Source: Closterium sp. NIES-65 (lineage: Eukaryota; Streptophyta; Zygnematophyceae; Desmidiales; Closteriaceae). Taken from it: DNA of 64,000 nucleotides. The position numbers and the translations under genes are program-made. The notes under the pieces were generated by a model that saw nothing but the letters and a program-made list of their open reading frames with translations, ran no database searches and was not told the origin of the DNA. Below, in pieces: positions 1 to 64,000 of this stretch. Positions within the stretch are counted from its first letter, which is position 1, and each line of letters starts with the position of its first letter. The stretch lies in assembly GCA_948144175.1 (NCBI GenBank), contig CANXME010001993.1:62001-126000 (forward strand). Reading direction: 5' to 3'.

Positions 1-3000
1 TCCCGACACAAGGCCAGCATGGCCTTGTTGTCTACGTACAGAACTGGAGGAGAACTAGGCGGCTCTCCTAGGTCAGTCAGCAGGTAGGTGAGCCAGCGTA
101 GCTCCTGTGCAGCCATGGCCCCCGCGTAGATCTCAGCCTCACAGCTGGAGCCGAGAAAAGAAGACGAGCAGGTAGACCGCAACGAAACAAAGCCGGAGCC
201 AAGGCTGAAGGTGTAACCCTGTGACGACCGCTGCGTAGCCTGGTCGTCAGCCCAAGAAGCGTCAGCGTGACCCGTGAGGACCACTCGACGTCGCCCTCCA
301 AGCACTAGCCCCATGCCCGGCGTACTGCACAAGTAGCGCAACACCCTCTTTGCTGCAGCCATGTGCTCTGGTTGGTGTCTCCCAGGAGCAACATAGCGTG
401 CCAAGATGCTTAGAGGGTATGCTAGGTCAGGTTGTGTGCAGGTCATCAGGTACATGAGGCAGCCAACAAGCTCTGGGTACGGGCCACTCGGCTCTACAGA
501 CTCATATGAAGGCAGAGCTGAGAGCGAGTGGCGAGTAGACAGAGGAGTGGCCTGAGGCGAGGAGTACGTGAAGTCGAAGCGCTGAAGGACCTGTTGCACC
601 ATGTGTGACTGACTCAGGGTAATGGTGCGCTGTGCTCTGCCCCGGGTGATCTGCAAGCCAAGGTAGCTGCGCAGTTCACCCAGGTCTGTGCACGTGTGTC
701 TCTTCTGTAGCTCGGACTTCACGTGGGCGAGTCTAGCAATGTCAGTTGTGGCAAAGACCAAGTCATCGACGTACACGAGGATGTAGAACGGCGGCAAAGA
801 GGTGTCGTTGCGCAGAAACAGCGACGGGTCGGCAGTAGAAGGAGCAAACCCAAGAGCCGCAAGTGTAGTCCTCAGTGTGTCGTGCCACTCACGCGGTGCC
901 TGGCGGAGACCGTAGACTGGCCGCCGGAGGCTCCACTGGGTACCAGAAGGAAACGACCCAGTGAAGCCAGGTGGGCGGCGCAGCCAGATCTCCTCGTGCA
1001 GGCTGCCCTGCAGGAAAGCTGTGCTGAAGTCAAGAGAGTGAAGCTCGTAGTCGCGCTGAGCAGCTATGTGCAGCAGCACCCAAAGAGTGGTCATCTTAGC
1101 GGTGGGAGAGAAGGTTTGAAAGTAGTCAGCTCCCTGCCGCTGACTGAGCCACGTAACGTGCCTTGAAGACAAGCGGAGAACACGGCAGCCGTTTCACCCT
1201 GAAAATCCACATGCCACTGACGATGTTCGCCCCAGGTGGGGGAACCTCGTCGACGTAGGTGCCTGTGGACTTCTAGGAAGCCATCTCTGCGTCCATGGCT
1301 GATTGCCACTGTGAGGAGTAGGGACCCTCGATCACCTCAGCGTACGATCGAGGAGTCGGGATGTCTGGTGCATCCGGGTCTCCCTCAGGGGCAATCAGCG
1401 TGGACACGAGGTGAGGCAAAGCAGCAGCAAAACACTGGAACTCCTCCTGCTTGTCCTCAAGGACGTCCGTGCTAAGAGCACACTCACCCCTGACGGACGG
1501 AGGACAGACAAACGCAGACTCAGCAACAAGACTAGCGGTGTAGTCTAGACGACAGCGCGCAAAAAATTCGACAAGCTCGGCAACTAAGGCAGACGCAGCA
1601 GTGGACTCAAAGGAAGGGTCAGTGACAACAGCAGCGAGAAGACGCGTGACAGTAGGAATGTCAGCACGAAGAGAGTCAGACTCCGGGTCAGCAAGAACAG
1701 GAAGAGAGGACTCTGGAGGAGACGGCAACGGGACACGCAGAGGACCAGTGGAAGGACGCAGTGCCATCTGGTGTGTGCCTGGGACCGTAGGAGGACGCGG
1801 ACGCGGAGCACGACGACAAGTGCGAGCAGCACGAACAGGCGATGCAGGACGAGACGCAGGCTCACGACGCTCAGCAAGACCTCTAGTAGGACCAGTGTTG
1901 GGAGAAGGAGCGGGAAAGGGGGCGGCGGGCTGTAACTTTGACTACGACTGGACAGGCTGTGGACACTCTAAGGGAGGAGCAGGACCAGTAGAAGGCGGGA
2001 GACCACGAACCTGCTCAAGGAGCGGAACGAAGTAAGGCCGCGGCCGCGCAGCGCTCCCAAAAACAGCATGGACAGCATTAGTACCCCCAGCGGCAGCACC
2101 AGCGCTAGCAGCACCTCCAACTCCAGTAGCGCCAACTCCAGCACCCTCAGAAGCACCTGCGCCAACACCCCCAGCAGCTCCAGCTCCAGCAGCTTTAGTC
2201 CCCCCAGCAGTACCAGCAGCTCCAGAACCTCCAGCAGCATCCACTCCAGTAGCCCCAGCAGCACCTCCAGTCCCAGCAGCCCCAGTACCGCCGGTACGAG
2301 CACCTCTAGGACCAGTGGCTCCAGTACCTTCAGCGCCGACCCCAGGGTCAGCAGCAATAGTAGCACCTCCAGCTCCAGCAGCACGGCTCCCGCGCTGGGC
2401 AAACCACTCGCGCAGCTCGTGTGGAGAGGGTAGCTCCCGCCGAGACGATGCACCCAAAGGGCCCCCAGACCCAGCACCGCCAGAGGCCACACGAGCAGAC
2501 CCAGCACCCCCAGGCTCCGCACCCCCAGGCTCAGCACCCCCAGGCTCCGCACCCCCAGGCTCCGCACCCCCAAGCTCCGCACCCCCACGCTCAGCACCCC
2601 CAAGCTCAGCACCCCCAGGCTCAGCACCCCTAGCAGCACCAGAGTCAACAGCTACCTCGACAGGCTTGACTGCGTCTACCTGGGACACACCTGACGGGGC
2701 AGGACCCTGAGCGGGGAGAGGGTTTACCTGGGGGGGACCTGGCGCAAGGAAGAGCAGCGGCGGGGGAAGGGGCGCAGTGTGGTAGGGGAAGAGACGGTAG
2801 TAAGGCACCGACTCGTCAAAGGTGACGTCCTGGGAGGACAGAACACGGCGCGAGGTGGGGTGGTAAAACTGCCAACGAGGCGCGTCAGGGGGGAAGCCAA
2901 GGAAGACGCAGGGAACAGCACGGGGGGACAGCTTGTCCGCAGACAAGTCATGGACAAACGCCCGAGATCCCCAGACCTGAAACGCAGACGCATCGCCAAC

Positions 3001-6000
3001 CTTCCCCGTCCACCGCACGGTGGGGGAGGTCTCTGGCAAGGAGACCCGGGGCTGAAGGTTGAGCTGATGCGCTGCGTACTGAACCACAAACGGCCACAGA
3101 AAATGGGGAGCAGCCACATGGATCATGGACGTACGAGCGACGTCCATGACCATGCCAATGCGGCGCTCAGCAATCCCATTTTTCTGTGGAGAGGCCGGAA
3201 GCGTGAAGGTCTGGCGGATGCCCTGTGCACGACAGAAGGCTCGTAGAAGGTTAGAGGAAAACTCACCTCCTCTGTTGTAGTGCAGACAGAGGACAAGAAA
3301 GTCCAAGCCGAAACTCTCTCTGAGCTAGAGACGAGCTGCGCGGATCCAGTCGATCAACACCTCAGTGACCTCATCCTTGCTCCGCAAGGGGAAGACTCTG
3401 GTGTAACGCAAATAGTCGTCAACCACCAGCAGGAAGTAACGCTCGTGACCCTGTCCACGGACGCGGGCTGGGCCCCACACGTCCATGTGAAGCGTCTGCA
3501 GCGGAGCCTCTGCAAGAGGAAACTCCAAGGAGTGAGGAGCGGCGCGCTACCGCCCCTCGACGCAAGGAACGCGGCGCGCTGCCGCCCCTCGACGCAGGGA
3601 ACGCAGGTGGGGGCAGGCTCCGGAGGAAGAGAAGGGAGGGACCGGGGAGACCCGAGACAAGGAAACGAGAGGCCATGACTCGGAGACGAGGCAGGGAGGG
3701 GTGACCAAGGCGGTGGTGCCAGAGGAGAGTCTGGTGAGTCACGAGACGACACGAGCAGGGGGCAGACTCAGGGCCAGACCTGGACGCTGCAGCAAACACC
3801 TGACTCGACGCAGCTACCTGAGGAGACTTAGTAGTCAGTGTGTACAGGCTCGACCCCGGCTGACGGGTAAACGTGGCCAAGTGTCGGCCCGTCCGAGCAC
3901 ATGTACAGTGGGTCACTCGCCGACGCGCAGGAGTGAACTGGTCAACCCCTTCCATCCTGTAGGTCAGCACCACTCACCAAGTTCGTGGGGAACGAGGGGA
4001 GGTAAAGACCTGACAAGGAGCCAGAAGGGGCCACCGGACACGTTAAGACAGTGGAGAAGTGCTCAAGGACAGGACCCCCAGAGGGGTCTGCTAGGGAGAC
4101 TGCAACCGGCCAACTGAGCGGCGTTAGTGTGGTGCGGTCTCGAAAGAAGGAGCAGGAAGCACCCGAGTCAAGGGTGAAGGTGTGTAAAACCTGAGCCGAC
4201 GCGGTACCTGAGAGAGCAGACTCACCATTACCTGGGGCAGCAGACTCACCAGCACTTGGAGTAGTAGACGCACTAGCACCTAGAGCAGTAGCCTCACCAG
4301 CACCTAGAGCAGCAGCCTCAATGCCCGGGTCAGGCGGAACACACAGGTAACAGTCTCCCACATCACTAGCAGGCAATGCATACATAGAAGTGAGGATAGC
4401 ATCATAGTCAAGAGCATAGATATCTACCCTCTGCCTAAGCAGCTCCACCCAGTCGGGGAGCTCAGCGGCGTCGCCAAACTCCGTACGCCAGGCGTCGCTC
4501 AGACGGCCGAAGCAGCGGGACTCTGTGTGAACAAACGTCCCGCAAGGCTGACCAGTCCGAGCACCAGTGCGAATGAGGTACGGACAGCGAGCAGTACTCC
4601 GTGACCCTCCACGCTGAGCGTACCACTCACGAAGCTGTTGGGGCAAAAGGACCGCGCGCGGACTACGCTGCAGCTGCACCTGGCCACTACAAGCAGCTCC
4701 TGAACTACTCACGCCAGAAAGACTCTCACGACGGCCACCCCAACAACCCCAAGTAGCGTACCACTCACGAAGTTGTTGGAGTGTGAGGGACTCACGCGGA
4801 CGTCGCTAGAGCTGCATCCGGCCACCGCCTGGGGCAGCAGGAGCAGTGGTAGCCGCAGTGGCAGCAGAAGCAGCAGTAGCAGTTCGGCCGCCCCTACAAC
4901 CCCAACTAGTGTACCACTCACGAAGCTGATGGGGGGCGAGGGACTCACGCGGACGGCGTTGGAGCTGCATCTGGCCACGCCAGGAGCAGCAGTGTCAGTA
5001 GAAAGAGCAGTAGTAGCAAGAGCAGCAGTAATAGCAGTAACAACAGAGCTCACCAGTGGCAAGAAGGGCAGGAGCACGACAGCGGCAATGGTGAGGTCGC
5101 TACCACCGCAAGGCGAGGTAGGAACAGGGCTGCAACAGCGATGGCAGTGGCTCGGCAGTGGCAGTGGCGGCTCGACGGCGGCCTCGGCGGCTCGGCGGCT
5201 TGGCGGCTCGGCTGCAGGCGGCTTGGCTGCTCGGCAACTCGGCGGCTCGGCGGCTCGGCTGCTCGGCGGCTCGGCGGTTCGGCGGCTCGGCGGCTTGGCT
5301 GCTCGGCGGCTTGGCGGCTCGGTGGCTTGGCTGCTCGGCTGCTCGGCTGCTCGGCTGCTCGGCTGCTCGGCTTCTCGGCGGCTCGGCAGTGAAGGGGCCA
5401 GGGAGGGGCCGAAAGGGTGGGGGGGGGCGGCGACGAGGCCGCAAGGGGCGGCGACGGGGTCGTTAAGGGCGGCGACAAGGCAGCTAGAGGGTGGCGACGG
5501 GGCCGGGAAGGGCGGCGACATGGGCCGCTAGGGGCGGCGACGGGGCCGCGAAGGGCGGCGACGGAGCCGTGAGGGGCGGCGACGGGGCCGCGAGGGGCGG
5601 CAACGGGGCCGCGAAGGGGCCGCGAGGGGCTTGGAAGGGCGGCGACGGGGCCGCTAGGGGCGGCGACGGGGCCAGGAAGGGGCCTCGAGGGGCCTAGAAG
5701 GGCGGCGACGGGGCCGCTAGGGGTGGCGACGGGGCCGCTAAGGGTGGCGCGATGGGCCGTGAGAGGGGCCTCTAGGAGGGCTCGACAAGAGGGCGGCCCA
5801 CGGAGCGCGCCTCGGGCAGGGGCGACTCGCGCTCCGGGAAGAAAAAAAAGTCGATTTTCAGTGGTGGGCCCTAGGAAGTTCCCACTAGGGAACTTGCTCT
5901 ATACCATGTGAGAATTGAGGAATGAATGAACTATGAAAGAGGTGGGTACAAGTAGGAAAACCTAGAAATGTTGTACCCCATATTGTCTACCCCACTACAC

Positions 6001-6032
6001 CCTACACAGACTATAGCATATTAGTTTGACAT
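1..6032 (-). mobile_element. Ty1/copia LTR retrotransposon, element 1 (fossil, 3' end outside window)
   Basis: Minus-strand copia element in the order RNase H and reverse transcriptase (about 1-1300), serine/alanine-rich spacer with GAEPGG-type repeats (about 1950-2700), integrase core (about 2700-3530), GAG-pre-integrase zinc-finger region (about 3530-3970) and DSGAS-type aspartic protease (about 3950-4300). Upstream lie a GC-rich tandem-repeat leader (about 4720-5870), a degenerate initiator-tRNA-Met primer site (about 5895-5906) and the 5' LTR. The order RT after integrase is diagnostic of copia. The 3' LTR lies beyond the window start. The coding region is broken at several points (roughly five or more), so I read it as a dead copy. 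Low-complexity repeats fill the place where gag sits in element 3. Age cannot be taken from LTR pairs because only one LTR is in view. Confidence 0.9.
5907..6032 (-). repeat. 5' LTR of copia element 1
   Basis: A 126-bp terminal repeat bounded by TG on the low side and TTTGACA on the high side. It abuts the primer-binding site (complement of TGGTATCAGAGC, with changes). It shares the GTACAAGTAGG / TGTACCCCATAT core with the LTRs at 10326 and 61855, which puts those elements in one lineage. Confidence 0.75.
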
Positions 6033-7121
6033 GCGGGCCATTTATGGGTCCCTCGCGCGTCCCTCGGCCCTCTGCTCTCCCTGCCGCGCTTCAACAAAGA
6101 ATATGGGCCAAAAGCAACAAATGCACAATGCAAATTGCGGCAGAACGCATTAAGTACCTGGTTTAAACACTTTTAGGTTTACCATGCACATTGCTTTGCG
6201 ACAGGTTCCTAACTTGGGTTTGTTTAGGGTTACTTTATGCAATCTTCGCGATAGTAATGTTTAGGGTTTGTTCAAACTTGGATCGATATGCGGCAATCTC
6301 CTTGAGCGGCGGCACTCGCCTTGCATGGCTTCAAGCGCCACGGCGTTGACCATCGCGACAGTCGTCGCGACAACGACGACGAGCCACCATGCCAGTGCCA
6401 GCGCGCACAGGCGCTCACACTCACGTGCCATCGACGCCGCCACCCGCACCACTCTGAGTAGCCGGGCACAGCTGCACCAACTCTGACGCGAGAAGGCGAC
6501 TAAGCCGCGGCACTACGGGTGGCCATTCCTGATTTCCGACCTACTAGAGTCGTCACACAGAACGCCACGTCGTTCGTACGCGGGTATATTTGTTCGTTGG
6601 TGGTCAGGAACGGTTTTCACCCACAAGTAGAATTTTCATCTACAGTCCTCTTGTGCGCAGCCCACAGTGTACAGTAAGGGGCTTGATCCACATCACTGAA
6701 GAGCGAATCAGGGAAACAACCAATCGGAATTGTGAGTCAGATCACATGTGAGACGTGGAATAAGTGTGAGAAATGTGAGTATTCTAGCGGGCCCACGTCA
6801 GCATTTTCGGGATCTAGTGCCACGTCAAATGTATTGTACCCCTCTCTTGCAATGGAGCGGGCCTGGAAGACTTCAAAGTGAGAGTTGACCAAGGCTAAAT
6901 CAGGCGCCGTTTTGTTTCTCTCGTTCAGGTCATCGCAACCAGATAGGCGCCAAACATGTGGTCTACGATCACCCATGTTCTGGTGTGTTGCCGAATGATA
7001 TTTTTCCACCTGGCAGATGCACAGGTGAACAGGTGACAAGCCTTTTCGCCAACCGAAGGATGAGGTTACAGAACAAGCTAATTCATCTCAACGGATGATT
7101 TTTGCTGCCCTCTGCACCACT
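6033..7121. other. No gene recognised
   Basis: About 1.1 kb between two LTR elements. I see only short open frames with no recognisable domain, no clear splice-linked exons and no terminal repeats. The composition is mixed. It may be old intergenic DNA or an unrecognised repeat. Confidence 0.4.
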
Positions 7122-8333
7122 CTAAACACCTAGCCTTCCTTGGGAACTATGACGTCGATCGACGTTCTGGCTGGCAAACTGAGGGGTTGACATGCAGAGG
7201 GGAGCGACGTCGACCGGTGTCTCCCAAATCTGTTGAGGTTTCCGTGATAATACAGGTCTCCCAAATCTGTCCCAGAGCAGGACAGAGCGCGCAAGGGCGC
7301 GGGTAGAGCAGAGCGCACGAGAGCGCGGGCAGCAGCAGAGCGCACGAGGGCGCGGGCAGAGCAAAGCGCATGAGGGCGCGGGTGAGACAGAGCGCACAAG
7401 GGTGCGGGCAGAGCAGAGCGCACGAGGGCGCGGGTGAGACAGGGTGGCTGCACAGGGTCCAGGAGCAGCGTCGCGGGCAGCTGCAGGGTCGGCTGCTGCA
7501 GGGGCGGCTGTTCCAGGGGCCAGGGGCGGCTGCTACAAGGGCGGCTGCTCCAGGGGCCAGGCGCGGCTGCTCCAGGGGCGGCTGCTCCAGGGGCCAGGGG
7601 CGGCTGCTGCAGTGGCGGCTGCTCCAGGGGCCAGGGGCGGCTGCTGCAGGGGCGGCTGCTACAGGGGCTAGGGGCGGCTGCTGCAGGGGCGGCTGGTCCA
7701 CGGGCCAGGGGTGGCTGTTGCACGACCAGGGACGGCGCCCAGGGGCGCCGCGACGAGCAGGGGCAACGCCGCGCGGGTCCCGCAGGGGCGTCGCGACGAG
7801 CAGGGCGACGCCGCGCGAGTCCCGCAGGGGCGTCGCGACGAGCAGGGCGACGCCGCGCGGGTCCCGCAGGGACGTCGCGACGAGCAGGAGCGGCGATGCA
7901 CGGGTCCCGCAGGGGCGTCGCGACGAGTAGGAGCGACGACGCACGGGTCTGCAGGGGCGTCGCGATGAGCAGAAGCGGCGCCTCGCAGGGCGCCGCGATG
8001 GGCAGTGAAACCGCCACGCGCCCCGAGCACGCGGCGGGCAGAAAAAGCCGCCACGCGCTAACACGTTACGCACCACAGGGCGCGCGACAGACAGAACGAT
8101 AGCAGAAGCAGTTGGTGGGCCCGTTAAGGGAAGCGGCAGGAACGTCCTCGCTCTAGATACCATGTCAGAATCAAGAAGAGTAGGGCCTAGGCTCAGTAGC
8201 CTAGGCCACACGAGTACTAGGAGGTTGTGCCCTAGGGCTAGCGAGAATGTTGACAGAACAGAAATGAATCAAGAAAAGATGATTGCACTAGCAGGCAGGT
8301 TGGTACAAATAGGAAACCCTAAAGGGTTGTACT

Positions 8334-8509
8334 TGTCAGAATGTTATTCTCTAGCCTGTAGTGGGGTGCTCTATAGCGAGTACAACCCATCTAGGGTTTG
8401 CTATATGTATCCTCATTGCTGCTAGTGAACCTCCTTCTTTGCCTAAACTTCTCTTGCCTAGCTAGGGCTTACCTAGCTATGGCTCCTTCTTGTGCCTACT
8501 ACTCTAACA
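8334..8509 (+). repeat. 5' LTR of the nested TRIM-like element
   Basis: Starts TGTCAGAATG and ends CTCTAACA. It is nearly identical to 9692-9867 and is preceded by the GTACT target duplicate. Confidence 0.9.
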
Positions 8510-9691
8510 TGGTTTCAGAGCACTCACGCTCCCGGCATGTGTGCCCTACTGCTGCTTCCGCTGCCCTACTCTGTGTCGCGCGCCCCGTGGTGCGCGACCT
8601 CCAATTTTTCATCCCGCCGCGCGCCCCGAGCGCGCGGCGGTTTTCTGCCCGCCATGCGGCTGCCGTAGGGGAGCCCACGCGCGCCCCGCTCGTCCGTCGC
8701 GGCGCCCTGGGGAGCACGCGCGGCCCCCACCCTGCACGTCGCGACGCCCTGGGGAGCCCGCGAGCGCCCCGCCCGTCCCTCGCGACGCCCTGGGGAGCCC
8801 GCGAGCGCCCCGCCCGCCCGTCGCGGCGCACTGGGGGGCCCGCGAGCGCCCCGCCCGTTCGTCGCGACGTCCTAGGGAGCCCGCGCGCGCCCCGTCAGTT
8901 CGTCGCGGCGCCCTCGGGAGCCTGCGCGCGCCCCGTCAGGCCGTCGCGGCGCCCTGGGGAGCCGCGCTCGCGTCCCCCCCGCCCGTCCGTCGCGGCGCCC
9001 TGGGGAGCAGCGCGCGCCACCCCCCTTCACCCGCCCAGCCCGTCCGTTCTGGCGCCCTGGGGGTCGCGCGCTGTCCCCCCCTCACCATCCCCCGCGCTCC
9101 TGCTCCTATCCCACCCGTTTTAGGGTTTTGGGGGTGAGGAGTGTAGGGGTGATGGTTGTGGGGGTGTCAGTTGTGCGTGCCGTCCCCTTCTCCTCCTCCT
9201 CCTTCGTCTCCCACTGCTGCAGCTGTCGCTGAGGGGGGTGGATGTGTGGGAGTCTGGGGTTTAGGGTTTAAGGGGGGTGCTGTGGGAGTGGAGCTAGGGT
9301 TTGAGCACTGGGTGTGTGAGAGGGGCGTGGGGCAGCTGGGGGAGGTTGCGTGGAGGCAGCAGTCTTGTCGCCAGCAGCACCAGCAGTCCGGAGGCTACAA
9401 TCTCCAGTAGTCGCCAGTCGCCTGTGGGTCAGTTGCTCCGGTCTGGAGGCTGCAATCTCCGCGGAGCCAGTTACTCCTGTAGTCCGGGCCTTTGCTTCGG
9501 TAGCCACTGAGCCAGCAGCTCATGTGTGTCTGCAGCTTCAGCAGTCGCCTCCCATCTTCTCTCCCCCACAATCTCTCCTCCTCCTCACTTGCCCTCTGTG
9601 ATTAGCTCTAGCTTTGCTTACCTTTGTGAACTCCTGCTCTATACCTGCTTGCTCATTGTACTGATTACACCCCACTTTGGCTATGGGGGTG

Positions 9692-9867
9692 TGTTAGAAT
9701 GTTATTCTCTAGCCTGTAATGGGGTGCTCTATAGCGAGTACAACCCATCTAGGGTTTGCTATATGTATCCTCATTGCTGCTAGTGAACCTCCTTCTTTGC
9801 CTAAACTTCTCTTGCCTAGCTAGGGCTTACCTAGCTATGGCTCCTTCTTGTGCCTACTACTCTAACA
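9692..9867 (+). repeat. 3' LTR of the nested TRIM-like element
   Basis: Starts TGTTAGAATG and ends CTCTAACA. It is followed by the second GTACT target duplicate. Confidence 0.9.
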
Positions 9868-9920
9868 GTACTTACTATTGAGTACCCCACTGCAGGCTAG
9901 ACAAAGAACATATTCTGACA

Positions 9921-10325
9921 GGGTTTCCCGTGCACGAGTAATAATTTTTATTATCACGCACAAGATGTGTTCCCCGTGCGGGAGAACTATTTTTTCCTGA
10001 CGCGCGATAGGCATTTTCATAACGAGGAAAAGGTGTTTTTCTCCTCGTGCATGAGATGTATTTCCTCCTGCACCACTATGATAGGTTTCGGAACACGAAA
10101 GTATCAATGTTGAATACTCCTTCGCCATGTGCAACGTGATTTTTTATGACAAAAAAAAAGTCATTTCAATCCTCGCGCAACAATATGTCTTTCCCCATCC
10201 ACGTCTAACATACGATTCTCAATATAAAAATACCATGGGTGGTTGCTTCGTCACACCCAAAGCGCATTTCCATGATGATGAAATGTAAAATTAATCATCG
10301 CGCACAAGTTTTGACACAGTCAAAC
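9921..10325. other. AT-rich spacer, nothing recognised
   Basis: About 400 bp of AT-rich sequence between two LTR elements, with repeated CGTGCACGAG / CGCGCACAAG-like words. No open frame with a known domain and no terminal repeat was found. Confidence 0.4.
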
Positions 10326-10455
10326 TATCAGAATAACGAACACGAATAAATGAACTAGCAGCAGGATGGGTACAAGTAGGAAACCCTAATTGGGTTGTAC
10401 CCCATATGGGCTACCCCATTACAGCCTGAACAACAAGCAGCATATATGTTTGACA
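10326..10455 (-). repeat. 3' LTR of copia element 2
   Basis: About 130 bp ending GTTTGACA, followed by CACCCCCAT (complement of the polypurine tract). The low end is set by alignment to sister LTRs of 126-133 bp and is approximate. Confidence 0.7.
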
Positions 10456-11436
10456 CACCCCCATAGGCAAAGTGGGGGAGAACAAGAGGTCAAAAGACCA
10501 GTCAAGAAAGGCAAAGCAAGCTCAGGGTGGATCACGAAGTCACAACGCATTCTGAGCACAAGCAAATGGCCACAAGGCCAGTTTACATGCAGAGTTATAT
10601 ATATATATATGTAAATATATAGAGGAGAACAAGCAGGACAGTGATCACAACCTAGCAAGTGTAAGCACGGAGGTATAAGTATATAGATCACAGTACAAGC
10701 AAACTCAAGAAGTGAGCAAGTGAGGCCAAGTAGGTACAAGGCCTAGAACAGTACAGAACCGATGGTCACAAGGCTGAAGTACCTTGGTGAAGATATCAGC
10801 AGTGTTGGCCCCAGATGCCACGTAAGCAAGACAAAGCTGACCATGGTGCTACAACTCTCGAGCAAGGAAGCAGTGCAAAGCGATGTGCTTTGTCCTGTTC
10901 TCCAGTCTGTACTCCTAACACAAGGCAATCATGGCCTTGTTGTCGACGTACAGAACTGGAGGAGAACAAGGCGGCTCTCCCAAGTCGGTCAGCAGGTAGG
11001 TGAGCCAGCATAACTCCTGTGCAGCCATGGCCCCTACATATATCTCAGCCTCACAACTAAACCTGAGAACAGAAGACGAGCGGGTAGACCACAACGAAAC
11101 ATAACCGGAGCCAAGGCTTAAGGTGTAACCCTGTGACGACCACTGCGTAGCCAAGTCGTCAACCCAAGAAGCGTTTGCGTGACCAGTGAGGACAACTGGA
11201 CCCCGTCCTCCAAGCACGAGACTTATGCCCAACGTGCTGCACAAGTAGGGCATCACACTGTTAGCGGCCTTCCAGTGCTCTGGTCGGTGTCTCTCGGGCG
11301 CAACGTAGCGTGGTCAGGTTGAGTGCAGGTCATCAGGTACATGAGGCAACCCACAAGCTCTGGATAGGAGCCCCTCGGCTCTACGGACTCATCCGAAGGC
11401 AGAGCTGAGAGCGAGTGACCCGTAGGCAGAGGAGTG

Positions 11437-11571
11437 TGTCAGAATGTTATAATTGTCTAGCCTGCAGTGGGGTACTCTATAGCGAGTACAACCCAATTAG
11501 GGTTTCCTATATGTATGCCAACTGCTGCTAGTGCAAACCCATCCTCTCTTCTTCATTCCTCATTCTTCACA
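11437..11571 (+). repeat. Solo LTR inserted into copia element 2
   Basis: A 135-bp LTR-like block starting TGTCAGAATG and ending CTTCACA interrupts element 2. It has a 5-bp target duplication GAGTG at 11432-11436 and 11572-11576. Its core (GCGAGTACAACCC, AGGGTTTCCTATATGTAT) is related to the LTR at 8334. A solo LTR normally arises by recombination between the two LTRs of a full insertion. A very small complete element is less likely because no internal domain remains. Confidence 0.85.
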
Positions 11572-14500
11572 GAGTGGCCTGTGGCGAGGATTACTGGAAG
11601 TCGAAGCGCTCAAGGACCTACTGCACCATGTGTGACTGAATCAAGGTGATGGTGCGCCGTGCTCTGTCCCAGGTGATCTGCAAGCCAAGATAGCTGCGCA
11701 GCTCACCCAGGTCTGTGCACGTGTGTCTCTTTTGCAGCTCCGACTTTACGTGAGCAAGTCCAGCAGTGTAAGCAGTGGCAAAGACCAAGTCGTCTACGTA
11801 TACGAGGATGTAGAACAGCGGCAGCAAAGTGTCGGTGCGTAGAAACAACGACGGGTCAGCAGTAGAAGGAGCAAACCCAAGACCCGCAAGAGTCGTCCTC
11901 AGTGTGTCGTGCCACTCGCAAGGCACCTGGCGCAGACCGTAGACTGGGCACCGGAGGCTCCACTGGGTACCTGCAGGAACAACCCAGTGAAGCGAGGTGG
12001 GCAGTGCAGCCAGATCTCCTCGTGCAGGCTGCCCTGTAGAAAAGCAGTGCTGAAGTCAAGAGAGCGAAGCTCGTAGTCACGCTGAGCAGCGACGTGTAGC
12101 AAAACCCAAAGAGTGGTCATCTTTGGGGTAGGGGAGAAGGTCTGGAAGAAGTCAACTCCCTGTCGCTGATCGAAGCCTCGTGCAACGTAACGCACCTTAA
12201 AGACAGGCGGAGAACCCGGCGGCCGCTTCACCCTGAAAATCCACATGCCAGTGACGATGTTCGCCCCAAGAGGGGGAGCCTCGTCGACGTAAGTGCCTGT
12301 GGACTTCCAGGATGCCGTCTCTGCGTCCATGGCTAACTGCCACTAAGAGGAGTAGGGACCCTCTATCGCCTCTGCGTAAGAGCGCTTGGTCGGGATGTAT
12401 GGTGCATCCGGGTCTCTCTCAGGTGCAATCAGCATGGACACGAGATGAGGTACAACAGCTGCAAAGCACTCAAAGTCCTCATGTCTGTCCTCAACGACGT
12501 CCGTGCCAAAAGCACACTCAACCCCGACGGACAGAGGACAGACAGACTCTGACTCAGCAACAAGACTAGTGGGTTAGTCTAGACGACAGCGAGCAGCAAA
12601 GTCGACAAGCTCAGCAACTAAGGCAGACGCAACATTGGACTCAAAGGAAGGGTCGGTGACAACAGTAGCTAGCAAACGCGTGACAGTAGGGCTGGCAGCA
12701 CGAATGAGTCGGACTCGGGGTCCGGACCGTCAGTAAGGGAGGACGCAGGAGGAGAAGGCAGAGGGACACGCATTGGAACAGAGGAAGGACGAAGTGTCAT
12801 CTGGTGCGTGCCGGGGACAGGAGGAGGACGCTGACGCGGAACACGACGACCAGTGCGAGGAGTGCGAACAGGCGACGCAGGACGAGACTCAGGCTCACGA
12901 CGCTCCGCAAGACCTCCGGCCAACCGGAGCAGGCAGTGGGGAGGCTGGCTGTAACTGCGACTGCGACTGGTCAAGCGGTGGACACAGTAAGGGAGGAGTA
13001 GGACCAGTAGAAGGCGGGAGACCAAGAACCTGCTGAAGGAGTGGAACAAAGTACGGTCGCGTCCGCGCAGCGCCGCCAGAACCAGCAGAGACAGCACCAG
13101 TACCCCCAGCTCCAGGGTGTCCAGCTCGAACTCTTGCAGCACCACCAGCTCCAGCACCTCCAGCGGCTCCAGCTCCAACGCCTCCAGCTCCAACTCCTGC
13201 AGCACCACCAGCCCAAGCAGCTCCAGTACCTCTAGTACGAGCACCTCCGGGAACAGCGGCTCCAGTACCTCCAGCAGCTCTAGCAGCAGCAGTACCTCCA
13301 GCTCCAGTAGCACCTCCAACTCCAGCAGCTCCGGTACCTCCAGTACGAGCATCTCCGGGACCAACGCCTTTAGCACCTCCAGCAGCTCCAGCACCAGCAG
13401 TACCTCCAGCGCCAGCAGCACCTCCAGTGGTAGGCCCCCCAGCTCTAGTAGCACGGCTCCAGCGCCGATCAAACCACTCGCGCAGCTGCGGTGGAGAGAG
13501 TGGTTCGCGCCGTAACAAGACACCCATAGGACCTCCAGAGGAAAAAGTACCTCCAGGCTCAGCACGCTCACTCTCAGCATCCCCAGGCTCCTCACGCTTA
13601 GGCTCAGCATCCCCAGGCTCCGCACCCTCAGACTCAGCAACCCAAGGCTCAGCACCCCCAGGCTCCGCACCCTCAAACTCAGCAACCCCAGGCTCAGCAC
13701 CCCCAGGCTCCGCACGCTCAGGCTCAGCACCCCCAGGCCCCGCACCCGAAGGCTCAGCACCCCTAGCAGCACCAGAGTCGACAGCGACCTCGACAAGCTG
13801 GACAGGGTCTACCTGGGACGCACCTGAGGGGGCAAGACCCTGAGGGGGGAAGGGGTCTACCGGAGGAGGGCCTAGTGCTAGGAAGAGCGATGGGGGGGGG
13901 GGGGGGAGAGGGGCAGTGCCGTAGGGAAAGAGACGGTAGTAAGGAACCGACTCGTCAACCGTAACGTCCTGAGAGGACAGAACACGACACGAGGTGGGGT
14001 AGTAAAATTGCCAACCAGGCATGTTAGGGGGGAAGCCAAGGAAGACGCTGGGAACAGCACGGGAGGACAGCTTGTCCGCGGAAGAATCGCGGACAAAAGC
14101 TCGAGATCCCCAGACATGGAACACAAACGCATCGCCAACCTTCCCCGTCCACCGCAGAGCAGGTGTGGCATCCGGCATGGAGACACGGGGCTGGAGGTTG
14201 AGCTGATGCGCAGCGTACTGAACCGCGAACGGCCACAGAAAATGGGGAGCAGCCGCATGGATCATGGACGTACGAGCGACGTCCATGACCATGCCAATGC
14301 GGCGCTCAGCAAGCCCATTCTCCTGCAGGGAGGCCGAAAATGTGAACGTCTGGCGGATGCCCTCCGCACGACAGAAGGCCCGCAAAAGGTTGGAGGAAAA
14401 CTCTCCACCTCTGTCGGAGTGCAAACGCAAAACAGGAAGGAAACTATTGCTGAGCTGGCAACGGGTAGCGCGGATCCAGGTAATCAGCACCTCAGTGACC

Positions 14501-15568
14501 TCACCCTTGCGGCGCAAGGGGAACACTGTGGTGTAACGCAAGTAGTCGTCAACGACCAACAGAAAGTAACGCTCGTGACCTTGTCCACGGACGCGGGCTG
14601 GGCCTCACACGTCCATGTGGAGAGTCTGCAGGGGAGCCTCCGTCGGAGGGAACTCGAAGGAATGAGGAGCGGCGCGCTGCCGGCCCTCGACACAAGGAAC
14701 GTAGGTAGGGGCAGGCCCCTGTGGGACGGGAGGGAGATATCAAGGGAGACCAGTGAGAAGGACACGGGAGGCTATGCCTCGAAGACGAGGCAGGGAAGGG
14801 TGACCAAGGCGGTGGTTCCAAAGGAAAGTCTGGTGCGACAGAAGACGACACGAGCAGGGGGCAGACTCCGGACCAGACCTGGACGCGGATTGCAAACACC
14901 TGACAAGACGCAGCTACCCAACCAGACTCAGCAACCGGAGGAGACTCAGTAGTTAGTGTGTACATGCTCGACCTAGGCCGACGGGTGAACATGGCCAGGT
15001 GGCGGCCCGTCCGAGTACACGTACAGTGGGTCATCCGCTGACCTCCAGGAGTGAACTAGTCAACCCACACGTCCTGGAGGTCAGCTCCACTCACCAAGTT
15101 CGTAGAGAACGAGGGGAGGTGAAGACCCGACAATGAGCGAGAAGGGACCGCCGGACACGGAAGAACCATAGAGGAGTGCGCAAGGACAGGGCCCCCAGAG
15201 GGGTCTGCCAGGGAGACTGCAACTGGCCGACTGAGCGGCGTGAGTGTGGTGCTGTCGCGAAAGAAGGAGCGGGAAGCACCTGAGTCAAGCGTGAAGGTGT
15301 GCAAGGCCACAGCAGGCGCAGTACCTAAGAGGGCAGACTCACTAGTACCTGGAGCAGCAGACTCTCTAGCACCTAGAGCAGCAGCCCAAATGACCGGGTC
15401 GGACGGAACACACAGATAACAGTCACCCTCAGCACTAATTGTCACAGCATACATGGCAGCAAGGATAGCATCGAAGTCAAGATCAAAGATAGCAAATCCA
15501 GACTTAAGCAGATCAGCCCAGCGAGGGAGCTCAGCGGCGTTAGGAAACTGTGCGCGCCAGGCGTCAGA

Positions 15569-15700
15569 TGTTGAAATGAACGAACAGGAATGATTGAACT
15601 AACAGTGAAATCAGTACAAGTACCTAACCCTATAATTGTGTACCCCCTATAGGCTAGCCCAGTGTAGCCTAGACAAGCACAACATATATAATGTTTGACA
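15569..15700 (-). repeat. 3' LTR of copia element 3
   Basis: About 132 bp starting TGTTGAAATG and ending GTTTGACA, followed by the polypurine-tract complement CACCCCCAT. It begins exactly where element 2 sequence stops. Confidence 0.75.
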
Positions 15701-15935
15701 CACCCCCATAGGCGAAGTGGGGGAGAACTAGGGGTCACAAGACCAGTCAAGGCAAAGCAAGGCAAAACAAGCTCAGGGTGGATCTCAAGGATACCACACA
15801 AATTCCGAGCACAAGGAAGTGGTAACAAGACCAGTTCACATGCAGGTATATAATAGAAAAAGAGGTACAAAGATCACAACCTAGCAAGAGTAAACATGCA
15901 GGTAAATATATATAGAGATCACAGTACAAACAGAC

Positions 15936-18900
15936 TCAAGAAGTAAGCAAGTGAGGTCCAGTAGGCACAAGGCCTAGAAGAGTGCAAAAGCGCTGATGGC
16001 CACAAGGCTGAAGCGCCTTGGTGAACACATCAGCAGTGTTGCCCTCAGAGGCCACGTAACGCAGACGAAGCTGACCACGCTGCTGCAGCTCTCGAGCAAG
16101 GAAGTAGCGCAGAGCAATGTGCTTCGTTCTGTGCTCCAGTCTGTGCTCCTCACACAAGGCAATGGCTGCCTTGTTGTCGACGTACAGCACTGGAGGAGAA
16201 CGAGGCCGCTCTCCAAGGTCGGTCAGCAAGTAGGTGAGCCAGCATAGCTCCTGGGCCGCCATGGCTGTGGCGTAGATCTCAGCCTCACAACGGGAGCTCA
16301 GAACAGAAGAAGAGCGAGTAGAACGCCAAGAAACTGAACCAGAGCCAAGACTGAAGGTGTAACCCTGAGACGACCGCTGAGTAGCCTGGTCGTCTGCCCA
16401 AGAAGCGTCTGAGTGCCGAGTGAGAACAACTGGGTCTCGCCCTCCAAACACTAGCCCCATGCCCGACGTACTGCACAAGTAGCGCAACACCCTCTTAGCT
16501 GCATCCATGTGCTCCTTCCGGTGACGGCCGAGAGCGACATAGCGTGCAAGAATGCTAAGAGGGTATGCAAGGTCAGGTCGAGTGCAGGTCATCAGGTACA
16601 TGAGGCAACCCACAAGCTCTCGATACGGGCCACTTGGCTCTACGGACTCATCCGAAGGCAGAGCTGAGAGCGAGTGACCGGTAGGCAGAGGAGTGGGCTG
16701 AGGCGAGGAGTACGTGAAGCCGAAGCGCTGAAGGACTTGCTGCACCATGTGTGACAAAGTCAAGGTGATGGTGCGGCGTTCTCTGTCCCTGGTGATCCGC
16801 AAGCCAAGATAGCTTGTCAGTTCACCCAGGTCTGTGCACGTGTGTCTCTTCTGCACCTCCGACTTCACGTGGGCGAGTGCCGTAGTGTCAGCAGTGGCAA
16901 AGACCAAGTCGTCGACGTACACGAGGATGTAGAACGACGGCAGTGAGGTGTCGGTGCGTAGAAACAGCGACGGGTCAGCAGTAGAAGGCGCGAACCCAAG
17001 AGCCGCAAGAGTAGTCCTCGGTGTGTCGTGCCACTCACGTGGCGCCTGGCGGAGACCGTAGACTGGCCGTCGGAGGCTCCACTGGGTACTAGGAGGGAAC
17101 GACCCAGTGAAGCCAGGTGGGCGGCGCAGCCAGATCTCCTCGTGCAGGCTGCCCTGTAGGAAAGCAGTGCTCAAGTCAAGAGAGTGGAGCTCGTAGTCAC
17201 GCTGAGCGGCGACGTGCAGCAGAACCCGAAGAGTGGTCATCTTCGGGGTCAGGGAGAAGGTCTGAAAGAAGTCAACTCCCTCTCGCTGACTGAAGCCTCG
17301 TGCAACGTAACGCGCCTTGAAGACAGGCGGAGAGCCCGGCGGCCGCTTCACCCTGAAAATCCACATGCCACTGACGATGTTCACCCCAGGCGGGGGAACC
17401 TCGTCGACGTAGGTGCCTGTGGACTTCCACGAAGCCATCTCTGTGTCCATGGCTGTCTGCCACTGAGAGGAGTAGGGACCGGCCATTGCCTCTGCGTAAG
17501 AGTGTGGGGTCGGGATGTCTGGTGCATCCGGGTCTCCCTCAGGGGCAACAAGCATGGACACAAGATGGGGCAAAGCGGCAGCAAAGCACTCAAACTCCTC
17601 TTGCCTGTCCTCAAGGACGTCAGTGCCAAGAGCACACTCACCCCCGACGGACGGAGGACAGACAGACTCAGCAACTAGGCTAGCGGCGTAGTCTAGACGA
17701 CAGGTGGCAGCAAAGTCGACAAGCTCAGCAACTAAGGCAGACGCAGCAGCGGACTCAAAGGAAGGGTCAGTGACAACAGTAGCCAGGAGACGCGTGACAA
17801 TAGGACTGGCAGCACGAAGGGAGTCTATCTCCGGGTCAGCAAGAGCAGGAAGAGAGGACGCAGGAGGAGACGGCAGTGGGACACGCTGTGGAGCAGTGGA
17901 AGGACGAAGCGCCATCCGGTGAGTGCCAGGGACAGCAGGAAGACGCTGACGCGGGACACGACTACCAGTGAGAGCAGCACGGACAGGCAACGCACGACGA
18001 GACTCAGGCGACGCAGGACGAGACTCAGGCTCACGACGCTCAGTAAGACCTCCAGTCGGACCAGTGTAAGGAGAAGGACTAGGGAGAGAGGAGGCAGACG
18101 GTAGCTGCGACTGCAGCTGGACAGACGGAGGACACCCTAAGGAGGGAGGAGGACAAGGAGGAGGGAGCTGACCAAGAACCTGCTGAAGGAGCGGAACGAA
18201 GTACGGCCGCGGCCGTGCAGCGACTCCAGAACCAGCAGAGACACCAGCGCCAGGGTCCTCAGCACTAGCAGCAGCTCCAACTCCCGGGTCCCCAGCACCA
18301 GCAGCAGCTCCAACGCCCGACTCCACAGCACCAGCAACAGCACCAGCGCTAAGGTCCTCAGCACCAGCAGCAGCTCCAACGCCCGGGTCCGCAGCACCAG
18401 CAGGAGCTCCAACGCCCGGGTCCTCAGCACCAGCAGCAGCTCCAACGCCCGGGTCCTCAGCACCAACAGCAGCTCCAACGCCCGGGTCCTCAGCACCAGC
18501 AGCAGCTCCAACGCCCGGGTCCGCAGCACTAGCAGGAGCTCCAACGCCCGGGTCCTCAGCACCAGCAGCAGCTCCAACGCCCGGGTCCTCAGCACCAGCA
18601 GCAGCTCCAACGCCCGGGTCCTCAGCACTAGCAGCAGCACCAGCGCCCGGGTCCTCAGCACCAGCCGTAGCTCCAACGCCCGGGTCCGTAGCACCAGAAG
18701 CAGCTCCAACCTCTGGGGCCGCAGCACCAGTAGAGTCTCTAGCACCAGCAGCACCACCAGCAGCAGCGGGGTCCGTGACACCAGGCACGCCACTCCGAAG
18801 AGTGCAGCGCCGCTCATACCACTCACGGATCCGCTCACGGGAGGGGAGCTCCCGACTAGGAGGAGAAGCACTAGCACCAGTCCAAGTAGCACGCCTGGCT

Positions 18901-20470
18901 CCAGAGGTACCTCTCCTGAGGCTGCAGTACTGTAAGTACCACTCACGTAGCTGCTCCGAGGAGAGGGCTCCTCCAGGTGTAGGACTCCCAGGCTCATCAC
19001 CTCCAGACTCAGAACCCCCAGACTCTGGACTCTGCGGCTCAGCACCCCCAGGCTGAGCACCCCCAGGCTCAGTACCCCCAGGCTCAGCACCCCCAAGCTC
19101 CGCACCCCCAGGCTCAGCACCCCGAGGCTCCGCACCCCCAGGCTCCGCACCCCTAGGCTCCGCACCCGCATCAGGACGAGAGTCGACAGCTACCTCAACA
19201 GGCTCAACCGGGTCTACCTGAGACACACCTGAGGGAGCGGCACCTTGAGGGGGGAGGGAGTCTACGACAGCAGCACCTGGCGCGAGGAAGAGAGGCGGGG
19301 GGGGGAGCGGGGCAGTGCGGTAGGGGAAGAGGCGGTAGTAGGGGACGGACTCGTCAAAAGTGACGTCCTGAGAGGGCAAGACTCGGCGTGAGGTGGCGTG
19401 GTAAAACTGCCAACCAGACGCGTCCGGGACAAAGCCGAGGAAGACGCAGGGAACAGCACGGGAGGAGAGCTTGTCCGTAGACGTATCGGGGACAAAAGCT
19501 CGAGATCCCCAGACCCGGAAACGCGACGCATCGCCAACCTCCCCCGTCCACAGCAGTGTGGGCGAGGTCTCCGGCAAGGAGACACGGGGCCAGAGGTTGA
19601 GCTGATGCGCAGCGTACCGGACCGCAAACGGCCACAGAAAGTGGGGGGCAGCCGCATGGATCAAGGAGGTACGGGCGACCTCCATGACCAGGCCAATGCG
19701 GCGCTCCGCAATCCCATTCTGCTGTGGAGAGGCAGGAAGCGTGAACGAGTGCTCAATGCCGTGCTCAGCACAGTAGGCTGCCAAGAGGTCGGAGGAGAAC
19801 TCACCACCTCTGTCAGAGTGCAACCGCAGGACAGGAAAGTCCGAGTGGAAACGCTCGCTGAACTGGAGACGGGCTCTGCGGATCCAAGGGATCAAGACAT
19901 CAGGGACCTCACCCTTGGTGCGCAAGGGGAAGAGCGAGGTGTAGCGCGAGTAGTCGTCAACAACTATCACGAAGTACCTCTCCTAACCCTGACCACGGAC
20001 GCGGGATGGGCCCCACACGTCCATGTGGAGCGTCTGCAAGGGAGCAGTCGTCGGGGGAAACGAGGAGGAGTGAGGAGCGGCGCGCTGCCGCCCCTCAACA
20101 CAGGGAAGACAGGGAGGAGCAGGTGAGGGAGGGAGGGGAGGAAGGACCCTGGGAAGGCTAGAGACAAGGTATCGGGAGTGCATGGCACGAAGCCGCTGCA
20201 CAGACGGGTGGCCAAGGCGGTGGTGCCAGAGGACAGTCTCGTGTGCCAGAGAGCGACACGAGCAGGGGGCCGAGAGCTGACCTGAAGCGGACGCAGACGC
20301 AGACGCAGCGACCTGAGGGGACTCAGTGGTCAGTGTGTACAGGTCCGACCCCGGCTGCCGAGTGAAGGTAGCCAAGTGACGGCCCGTACAAGCACACGTG
20401 CAGTGTGTCACTCGCTCGTAGGCATTGGTGAACTGGTGAACACCCCCGTCCTGGAGCGCACATCTTGCCA
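15936..20470 (-). other. pol region of copia element 3: pre-integrase, integrase, RT, RNase H
   Basis: Read on the minus strand. A zinc-binding WHHRLGHPS motif of the pre-integrase region lies near 20220. The integrase core has VDDYSRY near 19960 and the typical QQNGIAERR segment near 19700. The RVT_2-type reverse transcriptase has WIFRVKRPPGSPPVFKARY near 17340 and YVDD near 16910. The copia RNase H contains CEAEIYATAMAAQELCWL near 16270. An unusually long low-complexity spacer of alanine-, glycine- and proline-rich repeats separates integrase from RT, as in the sister elements. Treated as a fossil; mostly open, with few breaks. Confidence 0.85.
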
Positions 20471-21099
20471 CCAGGTTCGTAGAGAATGAGGGGAGGCGGA
20501 GACCTGACAGTGTGCCCGACGGGACCGCAGGACAGGGGAGGACAGTGGAGGAGGTCGCAATGACCGGAACAGCGCACGTCTCCCCATGGCGCTCGCCGGT
20601 GCGGAGAACGTAAGCGCAGGGACCAGCACCCCCAGACCTCCCATGCCCAGCGTACCACTCACGAAGTTGCTGGGGCGACTGGGCCTCACGGGAACGCGGC
20701 TACTGCTGCCGCTGGCTACCGCCAAAGCCTCCATGCTGCGCGGCTCCACCCCGACCAGCACCACCACCGCCGCCACCCCCACTGCCGCTGCCGCTGCCTC
20801 CACCACCTCCACCGCCGCCACCGACGCCCCCACTCCCGCCACCACCCCCACCTCCACCCCCACCCCCTCCGCCTCCTCCACCGCCACCACCGCCGCTCCC
20901 GCCGTCCCCTCCACCACCGTTGATCCCCTTGCCCTTGCCGCTGCGGCGCCTCCCACTAGGAGCAGACTTAGCCCCGACCTACTCGGTGCTAACGAGGTCG
21001 ACAGCAGCAGTAGAAGCAACGGAGGGCAAAAGGGGAACGGGGGAACACCCCTCAAAGAAAGGGGTGCGAGGGTCGCCGCGAGAAGCTCCTACAGCGACT

Positions 21100-21715
21100 A
21101 TGCTAGTCTCAGCTGCAGTGAGGCGCTCCTCGAGCAGGTTGACAGTGAGCTCGGTGGGGCAAAGGGAGAGAAAGTGGTCCCTGACTGAGCGAAGAGAGTC
21201 AGGGAGACGGGTGACGATGTAGAAAAGGGTGATGTACATGGGGGGGGGGGGGGGTTCTTGGCGCGAAACTCGGAGGGAAGCGCATCGTTGTAGCGGATGT
21301 GACTAGTGCGGAGGTGAGTGATGAGGTGAGCGACTGTGGCAAAGGCGGCCAGGTCAGGGAACAAGTACGGCAGAATGAGGCGGCTGTGGGCAGCAGTGGC
21401 AGGGGAGGAGTAGCATATGACGACAGCGTCATACAAAGACTTAGCAGTCTTGTACTGGCCAAAGTGCGCGCGCTCAGCTGACGGCAGGTGACTACGAACA
21501 GCAAGGCAAGCAACAGCGTCATGAGTAGTCCACTGCGAGCGAACTGTAGTGTCAGCATCGGCAGCAGGTGCAACAGAGGCGCCGGAAGTGTGATCGAAAA
21601 GCGAGACTCCGTCCCTAGAGTTGCACTGAAGATAGAGCTGCAAGTCATCAACCCAAACTTCGAAATCGACCGCACAACCCTCAGCATCGAAGGTAAGAAC
21701 AGTAGGACTAGCCAT
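21100..21715 (-). other. gag region of copia element 3
   Basis: The minus-strand frame begins MASPTVLTFDAEG and continues through FEVWVDDLQLYLQ and KSLYDAVVICYSS, the pattern of copia gag (UBN2/retrotran_gag family: an N-terminal YxxWxxxxxxxL-like segment, then helical repeats). The encoded capsid-like protein would package element RNA. No CCHC knuckle is obvious; a glycine/proline-rich stretch (about 20730-20950) follows. Confidence 0.75.
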
Positions 21716-22389
21716 GGCGGCAGTAGCAGCAGCAGTAGCAGTAGGGCAGGGCGGCGCGGCTCAGCAGAGCAGCGCGGCTCGGTAGAGCGGCACGGCTTGG
21801 CAGGGTGGCGCGGCTCGGCAGGGCGGCGCGGCTCGGCTGGGCGGCGCGGCGCGGCAGGGAGGCGGGCGCAGCAGCGCGCTTGGCAGGGCGAGCGCTTACC
21901 AGGGGCGGGTGCAGTGCAGGGCCACGACTGGCGGTTAGGGCAGGACCGTGACGAGGCGGCAGAGCAAGGCCGCGACGGGGCGGCAGTAGGGCAGGGCCGC
22001 GACGAGGCGGCGGTAGAGTAGGGCCGCGACGAGCGGCTGAGGGCAGGGCCGCGACGGGTGGCGGCAAGGCATGGCTGCGACGGGCGGCTGGGTCAGGCCG
22101 CGACAGGCGGCTGGGTGAGGCCGCGACGGGTGGCGACAGGGCAAGGCCGCGACGGGCGGCGACAGGGCAGGGCCGCGACGGGCGGCTAGGTCAGGGCCGC
22201 GACGGGCCGTTAGGGCAGGGCCGCAATGGGCCGGGAGGGCAGGGCCACTACGGGGGGCAGTAGCGTAGGGCGCGCGACGGCGCAGGTGAGGCAGGCGCGA
22301 GGCGCGCTTCGGGCAGGGCAGGAAAAAAAAATATTGTGGTGGGCCCTACAAAAAAAAACGTTCCCACTAGGGAACCTGCTCTGAAACCA

Positions 22390-22522
22390 TGTCAGAAAGT
22401 AGGAATCAAGAATAACTAGATAGGCAGCAGTGTAGGGTTTGTATATCAAAACCTAATTTGGACTGTACCCCACAAGGAGTGCCCCGCTACAACCTAGAGT
22501 ATATATATGCATAGTTCTGACA
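22390..22522 (-). repeat. 5' LTR at the high end of element 3
   Basis: A 133-bp repeat starting TGTCAGAAAG and ending GTTCTGACA, next to a primer site complementary to TGGTTTCAGAGC. It resembles the 15569 LTR only weakly. Confidence 0.75.
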
Positions 22523-23099
22523 CGGGTAACTGCTCTATAGCAAGTCAGTTATGTGTCCTTGCTGTCGCGCTGCTTTTCGGCAAGTCAATGTTCGCTGACC
22601 TTTGACCTTCACTTAACTTCTTGCTGTTGTCTTTCTGTCAACCACTGCCGTTGACTCGCTGTTACTTCGCTGTAGTTCGCTTCGCTTACGTTGTAGTGCT
22701 CGACACATCAGAAGCGCGAACTACATGTTTCCAACACAGGCGACATTTATCACCGTAAAGGGGTAGATAAATGGACGTCTCAAAATGTGAAGCATGTTTG
22801 CTGGCCTTTGTAACTGGAAGAAAAAGCAGGAAAATTGGAAGTGTTGACACTATAGACGGAATGAGTAAATTGAACTCATTCAAGAAACAAGTGGTAACGA
22901 GGACGCGTTGTCACAAGGCGAGGAGAACGAAACTCGCCAAACCAAAGCAAGCCACTCAACTGTTTCTAGCAGAAACTCGCAACCTTTGTCCTACCCTAGT
23001 ATCCTCACTCCATACCTCTCGGTGTTTTCCGAGTCTCACAGGCAATCGCTGCCCGCATCCCTGCACATTCATCCCCCTGCTGCGGGAACACCACCCGCC
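22523..23099 (+). promoter_or_regulatory. Upstream region of the mTERF gene
   Basis: About 580 bp between the copia stack and the first ATG of the mTERF gene. I see no clear TATA box or other element. The frame is open back to about 22908 but has no upstream in-frame ATG there, so I take 23100 as the start. The true transcription start is unknown. Confidence 0.3.
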
Positions 23100-24482
23100 A
23101 TGTTTCTCCGCCTCTCCCCCGCCACACCGCGAATGCCCCTCTGCATTCCCCAACCCGCTGCACCGCCCCTGTCCGGGCGCGCGCCTGTCGCGTATGGGCC
23201 GCGCGCCGCAGCGGAGGAGAGGGCAGGCGGGGAAACCGCGAAATGGGAGGCGAGCGCGGAGAATGCGAGCGCTGGCGGCGGCGGCGTCATCGACCTGAAG
23301 CGTTGGATGGAGCAGCGGGTGCGCGCCACGGGCATCGAGCCCTTCCCGTCGCTGCACGGCGCGTTCCCCCCGCCCTTGAGCGCGCACTCCCCCGAATCTC
23401 CCCCCGAGTACCTCGACTCAGGGTGGATCAGAGAACCGCCCAGCGGCAGAGAGGGCAGGGAGGGGAAGGAGGGGAGAGAGGTTAGGCAGGGGAGAGTGGG
23501 CAGAGAGGGCAAGGAGGGCAAGGAGGGGAAGGAGGGGAGGCAGGCGAAGGGAGCAAAGGAGGCGAGGGAGCTCCCTGCGAGACCGCAGGTGGCGAAGAGG
23601 GCGGGGCGCGGGGCGAGCAGCAAGTTCGCGCGGCTGTCGCACGCGGAGTGGGAGGCGCAGGCCATGGCCATGGTGGCGCAGAAGAAGCGCCTCCTGCTCG
23701 CCGCGCGCTCCCGGGACGAGCGGGGGGGCGCGGGGAAGGAGCGGGAGAAGAAGGACAGGCGCGCTGCAGGCGGCGGGAAGGAGGCGGGCAGTGGGGTGGC
23801 GGGGAGGGCAAGTGGCGCGGGCGGAGCGCGCGAAAGGGAGGGCGGTTCGCGCCACGTGCAGCTGCTGCCGCCGCCGCAGCTGTCAGCGCGGCCTGCGGGG
23901 GAAGATGGGGGGGAGAGTGAGGTGGAGGGTGGGCGGGGCGAGAGCAGCGCAGCCGCCACTCCCCGCCCATCCGCACTCCCCCTCCCCCAGCACCTCGTTT
24001 CGAGCGCCGCTGCCCCCCCGCTGTCCCCCGCAGGCAGCAGGGAAGCGGCAGAGGAGGGGAGGCTGTTAGGGGGAGGCGCAGGAGGGGCGAGAGGGGAAGG
24101 GACGGGGGAAGGGATGGTGGGCGAGGCGGGGGAGAGGGATGAGGAGCAAGGCGAGAGCAGCAGCATGGTCCATGTGTGGGCAGGCGGGCATCGGCTGCGG
24201 GACTGGCAGGGACGCAGCGGTGCGAGGGGCGACGAGGAGGGCCATGCACGCAGGAGTGAGGGGATGAGTGACGGCGGTAGTGGGGAGTCGAGTGGCGGCA
24301 TGACAAGCAGCAGCGAGGGCGAGGGGTGGCATGCGTCCGCCTTGATGCAGCTGGGTGGTGTGGCGGGTGGGGTGAGCGTGGGAGGGGGGCGCTTTTTTGC
24401 ATGCCAGGGTTTGACGCTAGAGAGGGTGCCGAGTGTGTGTGTGCGTAGGGGTGTGTGCACGTGTGTGTGAGGGGGTGACGGG

Positions 24483-24522
<40 letters not shown>

Positions 24523-27500
24523 CGTGTGTGTGTGTGTATGTGTATGTGTGGAGGTGCGTGAGTGGGTGTGTGTCTGTGTTGGGGCGTCTGTGCCTGTGTA
24601 TGTGCATCACCCCTCAACCATCTGCTTGTGCCTCCAATCTCTCAACCAACGCCCTTGCACTGCATACTCTCCCGCCCGCGCCTCTCTCCTCTCCCTCATC
24701 CCCCTTTCACTCACTGCACGCCCACTGCCTCCTTCCCTCTTCCCTCCCGTGCCCCACCCACCACCCGCACAGGCCGTGCGGGTGACGGAGCCGGCGTCGA
24801 GGAGGGAGGCGGTGCGGAGGGGGCGGCAGGCGGCGCTGGTGGCGTGTCTGCTGGAGGAGGGCTTCCGCCCGCCCGACCTGCTGCGCTTCGCCTCCACCCG
24901 CCGCGCCTTGCTCACTGTGAGTCCACCAGTCTTACTGGGAGCCGGAGGAGCTTAGCTGAAGGGCTTTGGCTGGGCTGGGAAGGGGCTTTGGTCATGCGAC
25001 GGCACGGCAGAATGGCAGAATCTCCTGCATTGCCATGCCATGCACCTGTTCCCCTCATCCTCTCGTCGCATGCCCGTGACACCACCCGCCCCTCTTACCC
25101 ACTACCCCCTCCCGCCTTCCCCTCCCAATTCCCCCCTAGACGTCCCCCACTCTGGCACGGGAGCGCATGGCCTATCTGCGGGCCATCGGGCTGCCAGCCG
25201 CTGATGTGCCGCGCCTCGTAGCGCGCTGCCCCAAGCTGCTCACCTACCGCGTCGACACGCGCATGGCGCCACGTGTCGACTTCCTAATGGCCCTTGGCGT
25301 GCCACCAGACCGCGTGGCACGTGTGATCCAGCTGGCACCCGGCATCTTCGAGTGCAGTGTGGACCGTGCCATCCGCCCGCGCATCCGCTTCCTACAGGTG
25401 CCCCTCCTCGCTTCCTGCAGGTGCCCCTCCTCGCTTCCTGCAGGTGCCCCTCCTTGCTAGTGTCAACCTTCTGACTCACCTTTTGTACTTTACTTTCTAT
25501 ATCCTAGTTTAGTGTACTTTTCACTTTGTGTTTGATTGAGTGTACACCCACATCCACCAATTGGAGATTGCCTTGGGATTACTTTCAATCCCTAGGGATT
25601 GCGCCCGATTCCCTCACATGGTATCAGAGCAATTTTACCGCACACGCGGATTCCATTATACTTTTGGGGATTCTCCTGCCGCACTCTTCGGCGAAACCGC
25701 TTTCAATTCCGTCGCCGTTAATTCGCGACATCTCTGGTCGGAATTTCTCCCGCGCCACTCACCTTGCCGTCGCGACGACTTCCGCATTTTTCGATAAAGC
25801 GAATTGTCGGCATAGCGCTTATCCCTAGTTCTTCCCGAGTACGCGGCTCTTCTCCTCCTCGTCGGGCTACCGCCCGTCGCCCGGCAGCGTCGCCTTTCTT
25901 CGGCTGCCGTCCGTCGCCCTGCAGCGACAAGATCTAAAACCTACCTTAGAATTCTCATTCGTAAACCTTATCTTACAATTCTCCTTCGTAAACCCTACCT
26001 CATAATTCTGCCTACGACGACTTAAGAGCTGCGCTTCGCGCAGAAAGGAAGAAACATAGTTATCATGGCGTTCGCTTCCTCCGCTATCGCCAATCCCATC
26101 ACCCCTCTTCGCCTCGAAACCGACGGCTCAAGCTCCAACTACAAGGTATGGAGCTACGGGGTGGACAAGCACCTCTTGAGCTGTGAGGTGCAAAGGTTGG
26201 ATCTCAACTAAGGGAAAGGAAAACAGCCCCATGTCCCCACAGCGCCGTCCGATCACTAATGCGACGGCAACAAGGGAGTACGAGGAAGCTGTTGACAACT
26301 ACCGCCGTTGGGAGAAGGTCGATGCGGCTATCATTAGCGTCTTCATCCGCACTACCCCTCCCGACCTCGTCAACACCTTCCACAACTACCGTACCTCCAG
26401 CGCCATATAGAAGCATGTTCATTCTCGTTTTATGAACAAGACGGCGGGTGGTCATTCTCATCCCGAGCATGTTCCAGGTCCGCCTTGAGGACTCTCCAGG
26501 TATGGCCGACTACATCGCCAAAGGTCAAGGAACTCAGCATAATCTTCCCCGAGCAAGCTCCCGCAACCGCTCTTCGTGTCGGCCTCACCTCAGCATACGA
26601 AGTTACGAGGAAAATGCTCCTCGCACTCTCGACGGAACACCTTACATTTTCTAAGGTCTCTTCCGCACTCCTCTCCGTTGAGAAAAACACCACGGCTCAA
26701 GCCAAGGCCTACGCCTTCCGTGCTCCCGTGCCTCAAGCGAGTGTTACCTCGGCGCCCTTTCAGCGCAACCGCTTTCCTCCATATACCTACGTCGTCAAGT
26801 ATGGCAACCGCAAGGGACAAGTGTGTTGTGGCACTAACCACCCCCTTGTTACTTGCTTGAAGAAAAATGACGACAAATGGTATGCCGTCCATGGAATCGA
26901 CAAGAAGCCATCGGACTGGATGCGCCTTCGTAAGGTCAACCATGTCGAGGCACAAGAACACGTTAAGGCTAGTGCTAGTGATAGTGCTCCTCCTGGTGTG
27001 CGCATCAACATGTTGTTCCCTGGCACTTCCATGATTAATGAAGCGACTTCGTGGTACATTGGCTCACCACAGGCATCACACTCCATAGAATTCACACTCG
27101 ACAGTGAGGCTCTCATATAGTGCTCAAGGAGAAACATTCATTCCAACCATACTCAGCACCCTTTCCTCGCTTCACCACTCACGTTAAAGGGTTGTCCACA
27201 GTAATGTGGCCCGCTTTCCCATCCGGCATAGTCACTGGCATGTGCGTGCCTTCACTACGCCACAATCTATGGGCCCAAAAAGAGCTTCATAATGCTCACA
27301 CGCTGACTACAGTGACATCATCGACCCACTTACCAACAAGCTCTTAGCCCGTTTCACATGTATGGATCGCTGCATGCAGGCTTGTTCGTTTAGAAAGGAC
27401 TCAGACATGTGGTCTCAATTCTCCCTCTTTCTTTCTCCGCCCACTGTTCTCACACACCCCCCCTTGCGGCGTCCCCCAGAATGCGCTGCAGCTGAGCGAC

Positions 27501-29339
27501 GAGGACGTGGTGAAGGTGGTGCTGCGCAGCCCGCAGGTGCTCACTCAGAGCGTGCAGAGCGGCCTCGTGCCACGCCTCCACTACTTCCTGCACGACCTCG
27601 CGCTGCCCCTTCCCTCCCTCGCTTCCATGGTCGTGCGGTCTGTGCCATCCCCTCAATGCCTTCTCTCTTTTCCCCCCTTACTTTCTCTTTTGCTCCTCTT
27701 CCTTGCCCTCTTCCCCTTTGACATACATACAGACATGTTGTAATGATTTTATACAACATGCACATGCCAGAATTGGTGTAGGTTTGTTGGGTGTATCTCC
27801 AACCACAATATGTGGTTGAAGCTTGGTTGGGCTGGGTTTCCAACAATGATTGGGCCACCAATATTGTTGGTTCAAACCCACTTAACAATTACTGGAGCCC
27901 CAATAATCGTTGGCCAAGCTCATCCATCAACCATTCTCTCCGCCTTGCCTCATTCAGCCCAAATCCATACACTCTTCTTTTTCAAAACATGCGCGCATCC
28001 CATCCTCTCGTTTTCGTGCTCCCCACCATGCATCCCACCATGCATCCCACCATGCATCCCACCATGCATCCCACCATGCATCCCACCATGCACCCCACCA
28101 TGCACCCCACCAGGCATCCCACCATGCATCCCACCATGCACCCCACCATGCATCCCACCATGCGTCACACCATTCGTCTCACCATGCATCTCACCATGCT
28201 TGTCATGCCCACCCACCCCCGCTCTTCCCCCAGCCATCCACAGCTGCTGCACTACTCATTGGACGACGCCGTGCGCCCGCGGGTGGCATTCCTCAGAAGC
28301 ATCGGCCTCTCCAGCCGGGATGTCGCACACGTGCTCTTCCGCCTGCCCCAGGTGTGCTCTTCCGCCTGCCCCAGGTGTGCTCTTCCGCCTGCCCCAGGTG
28401 TGCTCTTCCGCCTGCCCCAGGTGTGCTCTTCCGCCTGCCCCAGGTGTGCTCAACAGCGTGTTGTGCCAACCCCCATCTTCTAACACCTCTGTACCCCGTT
28501 TTTTCGCCTGTGACCGTTTCTTTCTTCTCCTGTCTCGGTTCCCCATGTTTCCTTCCCCGCCCTCCTCCCCTTCCGACCACACCTTTGCCCCCCTTCACTG
28601 TCAGATTCTCTCCCTCTCAGTGCCCAACTGCCTGGCGCCCAAGTACGACTACCTCATCCACCACCTGGGCGGCTCGCCCAACTCCATAGTCTCCTTCCCC
28701 GCCTACTTCTCCCTCTCCCTGCACGCCCGCATCCGCCCGCGCCACCTCTTCTACCTGCATTGCAGAGCCGCCTCCGCTCCCACCGATGCCCCTCCTCAGC
28801 TGCTGTCTTCTCTTTCCTTGCCACCTGCCCACGACCCTTCCGCCTCACCCCGTGCTGCCACCTCTTCATCTCCTGCCACTCCCACCTCCCTTCCCGCGCT
28901 GCCACTGCCCACAGACGCGTCTCTCATGCCACCACCGCCGGCCCCGCACCCAGCCCAACCCGCCCACCCCTTCGCCTTTCTCTCATCCGCCCGGCCCTTC
29001 TCGGAGCCCTCCTCTCCGCCTCCTCCACCCCAAGCGCCGCTGCCGTCCACAGCCTTCCCGCTGAGCCTGCTGACCCCCACGGACGAGGCCTTCTGCAGGC
29101 GCCTGGGGCTGCCCAACGACCGCGAGTACCAGGCCTTCAAACTCGCCCTCACCTCCTCTGCTGCTCCTACGCCTCAGGCAACTCAGGCTCCACTCGTGCA
29201 TGCTTCTGCTGCACTGCTGTCTGCAGAAGTTCAACCGGCAGCAGGGGTGTTGAGGAGAGGGAAAGGAGGGCCAGTCTCACATCTGACATCACCTGCCGGA
29301 GGAGAAAGCACAAGAGAATCGACGGTCCAAGGGAGTTGA
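23100..29339 (+). CDS. mTERF-domain protein (organellar transcription/RNA factor), six exons
   Basis: Exons 23100-24371, 24773-24916, 25140-25397, 27480-27637, 28234-28351 and 28605-29339 join in phase into about 894 residues; every intron is GT-AG. mTERF repeats run from about residue 430 to 720, with the family pattern of leucine-proline helices: LVARCPKLLTYRVDTRMAPR (exon 3), LRSPQVLTQSVQSGLVPRL (exon 4), HPQLLHYSLDDAVRPRVAFL (exons 4-5), LPQILSLSVPNCLAPKYDYL (exons 5-6) and SLHARIRPRHLFYL (exon 6). Such proteins bind organellar nucleic acid and act in plastid or mitochondrial transcription, splicing or translation. The N-terminal 420 residues are low complexity (GREGKEG repeats) and may include a transit peptide. 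The C-terminal tail is proline- and alanine-rich. The 5' splice sites of introns 3 and 5 are tandemly duplicated, and intron 3 carries a copia fragment. Family is certain; target organelle is not. Confidence 0.85.
24486..24560. repeat. (TG)n microsatellite in mTERF intron 1
   Basis: Long runs of TG with scattered TATG and CGTG variants. It can form Z-DNA and is likely length-variable. Confidence 0.9.
25386..25455 (+). repeat. 23-bp tandem repeat across the 5' splice site of mTERF intron 3
   Basis: The exon end CGCTTCCTACAG/GTGCCCC is followed by two further copies in which CGCTTCCTGCAG is again followed by GTGCCCC. Each copy therefore presents a CAG/GT donor. The unit is 23 bp, so use of the second donor would shift the frame. 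Confidence 0.9.
25461..25618 (+). repeat. 5' LTR of the intronic copia fragment
   Basis: Bounded by TG and CA and directly followed by TGGTATCAGAGC. It is unrelated in sequence to the LTRs of elements 1-4. Confidence 0.8.
25461..27380 (+). mobile_element. Ty1/copia fragment in mTERF intron 3 (different lineage, fossil)
   Basis: A 158-bp 5' LTR (25461-25618, TGTCAACC...CTCACA) is followed at once by a perfect initiator-tRNA-Met primer site TGGTATCAGAGC (25619-25630), a leader, and a copia gag region starting MAFASSAIANPITPLRL (about 26065). Degraded gag and protease-border sequence runs to about 27120. No integrase, reverse transcriptase or 3' LTR is seen. It is a 5' fragment with several breaks, in the sense orientation of the host intron. 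The right boundary is approximate; the host intron resumes before the acceptor at 27479. Confidence 0.8.
27738..27960. repeat. AT-rich insert with short inverted repeats in mTERF intron 4 (possible MITE)
   Basis: Inside a GC-rich intron this stretch is AT-rich and holds nested inverted words such as CCAACAAT...ATTGTTGG (about 27838-27876) and ACCACA...TGTGGT. No target duplication was identified, so a miniature transposon is only a suggestion. Confidence 0.35.
28021..28200 (+). repeat. 12-bp minisatellite (CATCCCACCATG)n in mTERF intron 4
   Basis: About 14 copies with decay toward the 3' side. It makes an open frame of HPTM repeats, which I judge non-coding because the exon phases on both sides skip it. 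Confidence 0.9.
28329..28443 (+). repeat. 23-bp tandem repeat multiplying the 5' splice site of mTERF intron 5
   Basis: The exon 5 end GCCTGCCCCAG/GTGTGCTCTTCC is repeated: one copy at 28329-28351, then four perfect 23-bp copies to 28443. Each gives a CAG/GTGTGC donor. Phase with exon 6 is kept only by the first donor (28351) or one three units later. Confidence 0.95.
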
Positions 29340-31255
29340 CAAAGCCATGCCAGGGAGGAATCGAGAAAAGAATTTGAAACACCAGGATGGCAATCGCCTT
29401 GGGTTACGATTTATCTTGTTTTCGAATTGTGGGGAGGCTGTAAGGCAGGGCGTATATTCGTTTTGAGGCACGCTGACAGCACAGTGTGCATCCCTCCTGG
29501 TACTCTGTCTGTCAGTGTTGCTGCAAAATTTTAGGCTGGAGAATCAGACACACCTAACTGGCCTAGGCTCAAAATCAGCGTTATATTGAAAATTTGTTAC
29601 TGAACATGCAGTATTGTAAAACCCTTGTTCTACGGTAATCATTTCCTTCATATCTGAATGAGAGTCTGACTGATAACGTTCTAGAGGGGCACGATCAGCT
29701 ACTGGCCCCTCCTCTACATGCTCCTTGCCAACTCTTGGAGGGTCCCTGTGTCTTGCAGCAGGTGCTGTGACTGGACGGCGCTTCTTGTAGCTGCGCCACA
29801 CTTTAACTACTCCTGGCAAATCTAGCTCGTAGTCTAGTAATGACATGCACAACAAATCGCTAAGCCTGCAGTCCTTGATACTGCCTCTCTGCCACGTTTT
29901 GATGAGGTTTTGTCGCGAGAAACCTCTCTCACACTCAACAGTGCTGAGAGGCAACACTGCTACCGCCATCCAGAGGTCGACAAGGTTGGGGTATGCCTGC
30001 TGCCAATCTGGAGTCTTGAAGATGGCTGCCAGTCCCGAATGGAACTTCCGCTCGATCTTGGGAGCCATGGCCAAGGCTGGGCAAAGAGTCCTCAGCTCTT
30101 TAACCGCCCGCTTTTTGCCAATGCCTGCGATGTAAGTAACAATGTGGAATGTATTAGTTTAAAACGAGCGGGCAAGTGTCAAACGTGTGCAATGAATGAC
30201 CAAGCAAAAACTAACCTGGCAGAATCTCGCGCGAGTCGTCGGCGTGAAACAGAGTGGCGAGCGACAACAGCCACTCCAGACACTGCGCCTGCCTAGCCTG
30301 CCGATCCTAGTTTGGTGGCCACATGTCCGGGATGAAGAGGCGCACTCCAGCCAGCGAATCGAGGTCACCAAGCTTTGACTGGAGATTGTTGACGAGGAGC
30401 TCGGCCATGTCGGTGCAGAGTGCGACACAGGCGTCATGATGGCCGGGTCCAAGGTAGTTCTTGTTTTTGCGCTCGTGAAGTTCGAAACGGAAGCGGTTCA
30501 TGCTGCCGTCTGACGAGGCACCTTCCACCACCATCTGCGGCGACCCTTGTGGCCCGCGCTTGGCGATGAACCGATACAGAAGCTCGCTGGTGCCGCCGCC
30601 GAAATCATCGCCACGCCACTGTCTATGTAGCGGCTCTCCAGGAGAGAGGTTGTGCGCACGATCTGAGTGTGCACGAGTGGGTAGTCAAGCTGCCACACAC
30701 GAATCACTGGTAGTTGGTACTAGGACTTAAAAAAACACTAATCTGAAAAACAAATGAACTGTCACTTACCTCTCGATGCTGGAAAACCTTGGAGAGGACG
30801 TCCAGCAGATCCAGCACGTCCGCTAGAAACCTCACAAGGAACTGGAAGCGATAGGACGTTACCAACTCGTACATCGTCTGGTCCTTCCACTCGGACAGCA
30901 TCACAATAATGGCGGGCATGACTTTGACAAACCGCGCCACTGCACCACCCCGCGACAGCCATCGAACCTCGTATATGCCTTGCACCTCGAGGTTCGTGGA
31001 TGTGAAGACCTCTTGGAGCTCCATGAAGCGTTGATGCCAAGGACCCGAACGCCGAAGGTACTCAGCGACGGCGCAGATGACGGCGTCAACCATGTTGAAG
31101 GTGGGGATCTCCTCGGCTGCAGCTTTTACAGCCAGTGCTTCTCTGCAAGTAACACAACACACACAAGATTATAGAGTTAAATAGCAACACGACCTGAATC
31201 ATGCTGTTAAAAATGCAGAGCCAGACGTACCGGTGTGCGATGCAGTGGACGAGAC

Positions 31256-31396
31256 TGTCAGAATCCCAACCACTAGACCATTGGGATAAAAGGGCTTGTT
31301 TCAGTAACGGGTCAGTGCGCCCATAACCCCCCAGACGAACGCGCCTGTAACCCTCTCCAGGATCAATCGGGCATCCACAGTGCAGATCTACTGACA
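31256..31396 (-). repeat. 3' LTR of the SMART-like element
   Basis: TGTCAGAATC...CTACTGACA, 141 bp, nearly identical to 31490-31630. Confidence 0.92.
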
Positions 31397-31489
31397 CCCC
31401 CCCACACTGGGAGGCCCAGGACTAAGCACAGCGGCAGCGGCCTACATGTGCATAAACCGGGAATCGAACCCAAGACCGCTCTGATACCA

Positions 31490-31630
31490 TGTCAGAATCC
31501 CAACCACTAGACCATTGGGATAAAAGGGCTTGTTTCAGTAGCGGGTCAATGCGCCCATAACCCCCCAGACAAACGCGCTTGTAACCCTCTCCAGGATCAA
31601 TCGGGCATCCACAGTGCAGATCTACTGACA
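31490..31630 (-). repeat. 5' LTR of the SMART-like element
   Basis: TGTCAGAATC...CTACTGACA, directly next to the primer-site complement. Confidence 0.92.
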
Positions 31631-32868
31631 GAGACGAGGTTGGGGATGGGCATTCGGATGCGTGCAACTACTCCTGTATGCTGCCCCACCATGACCATCG
31701 CCCCGTCTGTCCTCATGCCTGATATTCGGCGGAGGTCCACGCCGACAGCCCTGAGGTGGGAAAGGGATGCAGCGTCGGCCTTCTCAACTGTGAGATTTGC
31801 GAAAAACTCGGTGACGACAACGCCATCGCGGATGAAGGTGGCAAACACAATCATGTGTTTGCCACGTCGCCGATCGGTGCTCTTGTCCAGCGTGATCCCG
31901 ATGAAGGAACTCGTTAGAAGATGCCTCACCTGCGTTGGTTGGAGCCATGTCGCGATTCCTTGAGTCAGCTCACCAAAGCCGTACCTGTAAATGAAAAAAG
32001 AGCACGAGAGTGAGCTACACGCGAAATGCTAATCTGAGGGCAATGCTTTGAGAATTGTAAAAGCAGGAGTCACGTACGTGTTGTAGTATGTGCCGTATCC
32101 ATTCTCCGGAAACCCGAGCACCCTTTTATTCGCGAGGTAGCGCACAAGCTGGATCCATGAGTCCATGGGCTCGTTGCACTCGCTCGTGAAGTACAACGAC
32201 TCCGCTAGTGCCGAGATCTGCACCATCTTCTTGTCCTGCGCCTTGGGGTGTAGATCGATGCGGCGTTGTCCCTCCACCTTTTGCAGTAGGTCGTCTTGCC
32301 TCTGCAGTGCTAACTTATGCTTCGTGGTACCCTCATGCTTCTTGAAGGCCTGCGTCTGCACGTCGGTAGCGCCTTCTCCACGCCGTCCACATTTGCCTGC
32401 CAATCCCGCGAATTCCATGCATATGTTGCACTTAAAAGAGGGGGCACCAGCAGAAGTCATAGTTAGTATCAGCCATGGATAATCCGTACACCACCTCGAC
32501 TTGAAACGGTCGTGCGCTTCTTCGTAGTTCAGCACAACTTTCTCGGGACGGGGTTTGGAGCTGTCTTGATTCGGTGATTCCTCCGCCACAGGAGCATGAA
32601 CACTCGAAGTAGGGGGTGGAGTTCCCCACGCAATGGTGACCTGCCGTAAACGCAGCTTCGGTAGTGGCGCTTGACGGGATGGAGTTTCTTCGGACGCCTC
32701 ATGTAGCTCCATCTGAGGCGTGTTTGTCACATGTTCTGTGGCGGCTTCGGGCAGAGAATCCAGGTGCACAGATTCTAGAGTGTGACTCATGCTGGGCAGA
32801 GACGGTGCCGCTGGCGGTGCACAGGGCGTAGCTAAGGATGACTTAAGAAAGTCGAGGCCCGTCGCCAT

Positions 32869-33446
32869 GTCACCTAGAAGAAATAATAGAAGATAAATCA
32901 AATGGGGCGACGACCTACATCGTCGTCGTCGTCCAGATCGTCCGCGGCAGTGTCTGTGGCAGCCGTTGAATCTGCCGAGCAGTGTTTTGCTAGGTTGGGA
33001 GAAGCTGCCTGAAACGAGGGATCAGGCAGTAGTAACAAGGGATGGCAAAGATCTAAGGGAGAGCCAAGCGGCAGAGGGAATTGCAGGAACGGTCACGCTG
33101 GGTGAGTTGAGGAGGTCACCTTTTTAGGACCTCATTGTGAAACCCTCACTGCTCCATGCATGCACGTCACCTGGCCGTGTATGCAGCGCATGTGGGGTGG
33201 GGTGGATGGTTCTGGTGTCATGCGTGAAGCAGAGCGCTGCGAGCTATGCGTTGGCAAGGAATGTTGCCAACGCTGGTTGCTGCACATGCCCGATTGGTTG
33301 GAATTGTTGCTGATGGCAGCTTTGCTGTACCAACACGACTGAGCGGTGCCGCGGGGGGGAAATACAGTTTACCGGCCGTGATTGACGGTGTTATCCCTAC
33401 ACACCGCCTTGCTGGCCAGAATCCCCGTAATCCCGGTTTTAGAGTG
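32869..33446. other. Intergenic, no gene recognised
   Basis: About 580 bp upstream of the hAT-like gene. It contains a short (CGT)n run near 32922-32932 and no domain-bearing frame. Confidence 0.4.
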
Positions 33447-33451
33447 CACCC

Positions 33452-33594
33452 TGTCGAAATAGTAGGTAGAAACTAGAAACAGGAAAGAGGGGTTTTCACT
33501 AGCACGCAGTTGAGTACATATAGCAAACCCTAATTCGGGCTGTACTTGCTATAGAGTACCCCACTGCAGGCTAGACAAACATCACATTCTGACA
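33452..33594 (-). repeat. 3' LTR of the 33.5-kb TRIM-like element
   Basis: TGTCGAAATAG...ACATTCTGACA, 143 bp. Confidence 0.9.
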
Positions 33595-34748
33595 CACCCC
33601 CATAGTCAAAGTGGGGTATAATCAGCACAGCAAGCAGGCAGAGCAGTAGGTTCACAAATACAAGCAAAGCAAGAGGTAGTCACAGAACGCAAGTGAGGAG
33701 GAGGAGGAACTGTGAGAGGAGTGGAGATAGGAGGCGTCGGGTGAAGCCGCAGACACACGGGCAACACGAACGGCGTGCACGGTGGCTACCGGAGCACTCA
33801 ACCTCCGGATTACATGAGTAACTGGCTCCGCGCTAAGCAGCAGCAAGAGCAACAGACCCATGGGCGACTGGCAGCAGCAGGCTCGCTGGGCTACCGGAGT
33901 ACTCAACCCCCGGAGTACTGGCGCTGCTGACGTCACACCGGCTACCTCCGGTCAACCTCCCCCAACTGTCCCACACCCCTTTCACACACTCCCTGCTGTA
34001 CCCCTAGCACTGCTCACACGCCACCCCCCTCGTACCACTCCAACGGCTCCAACACATCCACCCCCTTCAGCGACAGCTGCAGCAGTGGGAGACGGAGGAG
34101 GAGGAGGAGCAGGGGACGGCGCACACACCGTTCACCCCCATACTCGCCACCCCCACACTCGCCACCCCCAAACCCTAACACAGGCAGCAGCGGGGGGCGG
34201 TGCGCGGGCAGCAGCTCGGGGGATGGTGCGCGGCTCGGGCAGCAGCTTGGGGGACAGTGTACGGCTCTGGCGCAGGCTGTACGGGCCGCGCACGGGCCTG
34301 GCGCGGGCCGTACGAACCGCGCGCCTGCCTGGCGCAAGCCGTACGAGCCGCGCGCGGGCTGTACGGGCCGCGCGCGGGCCTGGCGCCGCCCGTACGCGCC
34401 GCGCGCTGGCTGTACGGGCCGCGCGCGGGCCTGGGGCCGGCCGTACGGGCCGCGCGCGGGCTAAACGAGCCGCGCGCGGGCCTGGCGCAGGTCGCACGGG
34501 CCGCGTCGAGCGACGGGGGGCGACGTGCGGGTCTCCGGAGGCGTGGCGACGGGCGATGGAGGGCAACGCGCGGGTCGACGGGGCAGGAAACCGCCGCGCA
34601 GCCCGAGCGCGCGGCAGGAAGAAAAAATGCCGCGCGCCCTGAGCGCGCGGCAGGCAGGAAACGACGCGCGCCTGAGGCGCGCGATAGGCACGACTGCAGC
34701 GGAAGCTAACGGTGGGCCCATCCACAGGGTCGACCAGCTCTGATAGCA

Positions 34749-34891
34749 TGTCGAAACAGTAGGCAGAAATTAGAAACAGGAAAGAGGGGTTTTCACTAGC
34801 AGGCAGTTGAGTACATATAGCAAACCCTAATTCGGGCTGTACTCGCTATAGAGTACCCCACTGCATGCTAAACAAACATCACATTCTGGCA
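34749..34891 (-). repeat. 5' LTR of the 33.5-kb TRIM-like element
   Basis: TGTCGAAACAG...ACATTCTGGCA, 143 bp. Confidence 0.9.
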
Positions 34892-35412
34892 CACCCCCGA
34901 TAGAAGGCTGAGGCACAGCGTACACTCGTACTTTGAGGCTGTAAAAACAGAGAAGGCATAGATAAAAACTCTGGAAAATCAGCCAACATACAAAAAAAAA
35001 AAAAAAAACTTGGACTTCAGCTTAGTGTATCAAAAAAAGCTTGATCTAACGCTGAATCAGCGTAAAAAGTCTGATACCTAGGGCCCTGCTGTAAGGGTTT
35101 CAGCGTTAAGCCAAATGGAGTGGGGATGTTTTTTGGTACGAAATTATTTCATACCATTTCCCAGCGCACACATGGTATACATTTGCTTTGCTTGTGTATT
35201 TTGTAGGCTAGGTTGGGCAGTGCTGTACTATAGAGGGCATACCTAGAATGTTAGATACGGTAGTAAAGCTCGATAAGGAAAATAAAAATTTCATCAACCA
35301 CCCTAAAATTCCTAGCTAAAACTACCGTATGATGGGCAAGCAAAATAGGCACCAAAGCAAGCCTCTTCTTCCAGTGATACCAAAATCAGAAAGAAAGGCA
35401 AGAGTAAAAGGC
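34892..35412. other. AT-rich intergenic segment
   Basis: About 520 bp with an A-run near 34990 and no recognised gene. The low part may carry the 3' untranslated region of the PDCD7-like gene that ends at 35413. Confidence 0.4.
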
Positions 35413-38400
35413 TCAGTAATTCCCGAGAAGATAGCGCCGCCATTCGGAGGTGGCAGGTGGGGGGCCAGGCAGCCAGCAAGGAGGCACTGACGAGCCTGGG
35501 GCAAGCACACCTGGGGACAGCGACGCAGCAGTAGCAGCAGCAGCAGCCGCAGCAGCAGCAGCAGCAGCAGCGGCAGCAGCGGCAGGAGCAGCAGGCGGAC
35601 CTTCAAGCATGAAGGAGGAGGTCGGCGGGAGGAGCTGATGGGTGTGAGAGACGAGAGCGCGTAGAGGGTGATAAGGTACTTGGGGGTGAGGGGTTGGGGC
35701 AGAGCAAGGCAGGGGCAGCAGGAAGGCATCCCACCGGCGCCGCACTGCTGCGAGGCCATGCAGGGACAGGTGGTGTGCTCCCCCCTCCCTGCTGCCACGC
35801 ATGCCTGCCTGCCCCTGGCCCTGCCCTGCCTCCTTAAGGGTGTAAATACAAATACGGGTACGAATACGATTACTATAAACGAATAGTAGCCGAATACTTG
35901 GCTAGATTTGTATTTGTTCGAATACCTGGTCTTATACGAATACGAATACGGTTCGAATACGCTGATATTTGTCGAATACGATTTCGGATACGGTTTGGCG
36001 TTAAAAGAATTTGGGTTTGTGCATTGTGGTTGGACTTTATTCGACAGTTTTCGGCTTTTAGTTATCAGTTTTGGGGTCCAGTCCAGTATAATCTCAATTC
36101 CCCAAGACACTATGTCTCTGTAGGGTGTTAGGTTGTAAGGTTTTAGATGATCCTTCACAAAGCTTTGAGGAATGCTGCTAAGCTCGTTGTTTTGAGGAAT
36201 GTTTAAGAGCCAAGTATGCTTTCAAATTAATATTATGGTTGTGGAGATTCACTATAGCAGTCCAGCTCTATAGGTTCAGTTCATGAACAATTAATTCTGT
36301 TGGGGCAATTCATTTGGAGGTAGATGCCCAGTTGGTTGAGTGGTGCTTTAGGTCATAGGCACGCGGGTTCATTTCTTGACAGGTTCATTTGTAGCAGTGA
36401 TAAAATGTTTGGTTAAAGATGATTGCTACACCAAACATTGATGCCACATAAAGTCTGATTCATTAACGTTAGACACTAACACCTTACTCTGATGAGAATA
36501 TTGAAGGCATTCACACTCAAACTTTCTGGTCATAATCCAGAGCAGTGGGAAACAAGGCAATATCAATAGGACAGTTCAGATTTGTTTTTTAAATCTCCAA
36601 ACAAGTTTCAACCAAAGGCCTTTATTGTTTACTAAAAGAAGTAGACAAACTCAACAAGATTGATGCACCTCCAAAACTCCTACCTAACCTCTACCTAGCT
36701 AAGCATGCAATTCGAACTCCTACCCTAACTACTCTATTAAGCTTCATAACCGACAAAATCTTGCCATGACCTTAAGCACATGCACGCCCGCACCGTATCC
36801 GGACTCATGCTATGCCGAAAGTCCGTCATCATGTGCATTGCCAATGAAAACACCCTCTCCGAATCCGCGGATGTTCCCGGTATGGCCAAGTAGTCTCGAG
36901 CCATACGCGCAACAATCGGATAATCAATTGCCTTAACGCACCACCATTCCTTGAATTAGGAGCTAAATCCGCGAACCTTAATCCTCGGCTCACGAATGTA
37001 CTTGGTGAGCTTCTCCAAGGGATCCGTGGGCTCATCATCGTCTTGCACACTAAAGATTCCCCCCAAGAAAGAGGATGACACTCGAGCAACTTCATTATTG
37101 TGAGTTTTTGTCCCCGAGCTCTCTCCCACGTGTTCAAGGCCGGCCTCCTCCTTCTCATACTCAACATAGCGCCTTTTTATGCACTCCTCCACAATCCCCA
37201 CACTTACATGCCCGCCTCCTTTTGATGCACCCGCGACATAGTAGTCAAGGTTGAAACGCGGGTCTAGCACGGTTGCCACGGTGTATTCCTCGGTGGAGCG
37301 ATCGTAGTACTTCTTTAACTTCTCAAAGCCTCGCTTGCATGCCTTGGCGAAAAACCTATTCTCGTTGATCACCGCTTCCATCTTGTCCATAAGCATGTTC
37401 AACAACGGTATGACCAAGGATACGGTTGCATACTCGGACGCTTCCAAAATCGTGGTGACTTTGGCGAATGGCTCAAGAATGTTCTCAAGCGTCTCAAGTG
37501 ACTTCCACTCATCTTCCGTCATACGGTAAAACTTTTCCACACTCTCCCCTTCATCAACAAGGAATGAATTAATGGGTTTTTGCAAAACCTTGGCCTTTTT
37601 TATCATTGCATGGGCGCTTGACCATCTTGTGGGAGTGTCCACCGCAATGGATGTCACATTCCCAACTTTGGCATCCTTGCATTTTTCCGCAAACCGGTCG
37701 GATCGAAGGGAGGAGCCTCCAATGTGTGTGGCAAACCCTCGAATCTTCTCAATTGCGCCTATGGAGGAAGGCGCTTTCATGATGGCCTCGACAACTAGAT
37801 TGATCACGTGCGCAAAGCAAAACATGTGCCTCTCCTTTGAGAATGCGGTCTCTTCATCAAGGAGACGGAGGAATGCGTCGTTGTTGCTTGCATTATCAAG
37901 TGTGATGGCCATCACTTTGTCTCCAAGGCCCCAACGAACATGGACAGAGTGGACGAAAGCGTTTTTTATCGCTTCACCCGTATGAGATCCTTCCATGTGA
38001 ATGAAGTCAAGCAAAATTCGTTGTGACTCGAAGTTTTCATCGAGCCAATGAGCGGTTATTGCCATGAAAGCACTCATGTTGGGGGCCGTCCAAATGTCAC
38101 ACGTGAAAGATATCTTGCATTTCAGCCCTTGCAATCTCTTTTTGATTTTTTCCATGTATGAATCGTATGCAAGATGCAACTCTTTTGCGATGGTGACACG
38201 GGAGGGCATGTTCACTTCGGGTTGAAGCCATTTCACCCAATCTTTCAACTCCGGACACTCAAGTCCACGAAAAGATATGCTCCCTTTCGCAACAATGCGC
38301 ACAAGACGGCTCCTATTTTCGGCATCGGAGTAGGGCGTGAGCTTTAGCATGGCCCTTGCAATGTCCTCCTTCCCCCCTCGGCTTCCCTTTTTTTTATCCA

Positions 38401-41400
38401 ACCCCGCTTGCTCATACTCCTTAGGATGACAAAACGCAAGGTGGTTCCCCATGGCACTTGTACTCCCTCCTTTCCTCGAAATCACTGTTTTAACATTCTT
38501 TTTTTCGCAAAGAAGACATCTTGCACTCTCAAGCTTATCATTTTTTTCATAGAACAACCACACCGACGATGTCAACTTCTTGTTTCTTTTCGCATGCTCC
38601 TCGTCAGCCACAGTGTCAACATCGGGTCCACGCTTAAGAGGATTGTTTGAAGTTTCTGGAGCACCACCACTTGTCCCATCGTCACATGCCTTGGAGGACT
38701 TTGTTGGAGTAAATGATGCCATGAGGAATGAAAATTGTAGCAAACTTCAGCGTAGTGGCGTCAAGAACGAATTCAGAATCGATAAATTAATACGAACGAC
38801 GGTATGGAGGCGCTATACGGATGAGGAAAGCTAAAAATCTACTTAGTCTGTCATGAACTTGCTCTCTGAATTGAAGTTCAAGCTCTCTGGAGCTCTCTGG
38901 AGTGGAGAATGGAGATTGACTGTCGAGTGAAATTTGGTTGGAAATGTGAGTGAGTGGCTTTGTGTGTGTGGTTCCATCCGATTACAGTTTACCCGCTACC
39001 CAAATATTACAGTTTACGCGCGCTTTTTCCCCTCACGTTCTACATGGAGGGTGCACGCATCTTCTACTGTTTTGCTCGACACTTAAGCCTCAAAATTCGT
39101 GTTTGTGTAAAAAAGGCGGGATATATTTGTTTTTGTACACGTTCTCGGACCGCCTGTATGTGAGTCAAGATAGATGTTTACGAGAATGTCATTGGCTGGC
39201 TGTGAGAACTTCGTGCAAGAAGTTCTCCTGACTTCTGAAGATTGACGTGGAGACACGTATGTGTGACGTTGCGTCAGTCGACGTCCCGCTGCCTGTCAGG
39301 TGTGAATTCGCGTGCAAATTCACACGTCTGGTAGGAAGTGCTTCAGATTCGTATTGGTGAGTTGCCAAATCACGCTGACATGTGCCTCAGCAAAAAGCAT
39401 CGTGTACTTTCTTGTCGTACTGTTTGAAAACGTGCCTGTAGGCGAAACTTTGTTATCGAATGTGTGGCGAATCCGACTCCTGACGTGCCAATGTCGTCTG
39501 AGCATTTCGATTCAAGTTTGTGAGGGCACCTAAGCTGGTTGACACACCAATGATTCTCACGCACGTAACATTCGTCCCGAAAATTGAGGTGAGGTGCTTC
39601 TCTGCAGTTCGGCACTGTAGATGCTGACTCAACCTGACCATTTCCAGCGCATAAAGTCTGTGTTCACGAACATGAGAAACCACGTCAACAACAAACAGAA
39701 ACAGGCATCCCTCACCCCTGCCACCCAGTCACGACAAAATGTGTAATAATCGACCCAACCCAACCCAACCCAACACAACCCCGACGTGCACAACCAACCA
39801 GCACCTCAACCCAATTCCTGTCCTGCTGAAGCTGAATATCGTAATGACTCGGCACATTCAAAATGTCTCGTATAGTCGATAGTTAGGTATGTCCCGTAGT
39901 ACGCGCTGCATAGGCCGTTGTCCCAGAGATCTGACGCAGATGGAAGGAGAGCATAGATTTTTCCACATGTACAAGCCTAATACAGAATACGAATACCCGA
40001 ATACGAATCCGGTTTTGCCATCCGAATAACCGTATTCGTCGAATTTCTGTTCCTCGAATACTGGCGAATACCATGGCCGATTCGAATTCGAACCGGATTC
40101 GGTATTCGGCGAATACCGAATAGTAAAACGAATACCGCCCTATTCGTTTACACCCTTATGCCTCCTCCATGCCCCCACCAACTCCCCCATCCCCACCATC
40201 TCCCCCATCTCCACCATCTCTACCATCTCCCCCATCTCCACCATCTCCTCCATCTCCCCCATCTCCCCCATCTCTCCCATCTCCCCCATCTCCCCCATCT
40301 CCCCCATCTCCCCCATCTCCCCCATCTCCCCCATCTCCCCCATCTCCCCCATCTCCACCATCCCCTCCGCTCCCACCAACGGCCGTTCTCGCTTCCGCTG
40401 CCCGCTGTTCCCACACGCATGCTCTCAGCTTTGCTTCCTCCTCCACACCCCCTCTCCCCTCCCTCGGCCTCCTCCCCATCTCCCCTCCCTTTCTCGTGCC
40501 CCTCCGCCCCTCCCCTCCCCTCCTTGAGTTCGTGCACAACCCCCCGTGAGTCCTCCTCCCGCACGGCCTCTCTCACAGCACGCATGAACGCATCCTCGTC
40601 GCCCTCCACCACCCGCCCTGCCAGGGTGCTCCCACCCACCACACGGCAGGGCATGAGAACACCGGGGAAGGGCGAGGGGGGAGAGAAAAGAATGGGCAAG
40701 AGAGGGGCGGAGTCTCTCTGTGTGTGCCGGAAAGCAGCAGCAGCCTTGGACCGGGTTGCAAGGCTCGGGGAGGACTGGCCAAGGCCAAGGGCAACCAGTC
40801 ATGAATAAGTGCAGCTTATTGGAACGTTCTGCAACGTGGGAAGGAACCGAGAAGAAACGCCTGCTGATTCAGGAGACCTTAATGGCACGTTCTGTAAAAA
40901 GGAGACCTTCACTAAACCGTGGTTCGCACACAAAGACAAACATGTCGCACACAAAGACAAACATGTCGCACACAAAGACAAACATGTCGCATGCGTTTGT
41001 ACGTGCCGATGAGATAGAACTGAGGGAAAAGCTATTCAAAAGAAATCTCTACTTCTGAAGACACACTTCCCCCAGATCAGCCGGAAAAACAGGCAGCGTT
41101 TGGGAAAACCTGGAAGCCACGTCTCGAGCCCCCGAGGTTGTCTTCGTTCGTAACAGGGCCTGATCCTTCGCCTGATCCATTACCTGATTCTTACCTGTTC
41201 TTTCACCCAATCTTTCGCTTCACTGCAAGCTCGAACGAAGCTTCGACAAGCTTTGAAAAAGCTAAACCTCATTCTTCCAAGCATAAAGAAACCTTTCTGC
41301 ATAGACTCTGCATGTGAAAAGCCTATCGTCCCCCCTCTCTTCCCCCTTTCCCTGCCCTGCTCACCTAGTCTTCATCCTTGCACACCTATCTCCCCCTCCC

Positions 41401-41841
41401 CCCCTCCTCCCCTCGTCCCATCACTCACCGCGTTTGCGAGCGCGCAGCCCTCGCAGGCGCCGCAGCTCCCTCAGGCGCGCCACCAGCATCAGTGCATCCA
41501 CCTGGGGGCCGTGCGCCCGGTGCACGGGGGTAATGGGGGAGGGAAGAAGGAGGGAGGGGGGGGGCAGTAAGGGGGGGGGAAGGGGGAGAGAGAGAGGGGG
41601 AAGTAAGGGGGAGGGGAAGGGGGAGAGAGAGAGGAAGGAGTAAGGGGGAGGGGAAGGGGGAGAGAGAGGGGGAATTAAATGGGGGAGGGAAGGGGGAGGG
41701 AGAGACGGGGAAGTGAGAGGGGAGGGAAGGGGGAGAGTGGCGAGGGAGGGGGAGGAAGGAGGACGGAAGGAGAGCAGCCAATATATGCCCAGGTGAAAGT
41801 AGCAGAGCCGTACGCCCAGGCCCCTGCACTTGCTTCCTCCC

Positions 41842-41878
<37 letters not shown>

Positions 41879-44037
41879 TACATAATTCAGAGGCAGTGCA
41901 CTTGGGCATAATTCAGCACAGTTGTCCCACGCCTACAAGTGGCAGGTGATGATGAGCATCACATGCTACCCATGTCCCACGCCCGCAAGTGCACAACACA
42001 CCTGCATTTATGCCCAGTCACCTACGGGCATCACCCACGTGCCCTGCTACTGACACAGACACACACCCACCCATCCATCTCCATGCACCACACACCATCT
42101 TCATCCCTTGCATACACCATTCGCAGTTCCACCGCACCGATTCTGCTTTCACCGCACTGCACCTGCTTCTGCAGCTGGGCTCGCTCCCTCTTCTCCCTGG
42201 CCTCGCTCCCTCTTCTCCCTGGCCTCTTCCTCCGTCTGCTGCTGGCGTGCCTACCAGGGCAGGGCAGGAGTGGGACAGCGGGATGGAGGGACGATGGCAG
42301 AAAAAGCGACAGGGTGAGCAACTGAGGGGCTTGAATTTAGTGGGTGGTGGGGAGCGCAAAGCTGATTCCTCAAGCAGCAGAGGCAAGAGCAGCAGTGGTT
42401 GAGAAGAAGGCCTCAAGAGCAGCAGTGGTTGAGAAGAAGGCCTCAAGAGCAAGCGCGGATCACTCAGGCACAAACAATTGTCGCCCCATGCCTGCGCGTT
42501 CACACACACGGTTTAGCACTCACCATGCGCCACTCACCATGCTCGCCTGTGCATCTCTCTCCATCACCCGCGCCCTCCACGCGTCTATCCTCGCCTCCAC
42601 CACCTGCCGCTGCTCCTCCCTCTGCCCCACCCACCCACGGCACCCCGCACGCCCACATAGCGGCCACCCGTGAGAAAGGGGGGTGTGGAGAGGAAAGGTG
42701 GGGAGGGGGGTGTTGGATGAGAGGGGGATCGTGGGGGACGGGTCGGCTAGTAGGGAAGAAATAAGTGGGAAAGGCAGCAGAGAAGAAAGTGGGGAGCGGG
42801 GGGAGAAGCACGACCCACCCATGCACAGGGCCCACTGGTCAGAGAGAGAGAGAGAGGGGCAGGCAGAGGGTGGTGGAAGAAACGGGGGTAGGGCGTGGGT
42901 AGGGAAGGACAGGAGTGAGTGGGGAGGCGGGGATGGGGGGAAGAAACGAAGCTCATTCGTGTTCTTGCCTCTGTCGGTGCCTCACCTGCTGCCATGCCAC
43001 TGTCTGCTGTGCTCGCCTCGTCGCCCGCCATCGCTTCTTCCTCACCGCTCTGCCCCGCGCCCTCACCACTCGCAGCGCCTCCACTCGCTCCACCCACCCC
43101 ACTGCTCGCTCCCCTTCCCCCTCCTCCCCACCCTCCTCACCTCCTCCTCTCCTCCGCTCTCCGTCTTGTTCTCCCTCTCTTCCGTCCCAACCCTCCTCCC
43201 CCACCTCATCGTCCCCTCGCATAACCTCAGCCCCCCCAGCCCCCCCCGTTCCCCCTCTCCCCCCCCCCTGCAGGGCGAGCAGCAGGCGGGAGAGGGGCGC
43301 CATGAGGCGGGAGAGGGGCACCATGAGGCGGGAGAGGGGCGCCATGAGGCGCTGCACCTCGCCGCCGCCCACCTGCTCGCCTGCTCTTGCCCACACCGCC
43401 TCCGCTTCTGCCCTTGCTGCTGCTGCCGCCGCCATTGTTTCTGCCGCTGCTGCAGCTGCTGTGGGTTTGGGTGCCGGCTCGGCGGTGGGGAGTGGTTCTG
43501 ATGGTGCTGCTGCAGCAACACTGCCTCGCGGTTGACCCCACGCTGCCCCCTGTGGCGCTGCTGCCGGTAAGCGCTCACGCTCGTGGAGGCTGGTGTGGAG
43601 GGGGGTGGGGCGAGGAGGGCGGATGGGACCAGGAGGCACATGAGACAAGAACATCACAGCAATGGGAGTGAAAGGGTGAGTGATAGGTGCATGAGTGGGA
43701 ATGATATTGTGACAGTGAGTGTGTGGTTCGTGAGAGGAGGGGGTGATTGCACAGAGGTTCCGGTGAGGGGAGTGGGGAGTGGGCAAGGGGGAGCGGGGCG
43801 GGCCGTGCGAGGTATGGGCGCGGAATGAGGGGCGCATATGGCGGAGAGGAGCTGCGAGTGGCGCCACAGCGTCTCCACGGCGACCCGCACCTCCTCCACG
43901 CTCCTCTCCCCCCCGCCCTCCCCGTCGCTCCTCCCGATCGTCCCTGTTGTACCACTCCCCTGCCCTCCGTCCCTTCCCCCCCGCTCGTTCCGCTCATCCC
44001 CACTCCTGTGCCCGCCTCCGCCAAACGGATCCCCCAT
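35413..44037 (-). CDS. PDCD7 / U11-59K-like minor-spliceosome protein, about eight exons
   Basis: Minus strand. Exon ends I can support: start ATG at 44037-44035 (MGDPFGGGGH), an alanine-rich exon (about 43560-43270), 43101-42986 (RAVRKKRWRATRR), 42621-42538 (EARIDAWRARVMERD), about 42240-42163 (REKRERAQLQKQ), 41501-41429 (VARLRELRRLRGLRARKR), 40617 to about 40545 (EGDEDAFMRAVREAVREED), and a last exon from about 35750 to the stop at 35413. The end carries the family signature: VRRRWDAFLLP, then SSVPPCWLPGPPPATSEW, matching the WDxYLVP...VPxxWVLPPxPSxxxW tail of PDCD7/U11-59K. That protein sits in the U11/U12 di-snRNP that recognises U12-type introns. The last exon includes a polyalanine stretch from (CAG)n that could instead be a retained intron. 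The first exon's donor is uncertain. A complete hAT transposon lies in the last intron. Confidence 0.62.
35520..35600. repeat. (CAG)n trinucleotide tract
   Basis: Imperfect CAG/CGG repeats. On the minus strand they read polyalanine in frame with the last PDCD7-like exon. Confidence 0.9.
35835..40158 (-). mobile_element. Complete hAT DNA transposon, 4.3 kb
   Basis: Perfect 12-bp terminal inverted repeats TAAGGGTGTAAA at both ends (35835-35846; complement at 40147-40158) and a perfect 8-bp target duplication TGCCTCCT (35827-35834 and 40159-40166), the hAT hallmark. Both ends carry dense subterminal CGAATAC repeats in both orientations (about 35848-36000 and 39975-40146), as expected of transposase binding sites. 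One transposase gene lies on the minus strand. The insertion sits in the last intron of the PDCD7-like gene, in the same direction. The intact target duplication suggests a fairly recent insertion. Confidence 0.95.
36737..38722 (-). CDS. hAT transposase (BED zinc finger, RNase-H-like core, hAT dimerisation domain)
   Basis: The start is the ATG at 38722; the frame upstream has no earlier ATG. BED finger: CLLCEKKN then HLAFCHP (about residues 65-100). Catalytic core: CDIWTAPNMSAF gives the first Asp (about residue 210), ITLDNASNND the second (about 270), then the insertion domain with RHMFCFAHVINLVV and DTPTRWSS. C-terminal dimerisation region: EWWCVKAIDYPIVARMARDY, then ADSERVFSLA. It is closest in style to plant RICESLEEPER/DAYSLEEPER hAT proteins. 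One in-frame TAA at 36956-36958 separates the core from the dimerisation block; otherwise the frame of about 661 codons is open. The copy is therefore probably inactive, unless the stop is a sequence error or is bypassed. Confidence 0.9.
40194..40370. repeat. 9-bp minisatellite (CATCTCCCC)n
   Basis: About 19 imperfect copies within the last intron of the PDCD7-like gene, directly beyond the hAT insertion. It encodes no plausible protein. Confidence 0.9.
40921..40989. repeat. 21-bp tandem repeat, three copies
   Basis: CACACAAAGACAAACATGTCG repeated three times in an intron of the PDCD7-like gene. The surrounding 40630-41428 holds no recognised exon. Confidence 0.85.
41846..41876. repeat. Poly-C tract of about 30 bases
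   Basis: A long homopolymer of C in an intron of the PDCD7-like gene, preceded by G-rich GGGGGAGAG-like repeats (about 41520-41760) on the same strand. Together they could form quadruplex or i-motif structures. Length may be unreliable in the assembly. Confidence 0.85.
42182..42225 (-). repeat. 22-bp tandem duplication in a PDCD7-like exon
   Basis: The minus-strand coding block GCCAGGGAGAAGAGGGAGCG occurs twice in a row (unit 22 bp). Because 22 is not a multiple of three, the two copies cannot both be read in the frame of AREKRER. Confidence 0.8.
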
Positions 44038-45011
44038 CCGCCTTCGCTCCCTCGCATCCGCCCTTCCGGTCGTCCGCGCCTCCCACTCCGCCACCAGCGC
44101 TGTGCGCCGTGCGTTGCAGCGGCTGCGCGCGAGGTGGGGCAGTCACGGAACGAACGCGCAACGGCTACGATACGCCGATGCGCCTCGGTGTGGCGCGGGC
44201 AGGAATTTCTATCTACCAGTGGAGTGTGGTACGCGGAATCCCTGTACGGCTAGCCCCAACGGACGCTTGTTGAGCTGGTGGGGCTGACAGCGGACGCGCG
44301 CGCGTTTCGCTCCACGCCTCCCACCCACGGCGGCTGTGCGGCGAGGGGAGAGGGGATAGGAGCGTGCGAGGCGGCGGTGCGGGGGACAAGATCTGATCAA
44401 CTCCCTGATCCGCTGGAGGAGACCCTCAACTATGACCGCAAAATGCACAACCCTAATTTTCGTCACGCCAGGTCCCCAGCGTGCCCCCGCTCAAGCTTTC
44501 GCGGCGCGCCCGTTGGTGCAGCGTCGGGGGAGTGTGTGGTATTGAGGCTGCTGGCGCCGCCGCCTTTATCCACGTCATCGCTACCTCCCACCCACCCCCC
44601 CCCCTCCCGTTGGTCCCAGTGCTGGGCGCGGCGCGGTCGCAGTGCAAATCCGATCGGATTCACTCGGACATCAAATTGTGCGAGGTGCGGGGTGCGAGGC
44701 TGCCATGCCCGACATTGCCATCTCGTCGCATCCTTATCCTCGCGTCACGCGCTGCACGATATGTGCGACGACGCCAACGCGCAGCCACGAGCGATCCACC
44801 TCTCCGCGGTCGCGTCCTTTTCCGCCCAAGTCACGCAGAGCGCGCTGGTTCGCCCGGCGCACATAGATGAGCGCGCTGATTCGTGGTCACTATGGAGGAG
44901 CACGCGGCCTCGTCTTGGCGAGTCGCGTCGCGCATGTATGTGACTTTTTAACTCGCCTTAAGGTCACCTTGCGTCGCGCATACACTAGTGGATCGTCGAC
45001 TCGTCAGGGGC
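44038..45011. promoter_or_regulatory. Bidirectional intergenic region between PDCD7-like and ATG10
   Basis: About 970 bp separate the two divergent start codons. GC-rich, with no clear TATA box. Transcription of both genes probably starts here (inference). No other gene is recognised in it. Confidence 0.45.
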
Positions 45012-48000
45012 ATGGCCGCGGCGCTCCGCGCAGGGCGAATCAGCGCCGCGGATTTCCCGCTCGCCGCGGCCAGACTCGCAGCAGCGTGGAACGCGGCGGA
45101 AGACGCGCAGTTGATTGGCGAGCCGCCTCGCAGCTCCCCCGCGGCGGCAGGCGCGCGGCGGAGTGGACGAGCGGGAAGCGCAGTAGCAGCGTGGGCGGCG
45201 GCCCAAAGTGAGGGGGGTGGTTCCGCGGCAGCGCGGAATGCGGCGGCAGACGTGGCGGGTGAACGGCAGGGAGTGGAGGACGCTCGCTGCGAGAGGCGCG
45301 CGTAGGGCGTGAAGTGGCAGTGGGTTACGGCGCGGGCGTCGTCGCTGGCAGTGGGGGGTGAGTGGGCGAATAGGTGGCGCTACGTGGCACGGGGGCCGCG
45401 TGTAGAGGTCATTTTTGAGACGTCTCAAAAATAACCTCTCCTACACGAGATGCACAGGTGTGTGCTCTCTTCTCCCCTCGCTCCTGCTACCCTCCTCCTC
45501 CTCCCCCACTCCCTGTCTCGCGCACCTCCCTGCACCACCCTGCTCGTTGTCCACGCCCCTCTCAGCCCCTTCCTGCCCACTCCGGCCCTCTTTCCAGTTG
45601 CCTCTCCCCTCTCCGTCGCATCCACTCGCCCCTCTCTTCCCTCCGTCCCTTCCCCACTCCCAAATAACTTCACACTCTCGTCCGATCTAATATCCACTCC
45701 CTCGCCCTCCCTCCATGCGGCCTCATCTGGCATTGCCATGATAACTGCACGCCTCCTCCCTTGTCCCTGCACCCGCCATCCCTCCCACTGCCCTGGCCCA
45801 GGCGGCTATCTCACCACCCGCCACCCGCTGCTGCTGCACCGCGCGCACAGCCAGCACCACCCCGGCTGTTGCCCACTTGACCCAGTGGATCCCGTTGACC
45901 CCGTTGCCCCCGTTGACTCGATTGACCCCGTTGACTCGATTGACCCCGTTGACTCGATTGACCCCGTTGACTCGATTGACCTGAGTGGCGAGGAGGCGCA
46001 CGACCCTGCCACTCTGCACTGCTGCGCGCATCCCCACCACACGTCAGTGCTGGCAGCAGTAGGTGCAGTGGCAGCAGCAGCACCACAGACACTCCTGCAA
46101 CACGCAGAGGGGGCAAGCGGAGAGACTCCTGGTGGGTGGACAGGTGGGCAGGCGATGTGTGGCGATGGAGCAGGTGGGACGAAGAGTGTGCAGCAACCAT
46201 GTGACGTGGCAGCAAGTGACGTGGCAGCCAGTGACGTGGCAGCGAGTGACGCGGTGGCTCTGGTGCATTGCCACGTGGTGTTTGATGCTGCTTACTCGGT
46301 GCCCCAACTGCTGCTCCTGCCATGCCGCCCTGGTATGTCAACCATGCCATGCCATGCCGCCCATGTGTGCTGGCCATGTCACGGCCGTACTCCGCTCTCA
46401 TGCACCTTTCCACCATGGGCCCAACACGTGCAAGCAACAGGGCGCCTCTCACATTTGAAACTGTGCCCACCCTCCCTCCACGTGCTCCTCTGCTGCCCAC
46501 TTTTCCTTTCGTCTCCCTATCCACCATCCATCACCACACTTATCCCTTCCCACCCCCCCAACCCTCCATGGCACCACCCCCTCCCCCCTCCCCGCACAGA
46601 CGGCCGCCCCCTGCCCTGGCGGGACCTCTTTGCCTTCCTGCCGCGCCTTCCCGACCACCCCTTGCTGCCCTCACCCCTCCCCTCCGCCCCTCGTCCGCCC
46701 ACCGCATATGACCCCTCTCTGGACACCTGGCACCTGCTCACACCCCTGGTACGCCCCCACCCACAAGCTCCATCGCTCATGCTCTCACCACCAACCGACA
46801 CCTGCCATGGCATCCCGTGCCCCAAGCACCATGCATGGACCATTGGCTGTGGCCCGCACTTGAAGCTATGCTGCACTACATGCATGCCTTCCCATCGCCT
46901 CTCCTCACTCATTCACTCACTATTGTTGGATGCACTGCATTGCTCGCTGCCAATGCACTGTGTGCTGCACTGCCCTCACCATGATACCCTCCCCGTGCCA
47001 CCCTCCCCATGCCACCCTCCCCATGCCACCCTCCCCATGCCACCCTCCCCATGCCACCCTCCCCATGCCACCCTCCCCATGCCACCCTCCCCAGTGCCAC
47101 CCTCCCCATGCCACCCTCCCCATGCCACCCTCCCCATGCCACCCTCCCCATGCCACCCTCCCCATGCCACCCTCCCCGTGCCACCCTCCCCATGCCACCC
47201 TCCCCATGCCACCCTCCCCATGCCGCCCTCCCCATGCCACCCTCCCCATGCCACCCTCCCCATGCCACCCTCCCCATGCCACCCTCCCCATGCCACCCTC
47301 CCCGTGCCACCCTCCCCATGCCACCCTCCCCATGCCACCCTCCCCATGCCGCCCTCCCCATGCCACCCTCCCCATGCCACCCTCCCCATGCCACCCTCCC
47401 CATGCCACCCTCCCCATGCCACCCTCCCCGTGCCACCCTCCCCATGCCACCCTCCCCATGCCACCCTCCCCATGCCGCCCTCCCCATGCCACCCTCCCCA
47501 TGCCACCCTCCCCATGCCACCCTCCCCATGCCACCCTCCCCATGCCACCCTCCCCATGCCACCCTCCCCATGCCACCCTCCCCATGCCACCCTCCCCATG
47601 TCACCCTCCCCATGCCACCCTCCCCGTGCCACCCTCCCCATGCCACCCTCCCCATGCCACCCTCCCCATGCCACCCTCCCCATGCCGCCCTCCCCATGCC
47701 ACCCTCCCCATGCCACCCTCCCCATGCCACCCTCCCCGTGCCACCCTCCCCGTGCCACCCTCCCCGTGCCACCCTCCCCGTGCCACCCTCTCCGTACTGC
47801 CAGGAGCATCCCTTCCTGGGCCGGCCCTGTGTGGCCCTTCACCCCTGCAACACTCCCGCTGCCATGGCGCTGCTGCTGCACGCTGCTGCTGCGCCTCATG
47901 CTCATGCTGCTGCAGGCAGTGCTGCTTGTGCTACTGCCACTGCTGCTGCTAGGGGTGGTGCTGCTGGTGGTGCGGCCGCTGCAGCAAGTGGTGCAGATGG

Positions 48001-48202
48001 GGCTACCAGTGAGGCGAGCGCAAGGCCAGCAGCGGTCGGTGCACCTGTCGCCACCACCACTGCAGCATCACACCACCACTCTCTGGCGCTCGAGCTCTAC
48101 ATGCTGAGCTGGCTCTCCCTGGTTGGCCGCATCGTTGGCATGCAGATGCCACCGCGTGTGCTCACGAGAATGGCTGCACTGGCAGCAGCAGGCACAGGGT
48201 GA
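45012..48202 (+). CDS. ATG10: ATG10, E2-like enzyme that joins ATG12 to ATG5, four exons
   Basis: Exons 45012-45258, 45802-46332, 46600-46748 and 47804-48202 join in phase into about 441 residues. N-terminus: RISAADFPLAAARLAAAW, the ATG10 opening helix. Exon 2 starts with GGYLTT and ends with HCHVVFDAAYSVPQLLL (family pattern HVVYxxSYxVPVLY). Exon 3 starts DGRPLPW. Exon 4 reads EHPFLGRPCVALHPCNT; the HPC cysteine, about residue 324, is the expected catalytic residue. The C-terminus YMLSWLSLVGRIVGM is the conserved ATG10 tail. Typical ATG10 is about 200-240 residues; this one is doubled by low-complexity inserts (VDSIDP repeats, DVAAS repeats, an alanine-rich loop after the active site). It acts in cytosolic autophagosome formation. 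Intron 3 is mostly a 14-bp minisatellite. Head to head with the PDCD7-like gene. Confidence 0.9.
45399..45447. repeat. Near-perfect 49-bp palindrome in ATG10 intron 1
   Basis: The arms CGTGTAGAGGT.ATTTTTGAGA and its complement meet at CGTC/GACG around 45421. Only about two positions are unpaired. It could be a tiny foldback relic or a hairpin-forming regulatory site. Confidence 0.85.
45893..45985 (+). repeat. 18-bp coding repeat (VDSIDP)n in ATG10 exon 2
   Basis: The word GTTGACTCGATTGACCCC is repeated about four times in frame, preceded by related GTTGACCCC words. It adds an acidic VDSIDP array not typical of ATG10. Confidence 0.85.
46984..47790 (+). repeat. 14-bp minisatellite filling ATG10 intron 3
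   Basis: About 57 copies of CCCTCCCCATGCCA with G/A and G/C variants arranged in a higher-order pattern (GTGCCA and GCCGCC copies recur at regular distances). It leaves long frames open on both strands, which are spurious. Confidence 0.95.
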
Positions 48203-48984
48203 CAGCATCAATGGTGCCCGTCAGCATAGCCCACAGCACGCGCATGCAACCCACTGCTAGCACACGCGTGAAGCACATCCAACGAGCCAAGGGCCAGGGA
48301 GCACCGCTGTATGCATGGAGGGAGCATGACGTCAGGCAACACATAGCGGTACCGCTGTGGTGTGGCGGACGGGGACAAGCAGGCAGACGTGTGTGGGTGC
48401 AAGTTGGGCGCAGGGGTGGGCATGGCATGTCATGACTCAATGGGCACCATGCCACCGCCATGCACTGCTTCTCACAACTGCCTGCCTGACTTGTGGTTCA
48501 TCTCCCTGCTGTCTCATGTCGTGTAGTGTTGTACTGTATGTATCCAAGCTCTGGTGCGACACAACAAGGTGATCTATGTGCCATGTGGCGGGACAGTGTG
48601 GGATGAGGTGGCTGGATGGACTCTGAGGTTCAGGATTGGGACTGGATGAAATATCCAAAAGCTTTTCGAGTGCAGGTAGTGCGGGACTGGCCATGCAGTG
48701 CTTGTAACATCAATGTGGTACCGTTCCATGTGGTGTCCGGTAAATAGCTTGACCCCTAATTTCATGTACCGGTACAACTTGCTACTGCTAGGGACTGTTT
48801 CCGACTTCCCAGGGTGAATCCTTCGCCGGGCGGGCGGGCGCCACATCGTGAAATGACAATGAATGCAATTAGGATCAACCTGTCATGTCAAATCATCGTG
48901 CACCTGGATTGCACGCAGCATGATATGGCGCCCCCAGAGCACCTACCTACTCTCAGCTCAGCATGACCTGCCTTCCATCCTATC
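48203..48984. other. Intergenic region between convergent ATG10 and LIN1 genes
   Basis: About 780 bp with only short frames. It presumably holds the 3' untranslated regions of both genes. No polyadenylation signal stood out. Confidence 0.4.
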
Positions 48985-51900
48985 CTATTCAGCGACAGTC
49001 GTCGTTGTTCTTACTGTGTCTGCTCCACCCTCATCTGCTCGCCCCTCACCTGCTAACGCCCCTCCCTCTGTCTTTGTAGCGGCTGCATCCCCACCTACCG
49101 TATCCCCATCTGCCCCCTTTGCTGCGCTGCCAGCACCAGCCTTGCCCACAGCTTCTTCCTCCTCCCCCCCTTCCTTGCCACCCGCGCCACCGCCATTGCC
49201 TGAAGCACCCCCGTGCCCAGCATCAGCTGGCAGCGCCTCGTACTCGCCGGTTGCCTCGTTGAAGCGGTACCTGCGGGACCCATGGGCGGAGAGGGGTGTC
49301 AACACGCGTGTGCGGGTCTTCACCTTCGGGGCTTGGGCTCATGTGCGAACAGCATGGCAAGCACATGGCATGGCATGTCGGCATTGCAGTGAGTGCAGTC
49401 CAGACTCTGCCGTGGCTGTTCTCAGAACCTAATCAGCATGCCAACAGCAGGCTGTCTGTCACCGCTGTACACTGCTCTGCACCCAACCCTACTGCGCACC
49501 AGATTCTGTCACCGCACGCACTGTACCGCACTCAACCCTACCATGTGCTATTTGCAGCACTGCAGAATAGACCAGAGGAGGAGTCGTAGTAGTAACCCTG
49601 CTCCTTGTTGAAGTAGTAGCTGCCAAGGGGTTGGGAGGGTGGGGGAGTTCCGGAGAGGATGGGGGAAGTCACTCTTGGGAATCTTCAGAAGCGATTTCAG
49701 TATAGTAGGGAGGAAATGGAAGAGGGGCATGTGAGGTGCGGTGCCACAAGGAGAGGTGTGGCAGCAGTCACGAGCAGAAGCAGGAAGGGGGGCGTTTAAT
49801 CGCCACAGGGGGAAGGTGCTGGGTGGTGGGGAAGGAGTGGAATGAGGGGTTGAATATGCACGGCATTTTGGGAGGCGGGCATGTGAGATGAAACCGCATG
49901 TGAGATGAAACCACATGTGAGATGAAACCACATGTGAGATGAAACCACATGTGAGATGAAACCGCATGTGAAGTAGTCGCAGGGGGAGGAGGGGGGAGGG
50001 GAGTTGGGAAGAGGAGGGGGGACGAGGAGAGACAGTGCAGGCATGGACATGTGAAGTGCGATGGCCTTAGAGAAGGAAGGGAGGAGTCATAGCACTCGCC
50101 AACAGTGGCACGGAGGGAAGCGGGGAGGGAGGGATGGGCACAGGTGGGACAGGTGGGGTGGAAGGGAAGGAGGGGGATGGGGCGGTTGAGGAGGGCACAC
50201 GAGAGAAGAAGAACCTCCTTCTCTAAGCCAGTGGGCGCGAAGCCAAGGTTCAGGTGGAACAGCCATGCACTCACCCAGTGGACGGGTCAAACTCGTAGCC
50301 GCTGCTGTTGCTCGGCGCTCCACTCCCCTCACCCCCTGCCTTCCCCTCCCCTCCATCCTTCTCCTCCCCTACTTTCCCTTCTACCCCTCCCTGTACCTCC
50401 TTCCTCTCACCTTCCTTCGCCCCCCCTTCCCCTGCACCAGCCCCTGCCTCATCATCCTCGTCGCCAAACATGTCCATCCCCGCACCTCTCTTCTTCCCAC
50501 TCCCTCCCTCCTCCCCACCCGCACCCCCCTTCTCCCCCTTGGCCCCCTCCCCCTTGCCCCCCTCTCCCACACCCCCCTCCCCCCCGTTGCCCCCCAGCAG
50601 CCCCTGGCGAGCCCTGAGGATGGCCTCGTACCCCGCGGCCTCGCGCTCAAACGTCTCCTTCTTGTCCGAGTACACCTCTGCACGCACCGTGCCATGCCGC
50701 ATGGGGTGGAGGGAAGGAACGGGGAGCAAAGCAAGCAACACACGTGTGGGTGTGCAGCATGCACCATGGGCGCGCGGGATGGCCTCATACCCCCGGGCCT
50801 CACGCTCAAACATCTTCTTCTTGTCCGAACTGAATACACGTCTGGGCCACGCCATGTGGCATGGGGTCAAGGAAAGGGGGAGCACAACGTGGCTCTGCGT
50901 GCAGCATGCATCATGGGCGTGAAACAGCAACGACAAGTCACACGGGAGGGAAGGAGCAACATGCTCTCGCTGCCCTTGTGTGCTTCCAGCAGCCTTCAAC
51001 GACGTGCTATGGCACTGGATGCATGCATGGAGCACGTGGTATATGTCAGGTGCCATTCTACCTTGTGAAACATTCTATGGAGAAACAAGTGGTGCGAAGA
51101 AGCATAGACGTTCTATGGAGAAACAAGTGGTGCACAACATATTGAAAACCCAACAGACTATCTGCCCCCTGCTTCCACCGTTTCTGTCTCACCCTACCTA
51201 CCTCGCCGTACCTGTCTCACCATACCTGTCTCGCTGTACCTGTCTCACCATACCTGTCTCACCATACCTGTCTCACCATACCAGTCTCACCGTACCTGTC
51301 TCACCGTAACTGTCTCACCGTACCTGTCTCACCATACCTGTCTCACCATACCTGTCTCACCATACCAGTCTCACCGTACCTGTCTCACCGTAACTGTCTC
51401 ACCGTACCTGTCTCACCGTACCTGTCTCACCATACCTGTCTCACCATACCTGTCTCACCATACCTGTCTCACCGTACCTGTCTCGCCGTACCTGTCTCAC
51501 CGTACCTGTCTCACCGTACCTGTCTCACCGTACCTGTCTCACCGTACCTGTCTCGCCGTACCTGTCTCGCCGTACCTGTCTCGCCGTACCTGTCTCGCCG
51601 TACCTGTCTCGCCAGCATCCATGAGCAGCATCGCGTCTTCAGTCAACTGCTCAAACAGCCGCTGCCTTGCCTCCTCATCCATGCCCCCCTCCTCCCCCTC
51701 CCCCCCCTCCCGCCTCCTCCATCCACCGTGGTCTATTCTGCTGCCTCCCCCCTTTCCCCCTCCCCTCCCCGCCATCCTCCCCTTCCCCTTCACCCCCCGG
51801 ACGACCCCTCTTCTTCCCCCCTTTCCCCGCCTTCATCCCCCCTGCTCCCCCCTGCCCCGCGCCCTTCTTCCCCCGGCCCAGGCGCTTGAGCCCTTGAATG

Positions 51901-54900
51901 ACCTGCACGTGGGTGGGGCGGAGAGTGAAGGGGGGGGGGGGGGGGGAAGAGGGGGAGGGGAAGAGGGGAGGTGGTTTTTGAGAGCACGGGTGGAGAAGGG
52001 GAAAATTTGTAACAATATTTAGAGGGGGGAAGGAGAGTAGAGACACGGTGCACGAGTGCAGGAGGACGAGGGAGGCGATGGGAGGCGATGGGAGGCGATG
52101 GGAGGCGGTGGGAGGCGGTAGGAGTTGGCAGGCGGAGCATCTTTCACGTGCTGTGTGGCGGAAGTTTCCCCCTCCCATGCTGACTTGACTGGCAGTGCCA
52201 CCCTTGCTGCCCTCATCCTCTAATGACTCGTCTTCCACTCTCACCATCCTCCCAACCCCCCCACCTTCACCCTCACCCCCCTCTCCAAACTCATGGTCTT
52301 CCCCTCCTGACAGCATCAGCAATGCGCCGTCGTATCGCTGCCAACTTGCTGTGCCCCATCCCGCTGACCCCCACCTCCTGACTCCCGCCTCCCCCTGCCT
52401 CCTCCATACTCACCGTCTCCCCCGGCCTGAGAGCATCAGCGATGCGCCGTCGGATGGCCGCCATCTCCCCGTGCCCCATGTCGCTGCCTAACGCCTCCTC
52501 CGCTGCCGCTGCTGCCTGGGCGCGCGCCGCTGCCTTGGCTGCTAGAGTGGGGTCCACCTCCGCTGTCGCCAGCCATGCGTCCTGCCAGGGGGAAGAGGAA
52601 GGAGCGGAAGGGGGGAGACGGGGAAAGGGGGAGATGAGTACATGGAGGAGTGCCGCTGCTGCCTGGGCGCGCGCTGCTGCCTTGGCCGCCAGCGTGGGGT
52701 CCACCTCCGCTGTCGCCAGCCATGCGTCCTGTGGGGGGGGGAGACGGAGAGGGAGGGGGAGCGGGAGGGGGAGGGGGAGGCATAGCAGTGGCAGGGTGTG
52801 CTCCGCTGCGTGGGTGCAAGGGGTATAGCGTGGGTGCAAGGGGTATAGCGTGGGTGCAAGGGGTATAGCGTGAGTGCAAGGGGTATAGCGTGAGTGCAAG
52901 GGGTATAGCGTGAGTGCAAGTCAAAGCATCGCAACCGCATCTCTCGGTACTACCAAAATCTCTTCCTCACCATGCCTTCACTACCTTCGCCCTGCTTTTC
53001 TCTGCACCCACCCACACCCCCCTCCCATCTCACCGTGGCCGCCCTGCTCTCACCGTGGCCGCCCTGCACTCACCGTGGCCTCGGTGTCCTCGCCTCTCAC
53101 CGTGGCCTCGGTGTCCTCGCCTCTCACCGTGGCCTCGGTGTCCTCGCCTCTCACCGTGGCCTCGGTGTCCTCTCCTCTCACCGTGGCCTCGGTGTCCTCT
53201 CCTCTCACCGTGGCCTCGGTGTCCTCGCCTCTCACCGTGGCCTCGGTGTCCTCCCTATACTCCACGTAGTTGCCCTCCGCATCGAAGTACCCCTCCTCGC
53301 GCTCCTGCTGCAGGTTGAACGGCTCCATCGCCTCCCCCTCCTCCTCCTCGCCCTGCCACCATGCCGCCCCACCATGCGCCCATCCTCTCACTCACACCAT
53401 TCACCACAGCACAGCACAGCAGGGCATGGCACAGCACAGCAGGGCATGGCGAGCAGGGCAGAGCAGAGGAGAGGAAAGAATGCATGTGAGGAGAGGAAAG
53501 AATGCATGTGAGGAGAGGAAAGAATGCATGTGAGGAGAGGAAAGAATGCATGTGAGGAGAGGAAAGAATGCATGTGAGGAGAGGAAAGAATGCATGTGAG
53601 GAGAGGAAAGAATGCATGTGAGGAGAGGAAAGAATGCATGTCAGGGTCGACCAGCTCGGAGCATGGCACTCCCCCCTCCCCACCCCCCATGCTCCCCCTT
53701 CCCACCGCCAGCACTGCCTGCACGCCGTGCCCAGTGAACCGTTTCTAACACGCCGTGCCCAGTGGACCGTTTCTAACACGCCGTGCCCAGTGGACCGTTT
53801 CTAACACGCCGTGCCCAGTGGACCGTTTCTAACACGCCGTGCCCAGTGGACCGTTTCTAACACGCCGTGCCCAGTGGACCGTTTTCTAACACGCCGTGCC
53901 CAGTGGACCGTTTCTAACACGCCGTGCCCAGTGGACCGTTTCTAACACGCCGTGCCCAGTGGACCGTTTCTAACACGCCGTGCCCAGTGGACCGTTTCTA
54001 ACACGCCGTGCCCAGTGGACCGTTTCTAACACGCCGTGCCCAGTGGACCGTTTCTAACACGCCGTGCCCAGTGGACCGTTTCTAACACGCCGTGCCCAGT
54101 GGACCGTTTCTAACACGCCGTGCCCAGTGGACCGTTTCTAACACGCCGTGCCCAGTGGACCGTTTCTAACACGCGTCCACCCCAACCGGCCCTACCATGT
54201 GCCTCACCGCACTCAACACCCCTGTGCTTCCCGCTCACGACCTTTTCTCACCAGGCCAATCGCCCCCATCCACATCCATCCACGCTCTCCCTCCATACGT
54301 CCCCTCTGCTCCCTTCCCTTTTCCTCCCATTTCTATCCCCTCCCTCACTTCACCCACCTTCCCTTCCCCCCCCCCACCCCTTCCTTCTGCCCGTGCCCTC
54401 TCTTTCTGCTCCCCTGCTCCCTCCCTATCCCTGTTCCCCTCTCCTTCCCCCCTTTTCCCCTCCACCGTTTCCCCTCCCCCCTTCCCCTCCCCCCGCTTCC
54501 CCTCGCCCCCGCACCTGGAAGTCCTCCTCGGCGCGCACCACGTCCTCCACGCCCCCGAAAGCCGTGTCCCCCCACTTGCTCTTCCCCTTCTTCCGCTGCT
54601 GCGCGCGCGCCAGCGCCGCCACGCGCGGGTCCGCGGAGTCCATCAGCGCCGCCGCCCCCACGGCGCCTCCGCCAGCCGCGCCGGGCTCCGCGCCGAGGTC
54701 GTCGAGATCCATCGCGCTGACGTCAGCGGCGGCGGCGGGCGCGCCTTTTGCCTTCTTCGGCTTCTTCTCCGGCAGCACCGCGCGCCGTGGCCTGCGCGCG
54801 CGCGGGGGGGGAAACGGGGGATGGGGGGAAGCGGGAGAGGGGAAGGGGAAGAAAGGCTGGGCGCGGAGAACGGAATTGAGGACATGAGGAGAACGAGGGG

Positions 54901-55113
54901 CGTGCGGCGAATCCGTCGCTGGCGAACGGAGGTGTCGCACGGACGAGAGCGACGAAGAACCTGGACGGGGGAAGGCGCGCACTTGGCGTCATCATCGTCG
55001 TCGTCGTCGTCGTTCCCCGAGAAGCGAACATTCTTCTTCCGCTGCGCCTCCTTGCGCTCGTCGCCCTTGCCCGTCCCCGCCGCCATCAGCCCCATCTCGC
55101 TCTCGCCCGACAT
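48985..55113 (-). CDS. LIN1 / CD2BP2-like U5 snRNP protein, eight exons
   Basis: Minus-strand exons 55113-54983, 54791-54515, 53352-53236, 52581-52414, 51902-51604, 50677-50275, 49619-49542 and 49270-48985; about 585 residues. Family motifs in order: KKNVRF; MEPFNLQQEREEGYFDAEGN (CD2BP2 PFNLxEExEEGxFDxxGNY); DAWLATAEVDP; MAAIRRRIADALRPGE (plant LIN1 MKRRIANVLEPGE); LTEDAMLLMDAGE; SDKKETFEREAAGYEAI; and an OCRE-like aromatic run GYYYDSSSGLFCS, then WYRFNEATGEYEAL. CD2BP2/LIN1 is the 52K component of U5 snRNP. All junction phases agree except exon 5, where one base is in excess around a G-rich tract (about 51680-51720): a real slip, a sequence error or an unseen small intron. No C-terminal GYF domain is visible. 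Several exons have tandem-copied halves or donors. Confidence 0.78.
49876..49975. repeat. 18-bp tandem repeat in LIN1 intron 6
   Basis: CATGTGAGATGAAACCAC repeated about six times. Confidence 0.9.
50770..50860 (-). pseudogene. Ghost copy of the 5' half of LIN1 exon 6
   Basis: The minus strand reads SDKKKMFEREARGYEAIPRA after an AG, against SDKKETFEREAAGYEAILRA in exon 6 about 160 bp away. It lies in intron 5. Only the acceptor-side half is copied and no donor follows. Confidence 0.8.
51185..51610 (-). repeat. 14-bp array multiplying the 5' splice site of LIN1 intron 5
   Basis: The exon end GGCGAGACAG/GTACGG is followed by about 30 copies of the 14-bp unit GTACGGTGAGACAG (with CGAG and ATGG variants). 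Every unit offers an ACAG/GTACGG donor. Confidence 0.92.
52292..52345 (-). pseudogene. Ghost copy of the 3' half of LIN1 exon 4
   Basis: The minus strand reads MGHSKLAAIRRRIADAVR against MGHGEMAAIRRRIADALR in exon 4, about 119 bp away. The donor position reads CATGAGT instead of GGTGAGT. Confidence 0.8.
52651..52728 (-). pseudogene. Duplicate of the 5' half of LIN1 exon 4 with its own acceptor
   Basis: Begins after CACAG and reads DAWLATAEVDPTLAAKAAAR, identical in protein to the start of exon 4, 147 bp away. The sequence between the two copies stays open in frame, so a longer exon starting here is possible. Confidence 0.85.
52805..52920. repeat. 20-bp tandem repeat in LIN1 intron 3
   Basis: GCGTGGGTGCAAGGGGTATA, about six copies with one alternating base (GTGGG/GTGAG). 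Confidence 0.9.
53031..53260 (-). repeat. 27-bp in-frame array multiplying the 5' splice site of LIN1 intron 3
   Basis: Seven copies of GAGGACACCGAGGCCACG/GTGAGAGGC, so seven CACG/GTGAG donors 27 bp apart (exon ends 53236, 53209, 53182, 53155, 53128, 53101, 53074), plus two more CACG/GTGAG sites at 53054 and 53034. Because 27 is nine codons, each of the seven keeps the frame and would add GEDTEATVR to the protein. Confidence 0.95.
53466..53641. repeat. 22-bp tandem repeat in LIN1 intron 2
   Basis: GAGGAGAGGAAAGAATGCATGT, eight copies with almost no divergence. Confidence 0.92.
53720..54175. repeat. 28-bp tandem repeat in LIN1 intron 2
   Basis: About 16 copies of ACACGCCGTGCCCAGTGGACCGTTTCTA with one length variant (an extra T). 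There are no spacers between units, so it is a minisatellite. Confidence 0.95.
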
Positions 55114-55316
55114 TGCCACTGTTACGGTGGTTCGCCGCTGCCCTAGTATCTACCGGCCTATGCGTTTGGGAAATGTCGACCTAATGTGGGCTACCTGCAG
55201 CAAGAACGGTGGGGCTGGAAGCTAAGGAGCTGAAAACGTCGAACTAAGAGCCATCGGATTCTCTCAAAGAGCTCCTCGGTCAACGAGTGCTGGTTCTATC
55301 GTCACCCTGGAACACT

Positions 55317-56645
55317 TTAGGGCCCTGTTCGGTAGCCTCCCAGTCACACTGGACCCACTTGATGGGGGGGAAGCCTCTGGTACGTTTCGTAGCCTCGGGC
55401 GTCCACTCGCACTAGACAGATGTTGCGTCCATAGTTGCAAGAATTTACCTCGCGTTTGTAAAAAAAAAAACCGGCCGAATTTTGCCAGCTGCCCGACCCA
55501 CAAATAAGAAATCAGTCCGCCAAATGGGATCCCTCATTATGGATGAAAGAAATACGGAGTATGAGCACGATCTCTCGTCGTTTTTAATTCAACAGACTAA
55601 AAATATTCATTCGGCCCGAAATGACACTAATACAGCGTATACCCTCCAGCATGCCAGTCAGAGCGGGTCTGCCTGAGTGGAACTGGAAAGCTGAAATGGG
55701 ATGGACTCCTGCTGACTGTCGAGTTTGCCTAAGAGAGAATTACTGTAGAGCCTGGACTACTGATTTAATCTTACTCGCATGGTCTCGAATTACTCGAGTG
55801 GCCACCAGATTTGATGATAATTACTCGAGTGGCCACGCCAGGGGATTCCCGCTGACTTTTTCCTGGCGCATTACCCTACAAGGGCTCGTATCCCCGAAAC
55901 CTCTGTATTGATAATTCCGCGATTCTCAATTTACGCGATGATTTAAAATGGATGCTTTCGCGTGATGATATATATTCGAAATTTATGTTCATGACTCTAT
56001 ATGACCGCGCCTGATTAAACGCGCATATAGTCCACCAATCATGCGCGGTCGTTAATGGTCGGGCACATCATATATTATTGCCCGATCATATATTTCCGCG
56101 ATCATAAACTGCAATGCCCGGGCGTCAATACGCGGGACATTTAATGACCGCGCATGATTGGTCGATTATATGCGCGTTGCTTTGTTTTGCAATGCGCGTC
56201 CAATCAGGCGTGGTCATAAGGGGTCACGATCATAAATTTCGGATATTGAAGATCGCGCATGAATCATACAGAAGTTTCGGGGATACAAACCCTTGTAGGA
56301 TAATGCGCCGGGTTAAAAAACTAACGGGAATCCCCTGGCGTGGCCACTCGAGTAATTATCACCAAATCTGGTGGCCACTCGAGTAATTCAAGACCACGCG
56401 AGTAAGAATGAACCACCAAACCAGGCTCTACATTAATTCTCTCGTTTGCCTGGGCTCACCAATTTCGAGGTAGTGTCTTCCCCTGCACTCGGTTGGGTGT
56501 ATGGCGCGTTTGGTAGCCAAACCGCACTGGTCAGGTTTGGTGTTTTAATAACGATTTGGTAGGATTTAAGGTTGTTTGAAATTGGGCCGCGGAAGATCAC
56601 CTGCACCAACCACAATGTGACTGGGGTGGCTACCGAACAGAGCCT
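55317..56645. mobile_element. Possible non-autonomous DNA transposon (outer inverted repeats)
   Basis: GGGCCCTGTTCGGTAGCC (about 55320) faces an inverted GGCTACCGAACAGAGCC (about 56627-56643). The terminal repeat is about 35 bp with mismatches. The GGCCCTGTTCGG word is typical of plant hAT miniature elements. I could not match an 8-bp target duplication. No transposase is inside; it encloses the long palindrome at 55733-56444. Confidence 0.55.
55733..56444. mobile_element. Foldback element: palindrome of about 710 bp
   Basis: Two arms of roughly 350 bp are reverse complements with scattered mismatches. GAATTACTCGAGTGGCCACC (about 55790) is mirrored near 56380, TATCCCCGAAACCTCTGTAT (about 55890) near 56265, and ATGACCGCGCCTGATTAA (about 55999) near 56200. 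It has no coding frame. This is the architecture of a foldback element or MITE; extruded it would be a very long hairpin, a possible small-RNA source. Confidence 0.85.
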
Positions 56646-56928
56646 AGATGACGAATGGAGTCTGGAAGTGGCTTGCGTGGCGAGCGTGTGACAAGCTCAC
56701 AGGGAGGATGCGATCTGTTGAGCCAGAAATGTCTTTGCCAAATGCTGATCCGATAATATGCCATTGACAGGCAGTACAAAGTACACGCTTAAAAAGACTA
56801 ACATGAGGTGATAATGTAACTTAGAAAATTCTTTGCCAAATGCTGAAGCTTCAGCACATTTCATAGCCTGACAAGCATCTTGGGATTCCTAAAATATTTT
56901 CTTATTTGCACAACTTGCGGCTGCATCC
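56446..56928. other. Spacer downstream of bL19
   Basis: About 480 bp, partly within the outer inverted-repeat element. The part next to 56929 probably holds the bL19 3' untranslated region. No gene was recognised. Confidence 0.4.
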
Positions 56929-59928
56929 CTAAACAGCGGACATACGGGCAACATTGTCCCTCAAATAGTACAACTTGGCCCTCATGACTTTGCGCGTGCC
57001 TATCACTGTGATCTCCTTGATGATGGGCGAGTACCTGCGCGGAGAGAGACGAGAGGTCATTGCTGGAATTAGACCTATACAAAATCTTGCGTGCATCTGT
57101 TGGCCATCAGCAATGTCATTCCGTTTCCTTTCCATCATGCAATGCTCGTACAGCAAATCGCAGAAAGTGCTTAGCTGGTTGGCAACCACAGGCATGCGCA
57201 CCTTAGGGAACACACACGGCACATTGACACTCCGACGAAACGAGACTCACAGAGGGTGTCAACGCCCATGCCCACCAGCATGCAATGCATGCGGAATGTG
57301 AAGTTGATGCCACCAAACAGAGCATGATAGCATCTGGCACTAGCGGTGCCTAATTTAAGTGACGCAAGGCACACTGACACTCGGACAAAAGGAGACTCAC
57401 AGACGGAAGAACGAGTCGATGCCCACGCCTGACAGCACGCACTCAGGACACATGGCAGGCATTAGGAGTGAGGTGCCACGCAGCCAAGTTGCTTCAACTG
57501 ACACAGGGCAGCGACGCACAAAGAGTGAGGGACTCACAGGGGGAAGGACATCTCGACGCCCACGCCGGCCAGCATGCGCCGGATGCGGAACGTGGAGCCG
57601 ATGCCGGCGTTCCTGCGCGCGATCACGATGCCCTTCACTATCGACGTGCGCCGCTTGTTCTCAGGCACCTCCTGGGAGAGAGGGCGAGAGGGGGAGAAGG
57701 AGGATGGCGGCAAGTGTGAGGGCGACGGAATGTGGAACAGAAGCCAGACAACATCAGTACTAGCACACAAGCCCTTTCGAGGCGCTTCATGGGTACTAGC
57801 ACACAAGCACACATTGGCTAGTAACACGAGCCCCCATTGGCGCAACACGAGCCCCCATTGGCGCAACACAAGCCACCATTGGCGCAACACAAGCCCCCAT
57901 CAGCGTAACACAAGCCCCCATTGGCGCAACACAAGCCCCCATCGGCGTATGAACTCCCCCAAGTGAGCACGTACAATCTTCATGGAGAGCACGTACAATC
58001 TTCATGGAGAGCACGTACCCCGGCTTGAAGTCCGGCATGTTGCGCTCCTGGCGCAGCACCCCTGTTGCCTCCGCATCCAGGATCTGCACGGGCAGGGGGT
58101 GATGGGACGGGGCGATGGGACGGGGCGATGGGAAGGGGCGATGGGAAAGGGCGACAAGTTAAGGGCGGAAAGGAGAGGGTGGGGATGCATGTTGCGCTCC
58201 TGGGGCATAAAACTCGTGGCGTCTGCACCAAGGATCCGAGAGGGGAGGAGCAGGCGGGAAAGGTAAAGCGGGAAGGGAAGGCGAGAGAATATGAGAAGCG
58301 GAGGCATGTTGCGCCCCTGGTACAGTGAACCCGTGGAATCTGCATCCAGAATCTAAGAGGGGTGGGGGATGGGAAGGAGAGAAGAGAGAAGGGCAGGACG
58401 GGGAGGGGGGGAGAGAAGCGAGGCGAGGTGTGGACCTCTCCTCGCAGCGAACCCGCGTGGCCTCTGCATGCCGCGTGGCCTCTGCATGCTGCGTGGCCTC
58501 TGCATGCCGCGTGGCCTCTGCATGCCGCGTGGCCTCTGCATGCCGCGTGGCCTCTGCATGCCGCGTGGCCTCTGCATGCCGCGTGGCCTCTACATGCCGC
58601 ATCTGAGAAGAACGGGGGGAAAGGGTTTGAATGGGGGGCGGGGGGAGGGGAGGGGGAAAGGGGGGAAGTTCTGTGCGCATCCAGCATGTGAGGGGGAAGT
58701 TCTGTGCGCATCAAGCATGTGAGGGGGAAGTTCTGTGCGCATCCAGCATATGAGGGGAGAAGTTCTGTGCGCATCCAGCATGTGAGGGGGAAGTTTTGTG
58801 CGCATCCAGCATGTGAGGGGGAAGGGAAGAGAGTTGACGTTGGAGGCGGCGGGGTGAGGACCACGAGGAGCCAATGCCCTCGTGGCGCCGTGAAGCCGTG
58901 GCCTTTGCATCCAGAATCTGCAGGGTAAGTGAGGTGGGAACGGGGGAACGAGAGGGGGGTGGGAAAGGGAGACAAGATAAAGGTGGGACGAGGACAGAAG
59001 GCGGAGGAGTGTGGGGCGAGGACAGAAGGCAGAAGGCATGCTGTACTCCGGGTGCAGTCCATTTGTGACCTCTGCATCCCAGAATTCGAGGGGACAGGGA
59101 AGAGGAAGGGGCAGAAGCGGAGAGAGGGGGAAGATGGAAGATGGAGGGGAGACACGATAAAGGCGGGAGGTGGAGGGAGACACGATAAAGGCGGGAGGTG
59201 GAGGGAGACACGATAAAGGCGGGAGGTGGAGGGAGACACGATAAAGGCGGGAGGTGGAGGGAGACACGATAAAGGCGGGAGGTGGAGGGAGACACGATAA
59301 AGGCGGGAGGTGGAGGGAGACACGATAAAGGCGGGAGGTGGAGGGAGACACGATAAAGGCGGGAGGTGGAGGGAGACACGATAAAGGCGGGAGGTGGAGG
59401 GAGACACGATAAAGGCGGGAGGTGGAGGGAGGATGAGAAAGTTGCATTCTTCGTTGGCTCAAGTTTTGTGTTTTTTCCATATCATTTTGCATCAACTCAG
59501 GAACGAGGAGGGAGGGTTGGAAGCTTGTACTTCTGGTGCAGTGAATCTGTGGCCTTCGCACAGAAATTTCGGTGCATGCTGTATGGGGCGTGCTCACATG
59601 GACTCACATTCATGATGTGCTTTGCTTGCTTCGTCAGCGCTTTTGTCTTCACTCCGATCCTCCCATTTCCCACCCCCTGTTCCCCTGTTGCTCCATCTCC
59701 GACCCTCCCTGTTGACATTGCTCCCATTCCTACTCCTCCTGCCCCTGCAGCTGCAGACGGTGCTGATGGTGCTGATCTTGCTGATGCTGAGGTGGATGCT
59801 CCTGCGAATGCGGCTGATGTTGATGAGGGTGACGTGGCTTCAGCCGCTATGGCTGACGTGGCAAATCCATGGCTAGGGAAAAGGGAGGAGGATGGGATGA
59901 GAGGCGAGCAGCTTCTGGTGGCAATCAT
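56929..59928 (-). CDS. Organellar ribosomal protein bL19, four exons
   Basis: Minus-strand exons 59928-59608, 58083-57997, 57671-57538 and 57034-56929 join in phase into about 215 residues, the usual size for plant organellar L19. N-terminus [17 protein letters not shown] with GFATS looks like a mitochondrial presequence; an alternative in-frame ATG lies at 60006. Conserved core: [66 protein letters not shown] and [17 protein letters not shown]. bL19 sits at the interface of the large and small bacterial-type ribosomal subunits. Mitochondrion is my preference over plastid, from the presequence only. Intron 1 (1.5 kb) holds at least six ghost copies of exon 2 and three minisatellites; intron 3 holds two ghost copies of the exon 3 end. 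It follows LIN1 on the same strand. Confidence 0.9.
57235..57345 (-). pseudogene. Second ghost copy of bL19 exon 3 (3' part plus donor)
   Basis: The minus strand reads [20 protein letters not shown] then GTGAGTC, against [20 protein letters not shown] in exon 3. The donor is at 57250, 150 bp from the other ghost. Confidence 0.8.
57385..57465 (-). pseudogene. First ghost copy of the bL19 exon 3 end
   Basis: The minus strand reads [13 protein letters not shown] then GTGAGTC, against [13 protein letters not shown] then GTGAGTC in exon 3. The donor is at 57400, 137 bp from the true one (57537). Confidence 0.75.
57825..57960. repeat. 20-21-bp tandem repeat in bL19 intron 2
   Basis: GCGCAACACAAGCCCCCATTG and variants, about six to seven copies, starting beside the duplicated donor of exon 2. 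Confidence 0.9.
57965..58019 (-). repeat. 22-bp repeat across the 5' splice site of bL19 intron 2
   Basis: GTACGTGCTCTCCATGAAGATT occurs twice in a row and its first ten bases begin a third copy. The first unit is the exon end (YVLSMKI codons). Donors ATT/GTACGTG follow each of the two complete units. Phase with exon 3 is kept only by the first (57997). Confidence 0.92.
58184..58235 (-). pseudogene. Ghost copy 1 of bL19 exon 2 (5' half)
   Basis: The minus strand reads [16 protein letters not shown] against [16 protein letters not shown] in exon 2, 152 bp away. The acceptor AG is lost (CTCGG). Confidence 0.8.
58300..58352 (-). pseudogene. Ghost copy 2 of bL19 exon 2 (5' half)
   Basis: The minus strand reads [17 protein letters not shown] after a TTAG acceptor, 117 bp from ghost 1. 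Confidence 0.85.
58433..58602 (-). pseudogene. Ghost copy 3 of bL19 exon 2, expanded by an 18-bp array
   Basis: Starts after CTCAG and reads RHAEAT repeated about eight to nine times (18-bp unit GGCATGCAGAGGCCACGC), then RVRCEERS, matching [11 protein letters not shown]. Each unit contains GCATGCAG, so each is a potential acceptor. Confidence 0.75.
58675..58815. repeat. 31-bp tandem repeat in bL19 intron 1
   Basis: About five copies of a unit containing GTGAGGGGGAAGTTCTGTGC and GCATCCAGCAT. Confidence 0.9.
58865..58917 (-). pseudogene. Ghost copy 4 of bL19 exon 2 (5' half)
   Basis: The minus strand reads [14 protein letters not shown] after a good CTGCAG acceptor. Confidence 0.8.
59035..59086 (-). 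pseudogene. Ghost copy 5 of bL19 exon 2 (5' half)
   Basis: The minus strand reads [16 protein letters not shown] with one extra base near its start. The acceptor AG is lost. Confidence 0.75.
59145..59430. repeat. 29-bp tandem repeat in bL19 intron 1
   Basis: About ten near-identical copies of a unit containing GAGGTGGAGGGAGACACGAT and AAAGGCGGG. Confidence 0.92.
59515..59567 (-). pseudogene. Ghost copy 6 of bL19 exon 2 (5' half)
   Basis: The minus strand reads [15 protein letters not shown], matching [15 protein letters not shown]. It is the copy nearest exon 1, about 40 bp below its donor. Confidence 0.75.
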
Positions 59929-60539
59929 TCCTGCCTGGTGCAGCGATGCTGATGGTGACGATGATGGGGATGGTGGCGCGGAGAGGCTGGGATACCCATG
60001 GCCCATAACAGCGGCTTCTTCCTGTGGTGACAACGGCTGGCAGGGCGATGGGAAAGAGGGTTGGGTAGAGGTGGGAGAAAGGGTGAAGGGGGAAACGGAG
60101 GGAAGACGGAGCAGGGGGGTCAGGCAGAGGCAGGACGGTTCCCCAGAGTGGGGTCATTACAGGCAGGGCTGACGAGAATGAAGAGAACACTTGAAAGCGA
60201 TCACGCTTAGTCCTTCTCAAAGATACTGTACACTATTCGTTACGCCATGATTATCATAACGCTGACTTTCCCGAAACTTCAGCAATCCCTAGTTCCGGGT
60301 CAGGTTTGAGCCAGACTCTTAGGATCGTAAGCACCTTAGTCGGCAATAGTCTACTTGCTATCGCCTATCGTGTTCTCCACGATCTCCCGAATCCAATGAT
60401 ATGCGCAGCTCTGCTTGAAGTTGTCAATACACACTTCAGCAATTTTCAAAATCTCAATGTTGTCCAATGTTGTATTTTCAGAATGAGTGCAAACAGTTTT
60501 ATAGTCAGGCAAGACACAAAATACGATTCGTAAATTCAC
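59929..60539. promoter_or_regulatory. Upstream region of bL19
   Basis: About 600 bp before the bL19 start, adjoining the LTR of a copia derivative. No distinct promoter element was recognised. The alternative start at 60006 falls inside. Confidence 0.3.
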
Positions 60540-61854
60540 TTGTTTCCCAAGTAACCGCGTGCGCCTCGTTTCACCCCGAGTCGCACACGCAACCGAACCG
60601 AATTCGGTGAACACTCCTCAAGACCGAATCTGGAACCTTCTCGAACACGCCTCAAGCTCGAACCACAATTTCCCCTCGCCAACTTCAATCTCGATGCTTC
60701 TTCCACCTTCTCACACATTCCTTCTCGATTTCTCTCTCCCTTCTCACGCCGTAGGCCGATTTCCACCGTTTCACCTAGAATCATCCACGCGCTTCCATTT
60801 CACCGTCATTCCGCCGTCGTAGAGACTTTCGCCATAGGTTCCGTGGTTGGGCGAACCAACCCTAACAATCTCCCATGTGGTTCGTCAACCACAAACGCCA
60901 CTCGCACTCCTCCCCTGCTCCTTGTAGCCTTCACAGGGTCTAGGTCGGCTTCACGCTCCCCTGCAGCTCCTGCACCTTGAACCTCTGCTTACGTGTCTTG
61001 AAGTTGAGCGCCTTGACATCCAAACCTTGAGAGATTTTCTTATGCCTCTCGCTTCTCCTCGGCATCTTTACACCCAACACCTCTCGGGTCTCGTACCCTT
61101 CAACGTGTTCATCCTCCTTAAGCACTTGCCCCTTTGCAGTTGCATTCGCCTTTGATCCTTTCACCATGATGTCCCCTTTCACAGCTTCAACTCCCACACA
61201 CTTCGCATTTACTGCTTCATCTTCAACCACGATCGCTGCTGCAAAAGTGTTGACATCGTCTCCATCTCCACCGTTTACTACTGCTGCCTCCATGATCACT
61301 ATCTCCTCTTCCTGCTTCACTGCTGCCTCCACACTCGCAGCCATATCATCCGAGTCCTCACTCTCATCATCCTCAGTAGACTCAGGATCCTCATATATCT
61401 CATCCTTATCGTTCATCGCGACCAAGTTCATCTCATAGAAACCGTCACTGAAATAACCATCCGCATACTTCTCCCACTCAGGACCAAACACTGTAACCTC
61501 GCCTCTGTCATAAAATATCTTGCACCCCATGTCATCAAGCTTTGACTGACTGACCAGGTTCACCTTTAAATCCTCAACCAGCAGCACACTCTCCAGTCTC
61601 ATCTCTCCATACGGACTCTGCAACACCGCATCACCCTCTCCTGTCACTGGTAACTTCCCACTGTTACCTTGTAGTATATAATCCTCACTCGACTCCCTCA
61701 CATTCTCCATCCAATCTGACCTGAATGTCATGTGACGCGTGCAACCGCTGTCCATGAACCACGCCCTCTTCTCACGTCCATCTGTCTGAGCCTCCTTCGG
61801 TAAACGCACCACGTTCGCGAGATGCGCTCCTCCCAAAATCACATCCTCCTTTTC
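60540..61854 (-). mobile_element. Copia derivative with protease but no integrase or RT (TR-GAG-like fossil)
   Basis: The minus-strand frame at about 61850-60940 carries the copia protease FMDSGCTRHMT, then NLVSQSKLDDMGCKIFYDRG, then an acidic tail (EDPESTEDDESEDSDD) and stops. About 70 bp later comes a polypurine tract CATGGGAGAT and an LTR start TGTTAGGG (60867, running down). Integrase, reverse transcriptase and RNase H are absent from the space where they belong, so this is a non-autonomous gag-protease type. The visible frame is open. Its upstream part is cut off by the LTR of element 4 at 61855. The low end of the LTR is not defined; 60540 is a guess. Confidence 0.7.
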
Positions 61855-61985
61855 TGTGAAGCAAGGAAAACAGGAATGAAATGACTAAGTCAAAGTTGGG
61901 TACAAATACAACCCTAGAAAGATGTACCCCATATGTGCTACCCCACTATAGCCTACAAACATGCATCAGTTATAATAATCCGACA
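61855..61985 (-). repeat. 3' LTR of copia element 4
   Basis: Length and core (GGTACAAATACAACCCTAG, ATGTACCCCATATGTGCTAC) match the LTRs at 5907 and 10326. Confidence 0.75.
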
Positions 61986-64000
61986 CACCCCCATAGGCAA
62001 AGTGGGGGAGAACAAGGGGTCACAAGACCAGTCAAGCAAAGCAAAGCAAAGCAAGCTCAGGGTGGATCACAACGTCACCACACAGTCCGAGCACAAGAGC
62101 AGGGCCAGAGGCCAGTTCACATGCAGGAGTACAGACATATATATAAAACTAGACAAGCAAGAGCAGGTATATATATATGTCACAGTACAAGTGAAGTCAA
62201 GAGGAGAGCAAGTGAGGCAAGACAGGCACAAGACCCAGCTGGGTGCAAAAGCGCTGATGGTCACAAGGCGTGAGTGCCTTGGTGAACACATCAGCAGTGT
62301 TGGCCTCAGAGGCCACGTACGCAAGTCGCAACTGACCACGCTGCTGCAGCTCACGAGCAAGGAAGTAGCGGAGAGCAATGTGCTTCGTTCTGTGCTCCAA
62401 GCGCTGCTCTCGACACAAGGCCAGCATGGCCTTGTTGTCTACGTACAACACTGGAGGAGAACGAGGCCGCTCTCCAAGGTCAGTCAGCAGGTAGGTGAGC
62501 CAGCGAAGCTCCTGTGCAGCCATGGCCCCGGCGTAGATCTCAGCCTCACAGCTGGAGCCGAGAACCGAAGACGAGCGAGTAGACCGCCACGAGACAGAGC
62601 CGGAACCAAGGCTGAAGGTGTAACCCTGTGACGACCGCTGCGTAGCCTGGTCGTCAGCCCAAGAAGCGTCCGCGTGGCCGGTAAGGACCACTGGACTCCG
62701 CCCTCCAAGCACTAGCCCCATGCCCGACGTGCTGCACAGGTAGCGCAATACCCTCTTCGCTGCAGCCATGTGCTCCGGTCTGTGTCTCCCAGGAGCAACA
62801 TAGCGAGCAAGAATGCTCAGAGGGTATGCAAGGTCAGGTCGTGTGCAGGTCATCAGGTACATGAGGCAGCCAACAAGCTCTGCATACGGACCACTTGACT
62901 CTACGGACTCATCCGAAGGCAGAGCTGAGAGTGAGTGGCGAGTAGGCAGAGGAGTGGCCTGAGGCGAGGAGTACGTGAAGCCGAAGCGCTGAAGGACCTG
63001 CTGCACCATGTGTGACTGAGTCAAGGTAATGGTGCGGCGTGCTCTGTCCCGAGTGATCTGCAAGCCAAGGTAGCTGCGCAGTTCACCCAGGTCTGTGCAC
63101 GTGTGTCTCTTCAGCAGTTCGGACTTCACGTAGGCGAGTCCAGCAGTGTCTGCTGTGGCAAAGACCAAGTCGTCGACGTACACGAGGATGTAGAACGGCG
63201 GCAGGGAAGTGTCGGTGCGAAGAAACAGCGACGGGTCAGCAGTAGAAGGAGCAAACCCAAGAGCCGCAAGCGTAGTCCTCAGTGTGTCGTGCCACTCACG
63301 CGGTGCCTGGCGGAGACCGTAGACTGGCCGTCGGAGGCTCCACTTGGTGCCAGGAGGGAAAGTCCCAGTGAAGCCAGGTGGACGGCGAAGCCAGATCTCC
63401 TCGTGCAGGCTACCCTGCAAGAACGCAGTGCTGAAGTCGAGAGAGTGAAGCTCGTAGTCGCGCTGAGCGGCTATGTGCAGCAGCACCCGAAGAGTAGTCA
63501 TCTTCGGGGTGGGAGAGAAGGTCTGAAAGTAGTCAACTCCCTGCCGCTGACTGAAGCCACGAGCAACGTACCGTGCCTTGAAGACAGGTGGAGAGCCCGG
63601 CGGCCGCTTCACCCTGAAGATCCACATGCCACTGACGATGTTCGCCCCAGGAGGGGGAACCGCGTCAACGTAGGTGCCTGTGGACTTCCAGGAAGCCATC
63701 TCTGCATCCATAGCTGCCTGCCACTGAGAGGAGTAGGGACCCTCTACGGCCTTTGCGTAAGAACGCGGAGTCGGGATGTCTAGTGCATCCGGGTCTCCCT
63801 CAGGGGCAAGCAGTACAGACGCGAGATGAGGTGAAGCAGCCACTAGACACTGTAACTCCTCCTGCCTGTCCTCTAGGACGTCCGTGCCAAGAGCACACTC
63901 ACCCCCGACGGACGGAGGACAGACAGAAGCAGACTCAGCAACAAGACTAGCAGCGTAGTCGAGACGACAGCGAGCAGCAAAGTCGACGAGCTCAGCGACT
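61855..64000 (-). mobile_element. Ty1/copia LTR retrotransposon, element 4 (5' part outside window)
   Basis: 3' LTR 61855-61985 (about 131 bp, TGTGAAGC...CCGACA), polypurine-tract complement CACCCCCAT at 61986-61994, then RNase H and reverse transcriptase on the minus strand (about 62197-63845) with WIFRVKRPPGSPPVFKARY, YVDD near 63175 and CEAEIYAGAMAAQELRWL. The visible frame is open, so this is the best preserved RT region in the window and probably the youngest autonomous copy. The rest lies past the window end. It sits in the protease-only copia derivative. Confidence 0.9.

Follow-up and report, generated by a model that had tools for sequence, protein, structure and literature searches.

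Tandem duplications across exon-intron borders in Closterium resemble the mirages of amphioxus

Tandem duplications whose repeat unit spans an exon-intron border recur in three unrelated genes (mTERF, LIN1 and bL19) of a 64,000-nucleotide stretch of the Closterium sp. NIES-65 genome, hereafter the window. They comprise five arrays of short units and five families of longer duplications, and the original prediction made for this DNA was right that such duplications recur. It had also proposed them as an unnamed, undescribed phenomenon, and here it has to be corrected: the accessible text of PMC3087553 describes the same structure in amphioxus under the name of mirages, so the border duplications found here are of a known kind. 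The structure type is thus already described and named, and its occurrence in the green lineage adds a new case. We think it likely that these are mirage-type structures produced by ordinary duplication and filtered by selection.

Results

Gene models

Genes were identified by Pfam scans, with stops read as X, of both strands from 24 to 48.6 kb and of the minus strand from 48.5 to 60 kb. Exons were placed by GT-AG borders, phase and homology. Homology backs the models of four genes (mTERF, LIN1/CD2BP2, bL19 and an ATG10-like gene). The exons of two of them are as follows.

48985-55113, minus: LIN1/CD2BP2-like gene of eight exons, with GT-AG borders, consistent phase, and CD2BP2 and OCRE matches
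55113-54983, 54791-54515, 53352-53236, 52581-52414, minus: LIN1 exons 1-4
51902-51604, 50677-50275, 49619-49542, 49270-48985, minus: LIN1 exons 5-8
56929-58083, minus: bL19 gene, three 3' exons (58083-57997, 57671-57538, 57034 to about 56929), with a gapless bL19m match

Exons 1-5 of LIN1 align with human CD2BP2 (E 5.5e-11), and they do so through the EDTEAT/DAWL and RPGET/VIQGLKRLG junctions without an insert; spliced exons 5-8 contain an OCRE domain (Pfam, 2.5e-17). Phase is consistent along the model apart from one place, where the frame slips within a G-run in exon 5 (about 51680-51720, minus strand); this could be a sequencing error, a tiny intron or a real shift. The bL19 model consists of the three 3' exons only, with the stop (about 56929) counted by hand. 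When spliced, it gives gapless alignments through the two junctions with bL19m of entry 9evs (E 2.3e-39) and with At1g24240, an Arabidopsis-style locus name (1.9e-38); the proteins that match it best are mitochondrial or belong to plant chloroplasts. Pfam on spliced pieces returned Ribosomal_L19 for bL19 (5.1e-29), mTERF (1.3e-31) and, for the ATG10-like gene, Autophagy_act_C (2.6e-18). The ATG10-like gene was identified through Pfam alone. Kelch-type proteins appeared among the best 60 of 63 matches to the ATG10-like query and were taken as chance. LIN1 and ATG10 are used here as the probable gene names.

The mTERF gene lies outside positions 48985-59928. We looked for an exon downstream of its first array (25386-25458) and did not find one, so family homology backs the border at this array on the exon side only; an exon is probably missing, or went unrecognised, within the retroelement-bearing intron. 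A PDCD7-like gene, suggested at the outset as a further case, was not confirmed: it had no match in the Pfam scans, and reading frames gave nothing firm. With the retroelement-bearing intron left out, the 13 bounded introns have a mean length of 538 bp, similar to the means of 485-554 bp given for Closterium introns in the accessible text of PMC10407611.

Sequences resembling mobile elements occur at several places in the window.

1-24000 and 62200-63999, minus: several Ty1/copia-like frames, labelled by their reading frames
15939-19982, minus: Ty1/copia-like frame of 1348 aa
25398-28233: mTERF intron with a retroelement-like stretch and a primer-site-like TGGTATCAGAGC at 25619 (second match at 31478, minus)
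29.8-32.5 kb, approximately: weaker, below-cut-off traces of hAT (0.023) and a zinc finger (2e-5)
36764-37432, minus: hAT transposase C-terminal region (Pfam 1.7e-18) and an RNase-H-like match (2.8e-4, below cut-off)
55733-56443: fold-back element between LIN1 and bL19, with arms of 129 nt, 88% complementary, and nested inverted repeats

A copia-like reading frame had no relative among the viral contigs searched, a 101-aa LIN1 fragment had none in the genome-contig or viral-contig databases searched, and Rfam at gathering thresholds gave no match.

Long duplications and half-exon ghosts

Five longer families, three in LIN1 and two in bL19, duplicate half an exon together with its splice site. 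They were found by blastn of overlapping pieces; plain self-blastn overlooks copies close to the diagonal, among them the LIN1 pair 147 bp apart. The nine decayed copies, which we call ghosts, are 68-83% identical to their sources, and each beats the best of 40 block shuffles.

52651-52779, minus: ghost of acceptor and 5' half of LIN1 exon 4 (source 52504-52633), 83% identity
52244-52379, minus: ghost of 3' half of LIN1 exon 4 and donor (source 52356-52499), 79%
50777-50919, minus: ghost of acceptor and 5' part of LIN1 exon 6 (source 50620-50772), 78%
57440-57382 and 57303-57244 (within 57212-57440), minus: two ghosts copying the donor and 3' half from bL19 exon 57671-57538, 72-76%
58259-58187, 58374-58303, 58936-58875 and 59099-59035 (within 58187-59099), minus: four ghosts of acceptor and 5' half of bL19 exon 58083-57997, 68-72%
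58453-58600, minus: 18-bp array, apparently within one more ghost of bL19 exon 58083-57997

The eight spacings of this class range from 112 to 167 bp, so that, together with short units of 14-27 bp, the two predicted size classes are borne out, as is the coexistence of stages from fresh donor arrays to decayed ghosts. Any link of the long class to nucleosome length, as suggested at the outset, would have these eight spacings as its basis. The acceptor-side ghost of LIN1 exon 4 (spacing 147) is open, in frame and keeps its AG; the donor-side ghost of the same exon (spacing 112) has lost its GT, and the exon 6 ghost (spacing 159) keeps its AG. The family of bL19 exon 57671-57538 aligns as 57354-57440 with 57493-57577, plus a third copy at 57212-57284. 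Both of its ghosts retain the eight-base donor CTGTGAGT despite overall identity of 72-76%, which might mean that the site is used. AG is kept in two of the four acceptor-side ghosts of bL19 exon 58083-57997. Across all ghosts, two of three donors and four of six acceptors are kept.

The 18-bp array at 58453-58600 appears to have grown within a further ghost of bL19 exon 58083-57997: in five of six comparisons the score was higher than in any of 300 shuffles. The case is less clear for a 31-bp array at 58661-58824, which may also have arisen in a ghost (one of three comparisons above 300 shuffles).

In bounded introns, all four of the long families counted span a border; chance would give this with probability 0.51-0.77 for each and P 0.19 for all, the bL19 58083 family being left out because its intron is unbounded. 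Border-spanning in the long class is therefore about as frequent as chance allows, and it is favoured by detection. We simulated detection of intron-only and junction-spanning copies over a range of per-copy divergence, with 60 trials per point. At 20% divergence, 46 of 60 intron-only and 60 of 60 junction-spanning copies were detected; at 30% the counts were 5 and 40, and at 40% they were 0 and 11. Intron-only long copies thus escape notice. A C-rich intron-only pair (54300-54375 with 54435-54508, spacing 135) had been set aside as low-complexity, as had, among others, an intron-only pair at 49725-49853 and 50045-50189 (320) and pairs within LIN1 exons 5 and 6. Counting the C-rich pair would make four of five long families border-spanning, and the earlier claim of frequent hits on junctions would be weaker still.

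Short-unit arrays at splice donors

Arrays called with Tandem Repeats Finder make up 16.4% of the window. The count draws on 17 arrays with a period of 10 or more and a score of 50 or more, all in introns whose two ends could be placed. Dropped were periods below 10, scores below 50, a retroelement-internal array (25937-26009) and four arrays of the bL19 intron that has no known upstream exon (58096, 58453, 58661, 59142); the array at 53028-53080 was merged with its neighbour. Five of the 17 span a donor (5 of 21 if the four bL19 arrays are added) and none spans an acceptor. Two of the five lie in mTERF, two in LIN1 and one in bL19, and the first five lines below describe them; the last gives a contrasting array.

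25386-25458, plus: 23-bp array, 3.2 copies, mTERF donor, unit of 12 nt exon and 11 nt intron
28331-28451, plus: 23-bp array, 5.3 copies, mTERF donor, unit of 21 nt exon and GT; intron end at 28604
53028-53253, minus: 27-bp array, 6.9 copies plus a 20-bp tail of related sequence, LIN1 exon 3 donor
51176-51614, minus: 14-bp array, 31 units, LIN1 exon 5 donor (border AG/GTACGG)
57965-58018, minus: 22-bp array, 2.5 copies, donor of bL19 exon 58083-57997
46973-47790, plus: 14-bp array, 58 copies, wholly within an ATG10-like intron and stopping 13 nt before the acceptor

By frame arithmetic, only the first or fourth donor copy keeps the frame in the mTERF array at 28331-28451. The LIN1 14-bp array, whose junction lies beyond the CD2BP2-matched part, keeps GGT in 28 of 31 units and is polar, the units nearest the exon matching the exon. 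The bL19 unit, which begins GTACGTG, equals the last 22 nt of its exon; in this array the unit can also be taken as entirely exon sequence; a second donor, 22 nt on, disrupts the frame. The ATG10-like gene also carries 18 and 30 bp arrays in a presumed upstream exon.

Random placement of each unit along the collapsed intron predicts 0.76 arrays across a donor, against the five observed (P 0.0005). Setting the mTERF intron to 300 bp gives 0.85 (P 0.001), and also excluding long duplications and the 3' 40 nt gives 1.10 (P 0.003); for four or more such arrays P is 0.005-0.02 under the same models. Nominally, then, short arrays exceed chance at donors, in a post hoc test on a window that was chosen because it showed the pattern. 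The claim that repeats fall on junctions more often than expected by chance therefore holds to this degree for short donor arrays (P 0.0005-0.003) and fails for the long class. Donor-like motifs in array units number 21 of 72 in the whole window, a little more than the 16.4 of shuffles (P 0.1), and 10 of 25 in arrays of 1-24 kb against 6.7 (P 0.07). In arrays of 24-64 kb without the known junction arrays there is no excess, with 6 of 41 against a null mean of 9.3 (P 0.95).

These counts could reflect a biased process in which splice donors are the preferred starting points of tandem duplication, so that introns are driven to grow from the 5' end. Short sequence identity between donor and exon end, or breaks linked to transcription, might for example bring this about. 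The spanning of donors where about one array was expected, with acceptors untouched, and the polarity of the LIN1 14-bp array speak for it. Against it, the test is post hoc and draws on five events in three genes, of which the two mTERF arrays may be non-independent, and the long class has no excess. Nor does the asymmetry require bias: short acceptor-spanning arrays may be missing because upstream AG copies would be met first, and such arrays would be purged. We regard the biased process as unlikely. Unlikely, too, is its wider form, in which small duplications would be seeded preferentially at donors, introns would grow at their 5' ends by copying exon-donor DNA, and mirages would be the trace of a general donor-linked process common to animals and green algae. 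The donor excess of short arrays itself is not what plain neutrality would lead one to expect.

Some arrays might instead be coding, with exon borders lying elsewhere. This applies chiefly to the LIN1 27-bp array (VRGEDTEAT), whose unit comprises 18 nt of exon and GTGAGAGGC, and to the duplication of LIN1 exon 4; each has a length divisible by three and lacks stops. In the last 27-bp copy stands GTGAGT, presumably the stronger donor by consensus. Because the array is in frame and open and ends on this copy, the border of exon 3 may sit at the array end. However, CD2BP2 aligns through EDTEAT/DAWL without any insert, and the 14-, 22- and 23-bp arrays are not covered, because their units are not multiples of three. 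We give this reading little credence.

Reading-frame filter

Array periods follow the reading frame. All seven exon arrays and nine of ten arrays in long copia-like frames have periods divisible by three, compared with 6 of 23 in introns or at junctions (16 of 17 against 6 of 23; Fisher 1.8e-5); in unassigned stretches the figure is 19 of 32. The pattern indicates that duplication hits everywhere and that selection retains what leaves proteins whole. At two array-bearing junctions, those of the first modelled bL19 exon and LIN1 exon 3, the spliced models align through without the extra copies.

Intron gain

Tandem duplication of AGGT-bearing exon DNA had been put forward as a route of intron gain. 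We compared the donor and acceptor flanks of 13 of the 14 introns, leaving out the retroelement-bearing mTERF intron, with 156 mismatched pairs as the null. In register, the mean score is 3.46 compared with 3.4 in mismatched pairs; out of register it is 7.0 compared with 6.3, with one outlier, the GA-rich LIN1 intron 2 (17, null maximum 15). The flanks are not copies of each other, and intron gain by this route is not supported. A precedent exists in the potato RdRp gene, where, according to the accessible part of PMC4974935, a junction-crossing duplication created a new intron, and the acceptor-side copy of LIN1 exon 4 has the same layout. Apart from the GA-rich exception, the flanks are as unlike as those of mismatched pairs. 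Intron gain in progress, in which AGGT-bearing duplicates of exon DNA or a ghost half-exon that has been recruited would be turning into a new intron or exon, is very improbable. An assembly or sequencing artefact, which the G-run slip in LIN1 exon 5 and the difficulty of assembling long repeats might suggest, seems to us extremely improbable, since assembly error would not yield ghosts of 68-83% identity or LIN1 14-bp units that vary from copy to copy, an argument that does not clear the uniform arrays of mTERF (28331) and bL19.

Discussion

Mirages, as the available text of PMC3087553 presents them, are minisatellite-like tandem duplications across an exon-intron boundary in the amphioxus Adh3 and globin genes (BflGb6 and BflGb9), named in a 2002 paper cited there. 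Their units measure 10-72 bp or 150-160 bp, lie at the 5' or the 3' border, and keep AG/GT in many copies, not all. The Closterium duplications agree with this account in several respects. The repeat unit holds both exon and intron sequence in the five short arrays and the five long families. Both border types are hit, donors and acceptors in the long class and donors only in the short class, and AG/GT is partly kept, in ghosts as in the GGT of the LIN1 14-bp array. In size, the short units fall within the 10-72 bp range, whereas the long spacings only overlap the 150-160 bp range. Unlike the amphioxus cases in that source, ten families here lie in one 64-kb window of a green-lineage genome. 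For amphioxus, splicing and length polymorphism were examined, whereas the borders described here are predicted from DNA and protein homology.

Related structures differ in informative ways. As in potato RdRp (PMC4974935) and the near intron pairs of Drosophila (PMC2891723), so far as their accessible text describes them, duplication occurs across or near a border and involves exon-derived, donor-like sequence; unlike in those cases, the Closterium donor-acceptor flanks carry no duplication signature and no new intron is demonstrated. Direct repeats near splice sites, as treated in the available part of PMC11782384, are likewise close to intron borders, but they compare the two ends of one intron, whereas here tandem copies derive from a single border.

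Returning to ordinary duplication filtered by selection, we propose that small tandem duplications arise throughout this minisatellite-rich genome through break repair or slippage. Such duplications form from breaks according to the accessible text of PMC8355091, which deals with Pol alpha-primase at break ends. In exons, only duplications that keep the frame would survive; in introns, those of every size would. A duplication across a border would persist since it leaves one exon complete and one splice site working, and the extra copy would turn into intron, presumably at no cost and with the original splice site still in use. Arrays of short units may later expand or contract through unequal exchange or slippage, and long units would decay into half-exon ghosts, some of which may host new arrays. 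The net result would be introns lengthened by exon-derived DNA, with no gain of introns. What the sequence shows of this are the positions, the frame pattern and the decay; the origin by repair, the neutrality and the continued use of the original splice site are our inference.

The mirage phenomenon, found among the reports considered here in amphioxus (we do not claim that other cases are absent), is extended to the green lineage, and the density of ten families in 64 kb makes it countable. In genomes of this sort, gene prediction programs may put exon borders in the wrong place. The donor excess is one lead worth a genome-wide count. A genome rich in both fresh and decaying border duplications could serve to test whether donors attract duplications and whether ghosts become exons or introns.
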